Below are positions 1-64,000 of a DNA stretch of 64,000 nucleotides, one piece after another. How positions within the stretch are numbered: position 1 is the stretch's first letter; every line of letters starts with the position of its first letter. Under the pieces are notes generated by a model that worked only from the letters and a program-made list of their open reading frames with translations, was not told the DNA's origin and ran no database searches. This stretch comes from Mesorhizobium sp. B2-1-1 (GTDB lineage: Bacteria > Pseudomonadota > Alphaproteobacteria > Rhizobiales > Rhizobiaceae). Position numbers and translations under genes: made by a program. The stretch spans positions 1,364,001-1,428,000 of the forward strand of contig NZ_CP083954.1 in the NCBI RefSeq assembly GCF_006442975.2. The letters run 5' to 3'.

Positions 1-349
1 GCACGCTGCGGACCCTGGCCAGCACCTCGCGCAGCTCGTAGGGTTTGACGATGTAGTCGTCGGCGCCGAGCTCAAGTCCGACGATGCGATCAAGCGCGGT
101 GCCGGCGGCGGTGGCATAGATGATGCCGATCGGCAGTCTCGAGCGCAACCAGCGGCCGAGCGATAGCCCATCCTCACCCGGCATGGCGATGTCGAGGATG
201 GCGAGGTGGAATGATTGCGTTTCGACCAGGCTGCGCGCGGCGGCCGCGGTTTCGGCAGTCGCCACGTCATAGCCGGCGGCGCCGAGATATTCGGCGACCG
301 CCTCTCTTAGATCGGGCTCATCCTCGACAATTAAAATTCTTGCCCGCAC
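1..349 (-). CDS. Response regulator, OmpR type (partial, N-terminal receiver only)
   Basis: The first 116 residues of a two-component response regulator run off the left edge of the window. The receiver domain is intact: acidic pocket around D10, phospho-acceptor D53 in the context LAILDIAMPG, conserved T80 and K102 in the YIVKPYE motif. The spacing is that of OmpR/PhoB-type receivers, so a winged-helix DNA-binding domain is expected beyond the edge. The start is a GTG at 349; no ATG lies in a suitable place. It is divergent from the second response regulator at 443, leaving about 90 bases for both promoters. The cognate kinase is not visible. Confidence 0.8.
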   Translation of the reverse strand, partial: MRARILIVEDEPDLREAVAEYLGAAGYDVATAETAAAARSLVETQSFHLAILDIAMPGEDGLSLGRWLRSRLPIGIIYATAAGTALDRIVGLELGADDYIVKPYELREVLARVRSV

Positions 350-442
350 GATGCGCTCGCTCCCACTTTCGGTGGAAAGTAGATTGGGTATAAACATGAT
401 GTCCAGCACTCATATCGGGTTGCCAGGAAATGGTTGGAAAAC

Positions 443-1144
443 ATGGCTGCACGCGCCGTTATCGGGCTTATCTGCGTCGCCGACGTGGTGGCGACCGAAC
501 TCGCCGATCACCTTGAGCGGCGAGGCCACGACGTGCGTCAGGCGCGCCAGCCCTGGGAAGCGGAATCTATGCTGGCGGGAAAGGGCGTCGACGTCGTCGT
601 CGTCGGTGACAGCCTCAGCCAGGCGGAGGGACGTGATCTGCTCAGGCGTTATGGCAGCCAAGGCGGGGGCGGTGAAGGCGGACCGGATTTCATCCTGATC
701 TGCCGGCCGTGCGACCTCGTCGACAAGGTGCTGGCGCTCGAGCTCGGTGCGGCCGACGTCATCGAAAGTCCGCTCAATGTCAGGGAACTCGCCGCCCGTG
801 TCGGCGGCCTGCTGACGCGGCGGGGCAGGGCCGCCCAGGAACTGATCGTGTTGGAGAACGCGACCGTCGATTTGAGGTCGGCCATCGTCATGCACCGCTC
901 GGGCACGGAGGAGCAGCTTTCGCCCGGCCAGGTGGCGCTGCTTCGGCTGTTCCTGGCCAGTCCCCGCAAGGTGCTGACGCGCGACGACATAATCGCGGCG
1001 GCGCCGGCCGAGAATGTCGACGCTTTCGACCGCTCGATCGATTCGCGCATCGTGCGGCTGCGCCGCAAGCTCGATACGGAAGCTATCATCACCATACGCG
1101 GCGCCGGCTACCGTTTCGATCCGCCGGCGCAATTCGCCGATTGA
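443..1144 (+). CDS. OmpR-like response regulator with degenerate receiver
   Basis: A 233-residue protein with a receiver-like half (about 1-125) and a clear winged-helix output domain (about 133-230, ending in the typical ITIRGAGYRF wing). The receiver is odd. D56 sits where the phospho-acceptor belongs, but the paired acidic residues after strand 1 are reduced to one (V-A-D14), and the invariant lysine of the KP motif is replaced (E108-S109-P110). There is also a glycine-rich insertion at about 71-80. It may bind DNA without normal phosphorylation. ATG at 443 is preferred; an in-frame TTG lies three codons upstream. It is divergent from the regulator at 1-349. The output-domain call is firm; the phospho-independence is inference. 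Confidence 0.8.
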   Translation: MAARAVIGLICVADVVATELADHLERRGHDVRQARQPWEAESMLAGKGVDVVVVGDSLSQAEGRDLLRRYGSQGGGGEGGPDFILICRPCDLVDKVLALELGAADVIESPLNVRELAARVGGLLTRRGRAAQELIVLENATVDLRSAIVMHRSGTEEQLSPGQVALLRLFLASPRKVLTRDDIIAAAPAENVDAFDRSIDSRIVRLRRKLDTEAIITIRGAGYRFDPPAQFAD

Positions 1145-1225
1145 CGGCTGGGCGCTCACGCAATTCCTCTGGTTGAGCATCGGATTTCCAAACCGGTTTT
1201 CACCTCGGGCCCGATTGCCCTGCGC

Positions 1226-1393
1226 TCAGCGCACCACCAGTAGCGATGGCCCCGGCGGCATGTCGCTGCCTGCCACGAACTCGCCTGCATGCGCGCGCTC
1301 TTTCAAGAGCACGGTGGCGAGCCCGGCAAAGCCGAGCAGGCCCTGTGCGTAGAGCAGTGCCGAAAGCACCGAAGCTGCAAGTTTCGTTTTCAT
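1226..1393 (-). CDS. Small single-pass membrane or secreted hypothetical protein
   Basis: A 55-codon frame starting with ATG at 1393: a short basic N-terminus (MKTK), then a hydrophobic stretch of about 20 residues (residues 6-27), then a short polar tail. This is the shape of a small membrane protein or a signal-peptide-bearing peptide. No domain is recognised. The Shine-Dalgarno sequence is weak (GGGGAT). The gene is plausible mainly because of the N-terminal pattern; it could be a chance frame. Confidence 0.4.
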   Translation of the reverse strand: MKTKLAASVLSALLYAQGLLGFAGLATVLLKERAHAGEFVAGSDMPPGPSLLVVR

Positions 1394-2154
1394 TGCGTCA
1401 ATCCCCAGTAAATCATGTTGCGGCAGCTTGTTTTCCGAAGACCAACGCCCGTCTTGGGTGGGCGCGTGACGCCTCGGCATACTTCAGGAACTCCCGAAGT
1501 GCCCGCGCCGTCTACGGAGCCCCCCGTCACGGCGCGGGCCTTCGGTCCTCTCAGCAGCAAGTTGCCGGAGGGGCCGCGCAATGCCAGCAGCTGAAGGCCA
1601 ACCCGCCAGTGGGCCTTGAGCCGGACGATGCGCAGGCTGGAACAATCCAGACCGTGGCACAAAACAGAACGGTATGCAGGGTTGAGATCTCACTCGAACT
1701 CATCGCCGCGAGGCAGGCCATGGAACCGTCGGCAACCGTGCCGGCGCCGCTAGTGGCTGCTGCTGCGATGCTGATCCCGAGAAACCAGGACCGCATGTTC
1801 GTTTTCGTTCCCGTGGTCGTTGCCGTCTGCTTTCGTTACGTCAACTCTGCCGGCGGCCTGTATCCGCTTCATGCCGCCGAAAATGCGCTTTGTTGCAGAT
1901 TCTGTTTCGAAATAGGGCTCCAACCTTTCAAGTTTGGCCAATCCGAACTTTCGTTTCGGGCTGGATACCTATGTGCCTACTCCTGTCCAGGGTGACAGCG
2001 TCAATGTCCGCCATTTGGGAACTTTGGCCCGTTAACCAGAGGAAACATATTCGAAACACAAACGAGCATTTCACGAAATCTCTCCGAAACATGATGCATC
2101 GATAAGCCGCTCATCGAATTTGGGGCCGGCCAGCCCGGCAGAGAGAGGGACATC
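1394..2154. other. Gene-free stretch, about 760 bases
   Basis: No convincing gene is seen on either strand; open frames here lack family resemblance, good starts and ribosome sites. It holds a perfect 10-bp inverted repeat (1501-1510 with 1530-1539, loop 19 bases). The last 150 bases before 2155 turn A+T-rich and should contain the promoter of the transpeptidase gene; a good SD (AGAGAGGGA) lies just before its start. Confidence 0.5.
1501..1539. repeat. Perfect GC-rich inverted repeat
   Basis: GCCCGCGCCG at 1501-1510 pairs with CGGCGCGGGC at 1530-1539 around a 19-base loop. No U-run follows on either strand, so a simple terminator is unlikely. It may be the end of a non-coding transcript or a remnant of a palindromic repeat. 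Function unknown. Confidence 0.45.
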
Positions 2155-2619
2155 ATGCATACTGCTATTTCCGCCAAGCTCATCAACATCACCGCCGCCG
2201 CTGCCCTGACGGCTGCGGCGCTTCTGTTCGGCGCCGGCACGGGTACCGCGCATGCCGCCAACAAGATCGTGGCGCGCGTCTCGCTTTCGCAACAGGTCAT
2301 GGAAGTCTCGGTCGACGGCCGCCCGGCCTTCGCCTGGAAGGTTTCCACCGGCGACAGGGCGCATGTGACGCCGACCGGCTCGTTTAAGCCGACGCGCATG
2401 CATGAAATGTGGTATTCGAAGAAGTACGACAACGCGCCGATGCCGCATTCGGTGTTCTTCAGCGGCGGCTATGCGGTGCACGCCACCTATGCCATCAAGC
2501 GGCTTGGCCGGCCGGCCTCGCATGGTTGCGTGCGGCTGCATCCCGACAATGCCGCCGATTTCTACCAGCTCGTCGAAACCTTCGGGCCGGCCAACACCAG
2601 CATCGTCATCGTCAAGTAG
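2155..2619 (+). CDS. Secreted L,D-transpeptidase (YkuD/ErfK family)
   Basis: A 154-residue protein with a signal peptide (hydrophobic core at about 13-30, likely cleavage after A-H-A at 32-34) and one YkuD domain. The catalytic motif is visible: H109 upstream, then S122-H123-G124-C125-V-R-L, with C125 as nucleophile. The family cross-links peptidoglycan through meso-diaminopimelate bonds or attaches outer-membrane proteins to the wall; it acts in the periplasm. The protein is short, with no extra binding domain. ATG at 2155 follows a strong AGAGAGGGA ribosome site. It is followed by a terminator shared with the convergent efflux operon. Confidence 0.9.
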   Translation: MHTAISAKLINITAAAALTAAALLFGAGTGTAHAANKIVARVSLSQQVMEVSVDGRPAFAWKVSTGDRAHVTPTGSFKPTRMHEMWYSKKYDNAPMPHSVFFSGGYAVHATYAIKRLGRPASHGCVRLHPDNAADFYQLVETFGPANTSIVIVK

Positions 2620-2703
2620 CTGGCTGGCAACGGATCGGCACAGCAGCCATATCCGTTCAGGGCTCCCGCCGGAACATTTTCCCGCGGTAAATCGAGCACA
2701 GCC

Positions 2704-2740
2704 AAAGAAAGAGGCCGGGACGTTTCGGCCTCTTTTCTTT
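2704..2740. terminator. Bidirectional intrinsic terminator
   Basis: An A-rich/T-rich hairpin: AAAGAAAGAGGCCG at 2704-2717 pairs with CGGCCTCTTTTCTTT at 2726-2740. The left arm starts with A-runs and the right arm ends with T-runs, so it can work on both strands. It lies between the + strand transpeptidase (stop at 2619) and the end of the - strand efflux operon (stop at 2775), the expected place for a shared terminator. Confidence 0.8.
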
Positions 2741-2774
2741 GTTAGTTTTTGTTAGTTCGGCAATGCCGTTTCCA

Positions 2775-5700
2775 TCAGCTCGGCAATGCCGGCATCAATT
2801 TGGGATCCGGCTTCTCGGCCAGCTGGGGCAAGTCCTTGCTGGCAATGAAGGTATAGAACATGGGCACGACGAAGAGCGTGAACATGGTGCCTACCAGGAT
2901 GCCGGTGAAAATGACCAGGCCCATCGAATAGCGGGCCGCGGCGCCGGCGCCGCTGGACGTGATCAGCGGCACCACGCCAAGCGCCATCGCCGCCGTCGTC
3001 ATCAGGATAGGCCGCAGCCGCACCTTGGCCGAAGCGATGATGGCGTCGCGTCGCCGCATACCGTGGATCTCGCGCTGCTGGTTGGCGAACTCGACCAGCA
3101 GGATGCCGTGCTTGGTGATCAGGCCGATCAGCGTGATCAGTCCGACCTGCGTGTAGATGTTGAGTGTGCCGAGGCCCAGATTGAGCGGCACGATGGCGCC
3201 GAAGATCGACAGCGGCACCGCCATCATGATGATCAGCGGATCACGGAAGCTTTCGAACTGCGCCGCCAGCACCAGATAGATGACGATGACGGCCGCCCCG
3301 AAGGCGATCAGGATCGTGTTGCCCTGTTCCTTCTCCTGCCTGGACTGGCCCGAATAGTCGATGAAGAAGGTGTCGGGCAGGCTCTCCCTGGCTATGTCCT
3401 CGAGGACTTTCAATCCATCGCCCGTGGTGACGCCGGGCAGCGGCAGCGCCGAGATCGTCGACGAATTCAGCTGGTTGAACTGCTCGATCGCGGCCGGCGA
3501 CGCATTGGTCGAGATCTTCACCACCGCCGACAGCGGCACCATCTCGCCCGTTACGCTGCGCACGAAGTACTCGCCGAGTTTTTCGGGATTGTCGCGGAAT
3601 TCTTTCGGCACCTGCGGGATGATGTCGTAGCTGTTGGAGTCGCGGTCGAACTGCGCCACTTCGGCGCCGCCGACCAGCAGCGTCAGCGTCCGGCCGATAT
3701 CGGCGATCGGCAGGTTCAGCGCCGCGGCGCGGTCGCGATCGATGGTCACCGTCACCTGCGGCGCGTCATAGGCCATCGAATTCTGCACGACGATGAAGCG
3801 GCCGGAGGCCTGTGCCTTGTTCTTGATCTTCTCGGCCACGTCGTACACTTCCGAGGAGTCGCCGGTCGATCGCACCACCAGGGCGATGGGCAGGCCGCCG
3901 CCGGAGCCCGGCAGCGTCGGTGGCGCAAAGACGAAGGCCTGGACGCCCGCCACCTTGGCGAGACGGGCTGTGATGTCGGCCTGCAGCTCCTTCGAGTTGC
4001 GCTTGCGCTCCGCCCAGTCCTTGAAGGCGAAACCGACGAACGCACTGTTCGTCGTGCCGCCGAACGCGACGGCCGAGAACTGCGCCCGCGTTTCGGGAAT
4101 ATCCTTCACCAGACCGAGCATCTGGTTGACGTAAGTCTCGGTGTAATCGGATGTCGCATAACGCGGCGCCGTTACAAGCGAGAGCAGGAAGCCCTGGTCT
4201 TCTTCCGGCGCCAGTTCGGTTGAGGTCTTGGTGAACATGAAGCCGGTCACCCCGACAAGCGCCAGCACGATGATCAGCGTCAGCGGGCGATAGTTGAGCG
4301 ACCCGGTGACGGCCCGCTCATAGACGTGCTCGACCCGCGCGAAAGTGCCGTCGACAATGCGCTGGAAACGGCCTGGCGTGCCGGACTTCAGCAGGCGCGC
4401 CGACATCATTGGCGTGATGGTGATGGCGATCACGCCCGACAGCACCACCGAGCCGGCGAGCGTGACGGCGAATTCGCGGAACAGCGCGCCGGTCAGGCCG
4501 CCGGTGAAGGCCAATGGTGCGAACACCGCGGCCAGCGTCATGGTCATGGCGACGATGGCGGTGGCGATCTCGCGCATGCCGTTGAAGGCCGCCTGCATCG
4601 GCGACATGTGGTCCTCTTCCATGTGGCGGTGGATATTCTCCACCACCACGATGGCGTCGTCGACGACGAGGCCGATCGCCAGAACCATGGCGAGCAGCGA
4701 CAGAAGATTGATCGAATAGCCCACCGCGAACAACAGGAAGCAGACGCCGATCAGCGACAGCGGGATGGTGACGATGGGCATCATCACCGAACGGAAAGAG
4801 CCAAGGAACAAAAGGATGACGACGACGACGATGGCAACGGCCTCGCCGATGGTCTTGAACACTTCGTCGATCGAGGCGCTGATCTGCCCGGTCGCGTCGT
4901 AGACGATCTCGATCGTCATGCCTTTCGGCAACGTCTCCTGGATTTGAGGCACCAGCTTGGTGAGCGCCGCCGCCGTGGTCAGGGGATTGGCAGCCGGGGT
5001 CGGGAAGATGGCGAGGAAGGTGCCTGGCTTGCCGTTGAAGGAAACCCTGGTGTCGGTATTCTCGGCGCCCAGTTCGACGCGGGCGACATCGCGCAGCCGC
5101 ACCACATTGCCGTCGGTCGAGCGCAGCGGCAGTTCGGCGAAGGCTTCCGGCGTCTGGAGCGTCGAGCGCACGGTGATCGAGGAGACGACATATTCGTTCT
5201 CGGTGTTGCCGGGCGCCGACAGGAAGTTGGAGTTGTTGATCGCCGTCAGCACTTCCGATGCGGTCACACCGCGCGCGGCGAGCCTGACCGGATCGATCCA
5301 GACCCGCATCGAGTATTCCTGGGCACCGAAGATCTGCACGTCGGCGACGCCTTCGACCGTCGACATGCGGGGCCTGATGACGCGTTCGATATACTCGGTC
5401 AGCTGCTCCTTGGTCATGTTCGGGTTCTGCATCGAGATGTACATCATCGCGAATTGCTGGCCCGTGCCCTTGACGATGACGGGATCCTTGGAGGCGTCCG
5501 GCAAGGTGCCGCGCACGCCCTGGACCTTGGACAGCACTTCGGTCAGCGCGACGTCCGGGTTGGAGCCGAGCTTCATCTGCACAGTCACGGTGCTGGAGGA
5601 CGGTCGGCTCGACGACGTGACGTAATCGATGTTCTCGGTCGAGGCGACGGCGCGCGCGATCGGAGCGGAAATGAAGCCCTGGATCAGGTCGGCGCTGGCG

Positions 5701-5858
5701 CCCGGATAGGCCGTCGTGATGGTGATCGCGGTTTCGTCAACCTTCGGATACTGGCGGATCGACAGGCTGAATATGCCCTGGAAACCCAGGAGCAGGATCA
5801 TGCATGCAAGGACCGTGGAGAGGACGGGCCGGCGAATGAAGAGATCGGAAACGCTCAT
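2775..5858 (-). CDS. RND efflux pump, inner-membrane permease subunit (AcrB/MexF-like)
   Basis: A full-length 1027-residue HAE1-family RND transporter. It starts with the usual SDLFIRRPVLS segment and first membrane helix, followed by the long periplasmic porter domain (YPGAS motif), and has the TM4 proton-relay segment GLVVDDAIVVVENIHRHM with its paired aspartates. The second half repeats the fold (FESFRDPLIIMMAVPLS, then the GLITKHGILLVEFAN helix). Such pumps expel drugs, detergents or plant phenolics by proton antiport through an outer-membrane channel. The start ATG (5858) overlaps the stop of the adaptor gene by four bases, so the two are translationally coupled. No outer-membrane factor is encoded nearby; a shared TolC-type channel is inferred. 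Confidence 0.95.
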   Translation of the reverse strand: MSVSDLFIRRPVLSTVLACMILLLGFQGIFSLSIRQYPKVDETAITITTAYPGASADLIQGFISAPIARAVASTENIDYVTSSSRPSSSTVTVQMKLGSNPDVALTEVLSKVQGVRGTLPDASKDPVIVKGTGQQFAMMYISMQNPNMTKEQLTEYIERVIRPRMSTVEGVADVQIFGAQEYSMRVWIDPVRLAARGVTASEVLTAINNSNFLSAPGNTENEYVVSSITVRSTLQTPEAFAELPLRSTDGNVVRLRDVARVELGAENTDTRVSFNGKPGTFLAIFPTPAANPLTTAAALTKLVPQIQETLPKGMTIEIVYDATGQISASIDEVFKTIGEAVAIVVVVILLFLGSFRSVMMPIVTIPLSLIGVCFLLFAVGYSINLLSLLAMVLAIGLVVDDAIVVVENIHRHMEEDHMSPMQAAFNGMREIATAIVAMTMTLAAVFAPLAFTGGLTGALFREFAVTLAGSVVLSGVIAITITPMMSARLLKSGTPGRFQRIVDGTFARVEHVYERAVTGSLNYRPLTLIIVLALVGVTGFMFTKTSTELAPEEDQGFLLSLVTAPRYATSDYTETYVNQMLGLVKDIPETRAQFSAVAFGGTTNSAFVGFAFKDWAERKRNSKELQADITARLAKVAGVQAFVFAPPTLPGSGGGLPIALVVRSTGDSSEVYDVAEKIKNKAQASGRFIVVQNSMAYDAPQVTVTIDRDRAAALNLPIADIGRTLTLLVGGAEVAQFDRDSNSYDIIPQVPKEFRDNPEKLGEYFVRSVTGEMVPLSAVVKISTNASPAAIEQFNQLNSSTISALPLPGVTTGDGLKVLEDIARESLPDTFFIDYSGQSRQEKEQGNTILIAFGAAVIVIYLVLAAQFESFRDPLIIMMAVPLSIFGAIVPLNLGLGTLNIYTQVGLITLIGLITKHGILLVEFANQQREIHGMRRRDAIIASAKVRLRPILMTTAAMALGVVPLITSSGAGAAARYSMGLVIFTGILVGTMFTLFVVPMFYTFIASKDLPQLAEKPDPKLMPALPS

Positions 5859-7168
5859 TGCTGGTCGGCCTGCTTGTTCGCCGATTTGGTTGGGTCGATG
5901 GTGTTGTCGACGTTGACGGACATGCCGTTGAAGAGGCGATTCTGACCTGCCGTGACAACCTCATCGCCCGCCTTGAGGCCTTCGACGATCTCGACCATGC
6001 CCTCGTTGCGGCGGCCGGGCTTGACGAATACCTGCGACAGGACCAGGGCAGGCTGCTCGCCCCCCGCGGCCGGCTTGGCCTGATCGGCGGCGGCCTTGTC
6101 CGCTGGTTTTGCCGCATCGGCGGCAGGCTTCGCGGCTTCGGCCGGTTTGGCATCGGCCGCGGGCTTGGCGTCCGCCGGCTTGTCGGTCGCCGCCGCGGCG
6201 GGGTTTGTCTCCGGCTTGGTCGGCTGCGCCTCGGCGGGCTTTGCCGGGTGCACCACGAATATGTAGTCGCCATAGAGGCTGGTGGTCAGCGCCGTCTGCG
6301 GCAGCGCCAGCACATTCTGCTCCTCGGGCAGTTCGACACGCACTTGCACGAACTGGCCGGGGGTCAGCTTGCCTTCGGGATTGGCGACTTCCGCCCGGAT
6401 GTTCACCAGCCGGCTGGACGGGTCGATCTTGGGATCGATACCGCGAATGGTTCCGGCAAAAGGCATGTCGCCGCCGCTGAGGCCCAGCCGAACCGTCTGC
6501 CCGATCTTGAGCAGCGGCAGTTGCTGTTCGGGAACCGTGAAGTCGACCCGCATCGTGTCGAGATCCTGCAGCGTCACCACGGCGGTGCCGGGCGCCAGAT
6601 ATTGGCCTAGATCGATCTTGGGGATGCCGACGGTTCCAGCAAAGGGCGCCGTCAGCTGCTTCTGGTCGAGCACTGCCTGAAGCCTGTTGACCTGGGATGC
6701 CGAGGCGGACGCGGCCGCACGTGCGGTGTCCAAGGTCGAGTCCGAGCCGACACCGCGCTTGGTCAGTTCGAGTGCACGGGTCAGCGATGTCTGATCGAGC
6801 GCCGCCTGCGCCTTCTGTGCCGCGAGATCGGCACGCTCTACGGCGTCGTCGAGCTGCAGCAGCACCGCATTGGCCGCCACTTTCTCGTTGGCATGGAAGG
6901 GGATCTCCTTGACGATGCCGGCGGTCTCAACCGTCAGGTCGACACCGCGCACGGCGCGGACCGTGCCGATCGCCTCGATGCCCGGCGTCCAGTTCGACGG
7001 CTTGACGATGGTTGTCGACACGGTTGCCGCTGGCGGCTTCATCGTGGCGAAATATTGCTTGATGCCGTTGTCACGCAGGAAATTGAACCCGACGATGCCG
7101 CCGACCACGATGACGAGCACGGCCAACACAAGAATGATGATAACGAAACGGAGTATGCGCTTGAACAA
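5855..7168 (-). CDS. RND efflux periplasmic adaptor (HlyD/AcrA family)
   Basis: A 437-residue membrane-fusion protein: one N-terminal membrane anchor (about 5-30), a barrel-sandwich/lipoyl half, a short alpha-hairpin (about 110-150), the second lipoyl half and a beta-barrel domain. A low-complexity insertion rich in Ala, Lys and Pro (about residues 300-375) interrupts the membrane-proximal domain, which resumes with VFVKPGRRNEGMVEI. The start chosen is TTG at 7168, because GAGGGGA lies five bases upstream and the membrane anchor begins directly after; in-frame ATGs further up give an unlikely leader. It is the first gene of the operon with the permease and lies behind a palindromic operator next to the divergent TetR gene. 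Confidence 0.9.
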   Translation of the reverse strand: MFKRILRFVIIILVLAVLVIVVGGIVGFNFLRDNGIKQYFATMKPPAATVSTTIVKPSNWTPGIEAIGTVRAVRGVDLTVETAGIVKEIPFHANEKVAANAVLLQLDDAVERADLAAQKAQAALDQTSLTRALELTKRGVGSDSTLDTARAAASASASQVNRLQAVLDQKQLTAPFAGTVGIPKIDLGQYLAPGTAVVTLQDLDTMRVDFTVPEQQLPLLKIGQTVRLGLSGGDMPFAGTIRGIDPKIDPSSRLVNIRAEVANPEGKLTPGQFVQVRVELPEEQNVLALPQTALTTSLYGDYIFVVHPAKPAEAQPTKPETNPAAAATDKPADAKPAADAKPAEAAKPAADAAKPADKAAADQAKPAAGGEQPALVLSQVFVKPGRRNEGMVEIVEGLKAGDEVVTAGQNRLFNGMSVNVDNTIDPTKSANKQADQQ

Positions 7169-7262
7169 GGAAGTCCCCTCAGTCGAAATCCGGCGCGAAG
7201 CGCGGATATCGGGACACATATCGACTGCGGGCCCCGATTTCAAATGACCGCGGTCTTACTGT

Positions 7263-7276
7263 ACCGTCTGGACGGT
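7263..7276. promoter_or_regulatory. Probable TetR operator of the efflux operon
   Basis: ACCGTC-TG-GACGGT is a perfect inverted repeat (6-bp arms, 2-bp spacer) between the divergent adaptor and TetR genes. A TTGACA hexamer read on the - strand lies at 7284-7279, directly beside it, so a bound repressor would cover the efflux promoter. The position and symmetry fit autoregulation plus efflux control by the TetR protein; this is inferred, not shown. Confidence 0.7.
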
Positions 7277-7313
7277 CTTGTCAATTGGGCCTAAGCTTGC
7301 GATGGGAGGCGCC

Positions 7314-7883
7314 ATGAAAGCCCAACGAACGAACTCGCGCGAGAGGATTCTCGCTGCGGCGGCGGACGTCGCACGGGAATCCGGTCCCGGTAGCCTGTCC
7401 CTGGATGCCGTCGCCAGCCGCGCCGGCGTATCAAAGGGCGGACTGCTCTACAATTTCCCGACCAAGGCCAAATTGATGCAGGGCCTGGTCGAAGGCTATC
7501 TGCGCGAATTCGAGCAGGCGCTAGAGACCGCCAGCAGCAACGACAATGGCGCAAATCCGCTCGCCGTCTACATCAGGCTTTCGGCCAAGGATTGCGAGGA
7601 CAAGCAGCCATCGGCGTCGTGGATATTTTCGGCGATTGCCGAGGATCCGGACTTCATGTCGCCGATAAAGACGTTCAAGCGACAACTCTTCCAACGACTG
7701 AAGAGCGAGACGCCGGATCTCAAGTCGCTGCTGGTCTGCTATCTCGCCATCGAGGGCCTGCGCAGCATGAACCTGTTCGACGCGGACGTGCTTTCCCCAG
7801 ACGAGCGGCAATTGCTGGTGTCGTCGCTGCTGGAAATCGCCGGGTCGCCCGATGTTGGCCCTGCCCGGGCCAAGCGACCCTGA
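7314..7883 (+). CDS. TetR/AcrR family repressor, probable regulator of the RND pump
   Basis: A 189-residue protein with an N-terminal TetR helix-turn-helix (about 8-50: RERILAAAADVARE, then DAVASRAGVSKGGLLYNF) and a helical ligand-binding domain. In this family drug or phenolic ligands release the repressor from DNA. The ATG at 7314 is preceded by GGGAGG at good distance; an in-frame ATG four codons earlier has no ribosome site. It is divergent from the RND operon with a palindromic operator between, the classic arrangement for a local efflux repressor. Confidence 0.9.
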   Translation: MKAQRTNSRERILAAAADVARESGPGSLSLDAVASRAGVSKGGLLYNFPTKAKLMQGLVEGYLREFEQALETASSNDNGANPLAVYIRLSAKDCEDKQPSASWIFSAIAEDPDFMSPIKTFKRQLFQRLKSETPDLKSLLVCYLAIEGLRSMNLFDADVLSPDERQLLVSSLLEIAGSPDVGPARAKRP

Positions 7884-7930
7884 CGGACCATCAGGGCGGT
7901 TCGGTTTCCAGGCAATTCCGGAGGAAAAAC

Positions 7931-8090
7931 CGCGCTCGCGCCGGTGATCGGCGCGTCGTCGAGGTACATCGAGTGGACATAGTCGCCATGCTGGCCTTGT
8001 AGCGCACCGGAATGACGTGACCGGTCTCGGTGTAGTCGCCGAAGCCGGTCGAGTCGGGCATGCGCGGATATATGGCTGTGGCATCGTCAT
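7931..8090 (-). pseudogene. Acetoacetate decarboxylase remnant (N-terminal fragment, frameshifted)
   Basis: Read on the - strand, this stretch encodes in pieces the conserved early part of acetoacetate decarboxylases: RMPDSTGFGDYTETG, VIPVRYKG, then after a frameshift QHGDYVHSMYLDDAPITG. A short start-like piece (MTMPQPYIR from ATG at 8090) is in a third frame, so at least two frameshifts exist. The family normally continues with a GGRE-x-WGFPKK segment holding the catalytic lysine; this and everything after it is missing. The gene is dead. In rhizobia adc often neighbours the 3-hydroxybutyrate dehydrogenase gene, which is intact next door, so this is probably decay of a ketone-body cluster. 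Confidence 0.7.
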
Positions 8091-8152
8091 GTTGCGGCGC
8101 ACAAGACCGCGCCCTATCTTTCGTGTTCCCTCCCACCATATCGAGATCACCC

Positions 8153-8941
8153 ATGGGTTCCCTGTCTTCGAAGAATGCGCTCGTCACCGGCTCGACCAGC
8201 GGCATCGGCCTGGCCATCGCCCGCGCCTTCGCCGCCGAAGGCGCCAATCTCACCATCAACGGCCTGGGCGAGGCCACGGCGATCGAGCAGGAGCGCGCCG
8301 GCATCGAGAAGGATTTCGGCGTCAAATGCCGCTACTCCGATTCCAACATGATGGACGGCGCGGCGGTCAGCGCCATGGTGCATGAGGCGGAAGAGGCGTT
8401 CGGCAGCCTCGACATCCTGGTCAACAACGCCGGCATCCAGCATGTCGCGCCGATCGAGGAATTCCCGGACGACAAATGGGAAGCGATCATCCGCATCAAC
8501 CTCGTGTCGGCCTTCTACGCGATAAAAGCGGCGCTGCCTGGCATGAAGAGCCGCAAATGGGGCCGCATCATCAACACGGCTTCCGCTCATGCGCTCGTCG
8601 CCTCGCCGTTCAAATCCGCCTATGTCTCGGCCAAGCACGGCATATCAGGCCTGACCAAGACGGTGGCGCTGGAAGTCGCGCAGGACGGCATCACCGTCAA
8701 CGCGATCGCGCCCGGCTATGTCTGGACGCCGCTGGTCGAGAAGCAGATTCCCGACACCATGAAGGCGCGCGGCATGACCGAGGAACAGGTCAAGCGCGAT
8801 GTGCTTCTGGCCGCACAGCCGACAAAGGAATTCGTCGCCGTCGAGGACCTTGCCGCCCTGGCGCTGTTCCTGTGCTCGGATTCAGCCAGGCAGATCACCG
8901 GCACGACCTTGCCGATGGACGGCGGCTGGACGGCACAGTAA
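8153..8941 (+). CDS. bdhA: D-3-hydroxybutyrate dehydrogenase
   Basis: A 262-residue short-chain dehydrogenase. It has the NAD-binding GSTSGIG motif (about 11-17), NNAGIQH, the catalytic serine (INTASAHALVAS) and the YVSAK Tyr-Lys pair, plus the HALVASPFKSAYVSAKHG segment typical of bacterial 3-hydroxybutyrate dehydrogenases. It oxidises D-3-hydroxybutyrate to acetoacetate with NAD in the breakdown of polyhydroxybutyrate, which rhizobia store. The ATG at 8153 is chosen because the family starts just before LSSKNALVTG; the open frame runs 31 codons further upstream without similarity. Its flanks are two pseudogenes. Confidence 0.9.
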   Translation: MGSLSSKNALVTGSTSGIGLAIARAFAAEGANLTINGLGEATAIEQERAGIEKDFGVKCRYSDSNMMDGAAVSAMVHEAEEAFGSLDILVNNAGIQHVAPIEEFPDDKWEAIIRINLVSAFYAIKAALPGMKSRKWGRIINTASAHALVASPFKSAYVSAKHGISGLTKTVALEVAQDGITVNAIAPGYVWTPLVEKQIPDTMKARGMTEEQVKRDVLLAAQPTKEFVAVEDLAALALFLCSDSARQITGTTLPMDGGWTAQ

Positions 8942-8949
8942 AGCCCAGG

Positions 8950-9234
8950 CGAGGCGTTCTGTTCCCGGCTGATGCCGCAGGCGCCGGCAAGCGGTTGCAA
9001 GAGGCACCGGACCGGTCGGTCCTCCTGTTTATGCACCACCCGCCGTTCGGCATCCACATGCCGGTGCTCGACGAGGTCACGCTAACCGACGCCGATGCCC
9101 TTCAAGAGCTATTCCAACGCCATGGCAGTGTCCGTCACATCTTCGCCGGACGTGTCCACCGGCTGATCGCCGGCAAATGGCGCGGCATTCCGGTCAGCAC
9201 CATCATCCATTTCCACGATTTTCCGGTTGGCTAG
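8950..9234 (+). pseudogene. Metallophosphoesterase remnant (C-terminal fragment)
   Basis: An open stretch without start codon directly after bdhA encodes the last 90 or so residues of a calcineurin-like phosphodiesterase of the CpdA/GpdQ type: APDRSVLLFMHHPPFGIH, MPVLDEVTLTDADALQELF, then AGRVHRLIAGKWRGIPVST. The metal-binding GHVH motif has become GRVH, and the first two thirds of the enzyme, with the other metal ligands, are absent. This is a 5'-truncated and mutated leftover. Together with the broken acetoacetate decarboxylase it marks deletions on both sides of bdhA. Confidence 0.65.
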
Positions 9235-9409
9235 CACTTAAGCAGGGGGCGCCCCTTCTCTCGCCATCAAGCGCGCTCACGGTTGAAGTTTTTCCGGGCC
9301 CGAATGCGTCGAACCGTCGCGAGCGTTTGGTTGTCGGATTTGCCGGTTTTCCCACCTTGCTCGTGATGCTGGAAAGGGTACAAAAGTGCTACGAATCTGG
9401 ACATTAGTC

Positions 9410-9436
9410 TTGACAGAAATACAGATGTTCAATACC
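9410..9436 (+). promoter_or_regulatory. Possible promoter of the DRL/dehydrogenase operon
   Basis: TTGACA at 9410-9415 followed after 15 bases by AATACC (9431-9436). The -35 box is perfect and the -10 box poor. The position, about 45 bases before the first start codon of the operon, is right. Supported by pattern only. Confidence 0.35.
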
Positions 9437-9479
9437 CGTCAGGTGATTGAATAGCAGCATTACGGGAGGAATGAGCGGT

Positions 9480-10808
9480 ATGGCTTCCAATGTTTCGTTG
9501 ACGGGCCTTGCCCGTGATCTCGAGGTGCGGGCCAAGTCGGGCAAGCCAATCCGCATCGGCTTGATCGGTTCGGGCGAGATGGGAACCGACATCGTCACCC
9601 GCGTCGCCCATATGTCCGGCATCGAGATCGGCGCCATTTCCGAGCTGAACCTGCCCGCCGCCAGCAAGGCCGTGGATATCGCCTTCCAGGAAACCGGGCA
9701 TGCGCGCGAAGTGTCGAACGCCTCGGCGATGACGGCCGCCATGGAGGCCGGCAAGGTGGCGGTCACCAACGACGCCAGCCTGGTCATCAACAATGACCTG
9801 ATCGACGTCGTCATCGACGCCACCGGCGTTCCCGCCGTCGGCGCCGAGATCGGCTTGCGCGCCATGGAGCACGGCAAGCACCTGGTGATGATGAATGTCG
9901 AGGCCGACGTCACCATCGGCGCCTATCTCAAGAGCGAGGCCGACCGGCTCGGCGTCACCTATTCGCTGGGCGCCGGCGACGAGCCGTCTTCCTGCATGGA
10001 GCTTATCGAATTCGTCTCGGCGATGGGCCATCCGATCGTCGCCGCCGGCAAGGGCAAGAACAATCCGCTCAACATCGACGCCACGCCGCCCGACTATGAA
10101 GAGGAAGCCAAGCGCCGGCACATGAATGTGCGTATGCTGGTCGAGTTCGTCGACGGCTCCAAGACCATGGTCGAGATGGCGGCGATCGCCAACGCCACCG
10201 GGCTGGTGCCCGACAAGGCCGGCATGCATGGTCCGGCGGCGACGCTCGGCGAATTGTCCAAGGTGCTGGTGCCGCAGAAGGACGGCGGCGTGCTGTCGAA
10301 GGTCGGCGTCGTCGACTATTCGATCGGCAAGGGTGTCGCGCCCGGCGTGTTCGTCGTCGCCGACATGTCGCATCCGCGCATTTCGGAGCGCATGGAAGAT
10401 TTGAAGATGGGCAAGGGCCCGTACTTCACCTTCCATCGGCCCTACCATTTGACCTCGCTCGAAGTGCCCCTGACCTGCGCCCGCGTCGTGCTCTACGGCA
10501 AGGCCGACATGGTGCCGCTGGCAAAGCCGGTGGCCGAAGTCGCAGCCGTGGCCAAGAAGGACATGAAGCCGGGCGAGAAGCTCGATGCGATCGGCGAATA
10601 TTGCTACCGCGCCTGGATCATGACGGCGCCGGAAGCACATGCCGCCAGGGCCATTCCCTGCGGTCTGCTGCAAGGCGGTTCGGTGACGGCGCCGATCAAG
10701 AAGGGCGAGCTCATCACCTACGCCAATGCCGCCCCGGCTCCCGGCTCCAAGATAGCCGAACTGCGCGCGCGCCAGGACAAGCTCGTCTACGGAACCGTGG
10801 AGGTGTGA
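9480..10808 (+). CDS. DXR-II (DRL)-like NAD(P)-dependent oxidoreductase with SAF domain
   Basis: A 442-residue protein with a Rossmann N-terminus of homoserine-dehydrogenase type (IRIGLIGSGEMGTDIVTRV, about 28-46), a catalytic middle domain and a C-terminal SAF domain (AIPCGLLQGGSVTAPIKKGELIT). This architecture is that of the DRL family, whose Brucella member is an alternative 1-deoxyxylulose 5-phosphate reductoisomerase; many family members have other, unknown substrates, and such proteins are often mislabelled FlgA because of the SAF domain. Here the gene is two bases upstream of a TPP-dependent dehydrogenase operon, which points to a catabolic role rather than isoprenoid synthesis. ATG at 9480 or 9471 follows GGGAGGA; the former gives better spacing. 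Family call firm, substrate unknown. Confidence 0.75.
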   Translation: MASNVSLTGLARDLEVRAKSGKPIRIGLIGSGEMGTDIVTRVAHMSGIEIGAISELNLPAASKAVDIAFQETGHAREVSNASAMTAAMEAGKVAVTNDASLVINNDLIDVVIDATGVPAVGAEIGLRAMEHGKHLVMMNVEADVTIGAYLKSEADRLGVTYSLGAGDEPSSCMELIEFVSAMGHPIVAAGKGKNNPLNIDATPPDYEEEAKRRHMNVRMLVEFVDGSKTMVEMAAIANATGLVPDKAGMHGPAATLGELSKVLVPQKDGGVLSKVGVVDYSIGKGVAPGVFVVADMSHPRISERMEDLKMGKGPYFTFHRPYHLTSLEVPLTCARVVLYGKADMVPLAKPVAEVAAVAKKDMKPGEKLDAIGEYCYRAWIMTAPEAHAARAIPCGLLQGGSVTAPIKKGELITYANAAPAPGSKIAELRARQDKLVYGTVEV

Positions 10809-10810
10809 TC

Positions 10811-11839
10811 ATGGCCGCAGCCAGCAAAGCCGTCGCGGACAGCCGCGCCAACCTGCCCTTCGTCTATCGCCAGTACAGCGCCGAGCAGCTCAGACAGGTG
10901 CTCTACAAGATGTACCTCATCCGCCGCTTCGAAGAGGGCGCGGAGGAGAGCTACACGCGCGGCCTCATCCACGGCACCATGCATCTGTCGATCGGGCAGG
11001 AAGCCAGCGCCATGGGCATCTGCATGCCGCTCGGCGAGGATGACCAGATCACCTCGACGCATCGCGGCCACGGCCACTGCATCGCCAAGGGCGCCGAGGT
11101 CAAGCGCATGTTCGCCGAGTTCTTCGGCAAGACCACCGGCTACTGCAAGGGACGCGGCGGCTCGATGCACATCGCCGACGTGGCCAAGGGCAATCTGGGC
11201 GCCAATGGTATCGTCGGCGGCGGCATTCCGATCGCCGTCGGGGCGGCGCTCTCCTCCAAGATGATGAAGACCGGCAAGGTCGTGGTCTCCTTCTTCGGCG
11301 ACGGCGCCAACAATGAGGGCGCTTTCCACGAGGCGCTGAACATGGCGGCGATCTGGAAGCTGCCGGTGATTTTCGTGTGCGAGAACAATGGCTACGGCAT
11401 GTCGACGTCGACGGCCCGCTCGACCGCGGTCAAGAACATCGCCGAGCGCGCCGCCGCCTATTCGATGCCCGGCGTCATCGTCAACGGCAACATTTTTTCG
11501 GAGGTCGCCGAGGCGTCCTACAAGGCCGTCGAGCGCGCACGCGCGGGCGAGGGGCCGACGCTGATCGAGTCCAAGACCTACCGCCATCGCGGCCATTCCA
11601 AGAGCGACCGCAACCGCTATCGCACCAAGGAGGAGATCGAGGACTGGATGTCGAACCGCGATCCGATCACCCTGTTCGAAAGCGAGCTGCGCGACTTCGG
11701 GTTCATTGACGACAAGGGCATCGAGGCGATCCGCGAAGCGGTGGCCAAGGAAATCGCCGACGGCATCGAGTTCGCCAAGGCGAGCCCGTCGCCTGATGTC
11801 AGCGAGACCGGAAATTATGTCTATACGGAGCAGGCGTGA
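10811..11839 (+). CDS. TPP-dependent dehydrogenase E1 component, alpha subunit (AcoA/PdhA-like)
   Basis: A 342-residue E1-alpha subunit. It has the thiamine-diphosphate motif starting at [15 protein letters not shown] and ending about 26 residues on at ENN, and the THRGHGH and KGRGGSMH segments of acetoin/pyruvate dehydrogenases. With E1-beta it decarboxylates a 2-oxoacid or cleaves acetoin and passes the acyl group to the lipoyl arm of E2. ATG at 10811 is two bases after the previous stop, with GGAGGTG as ribosome site. The absence of long extensions and the Aco-like gene order favour acetoin-type over the main pyruvate dehydrogenase, but the substrate cannot be read from sequence. Confidence 0.88.
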
Positions 11840-12837
11840 TGGACGCGATGGTGCGTGAACTGAGCTACGCCCAGGCGATCCAGGAAGCCATGGCGATCGC
11901 CATGGACATGGACGAACGCGTCTTCCTGATGGGCGAGGATATCGGCGTCTATGGCGGCGCCTTCCAGGTGACCGGCGATCTGGTCGAGCGCTACGGCGCG
12001 GACCGGGTGATGGATACGCCGATCTCGGAACTGGGCGGCGCGGGTGTCGCGGTGGGTGCGGCGCTTACCGGGATGCGGCCGATCTTCGAGTTCCAGTTCT
12101 CCGACTTTGCCACGCTCGCCATGGAGCAGATCGTCAACCAGGCGGCCAAGATGCGCTTCATGCTGGGCGGTGAGGTTTCCGTTCCCGTGGTGATGCGCTT
12201 TCCCGCCGGTTCCGGCACCGGTGCCGCCGCGCAGCACAGCCAGAGCCTCGAGGCCTGGCTCGGCCATGTGCCGGGCCTGAAGGTCATCCAGCCGGCGACG
12301 CCGCACGATGCCAAGGGCATGCTTTTGGCTGCCGTCGCCGATCCCGACCCGGTGATGATCTTCGAACACAAGCTGCTCTACAAGATGAAGGGCCCGGTTC
12401 CGGAAGGCTACTACACGGTGCCGATCGGCAAGGCCGACATCCGCCGCGAGGGGCGCGATCTCACCATCGTCGCCACCTCGATCATGGTGCAGAAGGCGCT
12501 CGACGCCGCGGCCGCGCTGGAAACGGAAGGCATCGGCGTCGAAGTCGTCGACCTCAGGACGATCCGGCCGATGGACAAGCAGACCGTCATCGACAGCGTC
12601 AAGAAGACGTCGCGGCTGATGTGCGTCTACGAAGCGGTCAAGACGCTGGGCATCGGCGCCGAGGTCAGCGCCATGATCGCCGAGAGCGAGGCGTTCGACT
12701 ATCTCGACGCGCCGATCGTGCGGCTGGGCGGCGCGGAGACGCCGATCCCGTACAATCCGGAGCTGGAGAAGGCGACGGTGCCGCAGGTTCCCGGCATCAT
12801 CACCGCCGCCCGCGACCTCGTGAGAGGGGTTCGCTGA
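11839..12837 (+). CDS. TPP-dependent dehydrogenase E1 component, beta subunit (AcoB/PdhB-like)
   Basis: A 332-residue transketolase-like beta subunit: [13 protein letters not shown], the GEDIGVYGG loop, [18 protein letters not shown] and [22 protein letters not shown], then the C-terminal transketolase domain with DLRTIRPMD. It completes the heterotetrameric E1 with the gene upstream. The start ATG at 11839 overlaps the preceding TGA by one base; a GTG three bases earlier is a poorer choice. Four bases separate its stop from the E2 start region, so the three genes form one translational unit. Confidence 0.88.
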
Positions 12838-12840
12838 GAC

Positions 12841-14253
12841 ATGCCGACCGAAGTCATTCTTCCCAAGGTCGACATGGACATGGCGACCGGACAGATCTCG
12901 CGCTGGTTCGCCGAGGAAGGCGCCCGGGTCAAGAAGGGCGACGTGCTGTTCGAGATCGAGACCGACAAGGCGGCGATGGAAATCGACGCGCCGGCCAGCG
13001 GCATCCTGCGCGATGTCTCCGGCAAGGAAGGCGTCGATATCCCCGTCGGCGCGCCGGTTGCGTGGATCTATGCCGATGATGAAAGCTACGGGGCCAAGCA
13101 GGACAAGGCGCCAATCTCCCCCCTTGAGGGGGAGATGTCGACGAAGTCGACAGAGGGGGTTGCCTCAGAAGGCACCGCCCTCGCGCTGAGCCCGGTCGAA
13201 CCGACCCCACCCGACCGGCCTTCGGCCGGCCACCCTCCCCTCGAGGGGGAGGGAAAAACCCGCGCTACACCCTTGGCGCGTCGATTGGCTCGTGAAGCAG
13301 GACTGAATCTCTCCGGCATATCAGGCACAGGCCCACATGGCCGCGTCGTGAAGGCGGATATCGATGCGGTACTCTCCTCCCCCCTCGAGGGGGAGGTGTC
13401 CGCGAAGCGGACGGAGGGGGTCGTCTCAGGAGGCACCGCTTTTGCGCCGAGCCCCGTCGAAGCGACCCCAGCCGACCGGCCTGCGGCCGGCCACTCTCCC
13501 CTCAAGGGGGAGGGGGACGTGCTGCGCCTGTTCGAGGAAGGCTCCTATGAACTCGTCCCGCATGACAATATGCGCAAGACCATCGCGCGCCGGCTGGTCG
13601 AGGCCAAGACCACCATCCCGCATTTCTACCTGACGCTCGATTGCGAGCTCGATGCGCTGCTTTCGCTGCGCACGCAGCTCAATGCGGCCGCACCGGTAAA
13701 GAAGACCGACAAGGGCGAGGCGCCCGCCTACAAGCTCTCGGTCAACGACATGGTGATCAAGGCGATGGCCATGGCCTTGAAGGCGGTGCCGGATGCCAAT
13801 GCCTCGTGGACCGAAAGCGCCATGGTCAAGCACAGGCATGCCGATGTCGGCGTCGCCGTCTCGATCCCCGGCGGCCTGATCACGCCGATCATTCGCAAGG
13901 CGGACGAAAAGACGCTGTCGGTGATCTCCAACGAGATGAAGGACCTGGCCAGCCGCGCGCGCAGTCGCAAGCTGAAGCCGGAAGAGTATCAAGGCGGCAC
14001 CACGGCGGTGTCGAACCTTGGCATGTTCGGCATCAAAGATTTCGCCGCCGTCATCAACCCGCCGCATGCGACGATCCTGGCGGTGGGTGCCGGCGAGGAG
14101 CGGGCGATGGTCAAGAACGGCGAGATCAGAATCGCCACCGTGATGTCGGTGACGCTGTCGACCGACCATCGCGCCGTGGACGGAGCACTTGGCGCCGAAC
14201 TGCTGGTCGCCTTCAAGAAGCTGATCGAGAACCCGATGGGCATGCTGGTGTAG
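12841..14253 (+). CDS. Dihydrolipoamide acyltransferase E2 with repeat-derived linkers
   Basis: A 470-residue E2. Domains in order: lipoyl domain (1-80, lipoylation lysine in ETDKAAMEI), linker, E3/E1-binding domain (about 142-178: ATPLARRLAREAGLNL, GTGPHGRVVKADI), linker, and catalytic domain (about 230-470) with the active-site H443-R-A-V-D447-G. The two linkers are unusual. Residues 93-138 and 180-225 are translations of two copies of one palindromic DNA repeat and are 34/46 identical to each other, beginning SPLEGE and ending in a GEG triplet. Normal E2 linkers are Ala/Pro-rich and unrelated to each other. No dihydrolipoamide dehydrogenase (E3) gene follows, so E3 must be shared. Confidence 0.9.
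   Translation: MPTEVILPKVDMDMATGQISRWFAEEGARVKKGDVLFEIETDKAAMEIDAPASGILRDVSGKEGVDIPVGAPVAWIYADDESYGAKQDKAPISPLEGEMSTKSTEGVASEGTALALSPVEPTPPDRPSAGHPPLEGEGKTRATPLARRLAREAGLNLSGISGTGPHGRVVKADIDAVLSSPLEGEVSAKRTEGVVSGGTAFAPSPVEATPADRPAAGHSPLKGEGDVLRLFEEGSYELVPHDNMRKTIARRLVEAKTTIPHFYLTLDCELDALLSLRTQLNAAAPVKKTDKGEAPAYKLSVNDMVIKAMAMALKAVPDANASWTESAMVKHRHADVGVAVSIPGGLITPIIRKADEKTLSVISNEMKDLASRARSRKLKPEEYQGGTTAVSNLGMFGIKDFAAVINPPHATILAVGAGEERAMVKNGEIRIATVMSVTLSTDHRAVDGALGAELLVAFKKLIENPMGMLV
13114..13253. repeat. Palindromic rhizobial-type repeat, copy 1, inside the E2 gene
   Basis: About 140 bp bounded by inverted CCCCTTGAGGGGGAG- and CCCCTCGAGGGGGAG-type palindromes, with an internal GACCGGCC-TTC-GGCCGG hairpin and a smaller hairpin after the left end. 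It aligns along its length with the copy at 13374-13516. It is read without stop codon and forms linker residues 93-138 of E2. Elements with these end sequences are known to me as abundant intergenic repeats of Mesorhizobium-like genomes; the family name is not asserted. Confidence 0.8.
13374..13516. repeat. Palindromic rhizobial-type repeat, copy 2, inside the E2 gene
   Basis: The second copy, same orientation and same reading frame as copy 1, forming E2 residues 180-225 between the E3-binding and catalytic domains. The left palindrome is CCCCCTCGAGGGGGAGG, the inner hairpin CCGGCC-TGC-GGCCGG. The two copies have diverged at both synonymous and non-synonymous sites, so the insertion or duplication is not very recent. 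Confidence 0.8.
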
Positions 14254-14367
14254 GTCACGTTGACGTGAGCCGGCGTCGAATGATGCGCCGGCTCACCACA
14301 GAATCGACTTGTCAGGCGCGAACCCTTCGCCCATGTTTCAGGTGGACTGTGATCAAGGGAGGTCCGC

Positions 14368-14736
14368 ATGCCCGCATTCGATCCATCCGACGTCAAGACC
14401 CTGTTCGGCAAGGTGATGGGCGCGTCTCCGTCCGACATCAAGCTGGTGGCGCAGCGCCTGCACGATCACGCTTTCGAGCCGCGCATGTCGGCGGACGAAA
14501 CCAAGCAACTCGTCGCCAGTCTCGGCTATGAGAGCCTGGATGCGTTCTGCGCCGACATCGGCTTGCCTGCGCATATCGCGGAGCGCTGGGGCCGCTTCGG
14601 CGTTTCCGGCGAGATGAAGCAGGTGTTCACGCTGCTGGCGGCCCAGCGCAGGCGGGTGGCCGAGGCGATCGCCGAATTCGAATCCATGACCCATGTCGGC
14701 GTCGAGGATTTCTTGCGCGAACGCGGCCTGATCTAA
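14368..14736 (+). CDS. Hypothetical protein, 122 residues
   Basis: A soluble, mostly helical, charged protein without signal or membrane segment; no domain is recognised. Two segments (residues 10-40 and 40-75) each suggest a helix-turn-helix-like spacing, the second containing GLPAHIAERWGRFG, which loosely resembles a DNA-binding domain, but this is weak. A strong GGGAGG ribosome site lies seven bases before ATG 14368. It is 114 bases downstream of E2 on the same strand and may be the last gene of that operon. Confidence 0.7.
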   Translation: MPAFDPSDVKTLFGKVMGASPSDIKLVAQRLHDHAFEPRMSADETKQLVASLGYESLDAFCADIGLPAHIAERWGRFGVSGEMKQVFTLLAAQRRRVAEAIAEFESMTHVGVEDFLRERGLI

Positions 14737-14754
14737 GCGGCACTGGAAGCAGCG

Positions 14755-15732
14755 TCAGCCAGCCTTTGCCAGCAGCGCCGTCGCCGTATCGCTGTCGGTG
14801 ATCAGCACATTGGTGCTGACGGCCTTCAGCGCGGCGAGGATCGCGGCCACCTTGCGTTTTCCGCCGGCGGCCAGCACGACATTCGGCACCTGGCCGACGA
14901 CATCGAGGTCGATGGCCATGACGCGGCCGTTGACTTCGTGGTCGACCAGCCTGCCTGAGGCATCGACGAAATAGCACAGCATGTTGGCGACCGCGCCCTT
15001 CGCTTTCAGCGACGCGATGAGCGACGACGGCACGATGCCGTGGCGGAAGATGGTCGCGTCCGGCGACATGTCGCCGACGGTAAGCAGCGCGATATCGGCG
15101 GCGGCAGCGCGCTGCCGCACGTCCTGCAGCGCCGGCTGCGCCCAGAGCAGGTCACGCAGCGAGGGGTTGTCGACCGTCACCGGCGCAGTGATCTGGTAGC
15201 TGTCGACCTCGAAGACATCGGCGACCTTGGCGGCGACGATCGACGGATTGATCCATTGCGAATGCGGCAGGCTGCCGACGAGCGCCACGACCGAGGCGTG
15301 CTTCAGCTGCCGGCGGGCGAGAAAGCCCAAACTTGCATGCAGGGTCGCGCCGCCGCCGATTGCCAGCGTCATGCCGTCCTGCATCTGCTCGCCGAGATAG
15401 GCCGCCACGGCGTGGCCGATCGCCTTCTCCAGGTGCTCTTGCGCCGAAGGCGTCGGGATGACGACGGCGGCATCGAGGCCCCAGCGCTTCTCGAGTGCAC
15501 GTTCGAGCGCCACCTGTTCGGCGGTCGGCGCGTTGATCATGGTGACGACGATGCCCTCGGCCGTGCACGCGGCCAGCGTGCGCATGACCTTAACCCTGGA
15601 GACATCGAGCTTCTCGGCGATCTGCTCCTGCGTGAAGCCCTCCACATAATAGAGCCACGCCGTCTTGACGTTGAGATCCGACGACACCATCGGCAATCCG
15701 GAGCGGGCCGGTCTCGGTTTTTCCACGGGCAT
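14755..15732 (-). CDS. SorC/DeoR-type sugar-binding transcriptional regulator
   Basis: A 325-residue regulator with an N-terminal helix-turn-helix (about 33-53: FTQEQIAEKLDVSRVKVMRTL) and the large C-terminal SorC sugar-binding domain (TLAIGGGATLHASL, then VGDMSPDATIFRHG). Members respond to phosphorylated sugars or polyols. It is divergent from the ABC transporter operon at 15996 with a 260-base gap containing direct and inverted TGAACA motifs, so it most likely controls that operon. It is convergent with the gene at 14368, with 18 bases between stops. Confidence 0.88.
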   Translation of the reverse strand: MPVEKPRPARSGLPMVSSDLNVKTAWLYYVEGFTQEQIAEKLDVSRVKVMRTLAACTAEGIVVTMINAPTAEQVALERALEKRWGLDAAVVIPTPSAQEHLEKAIGHAVAAYLGEQMQDGMTLAIGGGATLHASLGFLARRQLKHASVVALVGSLPHSQWINPSIVAAKVADVFEVDSYQITAPVTVDNPSLRDLLWAQPALQDVRQRAAAADIALLTVGDMSPDATIFRHGIVPSSLIASLKAKGAVANMLCYFVDASGRLVDHEVNGRVMAIDLDVVGQVPNVVLAAGGKRKVAAILAALKAVSTNVLITDSDTATALLAKAG

Positions 15733-15844
15733 CGCTTTTCGTCCTCATGAGCCTTGGCCTGGGCCCCGCATCGCCTCTTCGGAGAAAGGCCGGCCGCGTG
15801 TCAACTGGCACCGGATGTCCGGCGTGTCGATTGTTGCACAGTTT

Positions 15845-15881
15845 TGTTCATTTGTAATTGACATCGAACATATGAACATAT
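15845..15881 (+). promoter_or_regulatory. Candidate operator and promoter upstream of the ABC operon
   Basis: Two tandem GAACATAT units (15866-15881) lie just after a perfect TTGACA (15858-15863). TGTTCA at 15845-15850 and TGAACA at 15873-15878 form an inverted pair 22 bases apart. The area is strongly A+T-rich compared with its surroundings and sits between the SorC-type regulator and the transporter. It is a likely binding region for that regulator. Confidence 0.5.
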
Positions 15882-15995
15882 TTTGTATATCTCACGCGCT
15901 GTGTCATCCACCAGTCATATGCGCCGTGCAGGGAGGAAGAGACAGGGAACCGGCCGGGGCCGGACCAGTCGTGCACAGACAGGACAGGAGGTCTT

Positions 15996-16982
15996 ATGAA
16001 GACGCTATTCATCAAGCTGCTGGGCAGCCAGCTGGCGCTCGCGGCAACTTTGTTTGCCGGCATGGCAAGTGCCGAAACGTTGACGCTCTACACATCCCAG
16101 CCGGAAGCCGACGCGGCCAAGACCGTGGAGGCCTTCAAGAAGGCGCAGCCCGGCATCGACGTGGCAATCTATCGTTCCGGTACCAGCGACATCCTCACAA
16201 AGATGGCGGCCGAATTCGCCGCCGGCAGCCCGCAGGCCGACGTGCTGTTGATCGCCGATGCGGTCTCGATGGAGTTGCTGAAGAAGGATGGCCGGCTGCT
16301 GCCTTATCCCGAGGCAAAGCTCGACGGCATCGAGCCGGATGCTTACGACGCCGACAAGACCTATTTCGGCAGCAAGCTGATCACCACCGGCATCGTCTAC
16401 AACACCGCGGCTGCGCAAAAACCCGAGCATTGGGCCGATCTCGCCAAGCCGGCCTATGCCGATGGTCTCGTCATGCCGAGCCCGCTCTATTCAGGTGCCG
16501 CCGCCTACCTGCTTTCGGGTTTCGCCAGCGATGCCGATTACGGCTGGGATTTCTTCCAGAAGCTGAAGGCCAACAACACCGTCAGCGTGCGCGGCAATGG
16601 CGCGGTGCTGAAGTCCGTGGCATCAGGCGAGAAGCCCTATGGCATCCTCGTCGACTTCATGGCGATGAACGCCAAGAAGAAGGGCTCGCCGGTGGAATTC
16701 GTGTTCCCCTCGGAAGGCGTTCCGGCCGTGACCGAACCGGTCGCGATCATGAAGACGGCCAAGAATGTCGACGGCGCCAAGAAGTTCGTCGACTTCATTC
16801 TTTCGGACGAAGGCCAGAAGCTGGCGCTTTCCATGGGCTACCTGCCGGCACGGGCCTCGGTCGGCCGGCCCGAATGGCTGCCGGAAGGCGTCAAGGTCAA
16901 GGTAATGTCGTTCGACACCAAGGCAATCGTCGCCAAGACCGACGCCGACAAGGCGAAGTTCTCGGAACTGTTCGGCGGCTGA
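15996..16982 (+). CDS. ABC transporter substrate-binding protein (AfuA/FbpA-like)
   Basis: A 328-residue periplasmic binding protein with a signal peptide cleaved near ASA-ET (25-27). It has the family-1 fold start LTLYTSQPEADAAKTVEAFKK and PQADVLLIADAVSMELLKKDG, typical of the Fe(III)/phosphosugar/2-aminoethylphosphonate branch. No tyrosine-rich iron site can be confirmed by eye. In the related AfuABC system the ligand is a hexose phosphate, which would suit the sugar-type regulator upstream and the SurE phosphatase downstream; this is inference. It is the first gene of a five-gene operon. Confidence 0.85.
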   Translation: MKTLFIKLLGSQLALAATLFAGMASAETLTLYTSQPEADAAKTVEAFKKAQPGIDVAIYRSGTSDILTKMAAEFAAGSPQADVLLIADAVSMELLKKDGRLLPYPEAKLDGIEPDAYDADKTYFGSKLITTGIVYNTAAAQKPEHWADLAKPAYADGLVMPSPLYSGAAAYLLSGFASDADYGWDFFQKLKANNTVSVRGNGAVLKSVASGEKPYGILVDFMAMNAKKKGSPVEFVFPSEGVPAVTEPVAIMKTAKNVDGAKKFVDFILSDEGQKLALSMGYLPARASVGRPEWLPEGVKVKVMSFDTKAIVAKTDADKAKFSELFGG

Positions 16983-17060
16983 CAAGGCTCGGCGATCCGG
17001 GCGGGATGCCGCTTTGGCGGCATCCCCACTGCGCGCTGGTCGAATTTCAGGAAAGCAACC

Positions 17061-18764
17061 ATGCCATCAACGATCAGGGAAAGCCGGGGCCAGGAAATAG
17101 TCCTGACGGCGGCGGTAGCCGTCGTCATCGTGCTGCTCTCCCTGCTGCCGATGCTGCGCCTCATCAAGGAGATCGTGGCACCCGGCGGCATGGTGTCGAC
17201 GATGGCGCTGGAGGCCGGACTGAGAAGTCCGGCGACCTGGATCGCCACCTGGCACACGCTTGTCGTCGGCATAGGCGGCACGGTGCTTGCCGTGCTGTCG
17301 GGAACGCTGGTGGCGGTGCTCATCACGCTGACCGACATACGCGGCCGAAGCGCGCTGGTGCTCTGCTACGTCATGCCGCTGATGATCGCGCCGCAGGTCA
17401 CGGCGCTTGCCTGGCTGCAACTGTTCGGACCGGCCAGCCCGTTCCTCAAGCTGTTCGGCGCCGCACCGCCGCTGGGCACCAAGAACCCGCTCTATTCCAC
17501 GTCGGGCATCATCCTGCTGCTCGGCGTGCAGTATGGCCCGCTGGTGTTCCTGCTGGTGCGCGCCGGCCTGCGCAAGCTGCCGCGCGAACTGGTCGAGGCG
17601 GCGCGAGCCGGCGGCGCGAGCTGGTTCACCGTGCTCGTCACCATCGTGCTACCCCTGATGACACCGTCGATCATGGCGGCAGCGGCACTGGCCTTCGTGT
17701 CCTGCGTCGGCAATTTCGGCATTCCCGCCTTTCTCGGCATTCCCGCCAATTACTTGGTGCTGCCGACCTTGATCTATCAAAAACTGGCCGGCGGCGGGCC
17801 GGCCGTGCTCGGCGAGACGGCGTTCCTGTCGGTGCTGATCGGCATCATCGCCATGGCCGGCATTATCGCCCAGGAGGTCATGAGCCGGCGCCGCGACTAC
17901 CGCATCAGCTCCACCTCGCTGCCCGCCGAGCCCTACGAGCTTGGCCGCTGGCGTCCGGTCGTCCAGGCCGGCATGTGGCTGCTGGTCGTACTGGTGTTGT
18001 TCCTGCCGCTGTTCGGGCTGGTGCTGACGTCGCTGGTTCCCGGCTACGGCATCGCGCTCAGCGCCAAGACGGCGACGCTCGACAACTACCGCTTCGTGCT
18101 GTTCGAGCACGCTGCCGCCAGCCGCGCCTTCTTCAACAGCTTCTGGCTGTCTATCGCCGCCGCCTTCTTCGCGGTCCTCGTCGCCGTGCCGATCGGCTAT
18201 CTCATTGCCTGGGGCAAGCAGCGCTGGGTGCGGCTGCTCAATCTTTCGGTCGAACTGCCCTATGCCTTGCCCGGCGTGGTGCTGGCGATCGCCTCGCTGC
18301 TGCTGTTCCTGCGGCCGATCCCGCTGACCGGCATACAGCTTTACAACACGGTCTGGATCATTCTCTACGCCTATCTCGCCCGCTTCCTGGTGCTGGCCTT
18401 GCGGCCGACGATCAGCGGCTATCACCAGATCGACCGGACGCTGGAGGAGGCTGCACAAGTGGCGGGCGCGGGCCTGTTCACGCGCATGCGCACCATCGTC
18501 TTTCCTTTGGTGGCGCCGGCGGCGATCGCCGGTGGCCTGCTGATCTTCATGACGGCGCTCAGCGAGCTCACGGTCTCGGCGCTGCTGTGGTCGTCGGGTT
18601 CCGAGACAATCGGCGTGGTGATGTTCTCGTTCGAACAGGGCGGCGATTCCAACTACGCGGCGGCGATGTCCGTCATCACGGTCGCGGTCACCTTCGTGCT
18701 GATGCTGGTGACCAACCTGCTTGCCCCTCATCTTCCGAGTGGAGTTCTGCCATGGCGCGATTGA
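17061..18764 (+). CDS. ABC transporter permease, two-domain (AfuB/FbpB-like)
   Basis: A 567-residue fused permease with two BPD-type membrane halves, about 12 helices in all. Each half has an EAA loop: ELVEAARAGGASWFTVLVTIVLPL in the first (shown here as ELVEAARAGG and ITIVLPL-type context) and TLEEAAQVAGAGLFTRMRTI in the second. Such permeases pair with AfuA-like binding proteins and one ATPase. ATG 17061 follows AGGAAAG. The 3' end overlaps the ATPase gene by 13 bases. Confidence 0.9.
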   Translation: MPSTIRESRGQEIVLTAAVAVVIVLLSLLPMLRLIKEIVAPGGMVSTMALEAGLRSPATWIATWHTLVVGIGGTVLAVLSGTLVAVLITLTDIRGRSALVLCYVMPLMIAPQVTALAWLQLFGPASPFLKLFGAAPPLGTKNPLYSTSGIILLLGVQYGPLVFLLVRAGLRKLPRELVEAARAGGASWFTVLVTIVLPLMTPSIMAAAALAFVSCVGNFGIPAFLGIPANYLVLPTLIYQKLAGGGPAVLGETAFLSVLIGIIAMAGIIAQEVMSRRRDYRISSTSLPAEPYELGRWRPVVQAGMWLLVVLVLFLPLFGLVLTSLVPGYGIALSAKTATLDNYRFVLFEHAAASRAFFNSFWLSIAAAFFAVLVAVPIGYLIAWGKQRWVRLLNLSVELPYALPGVVLAIASLLLFLRPIPLTGIQLYNTVWIILYAYLARFLVLALRPTISGYHQIDRTLEEAAQVAGAGLFTRMRTIVFPLVAPAAIAGGLLIFMTALSELTVSALLWSSGSETIGVVMFSFEQGGDSNYAAAMSVITVAVTFVLMLVTNLLAPHLPSGVLPWRD

Positions 18765-19828
18765 CCCTGGACCATGTGACCAAGAGCTTCGCCGAGTTCG
18801 ATGCGGTCAAGGACGTTTCGATCGATGTCGGCGACGGCGAATTCCTTGCCGTGCTCGGGCCTTCCGGCTGCGGCAAGACGACGTTGCTGCGGCTTGTCGC
18901 CGGCTTCGAGAAGGTGACGTCGGGCGAAATCCGCGTCGGCAGCGAGGTCGTGTCGGGTGCAGGCGGCAGCGTTCCACCAGAGAAGCGGCGGGTCGGCATC
19001 GTCTTCCAGAACTACGCATTGTGGCCGCACATGACGGTCGCCGAGAACATCGGCTATTCGCTCAAGGTTGCAAAGCTGGACAAGGCGGTCGCCCGCCAGA
19101 AGGTTGCCGACGCGCTGGCCCTGGTCAATCTACAGGGGTTAGGAGACCGTAGGCCGGCCAACCTCTCCGGCGGCCAGCGCCAGCGCGTGGCCCTGGCGCG
19201 CTGCCTGGTCGCCGCGCCCTCGCTGGTATTGTTCGACGAGCCACTCGCCAATCTCGACGTGCATCTCAGGGCCTCGATGGAGGACGAGTTCGCCGCCTTT
19301 CACAAGCGCACCGGCACGACCATCGTCTACATCACCCACGATCAGGCCGAGGCCATGGCGCTGGCCGATCGCATCGCGGTGATGGATCACGGTCGCCTGG
19401 TCCAGCTCGCGACGCCGCGCGAGCTCCATCATGAGCCGGCGAATGAAATGGTGGCCTCCTTCATTTCACAGGGCATTCTGCTTCCGGCCGACGTGCTGAA
19501 CGCCGAGGAAGCCGGTCATTGCAAGGTCCGGGTTCTCGGAACCGAGCTGGTCGTCCGCTGCCGGGCAGGCGAGCGGCCGCGCGCCGGCGCAAGGATCTGC
19601 TGCCGGTCGGCCGATCTCGACGTCTCGCCGGACGGCCCCGGCTTCGATGGCCTCGTCAAGCGGGTGATCTACCAGGGTGGCTCGGCGCGCATCGAATTTA
19701 CGCCTTCCGCAGGACCTGATCTTACCTTGCATTTCGAGCAGCCCGACCCGGTCGTGCTGGAGAGCGGAGCCCAGGCGCGCCTGCGCATTAAGTCCGGCTG
19801 GGTAATCCCGGCGGAGGCGGCGTCGTGA
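18752..19828 (+). CDS. ABC transporter ATP-binding protein (AfuC/PotA-like)
   Basis: A 358-residue ATPase: Walker A GPSGCGKTT (36-44), Q-loop FQNYALWPHMTV, signature LSGGQRQRVALARCL, Walker B LVLFDEPLANLD, H-loop ITHDQ, then a TOBE-like C-terminal regulatory domain (about 240-358). It energises the permease encoded upstream. ATG 18752 lies inside the end of the permease gene, with GGAG nearby. Its TGA overlaps the start of the next gene by one base. Confidence 0.92.
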   Translation: MARLTLDHVTKSFAEFDAVKDVSIDVGDGEFLAVLGPSGCGKTTLLRLVAGFEKVTSGEIRVGSEVVSGAGGSVPPEKRRVGIVFQNYALWPHMTVAENIGYSLKVAKLDKAVARQKVADALALVNLQGLGDRRPANLSGGQRQRVALARCLVAAPSLVLFDEPLANLDVHLRASMEDEFAAFHKRTGTTIVYITHDQAEAMALADRIAVMDHGRLVQLATPRELHHEPANEMVASFISQGILLPADVLNAEEAGHCKVRVLGTELVVRCRAGERPRAGARICCRSADLDVSPDGPGFDGLVKRVIYQGGSARIEFTPSAGPDLTLHFEQPDPVVLESGAQARLRIKSGWVIPAEAAS

Positions 19829-20994
19829 TGAAGCTGGACCTGGCCGGCGGCTTCGGCGAAAAGGGCCGCACCAGCGTTGCCGTCCGCAGCGGAAACGATC
19901 GCATCCTGCTCGATATCGGCATCAAGGTCGGGGCCACAGGGGCGGAGTACTATCCGGCACTTGACGGGTCGATCGCCGACATCGACGCGTTGTTTGTCTC
20001 GCATGCGCACGAGGATCACGTCGGTGCTCTGAGCTGGCTTTTGTCGCGCGGCTATGCCGGTCCGATTTTCATGACGGCCGAAACCCGCGCCGAGGCTCCG
20101 GCCACGCTCGCCGGCTATGCCGATCCCGGGGATCTCAAGCGATTTCCCTTTCCGGAAGATCGCATCGAGATTTTCGAACCCGGCGATTTGCTGAAGAGCG
20201 GCAATCTCACGGTCAGGACGGGGAGGTCGGGACATGTCGTCGGCGGCGTCTGGTTTGCCGTCGACGATGGCAAGAGCCGCGTCGTCTATTCGGCCGACGT
20301 GGTGCCGGACAGCAATGTCTTCGTGATGGACGCGATCCCCGAATGCGATCTTCTCGTTCTCGACGCGTCCTATGGCGCCGATCCCGTGCCGGGTGCGGCG
20401 CGCGCCGAGGCCATTTCGGGCTGGGTGGCGCGCCATTCGAACGGATGCCTTCTGCCGACGCCGCTGTCGGGGCGGTCGCTGGAATTGATCGCGGCCTTGC
20501 CGGGACCCTTCGCCATCCACGCCGGCATGCGTGCTTCGCTCGAAGCGCAGATCGCCGCCACTTCAGCGCTGCTTCCTGGCGTATCCGAGATGCTGCGCTT
20601 GCGGCTGGGTAGTGCCGCAGACTGGACCGACGCCGACCCGCTGCCCTCGCTGCCCTTGCTGGCCGATGACGGCATGGGCGAGGCTGGGCCTTCGTCCCGC
20701 CTGCTGCCGCGCGCCGACCGGGCCGGCTTTCCGGTTCTGCTGACCGGGCATCTGCCGTCCGGCTCCCCCGGCGATCTGCTGCACAAGGCCGGCCGGGCGG
20801 ACTGGGTGCGCATGCCCACCCACCCGACCCTGTCGGGCAATGTCGGTATCTGGGAGAAGGCAGGGCGCCCGGAGACACTCGGTCATTCCTGCGCGAGCGA
20901 ACTCCTCGACGACCTGAAAGCCCATATTCCATCGCTGCGCCCGCAATGCCGCACCGGCCAGAACATCACGGTGCGCCGAGGAAACGAGACATGA
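19828..20994 (+). CDS. Metallo-beta-lactamase-fold hydrolase
   Basis: A 388-residue protein whose N-terminal half is an MBL fold. It has the signature HAHEDH (about 57-62), a later histidine in SGHVVGG and an acidic ligand in VVYSADVVPDSN. The C-terminal half (about 190-388) resembles the arrangement of beta-CASP proteins but shows no clear CPSF motif. It is translationally coupled to the ABC ATPase (TGATG) and to surE (ATGA). Its location suggests hydrolysis of an imported phosphoester or related compound; the actual substrate is unknown. Confidence 0.75.
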   Translation: MKLDLAGGFGEKGRTSVAVRSGNDRILLDIGIKVGATGAEYYPALDGSIADIDALFVSHAHEDHVGALSWLLSRGYAGPIFMTAETRAEAPATLAGYADPGDLKRFPFPEDRIEIFEPGDLLKSGNLTVRTGRSGHVVGGVWFAVDDGKSRVVYSADVVPDSNVFVMDAIPECDLLVLDASYGADPVPGAARAEAISGWVARHSNGCLLPTPLSGRSLELIAALPGPFAIHAGMRASLEAQIAATSALLPGVSEMLRLRLGSAADWTDADPLPSLPLLADDGMGEAGPSSRLLPRADRAGFPVLLTGHLPSGSPGDLLHKAGRADWVRMPTHPTLSGNVGIWEKAGRPETLGHSCASELLDDLKAHIPSLRPQCRTGQNITVRRGNET

Positions 20995-21746
20995 GACTCC
21001 TGATCTGCAACGATGACGGCATCGAGGCGCCGGGCCTTGCCCGGCTGGTCAAGGCGGCCGGCAGCCTGAGCGACGATTTGTGGGTGGTGGCACCCGACGG
21101 CAAGCGCACCGCCGCGGGCGCATCGCTGACGATCGCGCGGCCGTTGATCATGCGGCGCGTCAAGCCCGGCTGGTATTCGTGTTCCGGCACTCCGGCCGAC
21201 TGCGTGGTGAGTGCGATGGCCTGGCTGTTCGCGGATGGCCAAAAGCCCGACCTGGTTCTGGCGGGCGTCAATGACGGGCGCAACGTCGCCGAGGACCTTG
21301 CCTATTCCGGGACGCTGGGCATTGCGCGCGAGGCGACATTCTGGGGTATTCCGGCGATCGGCTTTTCCCGGGTGAAGAATCCGGACTTCAGCGGTGTCGA
21401 CGACGAGTGGCTCGGCGCGTTGATCGCCTCGCTCTGGCGGTCGCGTGAAGAGTGGGCGGCGGATGGCCATTGGCTCAGCATCAACCTGCCGGCTTCGCTG
21501 CCGGCCGGGATCCGGCAGCCGCGCATCGGCCGCGACAAGATCGGCCGCAAGGCTGAAATCCTGGAGAGCGACGGCGATCGCACCGTCATCACAGTCCCGC
21601 GCGGGCGCGCTCACGCAAGTGAGCCGGGCGACGAGAACGAGGCGATCGATGCCGGCTTCGTCAGCATCAACCGGCTGAACTGGTTTGGCGAAACGCCGCT
21701 GGACGGACAGTTTCTGGACGAGATCCAGCACCAGCGGCAAGGCTAG
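20991..21746 (+). CDS. surE: SurE-family 5'/3'-nucleotidase or phosphatase
   Basis: A 251-residue SurE-like protein. The N-terminal LICNDDGIEAPGL holds the paired aspartates of the metal site; AGVNDGRNVAEDLAYSGTLGIAREA matches the conserved SurE core (usual form GINxGxNxGxDVxYSGTVGAA), with several departures. SurE removes phosphate from nucleoside monophosphates and short polyphosphates. The house-keeping surE normally sits with pcm and nlpD; here it ends an ABC transporter operon, so this looks like a specialised paralogue. ATG 20991 overlaps the preceding stop by four bases. Confidence 0.85.
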   Translation: MRLLICNDDGIEAPGLARLVKAAGSLSDDLWVVAPDGKRTAAGASLTIARPLIMRRVKPGWYSCSGTPADCVVSAMAWLFADGQKPDLVLAGVNDGRNVAEDLAYSGTLGIAREATFWGIPAIGFSRVKNPDFSGVDDEWLGALIASLWRSREEWAADGHWLSINLPASLPAGIRQPRIGRDKIGRKAEILESDGDRTVITVPRGRAHASEPGDENEAIDAGFVSINRLNWFGETPLDGQFLDEIQHQRQG

Positions 21747-21935
21747 TCACTCGTCACAGAACAGGGTCGTTGCGAATATTCAGGACGGCACGGTCGCTCG
21801 ACCAGCCGTGCCAACGCCTCGACGGGCGGCGCGGCGGCGCGGATCATCCAGATCACCGAACTGTGCAGCGGTTAAATTGCATCAATCCAAAGCCTATGCT
21901 TGAAGCCGCCGCTATTTCATTCCACATCGGTCAGC

Positions 21936-23036
21936 ATGAAGGACGAGGCACGAGAGCGGCGTCGGGATCTGTTGTGGGCGCTGCCCGCATCGCTGATCCT
22001 GCATACGCTCCTCGCAGCGCTGGTGTTCTACAACCTGCCGAGGCCAGGCCAAGAGCCGCAGCAGGACCAGCCGGTAAATGTCGCGCTCGTGCCTCCGCCC
22101 GATCAGCCAAAACCGAAAGCTGCTCCCGCACCGCCAGAGAAGCCGCCGGAAACGAAGCCTGAAGAACCGCCCGAAAAGCAGTCGCGCAAGACGCCGCCGA
22201 TCGAGACCTTGAGACCTGTCTTTCAGTTCGGCGACAAGGACGCCGGCCCCAGGAAATCCCTGGACGGAGCCAGCGCTCAAGACAGTTCGCCAGCGCCTGC
22301 CAAGGAGGAGACGTCCAAGCCGCCCGTGACGCCTGAGCCTGCGGAGACCAAGTCTGGCGCGCCGGCGGCCACCGAAAAGCCGGCAGAGTTGCCCGAGACC
22401 GGCGAGAAGCCGGCAACCGCCGCGAAGGATGCCGAGTCCCTGAAGGATGCTGAGGAGGCGGAAACCCCCGACGCCGACAACCAAACGGCTGCGGCAGCGC
22501 CGTTGGCCGCCGATGATGGCGATACTGAGGTCGAGCTTCCGATATCGGCTGAAAAGCCGACGCCAAAACCCGCAAATGCGCCGAAGCCCGGCTCTTCAAA
22601 AGTTTCGAAGTCCTCCAACGGGAGCGCGGGAAGCCCAACTTCCCCTGATGTCGCCAGTGCCGCGTCGCGTCGCTATTCCGGGCTTCCGGGCGTTCGCAAG
22701 CTCTATTCGCAAGACGCTACCGGCGATGCGCTGGCCACGACCTCGATGGGCGGCGTGCCGCGCGCCCAGCGTGGTGCCAAACTTTGCGCCAGCGCATTGC
22801 AGCAGCAATTGCTGGACGCCTCATATTTCCCCGACTTGATCCCAAGCGTGCCGCTGAAGGCCGGCAATATTCTCAACGCCCCGGATGTCGCTTTTCGCGC
22901 AACGGGCACGTGGTACCATCTGGGCTTCCGCTGCGAGGTCGACAGCGATGTGACCAGGGTTTTGTCGTTCGGCCTACGTGTCGGATCTGTAATCCCGTCC
23001 GACGAATGGGTTCGGCTTGGACTACCCACTCGCTAG
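21936..23036 (+). CDS. DUF930 domain protein with TonB-like N-terminus
   Basis: A 366-residue protein: cytoplasmic basic start, one membrane helix (about 15-33), a long Pro/Glu/Lys/Ala-rich spacer (about 40-240), then a DUF930 domain (about 255-366) with MGGVPRAQRGAKLCASAL, YFPDLIPSVPLK and a last segment around FRCEVDSD. The layout resembles TonB, but the C-terminal domain is not TonB. It is common in Rhizobiales and of unknown function; it probably spans the periplasm. ATG 21936 starts just before the membrane helix. It is convergent with the HAD gene, ten bases between stops. Confidence 0.8.
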   Translation: MKDEARERRRDLLWALPASLILHTLLAALVFYNLPRPGQEPQQDQPVNVALVPPPDQPKPKAAPAPPEKPPETKPEEPPEKQSRKTPPIETLRPVFQFGDKDAGPRKSLDGASAQDSSPAPAKEETSKPPVTPEPAETKSGAPAATEKPAELPETGEKPATAAKDAESLKDAEEAETPDADNQTAAAAPLAADDGDTEVELPISAEKPTPKPANAPKPGSSKVSKSSNGSAGSPTSPDVASAASRRYSGLPGVRKLYSQDATGDALATTSMGGVPRAQRGAKLCASALQQQLLDASYFPDLIPSVPLKAGNILNAPDVAFRATGTWYHLGFRCEVDSDVTRVLSFGLRVGSVIPSDEWVRLGLPTR

Positions 23037-23045
23037 AACAAGCTC

Positions 23046-23720
23046 TTAGGCGGGGACACCGAGCCCGGACAATTGCCGGCTGATCTCTTGCCAGTCGGTG
23101 CAGACGAAATCGGCGCCGGCCGCCTTCAGTCGCGCGCCATGCTCGGGATAGGTGTGGCCGCCGCCGGTGTAGCCGATCGCCGTCATGCCGGCGGCAACCG
23201 CGCCCTGGATACCGAAGGGCGAATCCTCGATGACGATGCAGTCCGCCGGATTGGCGCCCCTCTTTGCCGCGGCGAACAGGAAAATGTCCGGCGCGGGCTT
23301 GCCGTTCTTAACCATCGAGGAGCTGTAAATTGCGTCGCCGAAGAACCGTGCCAGCGCCGTCACTGCCAGGCTGTGGTTTATGCGCTCGACGGAGGACGAC
23401 GAGGCAACGCAGCGGTCGCCCTCAAGCGCCTCCAGAAACGCGGCGATTCCTGGTGTCGGCTTCAGTTCCTGCGAAAACAGGATCCTGGTCTCGGTCCAGA
23501 TGTCGCCATCCGCCGCCGCCGGAAACTGATGGCCGGTCAATTCCCTGATTTTGACGATGATGTCGGACTGTTTCATGCCGATGCACTGAGCGATGATGCC
23601 GCCGTGCACGCCCGGCATGCCGTGCTTTTCATAGACGCGCTCATAGGCCCTCGCGGCCAGCGGTTCGCTGTCGACGAGAACGCCGTCGCAATCGAAAATG
23701 ATAGGCCTTGATCGCGCCAC
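23046..23720 (-). CDS. HAD-superfamily phosphatase/phosphoglucomutase-like hydrolase
   Basis: A 224-residue HAD hydrolase of subfamily I with a helical cap. Motif I is IIFDCDGVLVDSE, motif II VASSSS, motif III lysine in KNGKPAPDIF and motif IV VIEDSPFGIQGAVAAGM. It resembles GmhB/GS-type sugar phosphatases and beta-phosphoglucomutases; the substrate is not predictable. GTG at 23720 is preferred because GGGGAG lies six bases upstream and motif I follows at the usual distance; a GTG eight codons earlier is possible. Confidence 0.85.
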   Translation of the reverse strand: MARSRPIIFDCDGVLVDSEPLAARAYERVYEKHGMPGVHGGIIAQCIGMKQSDIIVKIRELTGHQFPAAADGDIWTETRILFSQELKPTPGIAAFLEALEGDRCVASSSSVERINHSLAVTALARFFGDAIYSSSMVKNGKPAPDIFLFAAAKRGANPADCIVIEDSPFGIQGAVAAGMTAIGYTGGGHTYPEHGARLKAAGADFVCTDWQEISRQLSGLGVPA

Positions 23721-23802
23721 GCGCTTCTCCCCGGAGTTTTGCACTTTGCTACCGGCAAAAAGTCAAATGTTCAATAGCGTGGTGGTCGGGCGCCAAAATC
23801 TG

Positions 23803-24444
23803 TCAAAGCTGGCGTAGCGCATCGCTGGCCCGGGCCGACCCAAGCGCCCTTTGCATGGCCTGCCGCGATTGCGCGCGATCCGGCGTGATCCAGTTCGGTT
23901 CGGCGCCAAGGAAGCGGTCGAGGAAAGCCACGGCATAGGCCGGCATCTCGGTCACGTTCTCGCGATAGGACCACCATGTGCGCAGGTCGTCGGCGCATTT
24001 GTCGATGCTGGGCGCTGAGCCGAATTCCTGCTCGTAGATCGCCGAAATCACCGAAACGCAATAATTGGTGTAGAGGAACCCCTCAGGCCAGAAGCGGACG
24101 ATTTCCAGCGTGCCGGCATTCTGCTCGGTCTCGACGAGATGGCTGAGGCCGGAGACTTCCCTGGCCGGCGCCTGCCGTATCAGTTCGCGCAGCACGAGGC
24201 CGGCGGCAAAGACGATGAAGTCGGCGCGGTCGATCGCGGCGAAACGCTTCTGCGCCTCCATGATCTCGACCCAGTCGAGAAAAGCCCTTGTGAGCCTGGC
24301 TTCGTCGATTTCAAAACGCACGCCGAATGTGTCGGACACCACCTTGGCGCTGCCGCGAAACGTGGCGCGGAACCAGCGCAATTGCCGCAACCGATGGCGA
24401 AGGTCGGGCATAAGGGCCAGTTCATCCCTGAAGGGCAGTTCCAT
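23803..24444 (-). CDS. Hypothetical cytoplasmic protein, 213 residues
   Basis: A soluble helical protein, rich in Arg and aromatic residues, without signal peptide or membrane segments. No family is recognised. A central part reads like a metal- or ligand-binding helical bundle (AAIDRADFIVFAAGLVLRELI; WPEGFLYTNYCVSVISAI), with YTNYC and WWSYRENVTEMP as its most distinctive segments. ATG 24444 is chosen; the ribosome site is weak. It shares an intergenic region with the PTS operon, divergently, but there is no sign that it belongs to it. Confidence 0.7.
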   Translation of the reverse strand: MELPFRDELALMPDLRHRLRQLRWFRATFRGSAKVVSDTFGVRFEIDEARLTRAFLDWVEIMEAQKRFAAIDRADFIVFAAGLVLRELIRQAPAREVSGLSHLVETEQNAGTLEIVRFWPEGFLYTNYCVSVISAIYEQEFGSAPSIDKCADDLRTWWSYRENVTEMPAYAVAFLDRFLGAEPNWITPDRAQSRQAMQRALGSARASDALRQL

Positions 24445-24529
24445 TTCACATATCCCGTTTGACGACAGGCTAGCACAACCGTGCCGTCGCCGAAATCGGC
24501 CGACGGCCCTGTGGATGACCGTGACCGAG

Positions 24530-24550
24530 GTCAATATCATACATATTGAC
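24530..24550 (+). promoter_or_regulatory. Perfect palindrome upstream of gutM, probable operator
   Basis: GTCAATAT-N5-ATATTGAC is a perfect 8-bp inverted repeat about 90 bases before the first PTS gene. Its right arm runs into TTGACA (24546-24551), a good -35 box. A repressor or activator binding here would control the operon. The SorC-type regulator at 30440, which has a related AT-rich palindrome in front of its own gene, is the likely protein. Confidence 0.65.
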
Positions 24551-24636
24551 ATTCTCGGAAACAAATGTTCTCACTTTGCTGTTGTCGCGCATCCGTCCAA
24601 GATGCGGTTCAATGAAGGCTTCGGGAGGAGAACCGA

Positions 24637-25074
24637 ATGGCGATTTGGCAGTGGGGACTGCTTCTTCTGGTTATCGTGTGGGCGCTGCAGTCGCTCGGCG
24701 TCTGGCTGCAGATGCGGCACTATTCGGATGTCTTCCGGGGCGTCACCGACCAGTACAAGGATGGCTTCGTCGGGGCCGGCAATTTTCGCGGCCGGCTGGC
24801 CAAGGGCACCATCGCGCTCGTCGTGGTGACGCCGGACCTCATCGTGCGCCGCATGATGGTCATGAGCGGGCGCTCGGTGTTCACCAAATTCAAACGACAT
24901 CAACAATTCGAGGGTGTTCCCCTCGATCAACTCCGGTCCAACCCTGCGATCATGGGGGAGGGGGAACCCGGTGTGGCCGAGGCCGTGAAACGGGCGATTG
25001 AACAGATCGACAAAGCACGGTCGGAGCCGGGGAAGAAGCCGGGCTTGTCCGGCTTGAACGTAGCAAGGGCCTAG
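24637..25074 (+). CDS. gutM: Glucitol operon activator GutM
   Basis: A 145-residue GutM/SrlM-type protein: an N-terminal membrane helix (about 4-22), then the conserved YKDGFVGAGNFRGRLAKG and VVVTPDLIVRRMMVMSGRSVFTKFK-type segments (residues about 40-85), and a charged tail. In enterobacteria GutM activates the glucitol PTS operon. The position directly before the glucitol PTS genes supports the call. GGGAGGAG lies just before ATG 24637. Confidence 0.85.
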   Translation: MAIWQWGLLLLVIVWALQSLGVWLQMRHYSDVFRGVTDQYKDGFVGAGNFRGRLAKGTIALVVVTPDLIVRRMMVMSGRSVFTKFKRHQQFEGVPLDQLRSNPAIMGEGEPGVAEAVKRAIEQIDKARSEPGKKPGLSGLNVARA

Positions 25075-25126
25075 AGGACGCCGCGCACCGGCCGGAATCA
25101 ACCGGCGGGCGGCATAAGGAGGAGAA

Positions 25127-25894
25127 ATGTCTGTATTTTCGTTATTGGCGCAGCATGCCGACATGGCCGTGCATAACCTGCATGTTGCAGGCACCATGGT
25201 CTCGGATGCTGCCTGGCATGGCAGGCTCGGCGTCGAGCATGCCACCGATCATCTCGTGGTGTTGGCGCAGGCGCAGACCGACAGCGCGCCTGTCACCGCC
25301 GATCAGCTGAAGGAACAGCTGAAAAATGTGCAGCAGGAAGAGCAACTCGGCTGGCTGACCGCAATCGGCAAATACTTCATCGGCATCTTCCAGAAAGGCG
25401 GCGAAGTGTTCGCCGGCTTCGTCACCGGCATCATCCCGACACTGGTGGTGCTGATGACCGCCTTCTACGCCGTCACCGAACTGGTCGGCGAGGAGCGCGT
25501 CCACGGCCTGGCACGCGGCGCCGGCAGGATCGCGCTGACCCGCTATACACTGCTGCCTCTGCTGGCGGTGTTCTTCCTCACCAATCCGATGGCTTACACC
25601 TTCGGATCGTTCCTGGAAGAAAAGCACAAGCCCGCCTTTTATGACGCGGCTGTCTCCTACGTGCATCCGCCGCTCGGCCTGTTCCCGCATATCAACCCCG
25701 GCGAATACTTCGTCTGGGGCGGCATGCTGGTCGCCTTGCTCGACCTCGAGAAGCGGGGTGTCGTCGCCGGAGGCTATCACGTCAAGGTGGCGATCTGGTA
25801 CGCCATCGTCGGCCTCGTCGTCATCCTGCTCAAGGGCATGCTGACCGAGCGCATCACCGCCATCATGGCACGCCGCCAGGGCATCGAGCTGTAA
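25127..25894 (+). CDS. srlA: PTS glucitol/sorbitol transporter, EIIC subunit
   Basis: A 255-residue EIIC2 protein of the Gut family. After an unusually long hydrophilic leader (about 1-80) come the conserved segments FQKGGEVFAGFVTGIIPTL, ALTRYTLLPLLAVFFLTNP and YVHPPLGLFPHINPGEYFVWGG (quoted in parts), the latter typical for SrlA. It forms part of the membrane channel. AAGGAGGAG precedes ATG 25127. The leader of roughly 70 extra residues compared with enterobacterial SrlA is notable. Confidence 0.9.
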   Translation: MSVFSLLAQHADMAVHNLHVAGTMVSDAAWHGRLGVEHATDHLVVLAQAQTDSAPVTADQLKEQLKNVQQEEQLGWLTAIGKYFIGIFQKGGEVFAGFVTGIIPTLVVLMTAFYAVTELVGEERVHGLARGAGRIALTRYTLLPLLAVFFLTNPMAYTFGSFLEEKHKPAFYDAAVSYVHPPLGLFPHINPGEYFVWGGMLVALLDLEKRGVVAGGYHVKVAIWYAIVGLVVILLKGMLTERITAIMARRQGIEL

Positions 25895-25910
25895 GGGCGG
25901 GGAGGACATC

Positions 25911-26915
25911 ATGGCCAAGACATACAAAGCCGTAAGGATCTCCCGGGGCTCCACGGGCTGGGGCGGCCCGCTCGTCATCGAGCCGACCGCACAGCGCGAC
26001 AAGATCGTCTCCGTCACCGGAGGCGGCATCCATCCCGTGGCACAGCTCATCGCCGACATGACCGGCGCCACGGCCGTCGACGGCTTCAAGGCGCCGCCGA
26101 TCGAAAGCGAGATGGCGGTCGTCGTCGTCGACTGCGGCGGCACCGCACGCTGCGGCGTCTATCCGCGCAAGCGCATCCCGACCGTCAACCTGACGCCGGT
26201 CGGCCAGGCTGGGCCGCTCGCCCAGTTCATCACCGAGGACATCTACGTTTCGGGCGTGAAGCCGGCCAATGTCACGATGGCGGACGGATCCGAGGCGGTC
26301 ACCACTGCGGGGGGAGCAGCATCGATGAGTCCAGGCAACAACACCGCGGCCGCGGCACCACGGCCGCTGCCGAGCGAAGGCGGGCTGATCGGCCTGATCA
26401 GCTCGATCGGCCGCGTCATGGGCCGCGTGGTCGGCATCTTCTTCAATGCCGGCCGCCGTACGATCGACCAGGTGGTGCGCAACGTGCTGCCGTTCATGGC
26501 CTTCGTGACCATGCTCATCGGCCTGATCCTGTACACCGGCATCGGCGACGTGCTTGCCCAGCCGATGGGACCGCTCGCCAACAACATCGTCGGCCTGCTG
26601 ATCATCTCGGCTATCTGCGGCCTGCCGTTCCTGTCCCCCATCCTGGGACCGGGTGCGGTCATCGCGCAGGTCATCGGCGTCGCCATCATCGGTCCGCAGA
26701 TCGCCAACGGCACGATTTCGCCGGCGATGGCGCTGCCGGCGCTGTTTGCCTACAACACCCAGGTGGGCTGCGACTTTGTCCCGGTCGGCCTGGCGCTCGG
26801 TGAAGCCAAGCCCAAGACGATCGAAATCGGCGTCCCGGCGGTTCTCATCAGCCGCCAGATCATGGGCCCGGTCTCGGTGCTGATCGCCTGGGTCGTCAGT
26901 CTGATCGTGTTCTAA
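25911..26915 (+). CDS. srlE: PTS glucitol/sorbitol transporter, EIIB subunit with membrane part
   Basis: A 334-residue SrlE-type EIIBC1 protein. The N-terminal EIIB domain (about 1-125) has VSVTGGGIHPVAQLIADMTG and VVVDCGGTARCGVYPRK, with a candidate phosphocysteine in DCGG. A linker rich in Ala and Gly (about 125-150) leads to the membrane half with PFMAFVTMLIGLILYTGIGD and FLSPILGPGAVIAQVIGVAI. It accepts phosphate from EIIA and passes it to the incoming polyol. Sixteen bases separate it from EIIC. Confidence 0.9.
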   Translation: MAKTYKAVRISRGSTGWGGPLVIEPTAQRDKIVSVTGGGIHPVAQLIADMTGATAVDGFKAPPIESEMAVVVVDCGGTARCGVYPRKRIPTVNLTPVGQAGPLAQFITEDIYVSGVKPANVTMADGSEAVTTAGGAASMSPGNNTAAAAPRPLPSEGGLIGLISSIGRVMGRVVGIFFNAGRRTIDQVVRNVLPFMAFVTMLIGLILYTGIGDVLAQPMGPLANNIVGLLIISAICGLPFLSPILGPGAVIAQVIGVAIIGPQIANGTISPAMALPALFAYNTQVGCDFVPVGLALGEAKPKTIEIGVPAVLISRQIMGPVSVLIAWVVSLIVF

Positions 26916-26920
26916 GCAAA

Positions 26921-26952
26921 TTCCGGGAAAGCCTGAAACGGCTTTCCCGGAA
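26921..26952 (+). promoter_or_regulatory. Intercistronic stem-loop between EIIB and EIIA genes
   Basis: TTCCGGGAAAGCC (26921-26933) pairs perfectly with GGCTTTCCCGGAA (26940-26952) around a 6-base loop, five bases after the EIIB stop. It is followed by A-rich sequence, not a T-run, so it is more likely an mRNA-stabilising or processing element, or a REP-like repeat, than a terminator. A second hairpin (CACGG-N4-CCGTG, about 27008-27025) follows before the EIIA gene. The PTS mRNA may thus have segmental stability. Confidence 0.6.
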
Positions 26953-27060
26953 AAAGGCGCGTAGCGCTTTCCCTTGGGAATTGCGCCAAAGCACGGAGAT
27001 AGAGGGGTTCACGGGCGTCCGTGACCCCCTCGAGGAAAGTAAGGAAATGAGGTTCGCCAT

Positions 27061-27441
27061 ATGACGGTTCTGCTGAGAACACGGGTCACTTCCATCGGGC
27101 CTGAAGTAGCGGACCTTGCCGAAGGGGGCGTGCTCATCCTGTTCGCGGATGGCTCGCCGCCGGAGCTTGCCGAGGTTTCCGTGCTCCACAAGACGGAACT
27201 CGGGCCCAGCGAAGGCGCGCCGCAGAAGGGCGCGTCGATCACCCTTGGACCTGTTTCCGCGACAATCACGGCGGTCGGCTCCAGCGCCTGGAGCAAGGTG
27301 CTCGAGATGGGGCATGTCGTCATCTCGTTCAATGGCGCCACCGAGGCCGAGCGGCCGGGCGAGATCTGCGCTTCGCAGGTCGACACCCAAGCGCTCGTGG
27401 CCGCCCTGAAGACAGACGCGATCATCACCATCGCCGCCTGA
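27061..27441 (+). CDS. srlB: PTS glucitol/sorbitol transporter, EIIA subunit
   Basis: A 126-residue soluble EIIA of the Gut family: LLRTRVTSIGPEVADL, then LILFADGSPPELAEVSVLHK, in which the acidic/His segment carries the phosphorylation site, and a typical KTELG...GHVVISFNG second half. It takes phosphate from HPr and gives it to EIIB. It is somewhat separated (145 bases) from EIIB by stem-loops, but is on the same strand and 52 bases before the HPr-EI gene, so one operon is likely. Confidence 0.88.
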   Translation: MTVLLRTRVTSIGPEVADLAEGGVLILFADGSPPELAEVSVLHKTELGPSEGAPQKGASITLGPVSATITAVGSSAWSKVLEMGHVVISFNGATEAERPGEICASQVDTQALVAALKTDAIITIAA

Positions 27442-27493
27442 AGCATTCGCGCCGCGACCCATGTCGGCGCGGCGCCACAACAGAGTATTTGCC

Positions 27494-29464
27494 ATGGAAC
27501 GCTCGACCATCGTCAGAGTGCATGAAGGTTTGCACGCCCGTCCCGCCACGCGCTTCGTCAAGCTTGCCAAGGGTTTCGAATCCGATGTCGAGCTGGTCAA
27601 GGACGGCAAGGCGGTCAGCGCCAAGAGCTCGGTCAAGCTGATGCTGCTGGCGGTGAAGGAAAACCAGGAAGTCACCGTGCGGGCGAATGGCGCGGACGCC
27701 ATCGAGGCGATCGAGGCGCTGATCGGCTATCTCGAGAATCCGAAGGCAGGTCTCGACGATGACGATCCGCAACCGGCCGCCAATACGGGCGAGGACATTG
27801 TGCCGGCGTCCGAACCCGCACCGGCTGCTTCAGGCGTGGCCGGTTTGCGCGGCGTCGCGGCGAGCGAGGGCGTCGCCATCGGGCCTGCCTTCGCGCATTT
27901 TCCGCCTGACATCGCTGGACAGGGCCGCATGCTGCAGGCGGAGGAGATCGCCGGCGAGATCGACAGGTTCCGCGCCGCCGTCGCCGCCGTTCAGGCGCGC
28001 ATGGACAAGGCGCTGGCGCAGGACACCCTGTCCGCCGGAGATCGCGGCATCATCGCGGCGCTGCGGGACATCGCCGCCGACGACAGCCTGACCGGCGAGG
28101 CCGAGAAGGCGATCAAAAGCGGCAATGACGCTGTCTCAGCCGTCATCACCGCCGCCTCCACCATAGCCGCCGATTTCAGCGCGGTCGATGATCACTATCT
28201 CAACGCGCGCGCCGACGACTGCCATGCGGTCGGACGACAGATCTGTCTGGCGCTGCTCGGCCAGGATGACGCCAGCCTCGAAAATATCCCCGAAGGCGCC
28301 ATCCTGATCGCCGACGACATCGGCGCCTGGGACCTGGCGCGGGCGCCGCTGAAGCGCATCGGCGGGGTGGTGTGCGGCCATGGCGGGGCCACCTCGCACA
28401 TTGCCATCATCGCCCGTTCGCACGGCATTCCGGCAGTGCTGGGCCTTGGCGACCAGATCAATGCCCTGCGCAGCGCGCGCGAGGTGGCCGTGGACGGCAA
28501 TGGCGGGCAGGTGATCGTCGATCCCGATGCGGCGACCCGCGCGGACTTCGCCGCCCGCGTCGAGGCGGCGGTCAAGGAGCGCGCCGGACTGGCCGTCTTC
28601 AAGACCGTGACGCCAAAACTCGCGGACGGCAGGATCATCGAGGTCGCCGCCAATATCGGCTCGCTGGAGGAAATCGAGGCAGCGCAGGAAGCCGGCGCCA
28701 TGGGCGTCGGCCTGTTCCGCACCGAGCTTCTGTTCATGCGTCATATGCATCTGCCCTCCGAGGACATGCAGGCGGAGACCTATGCGGCGCTGGCCAAGGC
28801 ATTCGCGCCCTATCCGGTCATCGTGCGCACGCTCGACATAGGCGGCGACAAGCCGATCGCCGGCATCGAATTTCCCGACGAGGAAAATCCCTTCCTCGGC
28901 TGGCGCGGCATCCGCATGTGCCTCGACCGGCCCGACATCTTCAAGCGCCAGCTACGGGCGCTGCTCAGGGCAGCCGTGCACGGCAACATCAAGGTGATGT
29001 TGCCGATGGTCTCCGACATATCGGAGGTGCGGCAGACGCGGGTTCTGGTTGCCGAATGCGCGGCGGAGTTGAAGGCGCAAGGCGTGCCGCATGCGGCGTT
29101 CGATCTCGGCGTGATGATCGAAACGCCGGCCGCCGTTCTGATCGCGCCGGCGCTGGCGAAAGAAGTGTCGTTCTTCTCGATCGGCACCAACGACCTGACC
29201 CAGTACATCATGGCCGCCGACCGGCTCAACCCGACCGTGGCCAAGCTCAATGATGTCGCCAACCCGGCCGTCATGTCGGCGATCGAGTTGACGGCAAGAG
29301 CCGGCGTGGCCGCCGGCATCATGGTGGGCATGTGCGGCGAGGCGGCCGGACGCCCCGACCTCATCCCGGCCTTTCTCAAGATGGGGCTGACCGAGCTCTC
29401 GATGAGTCCGGCCTCGATCCAGCGCGCCAAGAAGACCATCGCGGACATGGCGCTCGGGCGATAG
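27494..29464 (+). CDS. Fused HPr-Enzyme I (phosphoenolpyruvate-protein phosphotransferase)
   Basis: A 656-residue fusion. Residues 1-90 are HPr with the active His14 in HEGLHARPAT and a serine-site helix (KSSVKLMLLAV). After a Pro/Ala/Asp-rich linker (about 90-118), Enzyme I begins (LRGVAASEGVAIGPA) with the active His302 in HGGATSHIAI, and the PEP-binding barrel with RTELLFM, DIGGDKP, MVSDISEVR and GTNDLTQYI. It draws phosphate from PEP and feeds EIIA. The fusion makes this PTS self-contained and separate from the nitrogen PTS normal in Rhizobiales. ATG 27494 is chosen as the HPr domain starts there. Confidence 0.93.
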   Translation: MERSTIVRVHEGLHARPATRFVKLAKGFESDVELVKDGKAVSAKSSVKLMLLAVKENQEVTVRANGADAIEAIEALIGYLENPKAGLDDDDPQPAANTGEDIVPASEPAPAASGVAGLRGVAASEGVAIGPAFAHFPPDIAGQGRMLQAEEIAGEIDRFRAAVAAVQARMDKALAQDTLSAGDRGIIAALRDIAADDSLTGEAEKAIKSGNDAVSAVITAASTIAADFSAVDDHYLNARADDCHAVGRQICLALLGQDDASLENIPEGAILIADDIGAWDLARAPLKRIGGVVCGHGGATSHIAIIARSHGIPAVLGLGDQINALRSAREVAVDGNGGQVIVDPDAATRADFAARVEAAVKERAGLAVFKTVTPKLADGRIIEVAANIGSLEEIEAAQEAGAMGVGLFRTELLFMRHMHLPSEDMQAETYAALAKAFAPYPVIVRTLDIGGDKPIAGIEFPDEENPFLGWRGIRMCLDRPDIFKRQLRALLRAAVHGNIKVMLPMVSDISEVRQTRVLVAECAAELKAQGVPHAAFDLGVMIETPAAVLIAPALAKEVSFFSIGTNDLTQYIMAADRLNPTVAKLNDVANPAVMSAIELTARAGVAAGIMVGMCGEAAGRPDLIPAFLKMGLTELSMSPASIQRAKKTIADMALGR

Positions 29465-29483
29465 TCTCGGCCAGAACCGGCAG

Positions 29484-30284
29484 CTACGGCAAATGGGCAA
29501 GCAAGGTGGCGAAGACAGGCGTCAATTCATCGACCGCGTTGGCCTTGGCACAGGCCTTGACGATGCGGTCATGACGGATGCCGGCCGCCAGAATGGCGGT
29601 CTCCAGCATGTCGGGCTCCGGCGCACCGTCGCTGGCCGTGGTGGCCAGGCCGCAGGCCAGGACGACGGGGGCCAAGCAAGCTATGTCGAGCGCCCGGTCG
29701 CCGATTGCATCCGGTTCGGCTTCGACAAAGCGGACAGGACGGTGGTTGAGGCACTCGACCAGCAGCGCCGCACAGGCAGCGGCGACGGCCGGCAGCGCGG
29801 CGGGACCGGGTCTGGCGGGCATCGCGGCCAGCAGACCGGCGTGGCGTTTTTGCATGGCGGCGTGGACGGCGGCGAAATCCGCCTCGTGGATCCGGGCATT
29901 GTCGATCTTCAGGGCGGCGAGCACGGTCCTGGTCAGATAGTACATGTCGCGCCGGAAGACGCGCTCGGCGCTGGACTGGCGTTCGTCGTTGCCGGCCGGG
30001 AAATAGATGCCAAGGCCTTTCACAGTCGTTCCGTCGATCTTCGTCGGGCGGTCATGCGGGACAAAGGATTCGGCGATCGACAAGGCTTCGTCGACGGCAC
30101 TGGCGGCATGGCCGAGCAGGCCTTCGATGCCTTTGCCCGGGAACGGCGGCAAATGGCTGGTTGCTTCCCGCACGAGATTGGCCTCGCTGTCGCTGTCGTG
30201 GCGGCTCTGGCGAATGATGTCGCGGACGTCGCGCAGCCGGTCCTTCAAATTGACGCGGACATCCCTGGAGATTTGTCGGAGCAT
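29484..30284 (-). CDS. Hypothetical protein, 266 residues
   Basis: A soluble protein of no recognised family. The N-terminal third is charged and helical (VNLKDRLRDVRDIIRQSRHDSDS), the middle holds FPGKGIEGLLGH and GLGIYFPAGND, and the C-terminal third is Ala-rich and helical with a possible membrane-associated segment (AVAAACAALLVECL, CLAPVVLACGLA). ATG 30284 with upstream GAGG is preferred to a TTG five codons earlier. It lies antisense between HPr-EI and the SorC regulator, so it is probably transcribed alone; a role in the polyol system is only guessed from location. Confidence 0.65.
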   Translation of the reverse strand: MLRQISRDVRVNLKDRLRDVRDIIRQSRHDSDSEANLVREATSHLPPFPGKGIEGLLGHAASAVDEALSIAESFVPHDRPTKIDGTTVKGLGIYFPAGNDERQSSAERVFRRDMYYLTRTVLAALKIDNARIHEADFAAVHAAMQKRHAGLLAAMPARPGPAALPAVAAACAALLVECLNHRPVRFVEAEPDAIGDRALDIACLAPVVLACGLATTASDGAPEPDMLETAILAAGIRHDRIVKACAKANAVDELTPVFATLLAHLP

Positions 30285-30351
30285 CGCGAATCGCCTCAAA
30301 AACGTCTACCGGCCTCGGCCGCCGAGAGCCGGCCGCTGACCCTACATTGTT

Positions 30352-30375
30352 CCTATCGATTGGTAGATCAATAGG
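30352..30375. promoter_or_regulatory. Inverted repeat before the SorC-type regulator
   Basis: CCTATCGAT (30352-30360) and ATCAATAGG (30367-30375) form an inverted repeat with one mismatch around six bases. It lies in the 155-base gap between the divergent hypothetical gene and the regulator, a natural place for autoregulation. Its AT-rich half-sites resemble, but are not equal to, the palindrome before gutM. Confidence 0.55.
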
Positions 30376-30439
30376 CGATATTAAACCAGCGTGGAGAATC
30401 GGCGAGTGACTCCTACATCGCCGAGCGGGGAGAAGACAG

Positions 30440-31450
30440 TTGGGCAGGCGACGGCAGGGCGATAGCGAAAGCGGAGTGACCGAGGGGCCCGAACAGGTCG
30501 TCAACGAGAGCCGCACGGACCGCCTCAGGATCCGCGCCGCCTGGATGTATTTCGTCGAGCAGATGACGCAGAACGAGATCGCCGACGTGCTCGGCGTCGG
30601 CCGCGTCACCATCGTTCGCATGCTGGCGGAGGCGAGGTCCCGCAACGAGGTGAAAATCACCATCGAAAGCGAGTTGTCAGAGATCGTGCGGCTGGAGCGC
30701 GCGCTGGAGCGCACGTTCGGCCTGAAGCAAGCGCTGGTGGCGCCGCTGACCGCGCCCAATGCCGATCCGATCCCCGCGATCAGTGCGAAGACCGGGATTT
30801 TCCTGTCCGACACGATGAAATCCGGCATGCGCGTCGGCGTCGGCTGGGGTCAGACGCTTTTCTCGAGCCTGCCCTTCATCAGCACCAAATCGCTCACCGA
30901 CTTCAAGGTCATTTCGCTGCTGGGCGGTGTGGGCGTCGTGCGCCGCTACAACCCGGCCGAGTTCGCCTGGCGCTTCGCCCAAATCTTCCAGGGCGACGGC
31001 TATCTGATCCCGACGCCGGCCGTCGTCGACAGCGTCGAGACAAAGATCGCGCTGGTCGAGCGTTGCGGCCTGCAGGAAGTTTTTGAGATGGCCAACGTGC
31101 TCGATGCCGTTCTGCTGAGCGTCGGCGGCATCGCTTCGGCCACCACCTTCTCTCGCGGCGGCTTTCTTAAGGAGGCGGACCGCGAGGCCTTGGTTGCGCG
31201 TGGCGCCGTTGGCGACCTTCTGTTCCATTTCTTCGACCGCAATGGCGATTTGGTCGACCATCCCGTCAACAGCCATGTGATGTCAGTGGAGGTCGATCGG
31301 CTGCGCAAGGCGCCGATCCGCATTCTCACGTCCGGCGGCGAAGAGAAGACAGCGGCGCTGCTCGGCGCCATGAACCTGATCGCGCCGACCATCCTGATCA
31401 CCGACGAAGAGAGCGCAAGGCGCATGCTCGAGGCGGTCAACGGAAGCTGA
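30440..31450 (+). CDS. SorC/EryD-type sugar-binding transcriptional regulator
   Basis: A 336-residue regulator with a helix-turn-helix at about 42-62 (MTQNEIADVLGVGRVTIVRML) and the C-terminal SorC effector domain (MRVGVGWGQTLFSSL; VGGIASATTFSRGG; ILTSGGEEKTAAL). Relatives include the erythritol repressor EryD and the sorbitol regulator SorC. Its neighbours make the glucitol-type PTS the likely target. The start is a TTG with GGGAGAAG upstream; a GTG 12 codons later is an alternative that would still leave the DNA-binding domain intact. The 3' end overlaps the convergent HAD gene by 14 bases. Confidence 0.87.
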   Translation: MGRRRQGDSESGVTEGPEQVVNESRTDRLRIRAAWMYFVEQMTQNEIADVLGVGRVTIVRMLAEARSRNEVKITIESELSEIVRLERALERTFGLKQALVAPLTAPNADPIPAISAKTGIFLSDTMKSGMRVGVGWGQTLFSSLPFISTKSLTDFKVISLLGGVGVVRRYNPAEFAWRFAQIFQGDGYLIPTPAVVDSVETKIALVERCGLQEVFEMANVLDAVLLSVGGIASATTFSRGGFLKEADREALVARGAVGDLLFHFFDRNGDLVDHPVNSHVMSVEVDRLRKAPIRILTSGGEEKTAALLGAMNLIAPTILITDEESARRMLEAVNGS

Positions 31451-32288
31451 AGGACCCCGTGACGTAGTCCGGCCAGGCCTGCTCCTCGTCGAAAACAGCG
31501 ACAAGATCCGAAGTGTCCGCCAATATCCCGCTCAGGACCAGCGCCGTGGCGATGCCGGAGCCGTTTCCGCCCGCTATGTCATGCTCGACACTATCGCCGA
31601 CGCAGACCACGCTGGCGCGGTCGGGCTCGCCGGCCAGCGCCAGTGCGGCATCGAAGATCGCCGGGCCGGGCTTGCCGATGCGGGTGACGCTGCCGCCCAG
31701 GCTCTCGTAGAGATCGGCGATCTCGCCGGCGCCGAAGCGAGGCCCGACCGCCGTCAGCATGATCTTGTCGGGATTGGTGCAGAAGCATGGCACCTTTCGC
31801 GCCGCCGCCGGCGCCAGCAGGCGGCGATAATGGTCCAGGTCGTAGCGGTCGCCTTCGCTGGCCGCGATCAGTACCAGGTTGGCGGTATCGCCGGCTCCGG
31901 TCAACACAAAAGGCAGGCCCTCGATCGCTGTGCGGTCATTATCGCGGCTGATCAACAGGCAGTTCGTGCCGGGCCGCAACGCTCCGGTCCCCGCCATTTC
32001 GTGGAAGGATCGCCACGCCACCTCGCCGGAGGAAACGAAATGATCCCAGCTTCCGGCCTCGAAGCCGAGCCTCAGCAAACGGTCCTCGTTGGGCTTGGCG
32101 CGCCTGCCGGAGTTGGAGACCAGCACCACGGTCTTGCCGGCGCGCTTCAGTGCCGCCAAGGCCGCCACCGCGCCGGGATAGGGGGCCGAGCCGTCATGCA
32201 GCACGCCGAACTGGTCGACCAGGAAGACCTGGTAGCGCTCCGCCAGCGCTCCGATGCCGTCGAGGCGTTCAGCCAGTTTCCCGCTCAT
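31437..32288 (-). CDS. HAD-superfamily sugar phosphatase (NagD-like, TIGR01459 type)
   Basis: A 283-residue class IIA HAD hydrolase. Motif I is FLVDQFGVLHDG, motif II VLVSNSGRR, a large C2B-type cap lies in the middle, and the last motifs are GKPGPAIFDAAL (lysine) and VVCVGDSVEHDIAGG. The substitution of the second Asp of DxD (here D-Q-F) follows the TIGR01459 branch. These enzymes dephosphorylate sugar or polyol phosphates. It overlaps the FGGY kinase gene by four bases, at the end of an operon aldolase-kinase-phosphatase. Confidence 0.85.
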   Translation of the reverse strand: MSGKLAERLDGIGALAERYQVFLVDQFGVLHDGSAPYPGAVAALAALKRAGKTVVLVSNSGRRAKPNEDRLLRLGFEAGSWDHFVSSGEVAWRSFHEMAGTGALRPGTNCLLISRDNDRTAIEGLPFVLTGAGDTANLVLIAASEGDRYDLDHYRRLLAPAAARKVPCFCTNPDKIMLTAVGPRFGAGEIADLYESLGGSVTRIGKPGPAIFDAALALAGEPDRASVVCVGDSVEHDIAGGNGSGIATALVLSGILADTSDLVAVFDEEQAWPDYVTGSFSFR

Positions 32289-33586
32289 AGCAGCCCCGCC
32301 TCGTTCGCACCCTTCAACGCCAGCCGCGCCGTTCCGGCAGCGGCCTCGTCCGACAAAGCCGGCAAGAACGCAACGCCGAGCTTACGCTGCCGGATCGCGC
32401 TCCACGCCGGATTTGCCGCGCCGCCGCCGACGCTGCGCACCGAAGTCAGCGCCGGCGCGCCGAGCTCGCCAAGCCGGCGATAGCCGAGCGCTTCGATCGC
32501 GGCCATGCCTTCGAACATCGCCTTGAGATAGTCGGCATCATCCACCGGGCGCGGGACGAGGCGCGGGGGGAGCGCCGGATCGGCGATCGGGAAGCGTTCG
32601 CCCGATGTGGCGAGCGGATAATAGTCGAGGCCGGTCTCGGTCGCCGGGTCGATCATGGCACTGAGCTCGATGATGCGCGTGAGGGGAAAATGCTGCGCCA
32701 GCACCTTGCCGCCGGAATTCGAGGCCCCGCCGGCCAGCCAGGCATTGCCCAGCCGGTGGCTGTAGATGCCGTATCGCGGCGCCGAGATCGGCCGGTCGGA
32801 CAGGATCTTGATGGTAAGCGAGGAGCCAAGCGCCGTGACTCCGTCGCCGACCCCCGCCGCACCCGTCGCCAGGAAAGAGGCGCAGCCATCGGTCGTGCCG
32901 GCAACGACGATCACGTCGCGGCCCAAGCCGAACAGATCCGCCATCGCCGCGGTGAGCGTGCCGGTGACGTCGCCCGGCTCGACGACGTCAGGCAGCAAAT
33001 CCATGCGCATTCCGGTCGCCGCGATCCAGTCCGGCCAACGGCGGGCCTCGACATCGTAGCCGGTTTTCAAGGCGTTGTTCTCGTCGCTGACGTCGAAGCG
33101 GCCCGAGAACTGTCCGGCGATCCAGTCCGCCTGATGCAGCACCGCCGCCACGCCCGGCAGATGCTGGAAGTGAAGCGCCTTGGCGAGGCCTGAGGTCGCG
33201 CCGTGCGCGGCGCTGCCCGCCGGCGCCTCGCGCGCGATCGCGGCCAGTATATCGTCGCCGGCGACCTTGTCGTTGTACATCAGCGGTTCGGCGAGCGGCC
33301 GTCCGGCACCGTCGACCGGCAGCAACGTGCCCGAGGTGCCATCCACGGCGATGGCGCGGACCGTGGTCCGGTCGATGCCCGCAATCAACTCCGCCAGCGC
33401 TGCCCGGACCGCTTGCCACCATGCCGCCGGGCTGCGCGGATCCTGGCCAAATGCGTCGAGGCGGACGGCGGCTTGGCCGGCAATTGAAAAGTCCGGGCGC
33501 ATGGCTACGGCGCGGGCGCCCGAGGTGCCGATATCGACGCCGATGACGAGGCGATCCGAGAGAGGCGAGCCGGCGACGGGCGACAT
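32285..33586 (-). CDS. FGGY-family carbohydrate kinase (xylulokinase-like)
   Basis: A 433-residue sugar kinase. N-terminal ATPase-fold motif VIGVDIGTSGARAVAM, then AIAVDGTSGTLLPVD, the acceptor-site aspartate in NNALKTGYD-like context, GTTDGCASFLATGA and the C-terminal adenosine motif SVGGGAANPAWSAIRQ. It phosphorylates a pentulose or similar ketose. ATG 33586 lies two bases after the aldolase stop; a GTG three codons up overlaps it. It is the second of two FGGY kinases in the cluster, so the two must act on different sugars or in different branches. Confidence 0.87.
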   Translation of the reverse strand: MSPVAGSPLSDRLVIGVDIGTSGARAVAMRPDFSIAGQAAVRLDAFGQDPRSPAAWWQAVRAALAELIAGIDRTTVRAIAVDGTSGTLLPVDGAGRPLAEPLMYNDKVAGDDILAAIAREAPAGSAAHGATSGLAKALHFQHLPGVAAVLHQADWIAGQFSGRFDVSDENNALKTGYDVEARRWPDWIAATGMRMDLLPDVVEPGDVTGTLTAAMADLFGLGRDVIVVAGTTDGCASFLATGAAGVGDGVTALGSSLTIKILSDRPISAPRYGIYSHRLGNAWLAGGASNSGGKVLAQHFPLTRIIELSAMIDPATETGLDYYPLATSGERFPIADPALPPRLVPRPVDDADYLKAMFEGMAAIEALGYRRLGELGAPALTSVRSVGGGAANPAWSAIRQRKLGVAFLPALSDEAAAGTARLALKGANEAGLL

Positions 33587-33587
33587 G

Positions 33588-34631
33588 TCAGCCACCGGAG
33601 GCGTTCAGTTTCTGGCGGTACTGCTCGGCGTCCCAGTTGACGAGTTCGTCGTTCTCCGCCTCGGTAAGGTAATTCAACGTCGCCGTGACATCGACCCGCG
33701 CCGTCACGTCGGCAAGGCAACGCTGCATGGCGTCGGCGCCGGCGCTGGCATTGGCGCGCATCAGGACGCCGAGCCCCGGGAACAGGATCGACAGGGGCTG
33801 GGCGCCGCGACGCCTGACGACAGCGGCGACGTCCTCGCCGGGCGCAGCCACCACCGAACCCTTGCCGAGGAAGATGACATGGTCGGGATAGAGGCTGCCG
33901 CCCGATGCCATGCGGCGGCTGTCGGGATCGATGGCGACCGCGTGCGCCTCGGTGTCGATGGGCAAGCGGTAGCCGGAGTTTGCGGCAAGCGCGGTCAGTG
34001 CCGCGATGTCAGGCGCGGCCGCTTCGCGCGGCGCCCTTGCCAGAAGCCCGGTGACGCGGCGCAACAGCGCCTCCGCTCCGGTGACGGTCTCGGCCGCGAC
34101 GACGAGGCCGTGATTGCCCAGGATCAGGACATCGATGCCCGGCCGCAGCCTTTCGGAGATGCCCTGGGCCAGCGGCAGGCCCGGCCGGCGGTAGGGAACA
34201 TAGGCCCATTGGATGCCTGCGAGCCGGCGCGCGGCCAGGACCTCGCAATCGGCCTGCACCGCAAGCGAAATGGTGTCGACGCAGTGGACATGCAGGACCA
34301 CGCGCTGCGGCATCAAGGCATGCACCGTGGTCTCGATCGAGGGACGCAGCCCGCGCGGGTTGAGCGCGCCGATGGCGAAGGCCTGAGGCTGGTCGGCGGC
34401 GGGATCGCGTCGTTCAACCGCCTCGAGCAATGGCGCCATCGCCACCGGCACCATGATGTCATCGGCGAGCGCGTCTTTCAGCCAGGTCCCGGAAGCCTTG
34501 ATCCACAGCGTGTCTCCGGCTTTCAGCGAGGTGTTGCCGCCGGCGGCCTGGGTCAGATGCGGATCCTGTCCGATGGCGGCCGAAAGCGCCCGCAGCGCCG
34601 CCAATTCCTGCGCATCCGCCTGGGTCGCCAT
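33588..34631 (-). CDS. Class II aldolase/adducin-family protein
   Basis: A 347-residue protein whose N-terminal 200 residues form the class II aldolase fold: AAGGNTSLKAGDTLWIKASG binds phosphate, a first zinc pair in VLHVHCVDT and a third histidine in LGNHGLVV. The C-terminal 140 residues extend beyond classic FucA/AraD (about 215 residues), as in the long RhaD-like branch. It should cleave a ketose 1-phosphate, or act as epimerase or decarboxylase, after the kinase step. ATG 34631 has GGAGGAG seven bases upstream. It is first in the three-gene - strand operon and divergent from the DeoR regulator. Confidence 0.83.
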   Translation of the reverse strand: MATQADAQELAALRALSAAIGQDPHLTQAAGGNTSLKAGDTLWIKASGTWLKDALADDIMVPVAMAPLLEAVERRDPAADQPQAFAIGALNPRGLRPSIETTVHALMPQRVVLHVHCVDTISLAVQADCEVLAARRLAGIQWAYVPYRRPGLPLAQGISERLRPGIDVLILGNHGLVVAAETVTGAEALLRRVTGLLARAPREAAAPDIAALTALAANSGYRLPIDTEAHAVAIDPDSRRMASGGSLYPDHVIFLGKGSVVAAPGEDVAAVVRRRGAQPLSILFPGLGVLMRANASAGADAMQRCLADVTARVDVTATLNYLTEAENDELVNWDAEQYRQKLNASGG

Positions 34632-34818
34632 CACGCATCTCCTCCAACAATCCGCCAACCGTCGAATGCGGTGGTCGGGCATTCGACGGGTTGATATCGC
34701 AGATAAGAGTGAGTTCCGTCAACCGTGATCGAATACCGTCAGTTGCGGCTTGCAATCGAGCTAATGTTGAGTAAGTTACACCAACTGCCGTCGCAGAACG
34801 GCGTTTTGGAGGAAACAG

Positions 34819-35601
34819 TTGAGCGACTCCGGCCGCCAGCGTCAGATCGTCGAACTCTTGCGTGATCGCCCCTTCGCCTCGGTGCGGGAGCTGCAGGAGC
34901 GGCTCGGCGTTTCGGCCGCGACGGTGCGGCGCGACATCGACCGGATCGACGAGGCGGGCGAGGCGCGCAAGGTCTATGGCGGTGTTTCGGCGCTCGACGG
35001 CACGTCGCAGGCCGGCGTCGCCTATGCCCGGCCCTATGACGAGAATCGCGACCTCGCGGTCGAGGCCAAGCGGCAGATCGCCAACCTAGCCGCGACCATG
35101 GTGCGCGACGGCGACGCGGTTATCGTGCATGGCGGCTCGACCTGTTTCCATCTCGGGGTCAAGCTCGCCGAGCGCAGCATCCGGCTCTACACCAACTCGA
35201 TGCCGCTGGCGGCGTATCTGAGCGATCATGGCCATTGCAGCCTGACCGTTGCCGGCGGCGACCTGCATCGCGAGCCGGGCATCATTCACTCGCTCACCCA
35301 TCCGGCACCTTTCTACGCTTCGAAGTTCTTTCTCGGCGCGCAAGGCATCGGCCAGGAAGGCTTGCTGGAATCGCACCCGCTGCTGGTGCGCTCGATCGTC
35401 GAGCTTAGCCAGTGCGCCGACCAGATCGTCGTGCTGGCCGACAGCCGCAAGCTTTCGATCCAGGCCCGTAACGTTGCGCTGCCCCTGTCGCGCATCGGCA
35501 CGCTGGTCACCGACGACGGTCTTTCCGATGCCGACGCGCGCATGCTGGAGGATGCCGGCGTCATGGTGCGGATTGCTTCGACCACGGGAGCCATCGCATG
35601 A
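34819..35601 (+). CDS. DeoR/GlpR-family transcriptional regulator of sugar catabolism
   Basis: A 260-residue DeoR-type repressor: N-terminal helix-turn-helix (VRELQERLGVSAATVRRDI, about 22-40) and the sugar-phosphate sensing domain (GDAVIVHGGSTCFHLG, LYTNSMPLA, VVLADSRKLS). Members dissociate from DNA on binding a phosphorylated sugar. The start is TTG at 34819 with GGAGGAAAC upstream; the first ATG downstream would cut the DNA-binding domain. It sits between the two arms of the sugar cluster and is four bases overlapped with the next kinase, so it likely controls both arms. Confidence 0.9.
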   Translation: MSDSGRQRQIVELLRDRPFASVRELQERLGVSAATVRRDIDRIDEAGEARKVYGGVSALDGTSQAGVAYARPYDENRDLAVEAKRQIANLAATMVRDGDAVIVHGGSTCFHLGVKLAERSIRLYTNSMPLAAYLSDHGHCSLTVAGGDLHREPGIIHSLTHPAPFYASKFFLGAQGIGQEGLLESHPLLVRSIVELSQCADQIVVLADSRKLSIQARNVALPLSRIGTLVTDDGLSDADARMLEDAGVMVRIASTTGAIA

Positions 35602-36965
35602 AGGTCGCGGTGCTCGACTTCGGCAAGACCAATTCGAAGCTGTTCGTCTTCGGCCAGGACGGACGCATTCTCGACGAGCGCCGGACCCAGCCGAAATGGA
35701 CGCGCCAAGGCGGCTTCAGCGTGCTCGATGAGGCCGACCTCCACGATTGGGCGCTCGGCGCCGTCACCGCTGTGATCGAAAACCATGGCGTGGAAGGGGT
35801 GATGGTGTCGGGCCATGGCTGCACCTTCGCCCTCGTGGACGACGCGGCGCTGACGCATCCGATCCTCGACTATGAGCAGGAGCCGCCGGCCGAAATCGCC
35901 GCGCGGATCGATCGCCGCATTCCGGACTACGCCGAGACGTTCTCGCCGCGGCTGCCGCTCGGTTTCAACTACGGCCGCCACATGCTGTGGCTGCAGGAGG
36001 CCGCATCCGACGCTTTCGCGACGGCGAAATGGATTCTCGGCTATCCGCAATATTGGAGCTGGCGCCTTGGCGGCAGGCCGGTTTGCGAAGTGTCCTATCT
36101 CGGCTGCCATTCGCATCTGTGGGCGCCGCGTCGTCACGATTTTTCCTCACTGGTCGACGCCGAGGGGTGGCGCCACCAGATGCCGGCCTTCGCGCGTGCG
36201 GGAACTGTCATCGGCGAGCAGGACTTCGGCAGCGCGGCACGGCCGCTCGCCATCCACAACGGCGTCCACGACTCGAATGCCGCGCTCCATGCCTATCGGC
36301 GGCAGGGGCTGGGCTCGGTGACAGTGGTTTCGACCGGCACCTGGGTCATCGTGCTCAATCCCGACTGTCCGCTCGAGGCGCTCGACCGCGATCGCGACAT
36401 GCTGGTCAATGTCGATGTGGACGGCGGCCCGGTGCCGACCATCCGCTTCATGGGCGGGCGCGAATTCGCCGCCATCAGCGACGGCTGGCAAGGCCCGGTC
36501 GAAGGCGCGGCGGTGCAGCGGGCGATCGATGCCGGCATGATGGCATTACCGAGCTTCGCGCCGGGCGGGCCGATGCCAGGCCGTTCGGGCCGGCTGGTCG
36601 GACGCACGCCTGATGCCGGCGAGCGTGCGGCCGTGGCACTGCTCTATGTCGCGCTGATGCTCGACCTCTGCCTCGACCTCATCCATTCCAGCAACACCGT
36701 GATCGTCGACGGCGGTCTCAACACTGGCGGCCTGCTCGCCAGCCTGCTGGCGCAGCTGCGGCCGGAGCAGGCCTTCATGCAGGGCGCTTCGCTGCAAGGC
36801 AGCGCCACGGGCGCTGCGGCCCTGGCTTTCGAGAGCGTCGGGCGTGAATTCGCCGCCGAGCCGCCGGAGCCGGTGAAAGCAGTGCGCTTCACCAGCCTCG
36901 CCGGCTACCGCGACGGCTGGCGCGATCTGGTCGCCGGGACCGCCGGCAAGGTCGCCGCCCGATGA
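35598..36965 (+). CDS. FGGY-family carbohydrate kinase (rhamnulokinase/fuculokinase-like)
   Basis: A 455-residue sugar kinase: [17 protein letters not shown] at the start, [15 protein letters not shown], the acceptor region GNYP-like [22 protein letters not shown] (the STGTW motif of rhamnulo-/fuculokinases) and [17 protein letters not shown] near the end. The STGTW motif and GKTNSK start set it apart from the xylulokinase-like gene at 32285. In Rhizobium a kinase of this kind (RhaK) is also needed for ABC transport of rhamnose. It is coupled to the ABC ATPase by a four-base overlap. Confidence 0.88.
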
Positions 36966-38533
36966 GCGCGCAGGCCAGGACGGAGACAGCCGGCATGGGG
37001 GCGGAACGCCACCCGGTGCTGGAAATGCGCCATATTTCGAAGACGTTCGGCGCGATCCGCGCCCTGCAGGATGTTTCGCTTACCGTCCAGGCCGGCGAGC
37101 TGCACGCGCTGATGGGCGAGAACGGTGCCGGCAAGTCGACGCTGATGAAGGTGCTTTCGGGCGCCTATCGTCCCGATCCCGGGGGCGAGATCCTGATCGA
37201 TGGCATGCCCGCCGCGACCGGCGATCCGATCAAGGCGCGCGCCAGCGGCGTCGCGGTGATCTACCAGGAACTGTCGCTGGCGCCCAATCTGACCGTGGCG
37301 CAGAACATTTTCCTCGGCAACGAACCGCGCCGTTTCGGCATCGTCGACCGCGACCAGTGCAACCGGCGCGCGACCGAGATCATCGGCCGGCTCGGCGTTT
37401 CCTTTTCGGCGCGTGCCCTGGTTTCCGGCCTGTCACTCGGCGAGCGCCAGCTGGTCGAGATCGCCCGGGCGCTGTCGACCAATGCGCGCATCATCGTCAT
37501 GGACGAGCCGACCACGTCGCTGACCTCGCGCGAGACCGAGCGGCTGTTCGAGGTGATCGCGACGCTGAAGGCGCAAGGCATCGCCATCATCTACATCAGC
37601 CATCGCATGGAAGAGGTCTACCAGCTCGCCGACCGCGTCAGCGTGCTGCGCGACAGCGGCTATGTCGGCACGCTGGAGCGCGCCGACCTCAGCGCCTCGC
37701 GGCTCGTTTCGATGATGGTCGGCCGCGATCTCTCGGCGTTCTACAAGAAGGATCACCGCCCGCCGGGCGAAAAGCGCGCCGTGGCGCTGTCGGTGCGCGG
37801 CATGTCCGACGGCAGGCTGCTGAAGGACTGCTCCTTCGACCTCTATCACGGCGAGGTGCTGGCGCTGGCGGGCCTCGTCGGCTCGGGCCGCACCGAACTT
37901 GCCAGGCTCATCTTCGGCGCCGACCGGCGCAGCGCCGGCACGCTGGAGCTCGACGGCAAGCCGATCGCCATCGGCTCGCCGCGCGAGGCGCTCGATGCCG
38001 GCATCGCCTATCTCACCGAGGACCGCAAGGAACTCGGCCTGTTCCTCGACATGTCTATTTCCGACAACATCAACATGGGCGTGCTGGCCAGGGATGCGCG
38101 CGCCGGCGGCTTGCGGGACTTCGCCGCCGCCGACAGGCGCGCTGCGAAAGCCGTCGCCGATCTCTCGATCCGCACCCGCTCGGCGCAGGCCAATGCCGGT
38201 TCGCTGTCGGGCGGCAACCAGCAGAAGGTGCTGCTGGCTCGCCTGCTGGAGACCGAGCCGAAGGTCGTCATCCTCGACGAGCCGACGCGCGGCGTCGATG
38301 TCGGGGCCAAATCGGAAATCTACCGGCTGATCGACGATCTCGCCAACCGGGGCATCGCCATACTGATGATCTCCAGCGAATTGCCGGAAGTAGTCGGCGT
38401 CGCCGACCGGGTTCTGGTGATGCGCGACGGCGCCATAGCAGGCGAGGTGACGGCATCCCGGGGCGAGCCGCTTCGCCAGGAAGCAATCATGGAACTTGCG
38501 ACGGGAGCGGCCCAAGAAGGACCGAAGGAATGA
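36962..38533 (+). CDS. Sugar ABC transporter ATP-binding protein (RbsA-like)
   Basis: A 523-residue ATPase with two nucleotide-binding halves. The first has Walker [10 protein letters not shown] (about 51-59), signature [15 protein letters not shown] and Walker [13 protein letters not shown]; the second has a degenerate Walker A ([15 protein letters not shown]) but a canonical [15 protein letters not shown] and [14 protein letters not shown]. This asymmetry is normal in RbsA/XylG/RhaT proteins. It powers uptake through the permease and binding protein encoded next. Four-base overlaps with both neighbours make a tight operon. Confidence 0.92.
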
Positions 38534-39528
38534 CCGACAGAACGACCACGACGACGACAGTGGACCAGGCGGCAGTCAGGAGCCGGCGGTTGCGCACGGC
38601 TTTGGCCGCGCTCGGCATGCTGCCGGTGCTGGTGTTGCTGGCGGCCGGCTTCCAGTTCATCAATCCGCGTTTTCTCACCGGCACCAACCTGTTGATCGTC
38701 ACGCAGCAATCGTCGATCAACATCGTGCTCGCCGCCGGCATGACCTTCGTCATCCTCACCGGCGGCATCGACCTGTCGGTCGGCTCGATCCTTGCCGCTT
38801 CCGCAATGGTGGCGGTGCTGGTGTCGCTGGTGCCGGACTGGGGCCTGCTCGGCGTGCCGGCGGCCATTCTGGTCGGTCTCGGCTTCGGGGTCATCAACGG
38901 GCTGCTCATCGCCTATATCAGGCTGCCGCCCTTCATCGTCACGCTGGGATCGCTGACCGCCGTGCGCGGCGTCGCCCGCCTGCTCGGCGAAGACACGACC
39001 GTGTTCAACTCCGACCTGCCGTTCGACTTCATCGGCAATGGATCGCTGTTCGGCGTTCCCTGGCTGGTCATCATCGCGCTGACGGTGGTGGTGGTGTCGT
39101 GGCTGGTGCTGAAACGCACCGTGCTCGGCACCTGGATCTATGCCGTGGGCGGCAATGCCGAGGCGGCGCGGCTGACCGGCATCAAGGTGCCGCTGGTGCT
39201 GCTCTTCGTCTATGGCGTGTCCGGCCTGCTGGCAGGTCTCGGCGGCGCCATGTCGGCGGCCAGGCTCTATGCCGCCAACGGCCTGCAGCTCGGCCAGTCC
39301 TACGAACTCGACGCCATCGCCGCGGTCATCCTGGGCGGCACAAGCTTCGTCGGCGGCGTCGGCTCGATCTGGGGCACGCTGATCGGCGGGCTGATCATCG
39401 CCGTGCTGTCCAACGGGCTCATCCTGGCCGGCGTCTCGGACATCTGGCAGTACATCATCAAGGGATTGGTCATCATCGTGGCGGTCGCCCTCGACCGCTA
39501 CAGGCTCCAGGCAGGGGCAAGAACGTGA
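38530..39528 (+). CDS. Sugar ABC transporter permease (RbsC-like)
   Basis: A 332-residue inner-membrane protein with eight to ten helices after a short Thr-rich cytoplasmic start. Typical RbsC-family segments are visible: [19 protein letters not shown] (in part), [19 protein letters not shown], the EAA-like [15 protein letters not shown] loop and [15 protein letters not shown]. It forms the channel, probably as a homodimer. ATG 38530 overlaps the ATPase stop. Confidence 0.92.
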
Positions 39529-39608
39529 GTGACCTTGTCGCCGGCATCAAAGACCGGCTTGTGTAACGCACCGTGAGAGGCGCGGGGCATCAGGAGGAAG
39601 TAAGCGTA

Positions 39609-40547
39609 ATGAAGACCATCGCCAAACTGCTCTGCGGCGCCGCGTTCGCGGCCGTCGCCATTGCGCCGGCATCGGCCAAGGACCTGAACAAGGTCGGCAT
39701 CTCGGTCGGCCTGCTCGGCAACCCCTTCTTCGTCGCCACCATCAAGGGCATCGAGGACGCGGCCAAGAAGATCAATCCGAACGTCGAGGTGACGTCGGTG
39801 TCGGCCGACTATGACTTGAACAAGCAGGTCTCGCAGGTCGATTCCTTTATCGCCGCCGGCGTCGACGTCATCATGCTCAACGCCGTCGATGCCAAGGCGA
39901 TCGCGCCCGCGGTGAAGAAGGCGCAGGCGGCGGGCATCGTGGTCGCGGCCTTCGACGTCTCCGCGCCAGGCGCCGACGTCACCGTGATGACCAACAATGT
40001 CAAGGCCGGCGAGGAGGCCTGCCAATATCTGGTCGACCAAACTGGCGGCAAGGGCAACTACGTCATCCTCAACGGTCCGGCGTCCTCGTCGATCTTGGAG
40101 CGCGTGAAGGGCTGCAAGAACGTGCTTGCCCAGCATCCCGACATCAAGATCCTGTCCGACGACCAGAACGCCGAAGGCTCGCGCGACGGCGGCCTGAAGG
40201 TGTTCCAGTCGCTGCTGACCCGTTTCGACAAGATCGACGCGGTGTTCGCCATCAACGATCCGACGGCGATCGGCGCCGAGCTCGCCGCCAAGCAGCTCAA
40301 CCGCTCGGAGTTCATCTTCACCGCCGTCGACGGCGCGCCGGACATCGAGAAGGAACTGGCATCCGGCAAGTCCATGATCAAGGCTTCTGCCTCGCAGGAT
40401 CCCTACGTGATGGCCGGCCAGTCGCTGACGATGGCCGCCGACGTGCTTGCCGGCAAGAAGCCGGCGGAGCCGGTGGTGCTGCTCGATCCGAAGCTGATCA
40501 CCGCCGAGAATCTGAAGGACTACAAGGGCTGGACCGCGGCCCGCTGA
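39609..40547 (+). CDS. Sugar ABC transporter substrate-binding protein (RbsB-like)
   Basis: A 312-residue periplasmic binding protein of the ribose/LacI-like family. Its signal peptide is cleaved near ASA-KD (19-21); then come VGISVGLLGNPFFVATIKG, FIAAGVDVIMLNAVDAKAI, FDVSAPGADVTVMTNN and INDPTAIGAELAAK. The Asn-Pro-Phe-Phe and NDPT segments line the sugar cleft in ribose-binding relatives. It delivers the sugar to the ABC complex. ATG 39609 follows AGGAGGAAG at normal distance; an 80-base gap after the permease gene is usual for these operons. Confidence 0.9.
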   Translation: MKTIAKLLCGAAFAAVAIAPASAKDLNKVGISVGLLGNPFFVATIKGIEDAAKKINPNVEVTSVSADYDLNKQVSQVDSFIAAGVDVIMLNAVDAKAIAPAVKKAQAAGIVVAAFDVSAPGADVTVMTNNVKAGEEACQYLVDQTGGKGNYVILNGPASSSILERVKGCKNVLAQHPDIKILSDDQNAEGSRDGGLKVFQSLLTRFDKIDAVFAINDPTAIGAELAAKQLNRSEFIFTAVDGAPDIEKELASGKSMIKASASQDPYVMAGQSLTMAADVLAGKKPAEPVVLLDPKLITAENLKDYKGWTAAR

Positions 40548-40619
40548 TCAGTCCAAGGCGGACGCGGCCGGGCTGACCTGCCGCGTCCTCCTCATTTCGT
40601 CGCAAAACCGGAGACGATC

Positions 40620-41513
40620 ATGTCGCGCATCGGAATCCACTCTTTCGTCTGGTCGGCGAGCTCGACGCAGGTCGAGCTCGAACGCACGCTGGCCAACACC
40701 AAGGAGGCCGGCTTCGACCTGATCGAATTCTCCTATCTCGACCCCGCCAATGTCGATATTGGCGGGCTCGCCAAGCGCATCGCCGATCTCGACCTCGGCG
40801 TGGCGATCAGCATCGGCCTGCCGGTCGACGGCGACATTTCGAGCGCCGACAAGGCGGTCGCCGCGCGCGGCGTCGGGATCCTCAACGACACCATCGCCCT
40901 GACGCGCGACCTCGGCGGCCAGAAGGTCGCCGGTATCCTCTCGACCAGCCACGGATTGCAGACCGAGGCGCCGACGCGAGACCAGTGGAACCGCAGCGCC
41001 GGGACGCTGGCCAAGGTCGCCGAAACCGCGAAGGCGGCAGGCGTCACGCTCAACCTCGAGATCGTCAACCGCTTTGAGAGCAATCTGCTCAACACCGCCG
41101 CGCAAGGGCTGGCCTTCATCGAGGACACCGGCTCCGACAACATCTTTCTCCACCTCGACACCTTCCACATGAACATCGAGGAGGCCGATGTCGGGCTGGC
41201 CATCCGCCATGCCGCCGGCAAGATCGGCTATGTCCATATCGGCGAGAGCCATCGCGGCTTCCTCGGCACCGGCAATATCGACTTCGCCGCGATATTCGAT
41301 GCGCTGACGGCGATCGGCTATGCCGACGATCTCAGCTTCGAATCCTTCTCCTCGGAGATCGTCGACGAGAACCTGTCGAAGAAGACCGCCATCTGGCGTA
41401 ATCTGTGGACGGACAACATGGCGCTGGCCAAGCACGCGCGCGCCTTCATCGGGCTGGGAATGGAAACGGCAAGGCGCAAGGCGGAACTCGTCGCGGCGCG
41501 CCACAAGCCCTGA
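40620..41513 (+). CDS. Ketose 3-epimerase-like sugar isomerase (TIM barrel)
   Basis: A 297-residue xylose-isomerase-like TIM-barrel enzyme with the signature of D-tagatose/D-psicose 3-epimerases: LEIVNRFESNLLNT (first catalytic Glu), LHLDTFHMNIEE (metal Asp and His), VHIGESHRG and LSFESF (second catalytic Glu). These enzymes use Mn or Co to exchange C-3 configuration of ketoses. With the ABC transporter, kinases and aldolase it implies a route import - epimerisation - phosphorylation - aldol cleavage for a rare ketose. Seventy bases separate it from the binding-protein gene. Confidence 0.87.
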   Translation: MSRIGIHSFVWSASSTQVELERTLANTKEAGFDLIEFSYLDPANVDIGGLAKRIADLDLGVAISIGLPVDGDISSADKAVAARGVGILNDTIALTRDLGGQKVAGILSTSHGLQTEAPTRDQWNRSAGTLAKVAETAKAAGVTLNLEIVNRFESNLLNTAAQGLAFIEDTGSDNIFLHLDTFHMNIEEADVGLAIRHAAGKIGYVHIGESHRGFLGTGNIDFAAIFDALTAIGYADDLSFESFSSEIVDENLSKKTAIWRNLWTDNMALAKHARAFIGLGMETARRKAELVAARHKP

Positions 41514-41825
41514 GGATTTCAGACTGAGGAGCAGCAGGAATTGCCAAATCGCCCACCCCAGGCGCGGACGCGCCTGGTTCCTGGTGCAAGGCCGCGAACT
41601 CAGCTTCATTGACTGTGAAGGCAGTTAATGCTACAAATTGCCTATGGTGCTGAGTCGCGCCAGGGACCCGCCGAGCAGGCGGGTTTTTTCGTTCAGAGCT
41701 CCGTCAAACAGTGCGAAGGCGCCGGTGAACCCGGATTGGTTGCCCTGGTCCCCCTGGCGGCATTGCCCACGCCACGCGTAACGGCTATCCGACGGTGCGA
41801 CAGCGAAGCAAAACGGAGCCCCGGC
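41514..41825. other. Intergenic stretch with one terminator
   Basis: About 310 bases without a supported gene. It contains an intrinsic terminator (41667-41689). Another GC hairpin (GGCGCG-GAC-GCGCC, about 41570) precedes it. The 100 bases ahead of the terminator are not coding and could be the 3' end of the sugar operon message or a small RNA; no promoter can be shown. Confidence 0.5.
41667..41689 (+). terminator. Intrinsic terminator after the sugar operon
   Basis: CCCGCC-GAGCA-GGCGGG followed by six T. Textbook form. It lies 154 bases after the epimerase stop and ends either that operon or a short independent transcript. Confidence 0.85.
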
Positions 41826-42179
41826 ATGACGAACAAGACGATCCTGAAATTCGGCACCGTCGAACACGCGGAAGCCGGCGACCTGCCTGGCTGGATCGCG
41901 GTCGAGGGCCGGCCGACCATGCAAACCGCAGTCCAGCACACGACCGCGGACGGCAAGGTGATCTCCGGAACCTGGCGCGCGTCGCCCGGTACGTATCACG
42001 CCACCTACACCGACTATGAGTTCGTGCACATGATCGCGGGCCGCATCATCATCACGCCCGACGGCGGCACGCCGGTCGAAGTCGGCCCCGGCGACGCCTT
42101 CGTGGTGGAAGCCGATTTCAAGGGAACCTGGAAGATCATCGAGCCGGTGACGAAGCATTTCGTGGTCAGGGTGGGCTGA
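41826..42179 (+). CDS. Cupin-domain protein (EutQ/DUF861-like)
   Basis: A 117-residue single-domain cupin: ISGTWRASPGTYHATYTDYEFVHMI (in part, residues 44-68) forms the first motif, IIITPDGGTPVEVGPGDAFVV the second. The family includes ureidoglycine aminohydrolase-like and EutQ-like proteins; many are small enzymes or sugar-binding regulators. Some metal ligands are replaced by Tyr, so catalysis is uncertain. It stands alone after the sugar operon terminator. The start is ATG 41826; the open frame further upstream crosses the terminator and is not coding. Confidence 0.8.
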   Translation: MTNKTILKFGTVEHAEAGDLPGWIAVEGRPTMQTAVQHTTADGKVISGTWRASPGTYHATYTDYEFVHMIAGRIIITPDGGTPVEVGPGDAFVVEADFKGTWKIIEPVTKHFVVRVG

Positions 42180-42200
42180 GGCAGGCTGTCAGACAGACAA

Positions 42201-42217
42201 GCCAGCCGCTCGCTGGC
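42201..42217 (+). terminator. Possible weak terminator after the cupin gene
   Basis: GCCAGC-CGCTC-GCTGGC followed by CTTTGATACCTTT. The stem is short and the T-run interrupted. The position, 20 bases after the stop, is suitable. Confidence 0.4.
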
Positions 42218-42420
42218 CTTTGATACCTTTCGTCAATCCCGGCCATCCTCGCATGTCCACGCAACTGGCGGGGCCGTGACTGGCGCCCGGTTGGAGCGAA
42301 CGGGACCAGAATGCCGGCAGGGCGAACGGTGTCCGCCTTGCTCATCGTGCCATCGCGTGAGACCCCACGGCGAGCAACCCCGCTGTTGGAGCACGCGGAA
42401 CAACAGGATCCGTGGTCATT

Positions 42421-42636
42421 TCATTGTTTAGTGAGGAAGGCCTTGCAAGCCGGCGTGACTTCGCTGAGGTGCTGTTTAAGGCAGCCTTGCGCCTTAACTT
42501 CGTTGTCCATGTGGCACACCCGCTTGGCGTCCGCTCTACAGGGTGTCTTGTAGGCATCTTTCGCTAAAGCGGCGTCGGTGAGAAAAAGCGATATACAAGC
42601 CAAAAGCGCCAGTTGGAGTGACTTTCGATTCCGCAT
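42421..42636 (-). CDS. Small secreted Cys-rich repeat protein
   Basis: A 71-residue protein with a clear signal peptide (MRNRKSLQLALLACISLF, cleavage near ALA-KD at 25) and one Cys-rich unit: C-R-x-D-x-x-R-x-C, then C-L-K-Q-H and V-T-P-A-C-K-x-F. This matches the GLG1-like cysteine-rich repeat (Cys_rich_FGFR family). Four cysteines probably form two disulfides in the periplasm. The same motif ends the poly-glycine protein at 44892. It is the first gene of the A+T-richer accessory zone. Function unknown. Confidence 0.75.
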   Translation of the reverse strand: MRNRKSLQLALLACISLFLTDAALAKDAYKTPCRADAKRVCHMDNEVKAQGCLKQHLSEVTPACKAFLTKQ

Positions 42637-43116
42637 GGTTGTGTTCCCATCGTGAGTGCAGAAGCGCGGTCTTTATATGCGTTAATGCTAAAGAATGGGA
42701 ATCCACCATAAGGAGGAGGGTGCGAGCACCCGCGCAAAATCGGATGAGCAATGTAGCGCAAAACACGGCTTACATAAGCGCAGTGCTGACCAACTGTCTC
42801 GCGCACGGCTCAATCAAAAGCGCTAATATAATCTCCGGTTTGTCGAGCTTGTTTCCAATTTTGTGTTGGAGTAACCCAATATCGCTTGGGAACACGAAAT
42901 GGAGAGAGTCGTTAGGCTGCGTGCAGGGTAGGTTTTTTCCTGCCATTTTTCTGAAACACGGAATTGTTCCTTGGCAATGTCGGGGGGAAGACTCTCCGTC
43001 TTGAATAAAATAACGAAGCCGTGATTACGGGCGTTTTATTCCTGATTTGTCGATGACGCGAAGAATATTCGATCCGTAATCGAGCAGTTTTCATATACTT
43101 ATAAATGAGGGGCGAG
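42637..43116. other. A+T-richer intergenic stretch, about 480 bases
   Basis: No supported gene. The sequence is clearly more A+T-rich than the flanking sugar cluster and marks the start of the accessory zone. It should hold the divergent promoters of the Cys-rich gene and the alpha/beta hydrolase. A small hairpin (AAGAC-TCTCC-GTCTT, about 42987-43001) lies in it. Confidence 0.5.
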
Positions 43117-44694
43117 ATGTCTACCGTGTTTAGACGCGCGTACATCAAACCAGGTTGGTGTTTTCTTCTCGTGGTCACGTCGGTTGCGTTCCTCATTTGC
43201 CTGGGGGGTGGGGAGCTCACTGCGGGTGAGTTCAAGAAAACCAGCTGTTGGTTCGAAATTCCCCGGGATCGGGCAATGACGTGTGGGACCGTGAATGTTC
43301 CAGAAAATCGAAAGAAGACGGGCGGTACCGAGGTCGTCCTGTCCGTGGTCGTATTCGAACCGGACCGCGAACGGCACGAACCGGTGGTGTTTCTCACAGG
43401 AGGACCGGGGCAGCCTACCGACATTGCCAATAGCGACGACATCGATGGATGGTGGGAATTCATCGGCGCCCAGAGTTGGATGATCGGACGCCGAGTAATC
43501 GTCGCTGATCAGCGGGGTATCGGAAAGTCCGCTCCCGCCTTGGACTGTTCTCAATATTTCAAGCCCGATCATTGGAACGCCATTCTCTCGAGCGTTGAGG
43601 TCGAAACCACCTTTAGCAAGCTCAAAAAAGATGAAGTTCTTGCATGCAGGACGGCGTTGATCGCAAAGGGCATTGATCTTGATGCCTACAACACTGAGGA
43701 GAATGCGGAGGATATTGATGACCTTCGGAAGGCTCTCGGGATAGAAAAGTGGGTTCTCTATGGCGTCTCGTATGGCACCAGGCTTGCACTCGAAGTGATG
43801 AACCAGCACCCCGAAGGGGTATCGGCGAGTATACTGGATTCAGTTGTTCCTCTGGACATCAATTACCTGAACGAAGATGGGCCGAATCTCGACCGATCGT
43901 TAAAATTGCTAGAGCGAGACTGTGAGGCAGCGAACAGATGCATGAATGGGATATCCAATGCTGTTCAGCTTATTGCAAGACAGCTGGATCGGCAGCCTTT
44001 GCTCTTGCGCAGCACAGATAAAGAGGCGCGCTACACATATGTCTCCGGGGCAGATTTCCTCGAGCTTATATTCGGCATTTTATACGATCGCGATGCGCTC
44101 CTGACCCTGCCGGAGCTGATCGAGAGGACATACAAACAGGATTTCAGACCGCTGGCGGAGATACTTTTCGATGCTGACGACCTGGAGATCTCCCAAGGTA
44201 TGGACTTCTCTGTAAGTTGTTCCGACAGCGATCTCCCCGATCTGAATGGCAAGCAGGACAAATACTGGTCGAAATGGGTTGAGCTGAACGACTACTCCTG
44301 GGCATGCCCTCTTTGGATGCTTGAGAACGGGCCAGCATCGCAGGTGCAGCCGCGCCGCACTGACATACCCACTCTTCTGTTGTCGGGAGAATATGATCCA
44401 GCAACGCCGACAGCATGGGCGGACCACGCGGCGAAGACCCTTCCTTTCGGCCAGGTGGTGGTCTTTCGGGGGATCGGACACGATGTCATAGATTCCGATC
44501 CGTGCGGGTCGAAAGTAGTTGCTGATTTCCTTGCAAACCCCAAGCTCAAGTTGAAGACTGAATGTATCGGTGAGATGGGGGCCCCGCAATTTCCAAGCCC
44601 GCCAAAGGAACTGTGGTCGGGAGCGGAGGCACTACACTCTATATCAGCAAATCGCTCAAGGCAGGATAGGTTGAGATTTCGATTTGGGCACTGA
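43117..44694 (+). CDS. Secreted alpha/beta-hydrolase, tripeptidyl-aminopeptidase-like
   Basis: A 525-residue protein with an N-terminal hydrophobic segment (about 14-35, signal or anchor) and an alpha/beta-hydrolase fold of the proline-iminopeptidase/TAP type. It has VVFLTGGPGQP as oxyanion loop, VIVADQRGIGKSAP, the nucleophile elbow GVSYGTRLAL, a cap domain, LLLSGEYDPATP with the catalytic Asp, and FRGIGHDV with the His. It probably cleaves N-terminal residues from peptides in the periplasm, or hydrolyses an ester. Eight or so cysteines suggest disulfides. ATG 43117 follows GAGGGGCGAG; another ATG four codons earlier is possible. Codon use is less GC-biased than in the sugar cluster. Confidence 0.8.
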   Translation: MSTVFRRAYIKPGWCFLLVVTSVAFLICLGGGELTAGEFKKTSCWFEIPRDRAMTCGTVNVPENRKKTGGTEVVLSVVVFEPDRERHEPVVFLTGGPGQPTDIANSDDIDGWWEFIGAQSWMIGRRVIVADQRGIGKSAPALDCSQYFKPDHWNAILSSVEVETTFSKLKKDEVLACRTALIAKGIDLDAYNTEENAEDIDDLRKALGIEKWVLYGVSYGTRLALEVMNQHPEGVSASILDSVVPLDINYLNEDGPNLDRSLKLLERDCEAANRCMNGISNAVQLIARQLDRQPLLLRSTDKEARYTYVSGADFLELIFGILYDRDALLTLPELIERTYKQDFRPLAEILFDADDLEISQGMDFSVSCSDSDLPDLNGKQDKYWSKWVELNDYSWACPLWMLENGPASQVQPRRTDIPTLLLSGEYDPATPTAWADHAAKTLPFGQVVVFRGIGHDVIDSDPCGSKVVADFLANPKLKLKTECIGEMGAPQFPSPPKELWSGAEALHSISANRSRQDRLRFRFGH

Positions 44695-44891
44695 AATTCC
44701 TCTTAGCCAAAATTGTAAAATCCGATATTTTGCTGCCGATGAAGTTAAGCTAAAGCGGAACTCGTAATCAATTAAACACTACGGTAGCATCGCTTAAGGA
44801 CCCCTCTCGTCTTGCGGGTGGAAGTCGCGTGCGTGTCGCATTTCGATTATTAAATTCCGAAGTTTCACAGAAATTGTAGGAGGATCGAACA

Positions 44892-45359
44892 GTGTTTACG
44901 TCTCGTCGTGTATTGCTTTCGGCCTTGGGTGCAAGCATCGCATACGCCGCCTTTGGTGGCATCGCGCGTGCGAAGGGCGGTGGCGGGGGAGGAGGAGGAG
45001 GAGGAGGAGGAGGAGGAGGAGGTGGCGGCGGAGGAGGCGGGGGCGGAGGCGGCAAGGGTGGGAGCGGCGGCGGAGGCGGAGGCGGCAAGGGTGGGGGCGG
45101 CGGCAAGGGTGGGGGCAAGGGTGGAAGCAAGGGGTCAAGTCGTGACGGTGCGATGGAGATCGAAACCGGGCTGATACCCAGTTCAGTCAACGCAACAAAC
45201 CCTACGCAGGTAAGATCTTTCAAAATTTTCGAAGGCAAGGGATGTCGCCGCGACTACGCACGGTTTTGCCCGACGAAACCGATGGGTAAATGCGACCTTG
45301 AAAGCCAGATCGAACGGCTTTCACCTGCGTGCAGAGATTTCGTCGAGAAGCATCGGTGA
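44892..45359 (+). CDS. Exported poly-glycine protein with C-terminal Cys-rich motif
   Basis: A 155-residue protein in three parts. First, an export signal with a twin-arginine-like motif (TSRRVLLSA) ending near ARA-KG (27). Second, a glycine tract of about 55 residues (29-84), first pure Gly, then Gly with regular Lys. Third, a tail with C-R-x-D-x-x-R-x-C and C-x7-LSPAC-R-x-F, the same GLG1-like Cys motif as the protein at 42421. GTG 44892 is preceded by TAGGAGGA. The Gly part begins with eleven GGA codons in a row. Possibly a surface or wall-associated protein; function unknown. Confidence 0.75.
   Translation: MFTSRRVLLSALGASIAYAAFGGIARAKGGGGGGGGGGGGGGGGGGGGGGGGGGKGGSGGGGGGGKGGGGGKGGGKGGSKGSSRDGAMEIETGLIPSSVNATNPTQVRSFKIFEGKGCRRDYARFCPTKPMGKCDLESQIERLSPACRDFVEKHR
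44988..45020 (+). repeat. (GGA)11 trinucleotide repeat in the poly-glycine gene
   Basis: Eleven perfect GGA units code for Gly-33 to Gly-43. Further degenerate GGN/AAGGGTGGG repeats follow to about 45130. The unit is a multiple of three, so slippage changes the length of the glycine tract but keeps the frame. Confidence 0.9.
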
Positions 45360-45562
45360 AGTCGCGTGGCTATTATGCTAATGTAGCTATCTCTCATTCG
45401 ATGCGTCAGTCTGACGATAGGTCCTCAGCTGACCGTCTGTCGAGCATGGCCGCGGGAAATAAACATCCCTGGCCGGAGCCGGTTGCGGGGCCTGTAGCTG
45501 GAGGGCCGTCGACGGGCCATGAGGAGAAAAGGGCGAGAAACCGGGATCGCGACGCAAATCCT

Positions 45563-46702
45563 ATGTCCGACAATCGGAACATTGCCGCTGCGATCGAGGC
45601 TTGCTACGACGCCGCGTTCGAGTTTAGGCAGTGGCCCGCAGCGCTTCAAATGCTGGCCCACTCCCTAGGAGCCACAAGTTGCGTTATCCGCACCTGCGAT
45701 CCAACTCACCCGTTTCGTAGCGATCAGCGATCGCCGACCGCGCTCAGACCCGATTCGACCGAACATGCCGAATTCGCCGCCCTTTGGATCGAAAGAATCG
45801 AAGGTGCTCCCGATCCGCATGAACGTAGACCGCGCAAGAGGTTGGCAAAACTGACAGACAGCTTCGTTGTCGAGGATGAGATCACCACTCGTGATGAGCG
45901 CGAGGTTCTCCCTTATTACCAAGAAATCGCGCGTCCAGGCGACCGGGAATGGTGGGCTGCAATAGACTTCATGGTGAAGGATCGAAGGTGGATGCTCTCG
46001 ATGTTTCGTGACGCTCATAAGGGGCCATTCTACCGGAATGAAGCCGAGGATTTCTTGGCGATCGCTCCGTCGATGGTTCGCATCATCAGTGCTGCGGAAA
46101 AGGTTTGGGAAACGGCAGTCGAACCGAACCTGGCCATTCTGGATCGGATGGGAAGCGCAGCGCTGTTGCTGAATTGCCGAGGCCGCGTCACCCGCTACAA
46201 TAAACACGCGGAAGCTCTGCTTGGTACTGGCCTCGTTATCCACGGTGGTCGTCTCCGGGCGGCAGATCGGCCCAGTGATTCACGCTTGCAGAAATTGATC
46301 GCAGGCGTGGTCAGCCAATGCGGCGACTTGAGCGACGGGGAGCCCGTTTTGATTGCTCGCGAGGGTTCGCCATGGCTTCTTGCTGAAGCCATTCCGATGA
46401 CCTCGTTCGTCCATGACCTCTTTAACGGCGGAGACGCGCTCCTCTATTTTACCGATCTTGTGGCCGAAAGGGCGCTACCCAAGCAACTGATAAGGCACGC
46501 CTTTCAACTAACAGCAGCCGAAACGCGGCTGGCCTGCCGCCTTGCCGATGGCCGAGGTATCGGCGCGGCAAGCTCTGCCCTGGGAATTGGCCGTGAAACC
46601 GCCAGAACCCAGCTCCGTGCAATATTCTCGAAAACAAGCACCGGAAGTCAGGCGGAACTCGCGAAGCTCTTGTCCCGATACCAAGGGTCCTCCACGCATT
46701 GA
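45563..46702 (+). CDS. LuxR-type helix-turn-helix transcriptional regulator
   Basis: A 379-residue protein. The C-terminal 65 residues form a LuxR/GerE-like DNA-binding domain (FQLTAAETRLACRLADGRGI, ASSALGIGRETARTQLRAIFSKT). The middle (about 190-300) resembles a PAS-like sensor with ALLLNCRGRVTRYNKHAEALL; the N-terminal part is unassigned. This layout is frequent in rhizobia and ligands are mostly unknown. ATG 45563 is the chosen start, at the first part that looks like folded protein (NIAAAIEACYDAAFEF); it lacks a clear ribosome site, and an ATG at 45446 is possible. The gene follows the poly-Gly gene on the same strand. Confidence 0.78.
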   Translation: MSDNRNIAAAIEACYDAAFEFRQWPAALQMLAHSLGATSCVIRTCDPTHPFRSDQRSPTALRPDSTEHAEFAALWIERIEGAPDPHERRPRKRLAKLTDSFVVEDEITTRDEREVLPYYQEIARPGDREWWAAIDFMVKDRRWMLSMFRDAHKGPFYRNEAEDFLAIAPSMVRIISAAEKVWETAVEPNLAILDRMGSAALLLNCRGRVTRYNKHAEALLGTGLVIHGGRLRAADRPSDSRLQKLIAGVVSQCGDLSDGEPVLIAREGSPWLLAEAIPMTSFVHDLFNGGDALLYFTDLVAERALPKQLIRHAFQLTAAETRLACRLADGRGIGAASSALGIGRETARTQLRAIFSKTSTGSQAELAKLLSRYQGSSTH

Positions 46703-47070
46703 AGTCGCGGTGTCACCCGTTCGGGTGAAGCCCTGACGGTCCAAGGGTTGCACTCTGCGCTGAATCGGGGCCGTGGCACTTCACAACAACAGGCGCCGGT
46801 CTCGATCCGATACGTCTCAAGCGGGGCGGCCGGTCAGACGATATTTGGTTTTTGCAACGGTGCGTGCCTGAATCCCTCTGATGTCCGACTAGTGCCTTCG
46901 GGCCGAAGAGGTGAGCAGAAAACATCGCGTCCGCTATTACATTAGCAGTAGGAAATATATTGCCAAACGGCGGCGCGAGGCGGATCATCAACGCCCGCAC
47001 CTCCGATCGAGAATTGGAAAGACAGGGCTGATCGGAGCTTGCCGATCGTACCGAACGCCAGGAGGTTCAG
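46703..47070. other. Intergenic stretch, about 370 bases
   Basis: No supported gene. A perfect hairpin TCACCCG-TT-CGGGTGA lies at about 46710-46725, soon after the regulator stop; it lacks a T-run but may end transcription or mark processing. The rest is unremarkable. CCAGGAGG precedes the next gene's start. Confidence 0.5.
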
Positions 47071-48852
47071 ATGAAACTGCGTGCTTGCCTGCCAAGTGCA
47101 GGATGGACAGCTATTGCCTTAATGAGTTTCGGCACAGGTGCTGCCATTGCTTATGCCGCGGACAGTCCGTTGCAGTCGCAGCTTGCGGCGCCAAGAGTAT
47201 CGTTGCCGGGGGAACTCGACATCACACACTGCGTCGCTCTGGCCGCTGCCGGCCAATCACTGGCCCCGCAAGACTTGAAGGCCTACGAGGAGGCCCAGCC
47301 GCCATTGTGGGATGACCTGGGCTCCCTGAGCTATCCGATCAGCACAAAGAGCGCCGATGCCCAAAAATACTTTGACCAGGGGCTGCGGTTCGCCACCAAC
47401 TTCAATCACGCGGAGGCGCGACGCGCCTTCCGCAAGGCACAAAGCCTCGATCCCGACTGTGCGATGTGCTTCCTCGGCGAGGCACTGGTCCTGGGCCCGA
47501 ACATCAACGTGCCGATGGATCCCACCGCAAATGCACCAGCGATCACTGCTCTTCGAAAGGCGCAGGCGCTTTCATCCGGTGCCACCGAGAAGGAGCGGGG
47601 ACTGATCGAGGCGGTCGCCACGCGGTATTCCGAAGATCCCAAGGCCGATCGAAACACCCTGAACGCCGCCTTCGCCGATGCAACTGCGGCGCTTTCCGAC
47701 AAATATCCTGACGATCTCGAACTCGCTGTGCTGGCCGCAGAGGCCGGCATGGACACGCAGCCTTGGGACTATTGGCAGCCGGGCGGCAAGGAACCCAAGG
47801 GCCGCACCGCCGACATCCAGAGGCGGCTGGAAGGCGTTCTCGCCAGGAAGCCCGACAATCCGATGGCGATTCACCTCTACATTCATCTTGTTGAGGCCTC
47901 GGATCGTCCGGAGCGCGCCGAGCCCTACGCGGACCGGCTAGCAGCGCTGATGCCGGGGGCCGGACACATCGTCCATATGCCGAGCCACATCTACTATCGC
48001 GTCGGCCGCTACACGGATTCGCTGAAGTCCAACGAAGCTGCCTCGAAAGTGGACGAGACCTATCTCGCCGAAACCGGCGCTACCGGTGTCTATCCGCTCG
48101 GCTACTATTCCCACAACGTGCACTTCGTATTGGTTTCGGCCCAGCTCCTCGGTGACTCGAAGACGGTGCTTGCAGAGGCTGAGAAGCTGGACAAGTTTCT
48201 GACTAACGAGGTGGCCACGGCAATACCGATCGTGCAGCCGGTGAAGGCAGCTCCGTATTTCGCCTGGGCGCAATATGCCGAACCCGATGCGATCCTGGCT
48301 AAGGCCGAGCCGGCCGGCGCGCCGCCTTACATCACATCGATGTGGCACTATGCGCGCGGCGTCGCCCTGGCCGAGAAGAAGGACGCCTCGGGCGCGCGAG
48401 TCGAGGCGGACGCCATCCACAAGATCGCTCAGGAAACCGACTGGTCGGTGCACGATGCCTGGGGAATCCCGGCATTGTCGGTCCTGCAAGTGGCCGAAGA
48501 TGTCGTACGTGCCCGCGCTGCGCAGGCCGAGAATGACGTCGGCGGCTCGATAGCCTTCTGGAAGAAAGCGGTCGAAACGGAGGACACGATCCCCTACATG
48601 GAGCCTCCGTACTGGTATTATCCCGTGCGGCAGTCCCTCGGTGCCGCCCTCCTCAAGAACGGTCAGCCGGCGGACGCGGCGAAGGAGTTTGTGGCGGCGC
48701 TCCACCGCGCACGCAGCAGCGCCTGGGCACTGTTCGGGCTGCAGCAGGCGGCGGAAGCCCAAGGCGATACTGCCGCCGCAACGAAAGCCGCGGACGAACT
48801 TTCCAAAGCCTGGAAGGGCGATCCGGGCATGCTGACGCTGGAACGGCTCTGA
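47071..48852 (+). CDS. Exported TPR-repeat protein
   Basis: A 593-residue protein with a signal peptide (about 1-30, cleavage near AYA-AD) and many tetratricopeptide-like helical pairs, e.g. AQKYFDQGLRFATNFNHAEARRAFRKA (quoted in parts: KYFDQGLRFATNFNHAEA) and SLDPDCAMCFLGEALVLG. Unusual for TPR proteins, the centre has HLYIHLVEAS and HMPSHIYYRVGRY, where clustered histidines could bind metal or haem. The family occurs widely as a TPR domain protein of unknown function. It is probably periplasmic. Codon use is again GC-rich, unlike the neighbours at 43-45 kb. Confidence 0.8.
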   Translation: MKLRACLPSAGWTAIALMSFGTGAAIAYAADSPLQSQLAAPRVSLPGELDITHCVALAAAGQSLAPQDLKAYEEAQPPLWDDLGSLSYPISTKSADAQKYFDQGLRFATNFNHAEARRAFRKAQSLDPDCAMCFLGEALVLGPNINVPMDPTANAPAITALRKAQALSSGATEKERGLIEAVATRYSEDPKADRNTLNAAFADATAALSDKYPDDLELAVLAAEAGMDTQPWDYWQPGGKEPKGRTADIQRRLEGVLARKPDNPMAIHLYIHLVEASDRPERAEPYADRLAALMPGAGHIVHMPSHIYYRVGRYTDSLKSNEAASKVDETYLAETGATGVYPLGYYSHNVHFVLVSAQLLGDSKTVLAEAEKLDKFLTNEVATAIPIVQPVKAAPYFAWAQYAEPDAILAKAEPAGAPPYITSMWHYARGVALAEKKDASGARVEADAIHKIAQETDWSVHDAWGIPALSVLQVAEDVVRARAAQAENDVGGSIAFWKKAVETEDTIPYMEPPYWYYPVRQSLGAALLKNGQPADAAKEFVAALHRARSSAWALFGLQQAAEAQGDTAAATKAADELSKAWKGDPGMLTLERL

Positions 48853-49499
48853 ACCTCATCCCGGACGGGACCGCTGCGGTCCGTCGACCGGGCTCCAACC
48901 AATCAACCAATTTCCGATTTGTCGGAACGTCTGCAAGCGCTTTTCTGACGTTATTCGAACGGTAGAAATCCGCATGCAGGTTCCGTACAGATGACCGATG
49001 CGACCCCGGTGATCGGCTCTGGTTTCAGTCCGATTCAGGTCCGACAGTATCCGGCTTAGCAGCAAAACGTGGTGATCCCGACAGTCCATGGCGAACCAGT
49101 CTCCGTTTGAGAATTCCCTGATAACGGGCAAAAACTGGGAGTTCGCGAGAAACGAGCGCTTTGCATGGGGCGGAAAATCAATATTGCATTGCGATGTCAG
49201 CTACTTAGCGGAACATTCCCTGCGCGGTGGATCAGGAAAATTCGCCCCGGACATCAGGAAAATCACGCAGCCAGGGATGATTCATCAGGGAAACCGGCTG
49301 TCGTTGCGCGGGATCTGATTGCGAGTTCTTGGGATCGAATTGTCGTAGTCCGGGAACGCCTTGCTGTATCGCAGGGAACGTAGGCGCGATTGCAATTGTG
49401 AAGTGATAAGGGGTGGCAACGATTTGACGCTTCCCGAAATTTAAATGCGACAGGCTGAGATCTGACTGTCGGATTGGAAGTCGGACGGCAGGAAAAAGA
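48853..49499. other. Non-coding stretch with an att remnant
   Basis: About 650 bases without an intact gene. It contains a 15-bp copy of the tRNA-Arg 3' end at 49070-49084. A 76-codon frame starting at 49088 just after it has no family resemblance and is not annotated. Sequence composition is mixed. Confidence 0.5.
49070..49084 (-). other. Short tRNA-Arg 3'-end copy, probable old att site
   Basis: TGGTGATCCCGACAG is identical to the CCA end and adjoining acceptor/T-stem bases of the tRNA-Arg gene at 53288-53302 and to the start of the larger copy at 50646. Fifteen identical bases in the same orientation, 4.2 kb away, are very unlikely by chance. It fits the distal attachment site of an earlier integration, or the conserved part of one. 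Confidence 0.6.
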
Positions 49500-49720
49500 G
49501 GGGCGTCTTCGCCCAAGCGTTCCATTGAAAGTCGTCGGCTGGACCTCGCGTGCGCATGCATATCGGTCGCGGAGAACATCGTACAGCTGTGCAAGCCATC
49601 GGCACACAATAGCGTTGTTGGGGCGTCTCGGGATCAAGGCAGACTTTGCATGGCTCTGGCCATCGACGAGCCGTTCGCAAATCTGGTCGGTTATCTCCGC
49701 AGAACACTTGGTCGGGCCAT
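49500..49720 (-). pseudogene. Phage terminase small subunit-like remnant
   Basis: Read on the - strand from ATG 49720, pieces in alternating frames match phage terminase small-subunit/HTH proteins: MARP, then KCSAEITDQICERLVDGQS, then VCLDPETPQQR, then VCRWLAQLYDVLRDRYACAREVQ (in two parts), then ADDF after a further shift. At least three frameshifts separate them and the C-terminal part is unrecognisable. The order is right and each joint needs only one or two bases, so this is a decayed gene and not chance. It shows a phage contribution to segment A. Confidence 0.6.
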
Positions 49721-49831
49721 AGATGTCCTTTTGCGGTCTGGGCGCATGCTTTCATTTTTTGGGCAGCGCCGCCCTACTTGCTCGGCTTCTGCATTGGTGA
49801 TCTTCTGTCGAAAAATAATGGAGGAATGACC

Positions 49832-50371
49832 ATGTCAGACGCGAGACAAGAACCGTCCCAGTCGACTCAACAAACAGAGGAACAGAAGAGAAGTGCAGGT
49901 ACTCGCGGAAAATTTTCCGATATTTCTATCAGCGAGCTGAGCTTAGATGAGGCCATAGCACTCAAAGCCTTGCGAAAGTTCGACTTCGAATTCGTCGACT
50001 ACAATGTCTACGACACGCTTAGTAATTTCGGTGGCGGGACGCTCGTGCTAGTTGAGACTTTTCGGCAACCGGAGAACGAAGTTGGACGAGTGGCTCATGA
50101 TTATCAAGTGCTTGTAAAAAATGGAAAGGGAATAGTCTACAACGACTACACTCAAGCCTTGCGTCTCGGCTCAGAGCGGGCGGATTTTCTGTCTCGACTG
50201 GTTTCCCCGGATACAGTTCTCGCGCTTCTGACCCTTGTTTTGGTGGCAGCGTTCTTGGCGTTCTGGGGGGTTTTCAAAGAAAAGACCCCGGAAGTGTTGG
50301 GTGTCGCTCTCACAACGGTCATTGGCTTTTGGTTTGGGCGTCAATCGAGGACAACGTCAAACACAAAATGA
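49832..50371 (+). CDS. Small membrane protein of unknown function
   Basis: A 179-residue protein: a polar, Gln/Glu/Ser-rich start (1-30), a soluble domain (about 35-130) with KALRKFDFEFVDYNVYD and HDYQVLVKNGKGIVY, and two C-terminal membrane helices (about 133-152 LALLTLVLVAAFLAFWG and 159-172). The soluble part faces the cytoplasm if the inside-positive rule holds. No family is recognised. ATG 49832 has GGAGG seven bases upstream; an ATG two codons earlier is too close to it. The gene is A+T-richer than core genes and lies in island segment A, so a role in phage or plasmid conflict is conceivable but unproven. Confidence 0.7.
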   Translation: MSDARQEPSQSTQQTEEQKRSAGTRGKFSDISISELSLDEAIALKALRKFDFEFVDYNVYDTLSNFGGGTLVLVETFRQPENEVGRVAHDYQVLVKNGKGIVYNDYTQALRLGSERADFLSRLVSPDTVLALLTLVLVAAFLAFWGVFKEKTPEVLGVALTTVIGFWFGRQSRTTSNTK

Positions 50372-50468
50372 CCAGATGCAATGCGCCTCACTTTCGGTGG
50401 TGTGACTAGCTGAAAAGCGGGGCAAGACATGGGTAGTATGGCACTCACTAACTCCTTGGAGGAGGACA

Positions 50469-50651
50469 ATGGCATCTCGGGTGACGATCGATGAACAATT
50501 GCATGACACAAATGGCGGTGGGACCAGGCGCGATCCTGCACTGAGCCGTCAATTCACTGTAGCCTGCCCGCTTGGCACTTGTGTAACGTTCAAGTCGACT
50601 ATGTATTCATTGACGAACAGGTACTTGTATTTCCTAGTGAATTTATGGTGA
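50469..50651 (+). CDS. Possible small protein running into the att site
   Basis: A 60-codon frame from ATG 50469 with an excellent GGAGGAGG ribosome site five bases upstream. The product is polar with two Cys and no recognised family. Its last codons and TGA stop lie within the start of the 46-bp att repeat, so the end was probably created by integration and the true protein was longer. It may be a truncated gene rather than a functional one. Confidence 0.35.
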   Translation: MASRVTIDEQLHDTNGGGTRRDPALSRQFTVACPLGTCVTFKSTMYSLTNRYLYFLVNLW

Positions 50652-50691
50652 TCCCGACAGGAATCGAACCTGTGACCTACAGATTAGGAAT
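50646..50691 (-). other. attL: 46-bp copy of the tRNA-Arg 3' end
   Basis: Positions 50646-50691 are identical to 53288-53333, which is the tRNA-Arg gene from its CCA end through the T-arm and variable loop to the anticodon loop. Sequence identity stops sharply on both sides. This is the usual core for tyrosine-integrase elements at tRNA genes. The copy lacks the 5' half and cannot make a tRNA. Confidence 0.85.
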
Positions 50692-50745
50692 ATGATTCGC
50701 GCCAGAAAAACGCAATAAACCAATTGCTTAATGAGCACCTTTTTT

Positions 50746-50765
50746 ATTCTACGGGATTCTACGGA
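50746..50765. repeat. Tandem ATTCTACGG motifs near attL (possible integrase arm sites)
   Basis: ATTCTACGG occurs at 50746-50754 and again at 50756-50764, some 55 bases inside the left att copy. The same nonamer occurs twice as a palindrome near the right end (53159-53182), with a close variant at 53223. The paired placement at both island ends fits recombinase arm-binding sites. Confidence 0.6.
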
Positions 50766-51215
50766 ATTGTAGCGTTGTACTAACCAGCGCTGTCCAGATT
50801 ATCTGGACGTCAATCGCCTATCACGCTCAATGAACGGGGCTCAGGGATAAGACCATGAAGCGCAGCGAGCCGCTGCGAGGAAGGCGAAGGTCGACGCGGG
50901 AGCGCCGGCTAAACCCTCACCGCCATCGCAGACGAGATGAACGATAATGACGAGCCAAGACTTCACGGCGAGGCCGGTCGAGCGCCACAGCCAGTGAGGG
51001 CTTGGCGAGGTCAGAAGGCGATCTTTCTTCGCAACGGCCTCATGTTGACCAATTGATCCGTCGGGAAACGAGCTAGTGGTCAAAACTTGACGCTTGATAC
51101 CCGAAACGGAACACCGCTGCCGACCTCCTTACGGTCGTTCGGGATCCTTCTTTCGCCTACTACAACTGCCACTGATCAGTCAGCCGCCGCTGGCAGGGAT
51201 GCGGAAAACGAACGC

Positions 51216-52769
51216 ATGGTAAAAGTCCAAGCCGCTATCTACAGACTCTCCCTATCCCATCCCGTTTTCCGATGCCATATAGGCGATGAAATAACGGGGG
51301 CAACTTTGAAAATAAACGAACTAAAAGGGCGCTCTGCCCATCTCACTAACCTGAACAACATCAACGTAATTATGGGTCGCAACGGCGCGGGAAAGAGCCG
51401 CTTCCTTCGTGACATCGAGGAAGCAACCAGCCAGAATAAGCAACTCTTTTATGTTCGCTATGTCAGCCCTGAACGGGCTGGGTCGTTCAAGCGCGATGGT
51501 GCCGTCCTCACAAATATGAGTAATGACCCCACTTGGCTGCGGCAAGTACGGGCAGTTAATCAGGCCAACAACTTCAAAGCCGCATCGGCGATGCTGTTCC
51601 GCGAAGCCGAGACGCTTTATCTACGTCGCCTAGCCAGCACTCCAGAAATCCGAATGGACCCCACGCGCAACTTCCAGACAGATCGGCTGAGTAAGGTAAA
51701 TCAGCTGCTCACCAATATCTCGCTTGAGATGGGTAACGCCGATTTCGAGTTTCGTTCGCTGGCCGATGGTCAGCTAGTAATCCCAGATCAAATCAGCAGC
51801 GGCGAATCGGAAGCCGTAGCTCTGGCTTCCGAGATTCTCTATTTCTTTGATACGATAGACCCTGCCAAGACGAATATACTGCTCCTTGATGAGCCGGACG
51901 TGCACCTTCACCCCGATCTTCAGGCACGGCTGGGTAAACTGATCATCGCCATGCTGGACGAGTTCAAGAGCTACGCGGAAAGCATTGCTGTATGCCTCTC
52001 CACGCATAGCAGCCCGCTGGTCTGTTCTCTCGCGGATTCGCAATATGTTTCGATCGGCACCAAGAGCTTCGCGGTCGATACGGTTGAACTCAAACCGACC
52101 AGCGCTGAGCTTCGCAAGGTTGCCCCGTTCTTCGGCCACCCCCTTTCACTTTCGCTAAGCGAAGACGCGGCGTTGATCCTCGAAGGCGAGGACGACGAAC
52201 GCGTTTGGCAGCAGGCTGCGCGAACGTCGCAGGGCCGGATCAAGGTCTTTCCCGTGCTGGCCGGCAGCGTAGACCAGCAGGGCGAACTAGAGACCTTCTG
52301 CGTCAATCTGCTCGATACGCTCTACGACAACCCGGTCGCCTTTTCCCTTCGCGACGGCGACGGCGTGGTTGATCAGCCGCTCCAACATCGCCCACCTATC
52401 AAGCGCTACCGCCTGCAATGCTATGCAATTGAAAACGCCCTTTTGACTGACCCCTGCCTTGCCGTGATGGGCACGACCTGGGAGGGTTTTGTCGCTGCGG
52501 CAACGAAATGGGAGGCTGAAAATCAGGGACACGCAGATAGAACGCTCATTAACGAGCTTGCCGAGTCCAATGATCGGCTGCGGCATAAGAAAATCAAGAA
52601 GGTCCGCCAGCTCGTCTGTGCGGTGCTCGAGTGCAAGAAGCCTTGGGAGGTCGTGGTTGGTCAGGCGATCGGAGCGCTAACGAACGAGGATCTCGCAAAT
52701 TCGAACATGCTGATTGATTTCCTCGGGGCGGAAATGGTCAGCGACATCATCTTCAGGAACGGGGCATGA
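51216..52769 (+). CDS. ABC-ATPase/TOPRIM fusion, OLD- or PARIS-like candidate defence nuclease
   Basis: A 517-residue protein. N-terminal ABC/SMC-type ATPase: Walker A GRNGAGKS (54-61), signature SSGES (194-198), Walker B ILLLDEPDVHLHP (221-233, catalytic E226) and H-loop STHSS (262-266). From about 315 a TOPRIM-like domain follows: E323 in LILEGEDD, D380-G-D382 in LRDGDG and YAIENALL (403-410), an arrangement of OLD nucleases and of DUF4435 proteins such as PARIS AriB. Such proteins restrict phage or trigger abortive infection. It is the only intact gene in the att-bounded segment B and has no UvrD-like partner. ATG 51216 is the chosen start; a TTG 43 codons upstream gives a leader without similarity. 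Family firm, defence role inferred. Confidence 0.82.
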   Translation: MVKVQAAIYRLSLSHPVFRCHIGDEITGATLKINELKGRSAHLTNLNNINVIMGRNGAGKSRFLRDIEEATSQNKQLFYVRYVSPERAGSFKRDGAVLTNMSNDPTWLRQVRAVNQANNFKAASAMLFREAETLYLRRLASTPEIRMDPTRNFQTDRLSKVNQLLTNISLEMGNADFEFRSLADGQLVIPDQISSGESEAVALASEILYFFDTIDPAKTNILLLDEPDVHLHPDLQARLGKLIIAMLDEFKSYAESIAVCLSTHSSPLVCSLADSQYVSIGTKSFAVDTVELKPTSAELRKVAPFFGHPLSLSLSEDAALILEGEDDERVWQQAARTSQGRIKVFPVLAGSVDQQGELETFCVNLLDTLYDNPVAFSLRDGDGVVDQPLQHRPPIKRYRLQCYAIENALLTDPCLAVMGTTWEGFVAAATKWEAENQGHADRTLINELAESNDRLRHKKIKKVRQLVCAVLECKKPWEVVVGQAIGALTNEDLANSNMLIDFLGAEMVSDIIFRNGA

Positions 52770-53287
52770 GCAACATTGAATAGCGCGAGACCTCGATCTT
52801 AGCTGCTGTCAAGGATCAGCCAGTGTTGGCTCTCCGCCGCCTGTCCCTACCCGGCGCAATTCGTTGAAGAGATAAACGGCAGCTTTCCCGGCGTAACGGC
52901 CCGAAACTTGCGGGTCTGCTCCCACGATGAGCGGGCCTACGGCTCCGGAACCAAGCGTCAGAGTTTGACCACTAGCGACTTGCAAAGGGTCTTCGCACTG
53001 GCTGGGCTAATGGTGACGACGCTGGAGCGGGGGAAGGACGCCGTGGTGTCGACTTCGTTGCGTCTCGTGCGAAGTGCCTCGTCAGCGGGACATCGTCGAT
53101 GACCGGTCGAGACATGCAACTGAAGCTGTCAAACCATGTCAAGCAGTTCTGCGCAAATCCGTAGAATGGGTTCATTCTACGGATTCTTGGTCATGGAAAG
53201 TGACGAGATTCACGACTATTCGCGTAGAATGGCGATCGAGCCTTTCGGAGCCGATCACCTAAGTATCTCATCTTGCTTAGTTTTTAG
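52770..53287. other. Right end of the island, gene-free, about 520 bases
   Basis: No supported gene. It holds the palindromic integrase-site-like repeat at 53156-53185 and the end of the element. Short frames here show no family resemblance. An integrase gene would be expected in this place or at the left end and is absent. Confidence 0.6.
53156..53185. repeat. Perfect 13-bp palindrome near the right island end
   Basis: AATCCGTAGAATG (53156-53168) and CATTCTACGGATT (53173-53185) with a 4-base loop. Each arm contains the nonamer ATTCTACGG seen in tandem near attL. A third related site (GCGTAGAAT) is at 53222-53230. The set lies 60-130 bases inside the right att copy. Confidence 0.65.
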
Positions 53288-53364
53288 TGGTGATCCCGAC
53301 AGGAATCGAACCTGTGACCTACAGATTAGGAATCTGCCGCTCTATCCTACTGAGCTACGGGACC
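53288..53364 (-). tRNA. tRNA-Arg (anticodon CCT)
   Basis: A complete 77-base tRNA with encoded CCA. The acceptor stem GGTCCCG pairs with CGGGATC (one G-U), discriminator A; D-arm TAGCTCAGTAGGATAGAGC; anticodon stem CAGAT/ATCTG with loop TTCCTAA, anticodon CCT, which reads AGG; T-arm ACAGGTTCGATTCCTGT. It is the integration target: the 46 bases at its 3' side are repeated at 50646, and the gene was restored by the inserted element. Confidence 0.95.
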
Positions 53365-53449
53365 ACGCGGCCCGACACATAGCCGCTTCCGATCGTTTCG
53401 CCAAGGGGCGGGCCGAACACAATCGGCCGGCCCCTGCCGCCGCCAGGCC

Positions 53450-54613
53450 TCAGGCGGCGAGCGCGGTTTCGGCCAGCTTCACCCAGTAGCTCATGCCGTG
53501 CGGGATGGCCTCGTCGTTGAAGTCATAGGCCGGGTTGTGAAGGCCGGCGGTGTCGCCATTGCCAATGAAAATGAAGGCGCCGGGCCTGGCTTCCAGCATG
53601 TAGGAGAAGTCCTCGCCGCCCATCACCGGCTGGATGCCGCGGTGGACATGAGCGTCGCCGGCGACGTTTGCCGCGACGTCGCTGGCAAAAACCGTCTCTT
53701 CCGCATGGTTGAAGGTTACGGGGTAGTTCGCCTGGTAATCGACCTCGATCTTCGCGCCGAAGGCCGTGGCCAATCCGTCGCAGATGGCACGAATGCGCTC
53801 TTCCGACTTCTTGGCGATTTCCTTGCGCAAGGTGCGCACCGTGCCTGCGATCTCCGCCGATTCCGGGATGATGTTGTAGGCGTCGCCGGCATGGAATTTG
53901 GTCACCGACACCACCACCGCTTCAACCGGGTCGGTGCTGCGCGAGGCGATCGTCTGCAGGGCGCCGACCAACTGGCTGGTGATGACGATCGGGTCGATCG
54001 TGCCGTGCGGCATCGCCGCATGGCCGCCGCGGCCTTTCACGGTGATGGTGAATTCCGCGGTCGCCGCCATGATCGGGCCCGGCCGGATGGCGAACTGGCC
54101 GACCGGCAGGCCCGGCATGTTGTGCATGCCGAACACTTTCGCGATGTCGAAACGCTCCATCATGCCGTCCTTGACCATCTCGTTGCCGCCGCCGCCGCCT
54201 TCTTCGGCCGGCTGGAAGATGACCGCCACCGAACCGGCGAAGTTGCGGGTCTCGGCGAGATATTTCGCCGCACCCAAAAGCATCGCCGTATGGCCGTCAT
54301 GGCCGCAGGCATGCATCTTGCCGGGAACGGTCGAGGCATAGGGCTTGCCGGTGATCTCGTTGAGCGGCAGCGCGTCCATGTCGGCGCGCAGGCCGATGGT
54401 GGCGCCTTCGCCCTGGCGGCCGCGAATGATGCCCACGACGCCGGTCTTGCCCAGCCCCGTCACCACATCGTCGCAGCCGAAGGCCTTCAGCTTCTCGGTG
54501 ACGAAGGCGGCTGTCTTGAAGACGTCGAAATTCAGTTCCGGGGTCTGGTGCAGATATCGTCGCCAGCCGGCAACCTCGTCCTGCATTTCGGCGGCACGGT
54601 TCAGGATTGGCAT
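53450..54613 (-). CDS. M20-family amidohydrolase (hippurate hydrolase/N-acyl amino acid deacylase type)
   Basis: A 387-residue metallopeptidase-fold amidohydrolase: RRYLHQTPELNFDVFKTA, the metal motif HACGHDGHTAMLLGAAKYL (in part), FQPAEEGGGGG with the catalytic Glu, FGMHNMPGLPVGQ, the lid domain GRGGHAAMPH and the late MGGEDFSYML. It hydrolyses N-acyl or conjugated amino acids in the cytoplasm. ATG 54613 places the start just before the family homology; the open frame extends 20 codons further. It is the first core gene outside the tRNA-Arg island and divergent from the carboxypeptidase gene. Confidence 0.9.
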   Translation of the reverse strand: MPILNRAAEMQDEVAGWRRYLHQTPELNFDVFKTAAFVTEKLKAFGCDDVVTGLGKTGVVGIIRGRQGEGATIGLRADMDALPLNEITGKPYASTVPGKMHACGHDGHTAMLLGAAKYLAETRNFAGSVAVIFQPAEEGGGGGNEMVKDGMMERFDIAKVFGMHNMPGLPVGQFAIRPGPIMAATAEFTITVKGRGGHAAMPHGTIDPIVITSQLVGALQTIASRSTDPVEAVVVSVTKFHAGDAYNIIPESAEIAGTVRTLRKEIAKKSEERIRAICDGLATAFGAKIEVDYQANYPVTFNHAEETVFASDVAANVAGDAHVHRGIQPVMGGEDFSYMLEARPGAFIFIGNGDTAGLHNPAYDFNDEAIPHGMSYWVKLAETALAA

Positions 54614-54814
54614 GATAGTTCCATCTCGCTGTTGGGGCAGGTCCGCTGCCTTGCAATTGTGATCGTCAGGCACTTTGCCATGTTGACGTCACATAGAGTA
54701 AATAGCACCGCAACAATGCGGTCCGTTTTTGAGGGCGGACTCATTTTGCTGGCGATCGCGTAAATCTTACGGAGCCAGGGGCGACTACGGCAAGAGGCGA
54801 TTTCGGATTCGATC

Positions 54815-55975
54815 ATGCGGCACAGGCATTTCCTCAAACTATTCTGCGCGGGCGCCGTGGCGTTCTCGGCGCTGGCCGGGCCGGCGCTGGCCAATCCGGT
54901 CGTGCTGTTCGACCTGAACAGCGGCAAGATCCTCCAGCATCAGGACGCGTTCAAGCGCTGGTACCCGGCATCGCTGAGCAAGCTGATGACGGCCTATGTG
55001 ACCTTCCGGGCGATCGCGGCCGGCGAGGTCCGGCTCGATTCGCCGATCAAGGTAACGAAACATTCCGCCGCCGAGCCGCCGAGCAAGATGGGCTTCAAGC
55101 CAGGCTCGGTGATGCGGCTCGACAATGCGCTGAAGATGATGCTGGTCAAGTCGGCAAACGACATCGCCATGGCCGTCGGCGAGAATGTCGGGGGATCGCA
55201 GGCAGCCTTTGCCGAGCGCATGAACGCCGAGGCGGTCCGGCTCGGCATGAACGGAACGCATTTCGTCAATCCGAACGGGCTTTATTCGCCGGACCAGTAC
55301 ACCACAGCGCGCGACCTGGCCGTGCTGGTGACGGCGATCCGCCGCGAGTTTCCGCAATATGCGCCGTGGTTCTCGATCGAGGGGCTTGCGGTCGGCAAGA
55401 GGGCGATCCCCAACTACAACCTGTTGATCGGCCGCTATCCCGGGGCCGACGGCATGAAGACGGGCTTCGTCTGCCCCTCCGGCTTCAACATGATCGGTTC
55501 GGCGACCCGCAACGGCCGCACGCTGGTGGCGGTGGTGCTCGGCGAGAAGTCGGCGATCACCCGTGCCGAGGCCGCGGCCAAACTGCTCGACCAGGGTTTC
55601 GATACGCCTGCCGCCGGCTCGGCCACCATTGCCACGCTGGCGCCCTACGGCGACACCATCTCGCCCAACGACATGCGGGACGAGGTCTGCAAGAAGAAGG
55701 CGCCGGCGGAGCAGTCCGAGGCGCCGCCCGCCGTCGCCAAGAACGTGCCGAAATCGCCCTACCAGGAAAAGCTCGACCATGTGCCGACGCTGGTTGCCGT
55801 CGGGCTTGGCGGCGCGACCGGCCCGACCCCGCTGGCCATGCTCGCCCAGGGTAGCCAGGAATATGCCGACGTGCCTATTCCGACCTGGCGGCCGGACAGA
55901 CCGGCGCCCGGCGCCGGCCCGACGGTGGCGGGCTCGGCTGCGCAGGGCGACCAACCCGTCAAGGTTGCGAACTAG
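54815..55975 (+). CDS. D-alanyl-D-alanine carboxypeptidase (PBP5/6, DacF-like)
   Basis: A 386-residue periplasmic enzyme. The signal peptide is cleaved near ALA-NP (26). Active-site motifs: S53-L-S-K56 (PASLSKLMT), SAN in LVKSANDIAMAVGENVGG and KTG in GMKTGFVC. It trims the terminal D-Ala of peptidoglycan stem peptides. The tail (about 285-386) is a Pro/Ala-rich extension with no visible amphipathic membrane anchor, unlike PBP5. Three bases separate its stop from the CobW-type gene, so they may be cotranscribed. Confidence 0.92.
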   Translation: MRHRHFLKLFCAGAVAFSALAGPALANPVVLFDLNSGKILQHQDAFKRWYPASLSKLMTAYVTFRAIAAGEVRLDSPIKVTKHSAAEPPSKMGFKPGSVMRLDNALKMMLVKSANDIAMAVGENVGGSQAAFAERMNAEAVRLGMNGTHFVNPNGLYSPDQYTTARDLAVLVTAIRREFPQYAPWFSIEGLAVGKRAIPNYNLLIGRYPGADGMKTGFVCPSGFNMIGSATRNGRTLVAVVLGEKSAITRAEAAAKLLDQGFDTPAAGSATIATLAPYGDTISPNDMRDEVCKKKAPAEQSEAPPAVAKNVPKSPYQEKLDHVPTLVAVGLGGATGPTPLAMLAQGSQEYADVPIPTWRPDRPAPGAGPTVAGSAAQGDQPVKVAN

Positions 55976-55978
55976 GCA

Positions 55979-57112
55979 ATGAGCGGTTTTCCCATCCCTG
56001 TTTCCGTGCTGACCGGTTTTCTCGGCGCCGGCAAGACGACGCTGCTCAACCGGCTCCTGAAGGACCCGGCGCTGGCCGACACGGCCGTCATCATCAACGA
56101 ATATGGCGAAGTGGCGATCGATCACCTGCTGGTGGAACAGGCGTCCGATGGCATCATCCAGCTTTCGGACGGCTGCCTTTGCTGCACGGTACGCGGCGAA
56201 CTGGTCGACACGCTGGCCGATCTGGTCGACCGGCTGCAGACCGGCCGCATCGCTCGCCTTGCCCGCGTCATCGTCGAGACCACCGGCCTTGCCGATCCGG
56301 CACCGGTGCTGCAATCGATCATGGCGCATCCGGCACTGGTCCAGGCTTTCCGGCTCGACGGCGTCATCACCTTGGTCGACGCGGCCAACGGCGATGCCAC
56401 GCTCGACGCCCATGTCGAGGCGGTCAAGCAGGTCGCCGTCGCCGACCGCATCGTGCTCTCCAAAACCGACCTGGTCGCTGGTCCGGATGGACCGGAAGCG
56501 CTGCGGACGCGGCTGCGGCAGATCAATCCGGGCGCCGAACTGCTGGCTGTCGACGATGCGAAAACGAGCGTCGCAGCGCTGTTCGACTGCGGCCTCTATA
56601 ACCCGGCGACCAAATCCGCCGATGTGCGGCGCTGGCTCGGCGAAGAAGCGATGCATAACCATGATCATCATGATCATCATGATCATGACGGGCATGACCA
56701 CGGGCATGACCACGGGCACGGCCACGACCACGGGCACCGGCATGATCAGCGCATTCGCACCCACTCCCTGGTGCATGACGGCCCGGTGCCGTTCTCGGCC
56801 ATCGAGATGTTCCTCGATCTTTTGCGCTCCACGCATGGCGAGCGCCTGCTGCGAATGAAGGGCGTCATCGAACTCGAGGAAGATCCGTCGCGGCCGCTGG
56901 TGGTGCATGGCGTGCAGAAAATCCTGCATCCGCCGGCTCGATTGCCGTCCTGGCCGGACGGCCAGCGCGGCACCCGGCTGGTGCTGATCACGCTCGACAT
57001 GCCCGAAGACTATGTAAGGCGACTGTTTGCCGCCTTCACCAACCGGCCCTCGATCGACACGCCCGACCGCGCGGCGCTGGAGAACAATCCCCTGGCGATC
57101 GCGGGACGCTGA
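55979..57112 (+). CDS. CobW/COG0523 GTPase metallochaperone with His-rich segment
   Basis: A 377-residue G3E GTPase: Walker A GFLGAGKTT (13-21), the metal-binding CLCC motif in DGCLCCTVRGEL, ETTGLADPAPV, SKTDLV guanine motif, and a CobW C-terminal domain. Between them, about residues 224-255, is a run in which histidine alternates with Asp and Gly, encoded by CATGAT/CACGGGCATGACC-like repeats. This suggests zinc (or cobalt) storage and delivery. The gene is not near cobalamin genes or a visible Zur site, so zinc homeostasis is only the likeliest role. Confidence 0.9.
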   Translation: MSGFPIPVSVLTGFLGAGKTTLLNRLLKDPALADTAVIINEYGEVAIDHLLVEQASDGIIQLSDGCLCCTVRGELVDTLADLVDRLQTGRIARLARVIVETTGLADPAPVLQSIMAHPALVQAFRLDGVITLVDAANGDATLDAHVEAVKQVAVADRIVLSKTDLVAGPDGPEALRTRLRQINPGAELLAVDDAKTSVAALFDCGLYNPATKSADVRRWLGEEAMHNHDHHDHHDHDGHDHGHDHGHGHDHGHRHDQRIRTHSLVHDGPVPFSAIEMFLDLLRSTHGERLLRMKGVIELEEDPSRPLVVHGVQKILHPPARLPSWPDGQRGTRLVLITLDMPEDYVRRLFAAFTNRPSIDTPDRAALENNPLAIAGR

Positions 57113-57124
57113 CCTTTACGACAG

Positions 57125-57355
57125 CTATTCGCCGCGCTCGACCAGGAAGCGGTGACCGCCTGATATGGCGGATGTCTCTACGAGATGATGACCAGAGTCG
57201 GCGCAGAACGCCGGAATGTCGATAACGGCGAGCGGATCGGTCGTTTCCAGCCAGAGCCGGCTGCGGGGCCGCATCCCGGCCAGCCGCTTCTTCGCCTTCA
57301 GCACCGGCAAAGGGCAGTTCAGCCCCTTCAGATCGTAGACGGTGACGTCGGTCAC
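57125..57355 (-). CDS. TusA-family sulfur-carrier-like protein
   Basis: A 76-residue TusA/SirA-like protein with the active motif N13-C14-P15-L-P17 (LKGLNCPLPVLKAKK). The family carries persulfide sulfur for tRNA thiolation, molybdopterin or other pathways. Length and fold are complete. It is convergent with the CobW-type gene (stops 12 bases apart) and follows the lipoprotein gene by location on the same strand. Confidence 0.88.
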   Translation of the reverse strand: MTDVTVYDLKGLNCPLPVLKAKKRLAGMRPRSRLWLETTDPLAVIDIPAFCADSGHHLVETSAISGGHRFLVERGE

Positions 57356-57366
57356 GGCGAAAAATG

Positions 57367-58686
57367 TCAGCCGCCGAACATGCCGAGCAGCTTGTTCTTC
57401 AGCCTCGTCACGCGGCTCTCGTCGGCACTTGCGGCCTGCGTTTCGGCCGGCGGTGCGGGCTCGGCCGGCGCTTCGATCGTCGCGGTGGCGACAGGGGCTT
57501 CCTTGGCGGTCTTGGCCGCTTCCTTTTCGGCCAGCGCCTGCGCCTTGGCGGCTTCCTTTTCGGCCAGCGCTTGCGCCTTGGCCTGCTTGGCAGCTTCTAT
57601 CGCGGCCAGCCGCTGCTCCTCGGCTTTTTGCTTCGCGGCCTTTTCGGCATCGAGCGCGGCCATCTTGCGGCCGGCGGGCGAATCGATGCGGCCCATGCGC
57701 GCCGTCTCGGTGACCGAGCCGTCCGAGTTGAGCGATGGCGGGTCGATCGGCACGCGCTCGCCGCGCGCACGGCGCTTGGACCAGTCGGAGACGATGCTGG
57801 CTTCCTTGATGCCGGCGATGGTGGGCTTGGGCGCCGGCGTGCTTGCCTTGAGGGCGCCGTTGAACGCAGCCTCATACGTGCTCTGATAAGCACTGTAGGC
57901 GCTTTTCAGCGAATCCGGCTGCGTGGACGCAGGGCAGGGGCCGGTCGGATTGAATGTGGTGCCTTCAGGAGCCACCTGGTTGAAGACGTAGCGCTTCTCG
58001 CAAACGTCGACTTTCGGCGGTACCTTGGTGATCTCGAAATTGTCGTAGCCGACCTTCAGCATCTTCCAGAATTCGTAATTCGGGTCGTTGCGGTAGCGCG
58101 CCATGTTGGCGGCGGTCATGCGGAACGGGAAGGCCTGGATCTGGAACTCGGTCTGGCCGCCCTGGAAGGCATCGCGGCCGAACGCATAGATCTGCTCGAT
58201 CTGGGCATCGGTCATCGAATAGCAGCCCGAAGACGAGCAGGCGCCGTGCACCATCAGGTTGGAGCCGGTGCGGCCGTTGGCGCGGTCATAGGCGTTGGGA
58301 TAGCCGATGTTGAAGGACAGATGGTAGTTCGAGCGCGGGTTCATCTGCGCCGGACGCACGGTATAAAAACCTTCCGGCGCCTGGCGGTCGCCCTCGGTGT
58401 ATTTCGGCCCGAGCTTGCCCGACCATTTGCAGATATCGTAGCTGGCGACCATGTCGTAGCGGCCGTTGGTCTTGGCCTTCCAGATTTCGAGCTTGCCCTC
58501 TTCCTTGAAGATGCGCGCCATCACCGAGGAGGTGCGCACCATGCCCTTGGCCCTCATGTCGGCCAGGATCTTGTCGGGCAGGGGCTTGTTGGCCTCCGGG
58601 GCAAAATCCTTCATCGACGAATCATTGCAGCCGGCAACGGCTATCGCGGTGATGAGAATTCCGGTGCGGGCAAGCTTGGCAAACAT
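57367..58686 (-). CDS. Lipoprotein L,D-transpeptidase-like (YafK type) with helical repeat tail
   Basis: A 439-residue protein. The lipobox (ITAIAVAGC, Cys21) shows a lipoprotein. The YkuD/YafK domain (about 25-210) has LMVHGACSSSGCYSMT with the catalytic His and Cys in the YafK form rather than SHGCxRL. In E. coli the YafK relative (DpaA/LdtF) releases Lpp from peptidoglycan instead of cross-linking. The tail (about 345-420) is an Ala/Glu/Lys coiled coil with an 11-12-residue unit KAQALAEKEAA repeated in tandem. ATG 58686 is set by the lipoprotein signal; the frame is open further upstream. Confidence 0.87.
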   Translation of the reverse strand: MFAKLARTGILITAIAVAGCNDSSMKDFAPEANKPLPDKILADMRAKGMVRTSSVMARIFKEEGKLEIWKAKTNGRYDMVASYDICKWSGKLGPKYTEGDRQAPEGFYTVRPAQMNPRSNYHLSFNIGYPNAYDRANGRTGSNLMVHGACSSSGCYSMTDAQIEQIYAFGRDAFQGGQTEFQIQAFPFRMTAANMARYRNDPNYEFWKMLKVGYDNFEITKVPPKVDVCEKRYVFNQVAPEGTTFNPTGPCPASTQPDSLKSAYSAYQSTYEAAFNGALKASTPAPKPTIAGIKEASIVSDWSKRRARGERVPIDPPSLNSDGSVTETARMGRIDSPAGRKMAALDAEKAAKQKAEEQRLAAIEAAKQAKAQALAEKEAAKAQALAEKEAAKTAKEAPVATATIEAPAEPAPPAETQAASADESRVTRLKNKLLGMFGG

Positions 58687-58938
58687 GGATAAGGCTACGT
58701 CTTCTCTTTCGGGCCAATGGCTTCGAAACGGCCGAGCCCGCATGCTGAACACAGACGGACCGTACGCCCGTTAACCTTGAAAATTCCTTACCGCAAGCCT
58801 CGGCCACCCCTCACGGCAATTCCATTGAACCGAATCCGGCGGCATTTTTGTGGCGAAATTGCTCATCGCCGCCACATTGCCGTGGAGCGTTGCCGTGGAG
58901 GCGGCTTGCGGCGGCCCGGTTGAGCCGCCAAATCGTGG

Positions 58939-59889
58939 TCAGAGGCTGCGGCCCATTGCCAGATACTTCTCGCGGCGCTGCTCGCGAAAATCCATGTTGG
59001 CGCCGGCAAAATCCTTCATCGTCTTGGCGATGAGATCGCCCGTCGCGGCAATCACCGTTTCGGGTGCGCGCTGGGCGCCGCCGATCGGTTCGGGAATGAT
59101 GGCGTCGATGATCTTCAGTTCCAGAAGGTCCTGGGCGGTGATCTTCATGTTGGTCGCCGCGTCCTTGGAGCGCGTCGTGTCGCGCCACAGGATGGAGGCC
59201 GCGCCCTCGGGCGAGATCACCGAATAGATGGCATGTTCCAGCATGTAGACGCGGTTGGCGGTGGCGATGGCAATGGCGCCGCCCGAACCGCCTTCACCGA
59301 TGACAACCGAAATCGATGGCACCTTGAGCGCAAGGCAGGCCGAGGTCGAACGGGCAATGGCTTCGGCCTGGCCGCGCTCCTCGGCGCCGACGCCGGGATA
59401 GGCGCCGGCCGTGTCGACCAATGTCAGCAGCGGGATCTTGAAGCGGTCGGCAAGCTCCATCAGCCGCACGGCCTTGCGATAGCCTTCGGGGCGCACCGAG
59501 CCGAAATTGTGCTTCAGCCGGCTCGCCGTGTCGGAGCCCTTCTCCTGGCCGAGGATCGCTACCGGTTCGCCGCGGAACCGGGCAAAGCCGCCGACGATCG
59601 CCTGGTCCTCGCCGAAATTGCGGTCGCCGGCGAGCGGCGTGAAATCGCTGAACAGGCCCTTGATGTAGTCGACGCAGTGCGGCCTGTCGGAATGGCGCGC
59701 CACCTGCACCTTCTGCCATGGGGTCAATGCCTTGTAGAGATCGCGCAGGGCATCGCGCGACCGCTTCTCGAGCCTGCTGATCTCGTCGGCGACATCGACC
59801 GCCTCGCCGTTCTCGGCAAGCTTCTTCAGTTCCAGGATCTTGAGTTCCAGATCCTGCACCGGCTTTTCGAAATCGAGGTAGTTGTACAT
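58939..59889 (-). CDS. accA: Acetyl-CoA carboxylase carboxyltransferase, alpha subunit
   Basis: A 316-residue AccA of normal length: LDFEKPVQDLELKILELKKL at the start, the TPWQKVQVARHSDRPH segment, RNFGEDQAIVGGFARFRG, LMELADRFKIPLLTLVDTAGA (in part) and VIGEGGSGGAIAIATANRV. With AccD it transfers the carboxyl group from biotin to acetyl-CoA, giving malonyl-CoA for fatty acid synthesis. ATG 59889. In many Rhizobiales accA follows xerD as here, 100 bases downstream on the same strand. Confidence 0.96.
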   Translation of the reverse strand: MYNYLDFEKPVQDLELKILELKKLAENGEAVDVADEISRLEKRSRDALRDLYKALTPWQKVQVARHSDRPHCVDYIKGLFSDFTPLAGDRNFGEDQAIVGGFARFRGEPVAILGQEKGSDTASRLKHNFGSVRPEGYRKAVRLMELADRFKIPLLTLVDTAGAYPGVGAEERGQAEAIARSTSACLALKVPSISVVIGEGGSGGAIAIATANRVYMLEHAIYSVISPEGAASILWRDTTRSKDAATNMKITAQDLLELKIIDAIIPEPIGGAQRAPETVIAATGDLIAKTMKDFAGANMDFREQRREKYLAMGRSL

Positions 59890-59987
59890 GCTTGGGCGGA
59901 CCGATACGTCGGAAGCAAAGACTGGCGGGACCCTGAAATCAGGGGCTCCGGGCGATGGAACGTCGCCCTCACATAGCGATATGAGGT

Positions 59988-60905
59988 CTAGTCGGCAAGC
60001 GGGTGATGATCGTTGACCAGCCGCACCAATCGCTCCTCCAGCACATGGGTATAGATCTGTGTCGTCGATATGTCGGCATGGCCAAGCAGTTGCTGGACGG
60101 CCCTGAGATCAGCCCCGTTCTGTAAGAGATGGCTGGCGAAAGCATGGCGAAGCACATGTGGCGAGACCTTGGCCGAGGCGATGCCGGCCCGGGCCGCCAG
60201 CCCCTTGAGGTCGCGAGCGAAGACCTGGCGCGAGAGGTAGCCGCTGTCCGACGCGGCAGGAAACAGGAACGGGCTGTCAGCGAAAGCGGGCACCTTGGCC
60301 CGGGCGGCGAGCCAGGCTCGCATCGCCGCGCGCGCCTTGGCCGACAGCGGCACCATGCGCTCCTTGTCGCCCTTGCCGCGCACCATGAAGAAACGGTCGT
60401 CGCGCTGCGCCACCGTCACCGGCAAGCCGACCAGTTCCGAAACGCGCAGGCCTGTCGCATAAAGCACTTCGACCAGCGCGTGCAGACGCAGCGCCGCCAG
60501 CCTGTCGCTGTCGCCGAGCCCGGCATCGCCGGCCTCCTGCGCGGCGCGGTCGATCAGCCGGCCGGTGTCGGCCTCGCTCATGGTCTTCGGCAGCGGGCGG
60601 CCTTTTTTCGGGCTGTCCAGCGTGCCGGTCGGGTCGTCGCCGCGCAGGCCCTCGGCGTAGAGGAATTTGAAGAACTGGCGGATCGCCGACAATTTGCGTG
60701 CCTGCGATGTCGGGGCGAAGCCGCGTGCGGCGATGTCGTCGAGATAGGCGCGGATGTCTTCGGCGCCGGCGCCGGCAAGACCGCCGGGGATTTCCTGCGA
60801 AGCGTCATCGAGGTCGCGGCGATAGGAGGAAAGCGTGTTTTCGGCGGCACCCCGCTCGGCGCTCATCATCTCCAGAAAGGCTTCGATGCGGGCAGCGCTG
60901 TTCAT
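59988..60905 (-). CDS. xerD: Tyrosine recombinase XerD
   Basis: A 305-residue site-specific recombinase. The N-terminal core-binding domain (1-110) starts [20 protein letters not shown]; catalytic residues are seen in [13 protein letters not shown] (Arg), the beta-hairpin Lys region [25 protein letters not shown] (His-x-x-Arg), [15 protein letters not shown] (His and Tyr nucleophile). It resolves chromosome dimers at dif with XerC. It belongs to the core genome (beside accA and aroK), not to the island 7 kb away, although it is the only recombinase in the window. Confidence 0.93.
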
Positions 60906-60927
60906 TTCCTGAAGTTTTTCTTCGGGC

Positions 60928-61080
60928 TCAGTTTTTCTTTGGGTTCAGCTTTTCCGCAGGGATGCGCACGCTCATTTCCGCCTTTTTCGGCTCGACGAAC
61001 ATCACCAACGCGAACATCGTACCATAGGCGATGCCCGCCAGAATCGCTGTTATCACGACAAGGCGAAACAGTGTCGGCAT
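60928..61080 (-). CDS. Small conserved-type membrane protein, 50 residues
   Basis: A 50-residue protein with one membrane helix (about 5-28: [20 protein letters not shown]) followed by [18 protein letters not shown]. Short proteins of this form stand between xerD and aroK in many Rhizobiales, which supports it as real. ATG 61080 with GAAG upstream. Function unknown; it is 22 bases from xerD and probably cotranscribed. Confidence 0.65.
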
Positions 61081-61287
61081 CAATCTTCGCCCGTCTTCTT
61101 GTTCTGCGTTTCCAAACCCTGTGCCCTTATGGGACGCCAATCCGGCCAATTCAAGCAAGAAGCTGAAGCGCGCCGGCAACTTCCAATGCAGCCGGTTGCT
61201 CGCCCGCGGGAGGCCAGCCTGCCTCAGTGCGCTTGACGCAACCGGGCTTTTCATGTCGATACGCCGGCAAAGAGGGCTTCGAGGCTG

Positions 61288-61899
61288 ATGAACGCGCTAC
61301 CAGCAAATCCTCCGGGCGGGAGCCATGCCGCGCTGCTGGGCAGGCTCGGCGGCCGCTCCATCGTCTTTGTCGGCCTGATGGGCGCCGGCAAGACCGCGAT
61401 CGGCCGCAAGGTCGCCACCGTGCTGGCGTTGCCTTTCATCGACAGCGACCAGGAGATCGAAAGCGTCTCGCGCATGACCGTTCCGGAACTGTTCGAACGC
61501 TATGGCGAAACGGAGTTCCGGGCGCTGGAGCAGCGCGTCATCCTGCGCGTGCTGGAAAACGGCCCGCAGGTGCTGTCGACCGGCGGCGGCGCCTTCATGA
61601 ACGCACAGACGCGCGAGGCGATAGCGGCACATGGCGTGTCGGTATGGCTGAAGGCCGAACTCGACCTTTTGATGGACCGGGTCTCCAAGAAACAGAACCG
61701 GCCGCTGCTGAAGAGCCCCGATCCGCGTGGCGTGCTCGAGCGGCTGATGAGTGAACGCTATCCGGTCTATGCGACATCGGACGTCACCGTGCCGACCCGC
61801 GACGACCGCAAGGAAGTCATCGCGGCCGAGGTGGTGGAGGCGCTGTGCCGGCATTTCGATATAGCCCAGACCACTCCCGCGGGCGAGGTCGAACCATGA
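61288..61899 (+). CDS. aroK: Shikimate kinase
   Basis: A 203-residue AroK: P-loop [13 protein letters not shown] (about 29-41), [23 protein letters not shown] (in part) for shikimate binding, STGGGAFMN, and the LID/adenine part [21 protein letters not shown]. It phosphorylates shikimate in aromatic amino acid synthesis. ATG 61288 begins a short leader before the P-loop fold, common in alphaproteobacteria. It overlaps aroB by four bases. Confidence 0.95.
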
Positions 61900-63080
61900 G
61901 CGCCGCTGCTGCCGTTGCCGTCGAGGTCGGACTTGGCGAGCGGGCTTACGACATCCTGATCGGGCCGGGGCTTTTGTCGCACGCCGGCGCCGAGATGTCG
62001 CGCCGCCTGCCGGGCCGACGCGTCGCAGTCGTGACCGACGAAAACGTCGCGGCGGCGCATCTCCATACGCTGAAGGCCGGTCTGCTCGAGAGCGGCATCG
62101 AGCCCGCCGTGATCACGCTGCCGCCCGGCGAGAAAACCAAGAGTTTCGCGCATCTCGAAGAGGTAGTGGACGGCGTCCTGGCCGCGAAGCTGGAACGCGG
62201 CGACGTCGTCATCGCCCTCGGCGGCGGCGTCATCGGCGACCTGGCCGGCTTTGCCGCCGGCATCGTGCGCCGCGGCATGAACTTCGTGCAGATCCCGACC
62301 TCGCTCCTGGCGCAGGTCGATTCCTCGGTCGGGGGCAAGACCGGCATCAACAGCGCGCGCGGCAAGAACCTGGTCGGCGTCTTCCATCAGCCGAAGCTGG
62401 TGCTGGCCGATACCGGAGTGCTCGATACGCTGCCGATCCGCGAATTTCGCGCCGGCTATGCCGAACTCGCCAAATACGGGCTGATCGACCGGCCCGAATT
62501 CTTCGCCTGGCTGGAGAAAAACTGGGCCAGCGTGTTCGCCGGCGGACCGGAGAGGGTGGAGGCCATCGCCGAGGCCTGCCGCGCCAAGGCGGATGTCGTT
62601 GCCCGCGACGAGTTCGAGACCGGCGACCGCGCGCTCCTCAATCTCGGCCACACTTTCGGCCATGCGCTGGAGGCCGCCACCCGATATGACGGCGCCCGCC
62701 TCGTCCATGGCGAGGGGGTCGCCATCGGCATGGCGCTGGCGCATCGCTTCTCGTCGCGGCTCAACCTGGCCAGTCCAGACGACGCGGCGCGCGTCGAGGC
62801 GCATCTCAACACGGTGGGACTGCCGTGGCGGATGGCTGACATTCCCGGCGAACTGCCCGACGCCGATGCACTGCTTGGCTTCATCACCCAGGACAAGAAA
62901 GTGTCGCGCGGCGCGCTGACCTTCATCCTGACGCGCGGCATCGGAGAGGCCTTCATCGCCAAGGACGTGCCGGCCTCGGAAGTGCTGTCGTTCCTCAGGG
63001 AGAACCACCCGAGCGCGACGGAAAGCCGTCCGGGCCGGCAAGGAAGCCGTCCGGACAGGCAAGGAAGCCGTCCGAAATGA
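61896..63080 (+). CDS. aroB: 3-dehydroquinate synthase
   Basis: A 394-residue Aro[22 protein letters not shown], the NAD site [21 protein letters not shown] (in part), [32 protein letters not shown] and the zinc ligands in [12 protein letters not shown] and [10 protein letters not shown]. It makes 3-dehydroquinate from DAHP. The final 18 residues are a low-complexity tail of a repeated SRPxRQG unit, encoded by tandem repeats of about 21 bp that are absent from normal AroB; it probably arose by slippage and is neutral. ATG 61896 overlaps the aroK stop. Confidence 0.95.
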
Positions 63081-63970
63081 ACGGGGCCGGCTGGATCGTC
63101 GTCGCTTTCCTTGCCGTCCTCATCCTGTTGGCCGTCGCCATGCGCACGCGCCTGCTTGCCGCTTTCGGCTATGAACTGTCGCGCATCGAGCCGCAGCGTT
63201 CGAGCGGGGACGAGCTGCGCGGCGCCGTCGACGATTTCCGCCGTGACGGCCAGGTGGTGCGCGAGGAGCGCGATCGCATCGGCGGGTTGTTCGACCTCGA
63301 GGAGCTCGAAGTCTCCGACGTCATGGTCCACCGCACCAATATGCGCTCGGTCAACGCCGACAATGCACCGGAAGCCGTGGTGCGCGAGATCCTGCAGAGC
63401 CCGCACACCCGCATGCCTTTGTGGAAGGGGTCGCTCGACAACATTGTCGGCGTGCTGCACGCCAAGGACCTGCTGCGCGCCCTCAACGATGTCGGCAACG
63501 ACTTCTCCAGGATCGATGTGATGAAGATCGCGTCAAAGCCCTGGTTCGTGCCCGATACGACGACATTGCAGGAACAGCTCAACGCCTTCCTGCGCCGCAA
63601 GGCGCATTTCGCCGTCGTCGTCGACGAGTATGGCGAGGTCGAAGGGCTGGTGACGCTGGAGGACATCATCGAGGAGATTGTCGGCGAGATCGCCGACGAG
63701 CACGATGTCGACATACAGGGCGTCAAGCAGGAGGCGGACGGTTCCGTCGTCGTCGACGGAACCGTGCCGATCCGCGACCTGAACCGGGCGCTCGACTGGG
63801 ACCTGCCGGACGAGGAGGCAACCACCATCGCCGGCCTGGTCATCCATGAGACGCAGTCGATTCCCGAGGAGAAGCAGGCCTTCACCTTCCACGGCAAGCG
63901 TTTCATCGTCATGAAACGCGACAAGAACCGCGTCGCCAGGCTCAGGATCAGGCCGGCAGGCGACAGCTGA
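63077..63970 (+). CDS. CorC/HlyC-like CBS-domain protein lacking the DUF21 membrane domain
   Basis: A 297-residue protein. After one N-terminal helix (about 5-25) comes YELSRIEPQRSSGDELRGAVDDF, the linker normally found after DUF21, then the CBS pair (about 78-200: LEVSDVMVHRTNMRSV, GVLHAKDLLRAL, VVVDEYGEVEGLVTLEDIIEEI in parts) and a CorC_HlyC transporter-associated domain (about 215-290). Relatives at this place after aroB are about 430 residues with a four-helix DUF21 (CNNM) domain. Here most of that domain is missing, so transport is doubtful. ATG 63077 overlaps aroB by four bases. Confidence 0.85.
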   Translation: MNGAGWIVVAFLAVLILLAVAMRTRLLAAFGYELSRIEPQRSSGDELRGAVDDFRRDGQVVREERDRIGGLFDLEELEVSDVMVHRTNMRSVNADNAPEAVVREILQSPHTRMPLWKGSLDNIVGVLHAKDLLRALNDVGNDFSRIDVMKIASKPWFVPDTTTLQEQLNAFLRRKAHFAVVVDEYGEVEGLVTLEDIIEEIVGEIADEHDVDIQGVKQEADGSVVVDGTVPIRDLNRALDWDLPDEEATTIAGLVIHETQSIPEEKQAFTFHGKRFIVMKRDKNRVARLRIRPAGDS

Positions 63971-64000
63971 ACGGTCCATCGTGTCGCAGACACGCACAAC

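Follow-up and report, generated by a model that had tools for sequence, protein, structure and literature searches.

A solitary gene for a candidate single-chain PARIS-like protein in a transposon-like unit nested within a tRNA-Arg islet of Mesorhizobium

The DNA analysed here is a stretch of 64,000 nucleotides (the window) of the soil bacterium Mesorhizobium sp. B2-1-1, and it contains an islet of 2.6 kb that is flanked by two copies of the 3′ end of a tRNA-Arg gene and carries one intact gene. The flanking copies form a direct repeat of 49 nt (50646-50694 and 53288-53336) with 48 identical positions (98%), and the match is perfect over the first 46 nt, just as an earlier sequence-only reading of this DNA had described. 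Elsewhere in the window, a 43-nt piece of the repeat does not occur, and 100 shuffles gave a chance expectation of 0. The left repeat is a partial copy of the tRNA-Arg 3′ end and marks the outer end of the islet; the right repeat lies within an intact tRNA-Arg(cct) gene (53288-53364, minus strand; 71 bits with the Rfam tRNA model), which is the target gene of the islet. Inside the repeats extend a left backbone (50695-51072) and a right backbone (52976-53287), in neither of which an intact gene was seen. Both are common to genomes G334 and G415, the right one with about 100 nt more in G334. According to the ORF list, the sole ORF of the islet longer than 121 aa ends at 52769 and no ORF of integrase size is found, which agrees with the initial description of an island with a single intact gene and no integrase. 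Three further candidate features were rejected. An integrase remnant in the backbone was suggested by an ORF of G415 resembling a recombinase tail by eye, for which there was no such Pfam match. RNA structure in the left backbone gave a z of -1.5, and Rfam at gathering scores returned the tRNA alone. As to a promoter, one site was found versus 1.4 expected.

The solitary gene (51306-52769, plus strand) encodes, as judged from the ORF list, alignment, profiles and models, an ABC ATPase fused to a DUF4435/AriB-like TOPRIM domain. The protein is probably 487 aa long and starts at the TTG at 51306, and not 517 residues as first proposed, because in most loci the alignment of relatives begins at about residue 27-31 of the 517-aa reading, most relatives among the matches listed have about 465-497 aa, and the codon aligned with this TTG is TTG in seven of the eight loci compared. 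The upstream start was discarded on these grounds. All the ATPase and TOPRIM residues pointed out previously are present and, once renumbered by -30, invariant in an alignment of 38 sequences. In the ATPase part, these comprise G24, N26, G27, G29, K30 and S31 of the Walker A motif GRNGAGKS (residues 24-31; 51375-51398), the ABC signature SSGES (residues 164-168; 51795-51809) and D195 and E196 at the end of Walker B (51888-51893). The TOPRIM part, also on the plus strand, contributes the acidic motif EGEDD (residues 293-297, with E293; 52182-52196), aligned with EGEDS of an AriAB protein, and D350 and D352 of the DGD motif (residues 350-352; 52353-52361), aligned with DGD of an AriAB protein. 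The fusion of an ATPase and a TOPRIM part in a short chain was borne out.

The gene is bracketed by a second pair of ends that was absent from the earlier reading. Repeat comparison identified a left end (51073-51125) consisting of CTAG (51073-51076) followed by the inverted repeat TGGTCAAAACTTGACGCTTG and subterminal sequence, and a right end (52913-52975) in which subterminal sequence precedes an inverted repeat ending in TTTGACCA and a second CTAG (52972-52975). The tRNA-Arg islet is not minimal in the way originally claimed, since nested in it is what looks like a smaller, transposon-like unit with the gene as its passenger. The window's own genome holds this pair of ends only, and at other Mesorhizobium loci such CTAG ends bracket unrelated genes. 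No transposase was found in the CTAG-ended Mesorhizobium units examined, none of the transposase families was recognised in the 10 proteins scanned, taken one per unit, and a search for the ends within the genus Mesorhizobium yielded no autonomous element. Empty sites of sibling units carry one CTAG, which indicates a 4-bp CTAG duplication upon insertion of these units; the window unit has CTAG at both ends, and no empty site for it was seen. At locus L096 the left flank is itself a dispersed repeat and is therefore unusable for the empty-site test. Cargo was found to vary between near-constant ends at one site, and likewise in the tRNA-Arg islet of another genome. Tentatively, and with rather less than even confidence, a transposon-based gene-cassette economy can be proposed for Mesorhizobium, in which near-constant, CTAG-ended inverted-repeat termini of about 50-100 bp, without a transposase, would enclose complete, unrelated genes, singly or in small numbers, duplicate the 4-bp CTAG and have their cargo swapped in place. 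If this were true, the tRNA-Arg islet would be one docking place, with mini-PARIS as cargo in two species and a small hydrophobic ORF in one other, and defence genes would be exchanged like integron cassettes by a different device. The nested vehicle itself suggests a device for gene exchange other than integrons.

Of 146 Mesorhizobium genomes, 2 were found to carry the gene, each within this islet at this tRNA gene, and relatives are carried by 26 of 5426 E. coli genomes (context read for H1, H7 and H10 out of the 26 matches). Across diverse Proteobacteria the relatives (68-98% among the matches listed) are likewise solitary genes, and their several settings include a tRNA-Arg islet, the guaA site and an integron-like array; attC-like repeats flank L013, a distant relative. 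The gene is laterally spread and is present in small mobile units of several kinds, and its description as mobile stands. A phage or plasmid home was rejected: none of 50,697 phage records matched (E<=1e-10), and the plasmid collection gave one match (E<=1e-20), in a record of 4.9 Mb. A conserved partner gene was likewise discarded: besides guaA/guaB, none was common across 20 loci in a search that chose ORFs by length, which a genuine short gene overlapped by a longer false ORF might escape. Three weak neighbour pairs at 29-30% identity were seen in that search.

In several loci the gene stands alone between neighbours that by eye resemble core, housekeeping genes and not defence genes, and it is under strong purifying selection. 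Both observations would suit an ATPase with a housekeeping or regulatory task (repair, cell cycle) and incidental mobility, a role of this kind having been proposed for the archaeal OLD-class ATPase Cran1 (PMC12796447). However, the gene is patchily distributed in the genus and in E. coli, and it resides variously in an islet, in a transposon-like unit and in an integron-like array, which makes this explanation quite improbable. Its presence in such small mobile units could also reflect a selfish stabiliser, a toxin-antitoxin-like gene in a single chain that prevents the loss of its carrier element and defends as a side effect, and AriA has been deposited as 'AriA antitoxin'. Such a function is very hard to credit, given that deleting ariA or ariB caused no toxicity in published work (PMC9122126) and that the window locus contains no separate antitoxin.

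Placement of the protein relied on profiles and structure models. In the profile check proposed at the outset, C-terminal matches in Pfam and PADLOC point to DUF4435/AriB, but the window protein alone scores 14.5 bits against Pfam DUF4435, below the cut-off of 27. Against the AriAB model PDLC02981 it reaches 57.4 bits (PDLC02982 was not among the matches listed), a score that falls between the two thresholds published for fused AriAB, 80 and 20 (PMC9122126). The best PADLOC match was PDC-M01A, over the ATPase stretch, and among the PADLOC models listed none fits closely. A sequence profile of the C-terminus found no nuclease in the PDB. The predicted TOPRIM fold of the C-terminus is supported, its model being closest to the AriB and OLD TOPRIM domains. 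With VIA-align, whose lists do not count against families missing from them, the best match of both halves was PARIS (AriA, AriB), and the TOPRIM part gave a Z of 8.8 with AriB versus 6.2 with OLD. Foldseek disagreed, ranking GajA and retron Eco8 first and AriA 44th for the whole model; for the C-terminal domain it placed an OLD TOPRIM at rank 1 (E 7.7e-3) and AriB at rank 2 (E 0.022), none at or below 0.001. This ranking, together with a family profile that also matches GajA and OLD, would fit an OLD-type (class 1) defence nuclease acting on its own, with equal ATPase-TOPRIM order and DNA instead of RNA as target; class 1 OLD proteins are described as single genes (PMC10568477), as found here. 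The VIA-align scores, the C-terminal profile matches and the length of the chain, which is below that of OLD (512) and GajA (548-626) among the chains listed, argue against it and render it unlikely. The best reading is that the protein, with an AriA-type ABC ATPase of complete motifs and a DUF4435/AriB TOPRIM domain, is nearest PARIS according to profiles and to one of the two structure aligners used, and is a short, divergent single-chain AriAB. Because fused AriAB proteins have been described (PMC9122126), the suggestion of a possibly unnamed system was overstated.

It is reasonably probable that this short PARIS relative works as follows. The N-terminal AriA-like ABC ATPase would sense a phage product, and binding or hydrolysis of ATP would free or activate the C-terminal AriB-like TOPRIM nuclease, which would cut host RNA, most likely tRNA, causing growth arrest and stopping the infection. 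The gene would travel alone, within its CTAG-ended unit in the islet. Trigger-induced release and tRNA cleavage have been published for AriB of E. coli B185 (PMC12409363). For the window protein an antiphage role is likely, and trigger sensing, domain coupling and the substrate, tRNA or DNA, are inferred. In conclusion, the original observation holds, and its interpretation is retained for one short ATPase-TOPRIM gene without helicase partner or integrase, and revised for length, novelty and minimality; a mobile, stand-alone candidate defence gene is plausible. If it defends, a compact PARIS-like system with sensor and nuclease in 487 residues and one gene would be spread across Proteobacteria, and sensing and killing could be studied in one chain. 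The gene also bears on the question, posed as open in a review (PMC10568477), of whether a single ATPase-TOPRIM protein is sufficient for broad defence.

Among known vehicles, integron gene cassettes share with the window gene the single-gene mobile quantum, but no attC-like repeats surround the latter. Mobile insertion cassettes have inverted-repeat ends and a passenger gene with no transposase, all of which apply to the window unit; units of the window type differ in the variation of cargo between near-constant ends at one site and in that no autonomous element with these ends was found in the genus. Among defence proteins, IbfA/HEC-04 is a published single-gene ABC ATPase-TOPRIM system of equal architecture and similar length (518 aa) that interferes with phage (PMC12111858). 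Membership in this group is extremely doubtful: likeness is detectable in the ATPase only (BLASTP 24% over 160 aa), the profile alignment to IbfA extends no further than residue 245 and does not reach the TOPRIM part, and IbfA matches PADLOC HEC-04 (9.1e-42) whereas HEC-04 is not among the best 25 PADLOC matches of the window protein, which stands clearly apart. GajA of Gabija also combines an ABC ATPase with TOPRIM, in a longer chain; Gabija itself was rejected, since the islet has no second gene-sized ORF, hence no adjoining GajB or other UvrD/PcrA/Rep-like helicase partner, as noted before. Class 1 OLD proteins (P2 Old, TsOLD) are alike in being a single gene with an ABC ATPase and then TOPRIM, and differ in their longer chain and in a TOPRIM domain that fits less well than AriB by VIA-align and family profiles. 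Compared with fused AriAB of PARIS, the window protein is shorter (487 aa versus PADLOC models of 570 and 694 positions) and has an intermediate score, and it shares the order of ATPase and then DUF4435/TOPRIM in one chain, equal acidic motifs and the capacity to be encoded by a single gene.

The islet with a duplicated tRNA-Arg 3′ end that the sequence-only reading proposed is real. It occupies 50646-53336, its ends are common over 49 nt (48 identical, with the first 46 matching throughout), and the right repeat copy forms the 3′ portion of a minus-strand tRNA-Arg(cct) gene that is intact. The single-gene content also stood, as one long plus-strand ORF lies between the repeats; because the other ORFs wholly inside are at most 121 aa long, the islet is taken to carry no integrase. 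G+C is about 0.52-0.60 at the islet versus 0.58-0.70 further right, in a genome of 6.18 Mb (2 contigs). The protein had been read as 517 aa, which is probably too long: the start of most relatives falls about 30 residues further in, and the codon aligned with the TTG at 51306 is TTG in seven of eight loci, the other (L009) having CTT. A GGGGG stretch precedes the aligned start codon in four sequences, those of the window and of loci L073, L002 and L003. Between genera, DNA similarity extends no more than a few tens of bases beyond the gene (51268-52784 for Methylobacterium L002, 51279-52773 for Rhodoplanes L003), and dN/dS was 0.09-0.13 in five comparisons, dS being saturated in three others.

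Within the genus the gene was found in 2 of 146 genomes (E≤1e-20). Among 297 genomes sampled from the family, 17 matched at E≤0.001, including the window's own genome and G053, with 31% identity over most of the length; the 15 others were short or weak. A protein 98% identical to that of the window occurs in Mesorhizobium opportunistum WSM2075. In genome G334 the complete islet is present at this tRNA gene. Identity is 97% over 50645-53019; the right backbone is about 100 nt longer (backbone meaning the islet DNA outside the inner unit), and the sequence left of the outer repeat is different. At this tRNA genome G415 shares the outer repeats and the two backbones, but what lies between the backbones is 835 nt of different DNA, holding a hydrophobic-rich open frame of 106 codons (L095 3787-4104) for which every Pfam match fell below cut-off, PADLOC gave none at E≤0.001 and no confident family could be named. 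G415 also lacks the approximately 8.4 kb that separate a conserved cupin-like gene from the islet in the window (42187-50645), and there the distance from the cupin-like gene to the outer repeat is about 0.8 kb. This segment, with ORFs of 529, 457 and 593 aa and no third copy of the outer repeat, looks like a second accreted insertion.

The more surprising part is not the gene but the nested cassette that carries it. An inner inverted-repeat pair lies within the islet (51073-52975), with CTAG at both ends in the window and both CTAGs decayed in G415, and matches to its ends turn up at other places in the genus. The 26-nt end pattern (≤3 mismatches) gave 92 occurrences, spread over 32 of 99 genomes, and the reversed control gave none; 20 of 23 neighbouring end pairs within 10 kb point inward, and those 20 span 0.55-7.9 kb. 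CTAG-ended units in other genomes of the genus (L102 1210-5901, L144 91-2901, L096, L097 and L140-L150) carry unrelated genes. The Pfam scan covered one protein from each of 10 of the 11 further units (all but L148); it gave hydrolases, cyclases, an acetyltransferase, DUF1254/DUF1214 and a DUF5677 protein, one CsgG match below cut-off, two proteins matching nothing, and no transposase among these ten. Neither Pfam nor PADLOC gave a match at E≤0.001 for a 1099-aa protein in the CTAG-ended unit L143 337-3633 (G382). L096 400-1036 (G333) is a dispersed repeat, matched in 59 of 61 genomes of the genus, many at 20-36 places. At a first insertion site nine loci were compared, seven without both flanks visible; G407 (L116), with flanks 74-79% identical, lacks the unit of G348 and has one CTAG instead of two, and G320 (L117) also lacks the unit but has CTGA at that place and other extra DNA nearby. 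At a second site five loci were compared (G329, G317, two filled ones from G332 and one rearranged), and G329 and G317, with flanks 94-97% identical, lack the unit of G302, again with one CTAG versus two. G332 and G302 share the flanks and the unit ends (left, 102 nt, 100%; right, 104 nt, 96%), and the G332 cargo has no match to that of G302 at E≤1e-4. This difference in cargo between like ends is the same picture as in the tRNA-Arg islet, where the window's genome and G334 stand against G415. No empty site was seen for the window's own unit. In the literature searched, whose coverage leaves out many journals, no title or abstract opening dealt with CTAG-ended passenger units in Mesorhizobium.

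Relatives are widespread: 895 proteins matched at E≤0.001 (7996 candidates scored), and the best 120 of these are 68-98% identical, those with names being from Proteobacteria. The E. coli gene is present in 26 of 5426 genomes and always chromosomal; in the three loci read it follows yfgI and has an integrase-core fragment and a response-regulator gene for neighbours, at a site where the yfgI-guaA gap of K-12 is 92 bp. guaA then follows in two of the three and phage genes in the third. In strain CU532-9 (L109 5927-9408) the DNA immediately past the islet on the guaA side consists of phage genes, so this site seems to receive more than one element. The second islet gene of E. coli L020 (15927-16697) encodes a response-regulator receiver domain (Pfam 1.4e-7), preceded by a portion that by eye looks membrane-spanning. 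In Vreelandella (L004) the gene likewise adjoins guaA. A distant relative in Salinisphaera shabanensis (L013) is one cassette in an array (163-9318) with 10 copies of a 30-nt core, repeats that we take to be attC-like; by eye, the Halomonas L012 protein looks nearly identical to it, and an ORF resembling an integron integrase lies about 1.7 kb from the gene. In Massilia agilis (L010) a 25-nt direct repeat (92%; 7597-7621 and 9828-9851) encloses the gene alone, perhaps another single-gene islet, and an integrase-like ORF is visible by eye just outside. Apparent insertion elements, also recognised by eye, interrupt the gene in Sphingobium L008 and Sphingopyxis L011. Because no neighbour above about 30% identity recurs among 20 loci except guaA and guaB, the gene probably acts, and is selected, alone.

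The solitary mobile gene is real, and most likely it is a mini-PARIS. In an alignment of 38 sequences (35-90% identical to the window protein) the Walker A, signature and Walker B residues, H234, E293, D350 and D352 are invariant. Pfam placed AAA_15 and AAA_21 above cut-off in the whole protein and DUF4435 weakly (0.17), or at 0.025-0.03 with the C-terminus by itself; 15 of 17 family members matched DUF4435 at E≤0.1 (best 8.8e-7), a domain that PMC9009780 and PMC10221251 also mention. PADLOC matches were many and driven by the ATPase, the top single one being PDC-M01A (6.8e-18, within the ATPase). The AriAB model was matched by all 38 members, a count that does not discriminate on its own because at least 24 other models were too. 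As judged from profile comparisons, the discriminating evidence is C-terminal, namely DUF4435, an AriB match at 5.2e-4 and the alignment with AriAB over both domains. A study of PARIS (PMC12409363) describes AriA sensing phage proteins such as Ocr and then letting AriB cut tRNA-Lys, with cutting abolished by AriB E26A; E293 is likely the counterpart of this acidic residue. By analogy, the ATPase part would be the sensor, a TOPRIM RNase in the same chain the effector and abortive arrest the outcome. A PARIS-like defence is on the whole the reading we favour, with some reserve, and tRNA as the substrate of the TOPRIM part is a tentative proposal. Among the titles and abstract openings searched, again with many journals outside coverage, none dealt with this subfamily. 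What is new about the gene is the variant rather than the kind of system. The profile alignment with AriAB spans both its domains, whereas the same kind of alignment with IbfA of plasmid R64, a published single-gene ABC ATPase-TOPRIM defence, ends where the ATPase ends.
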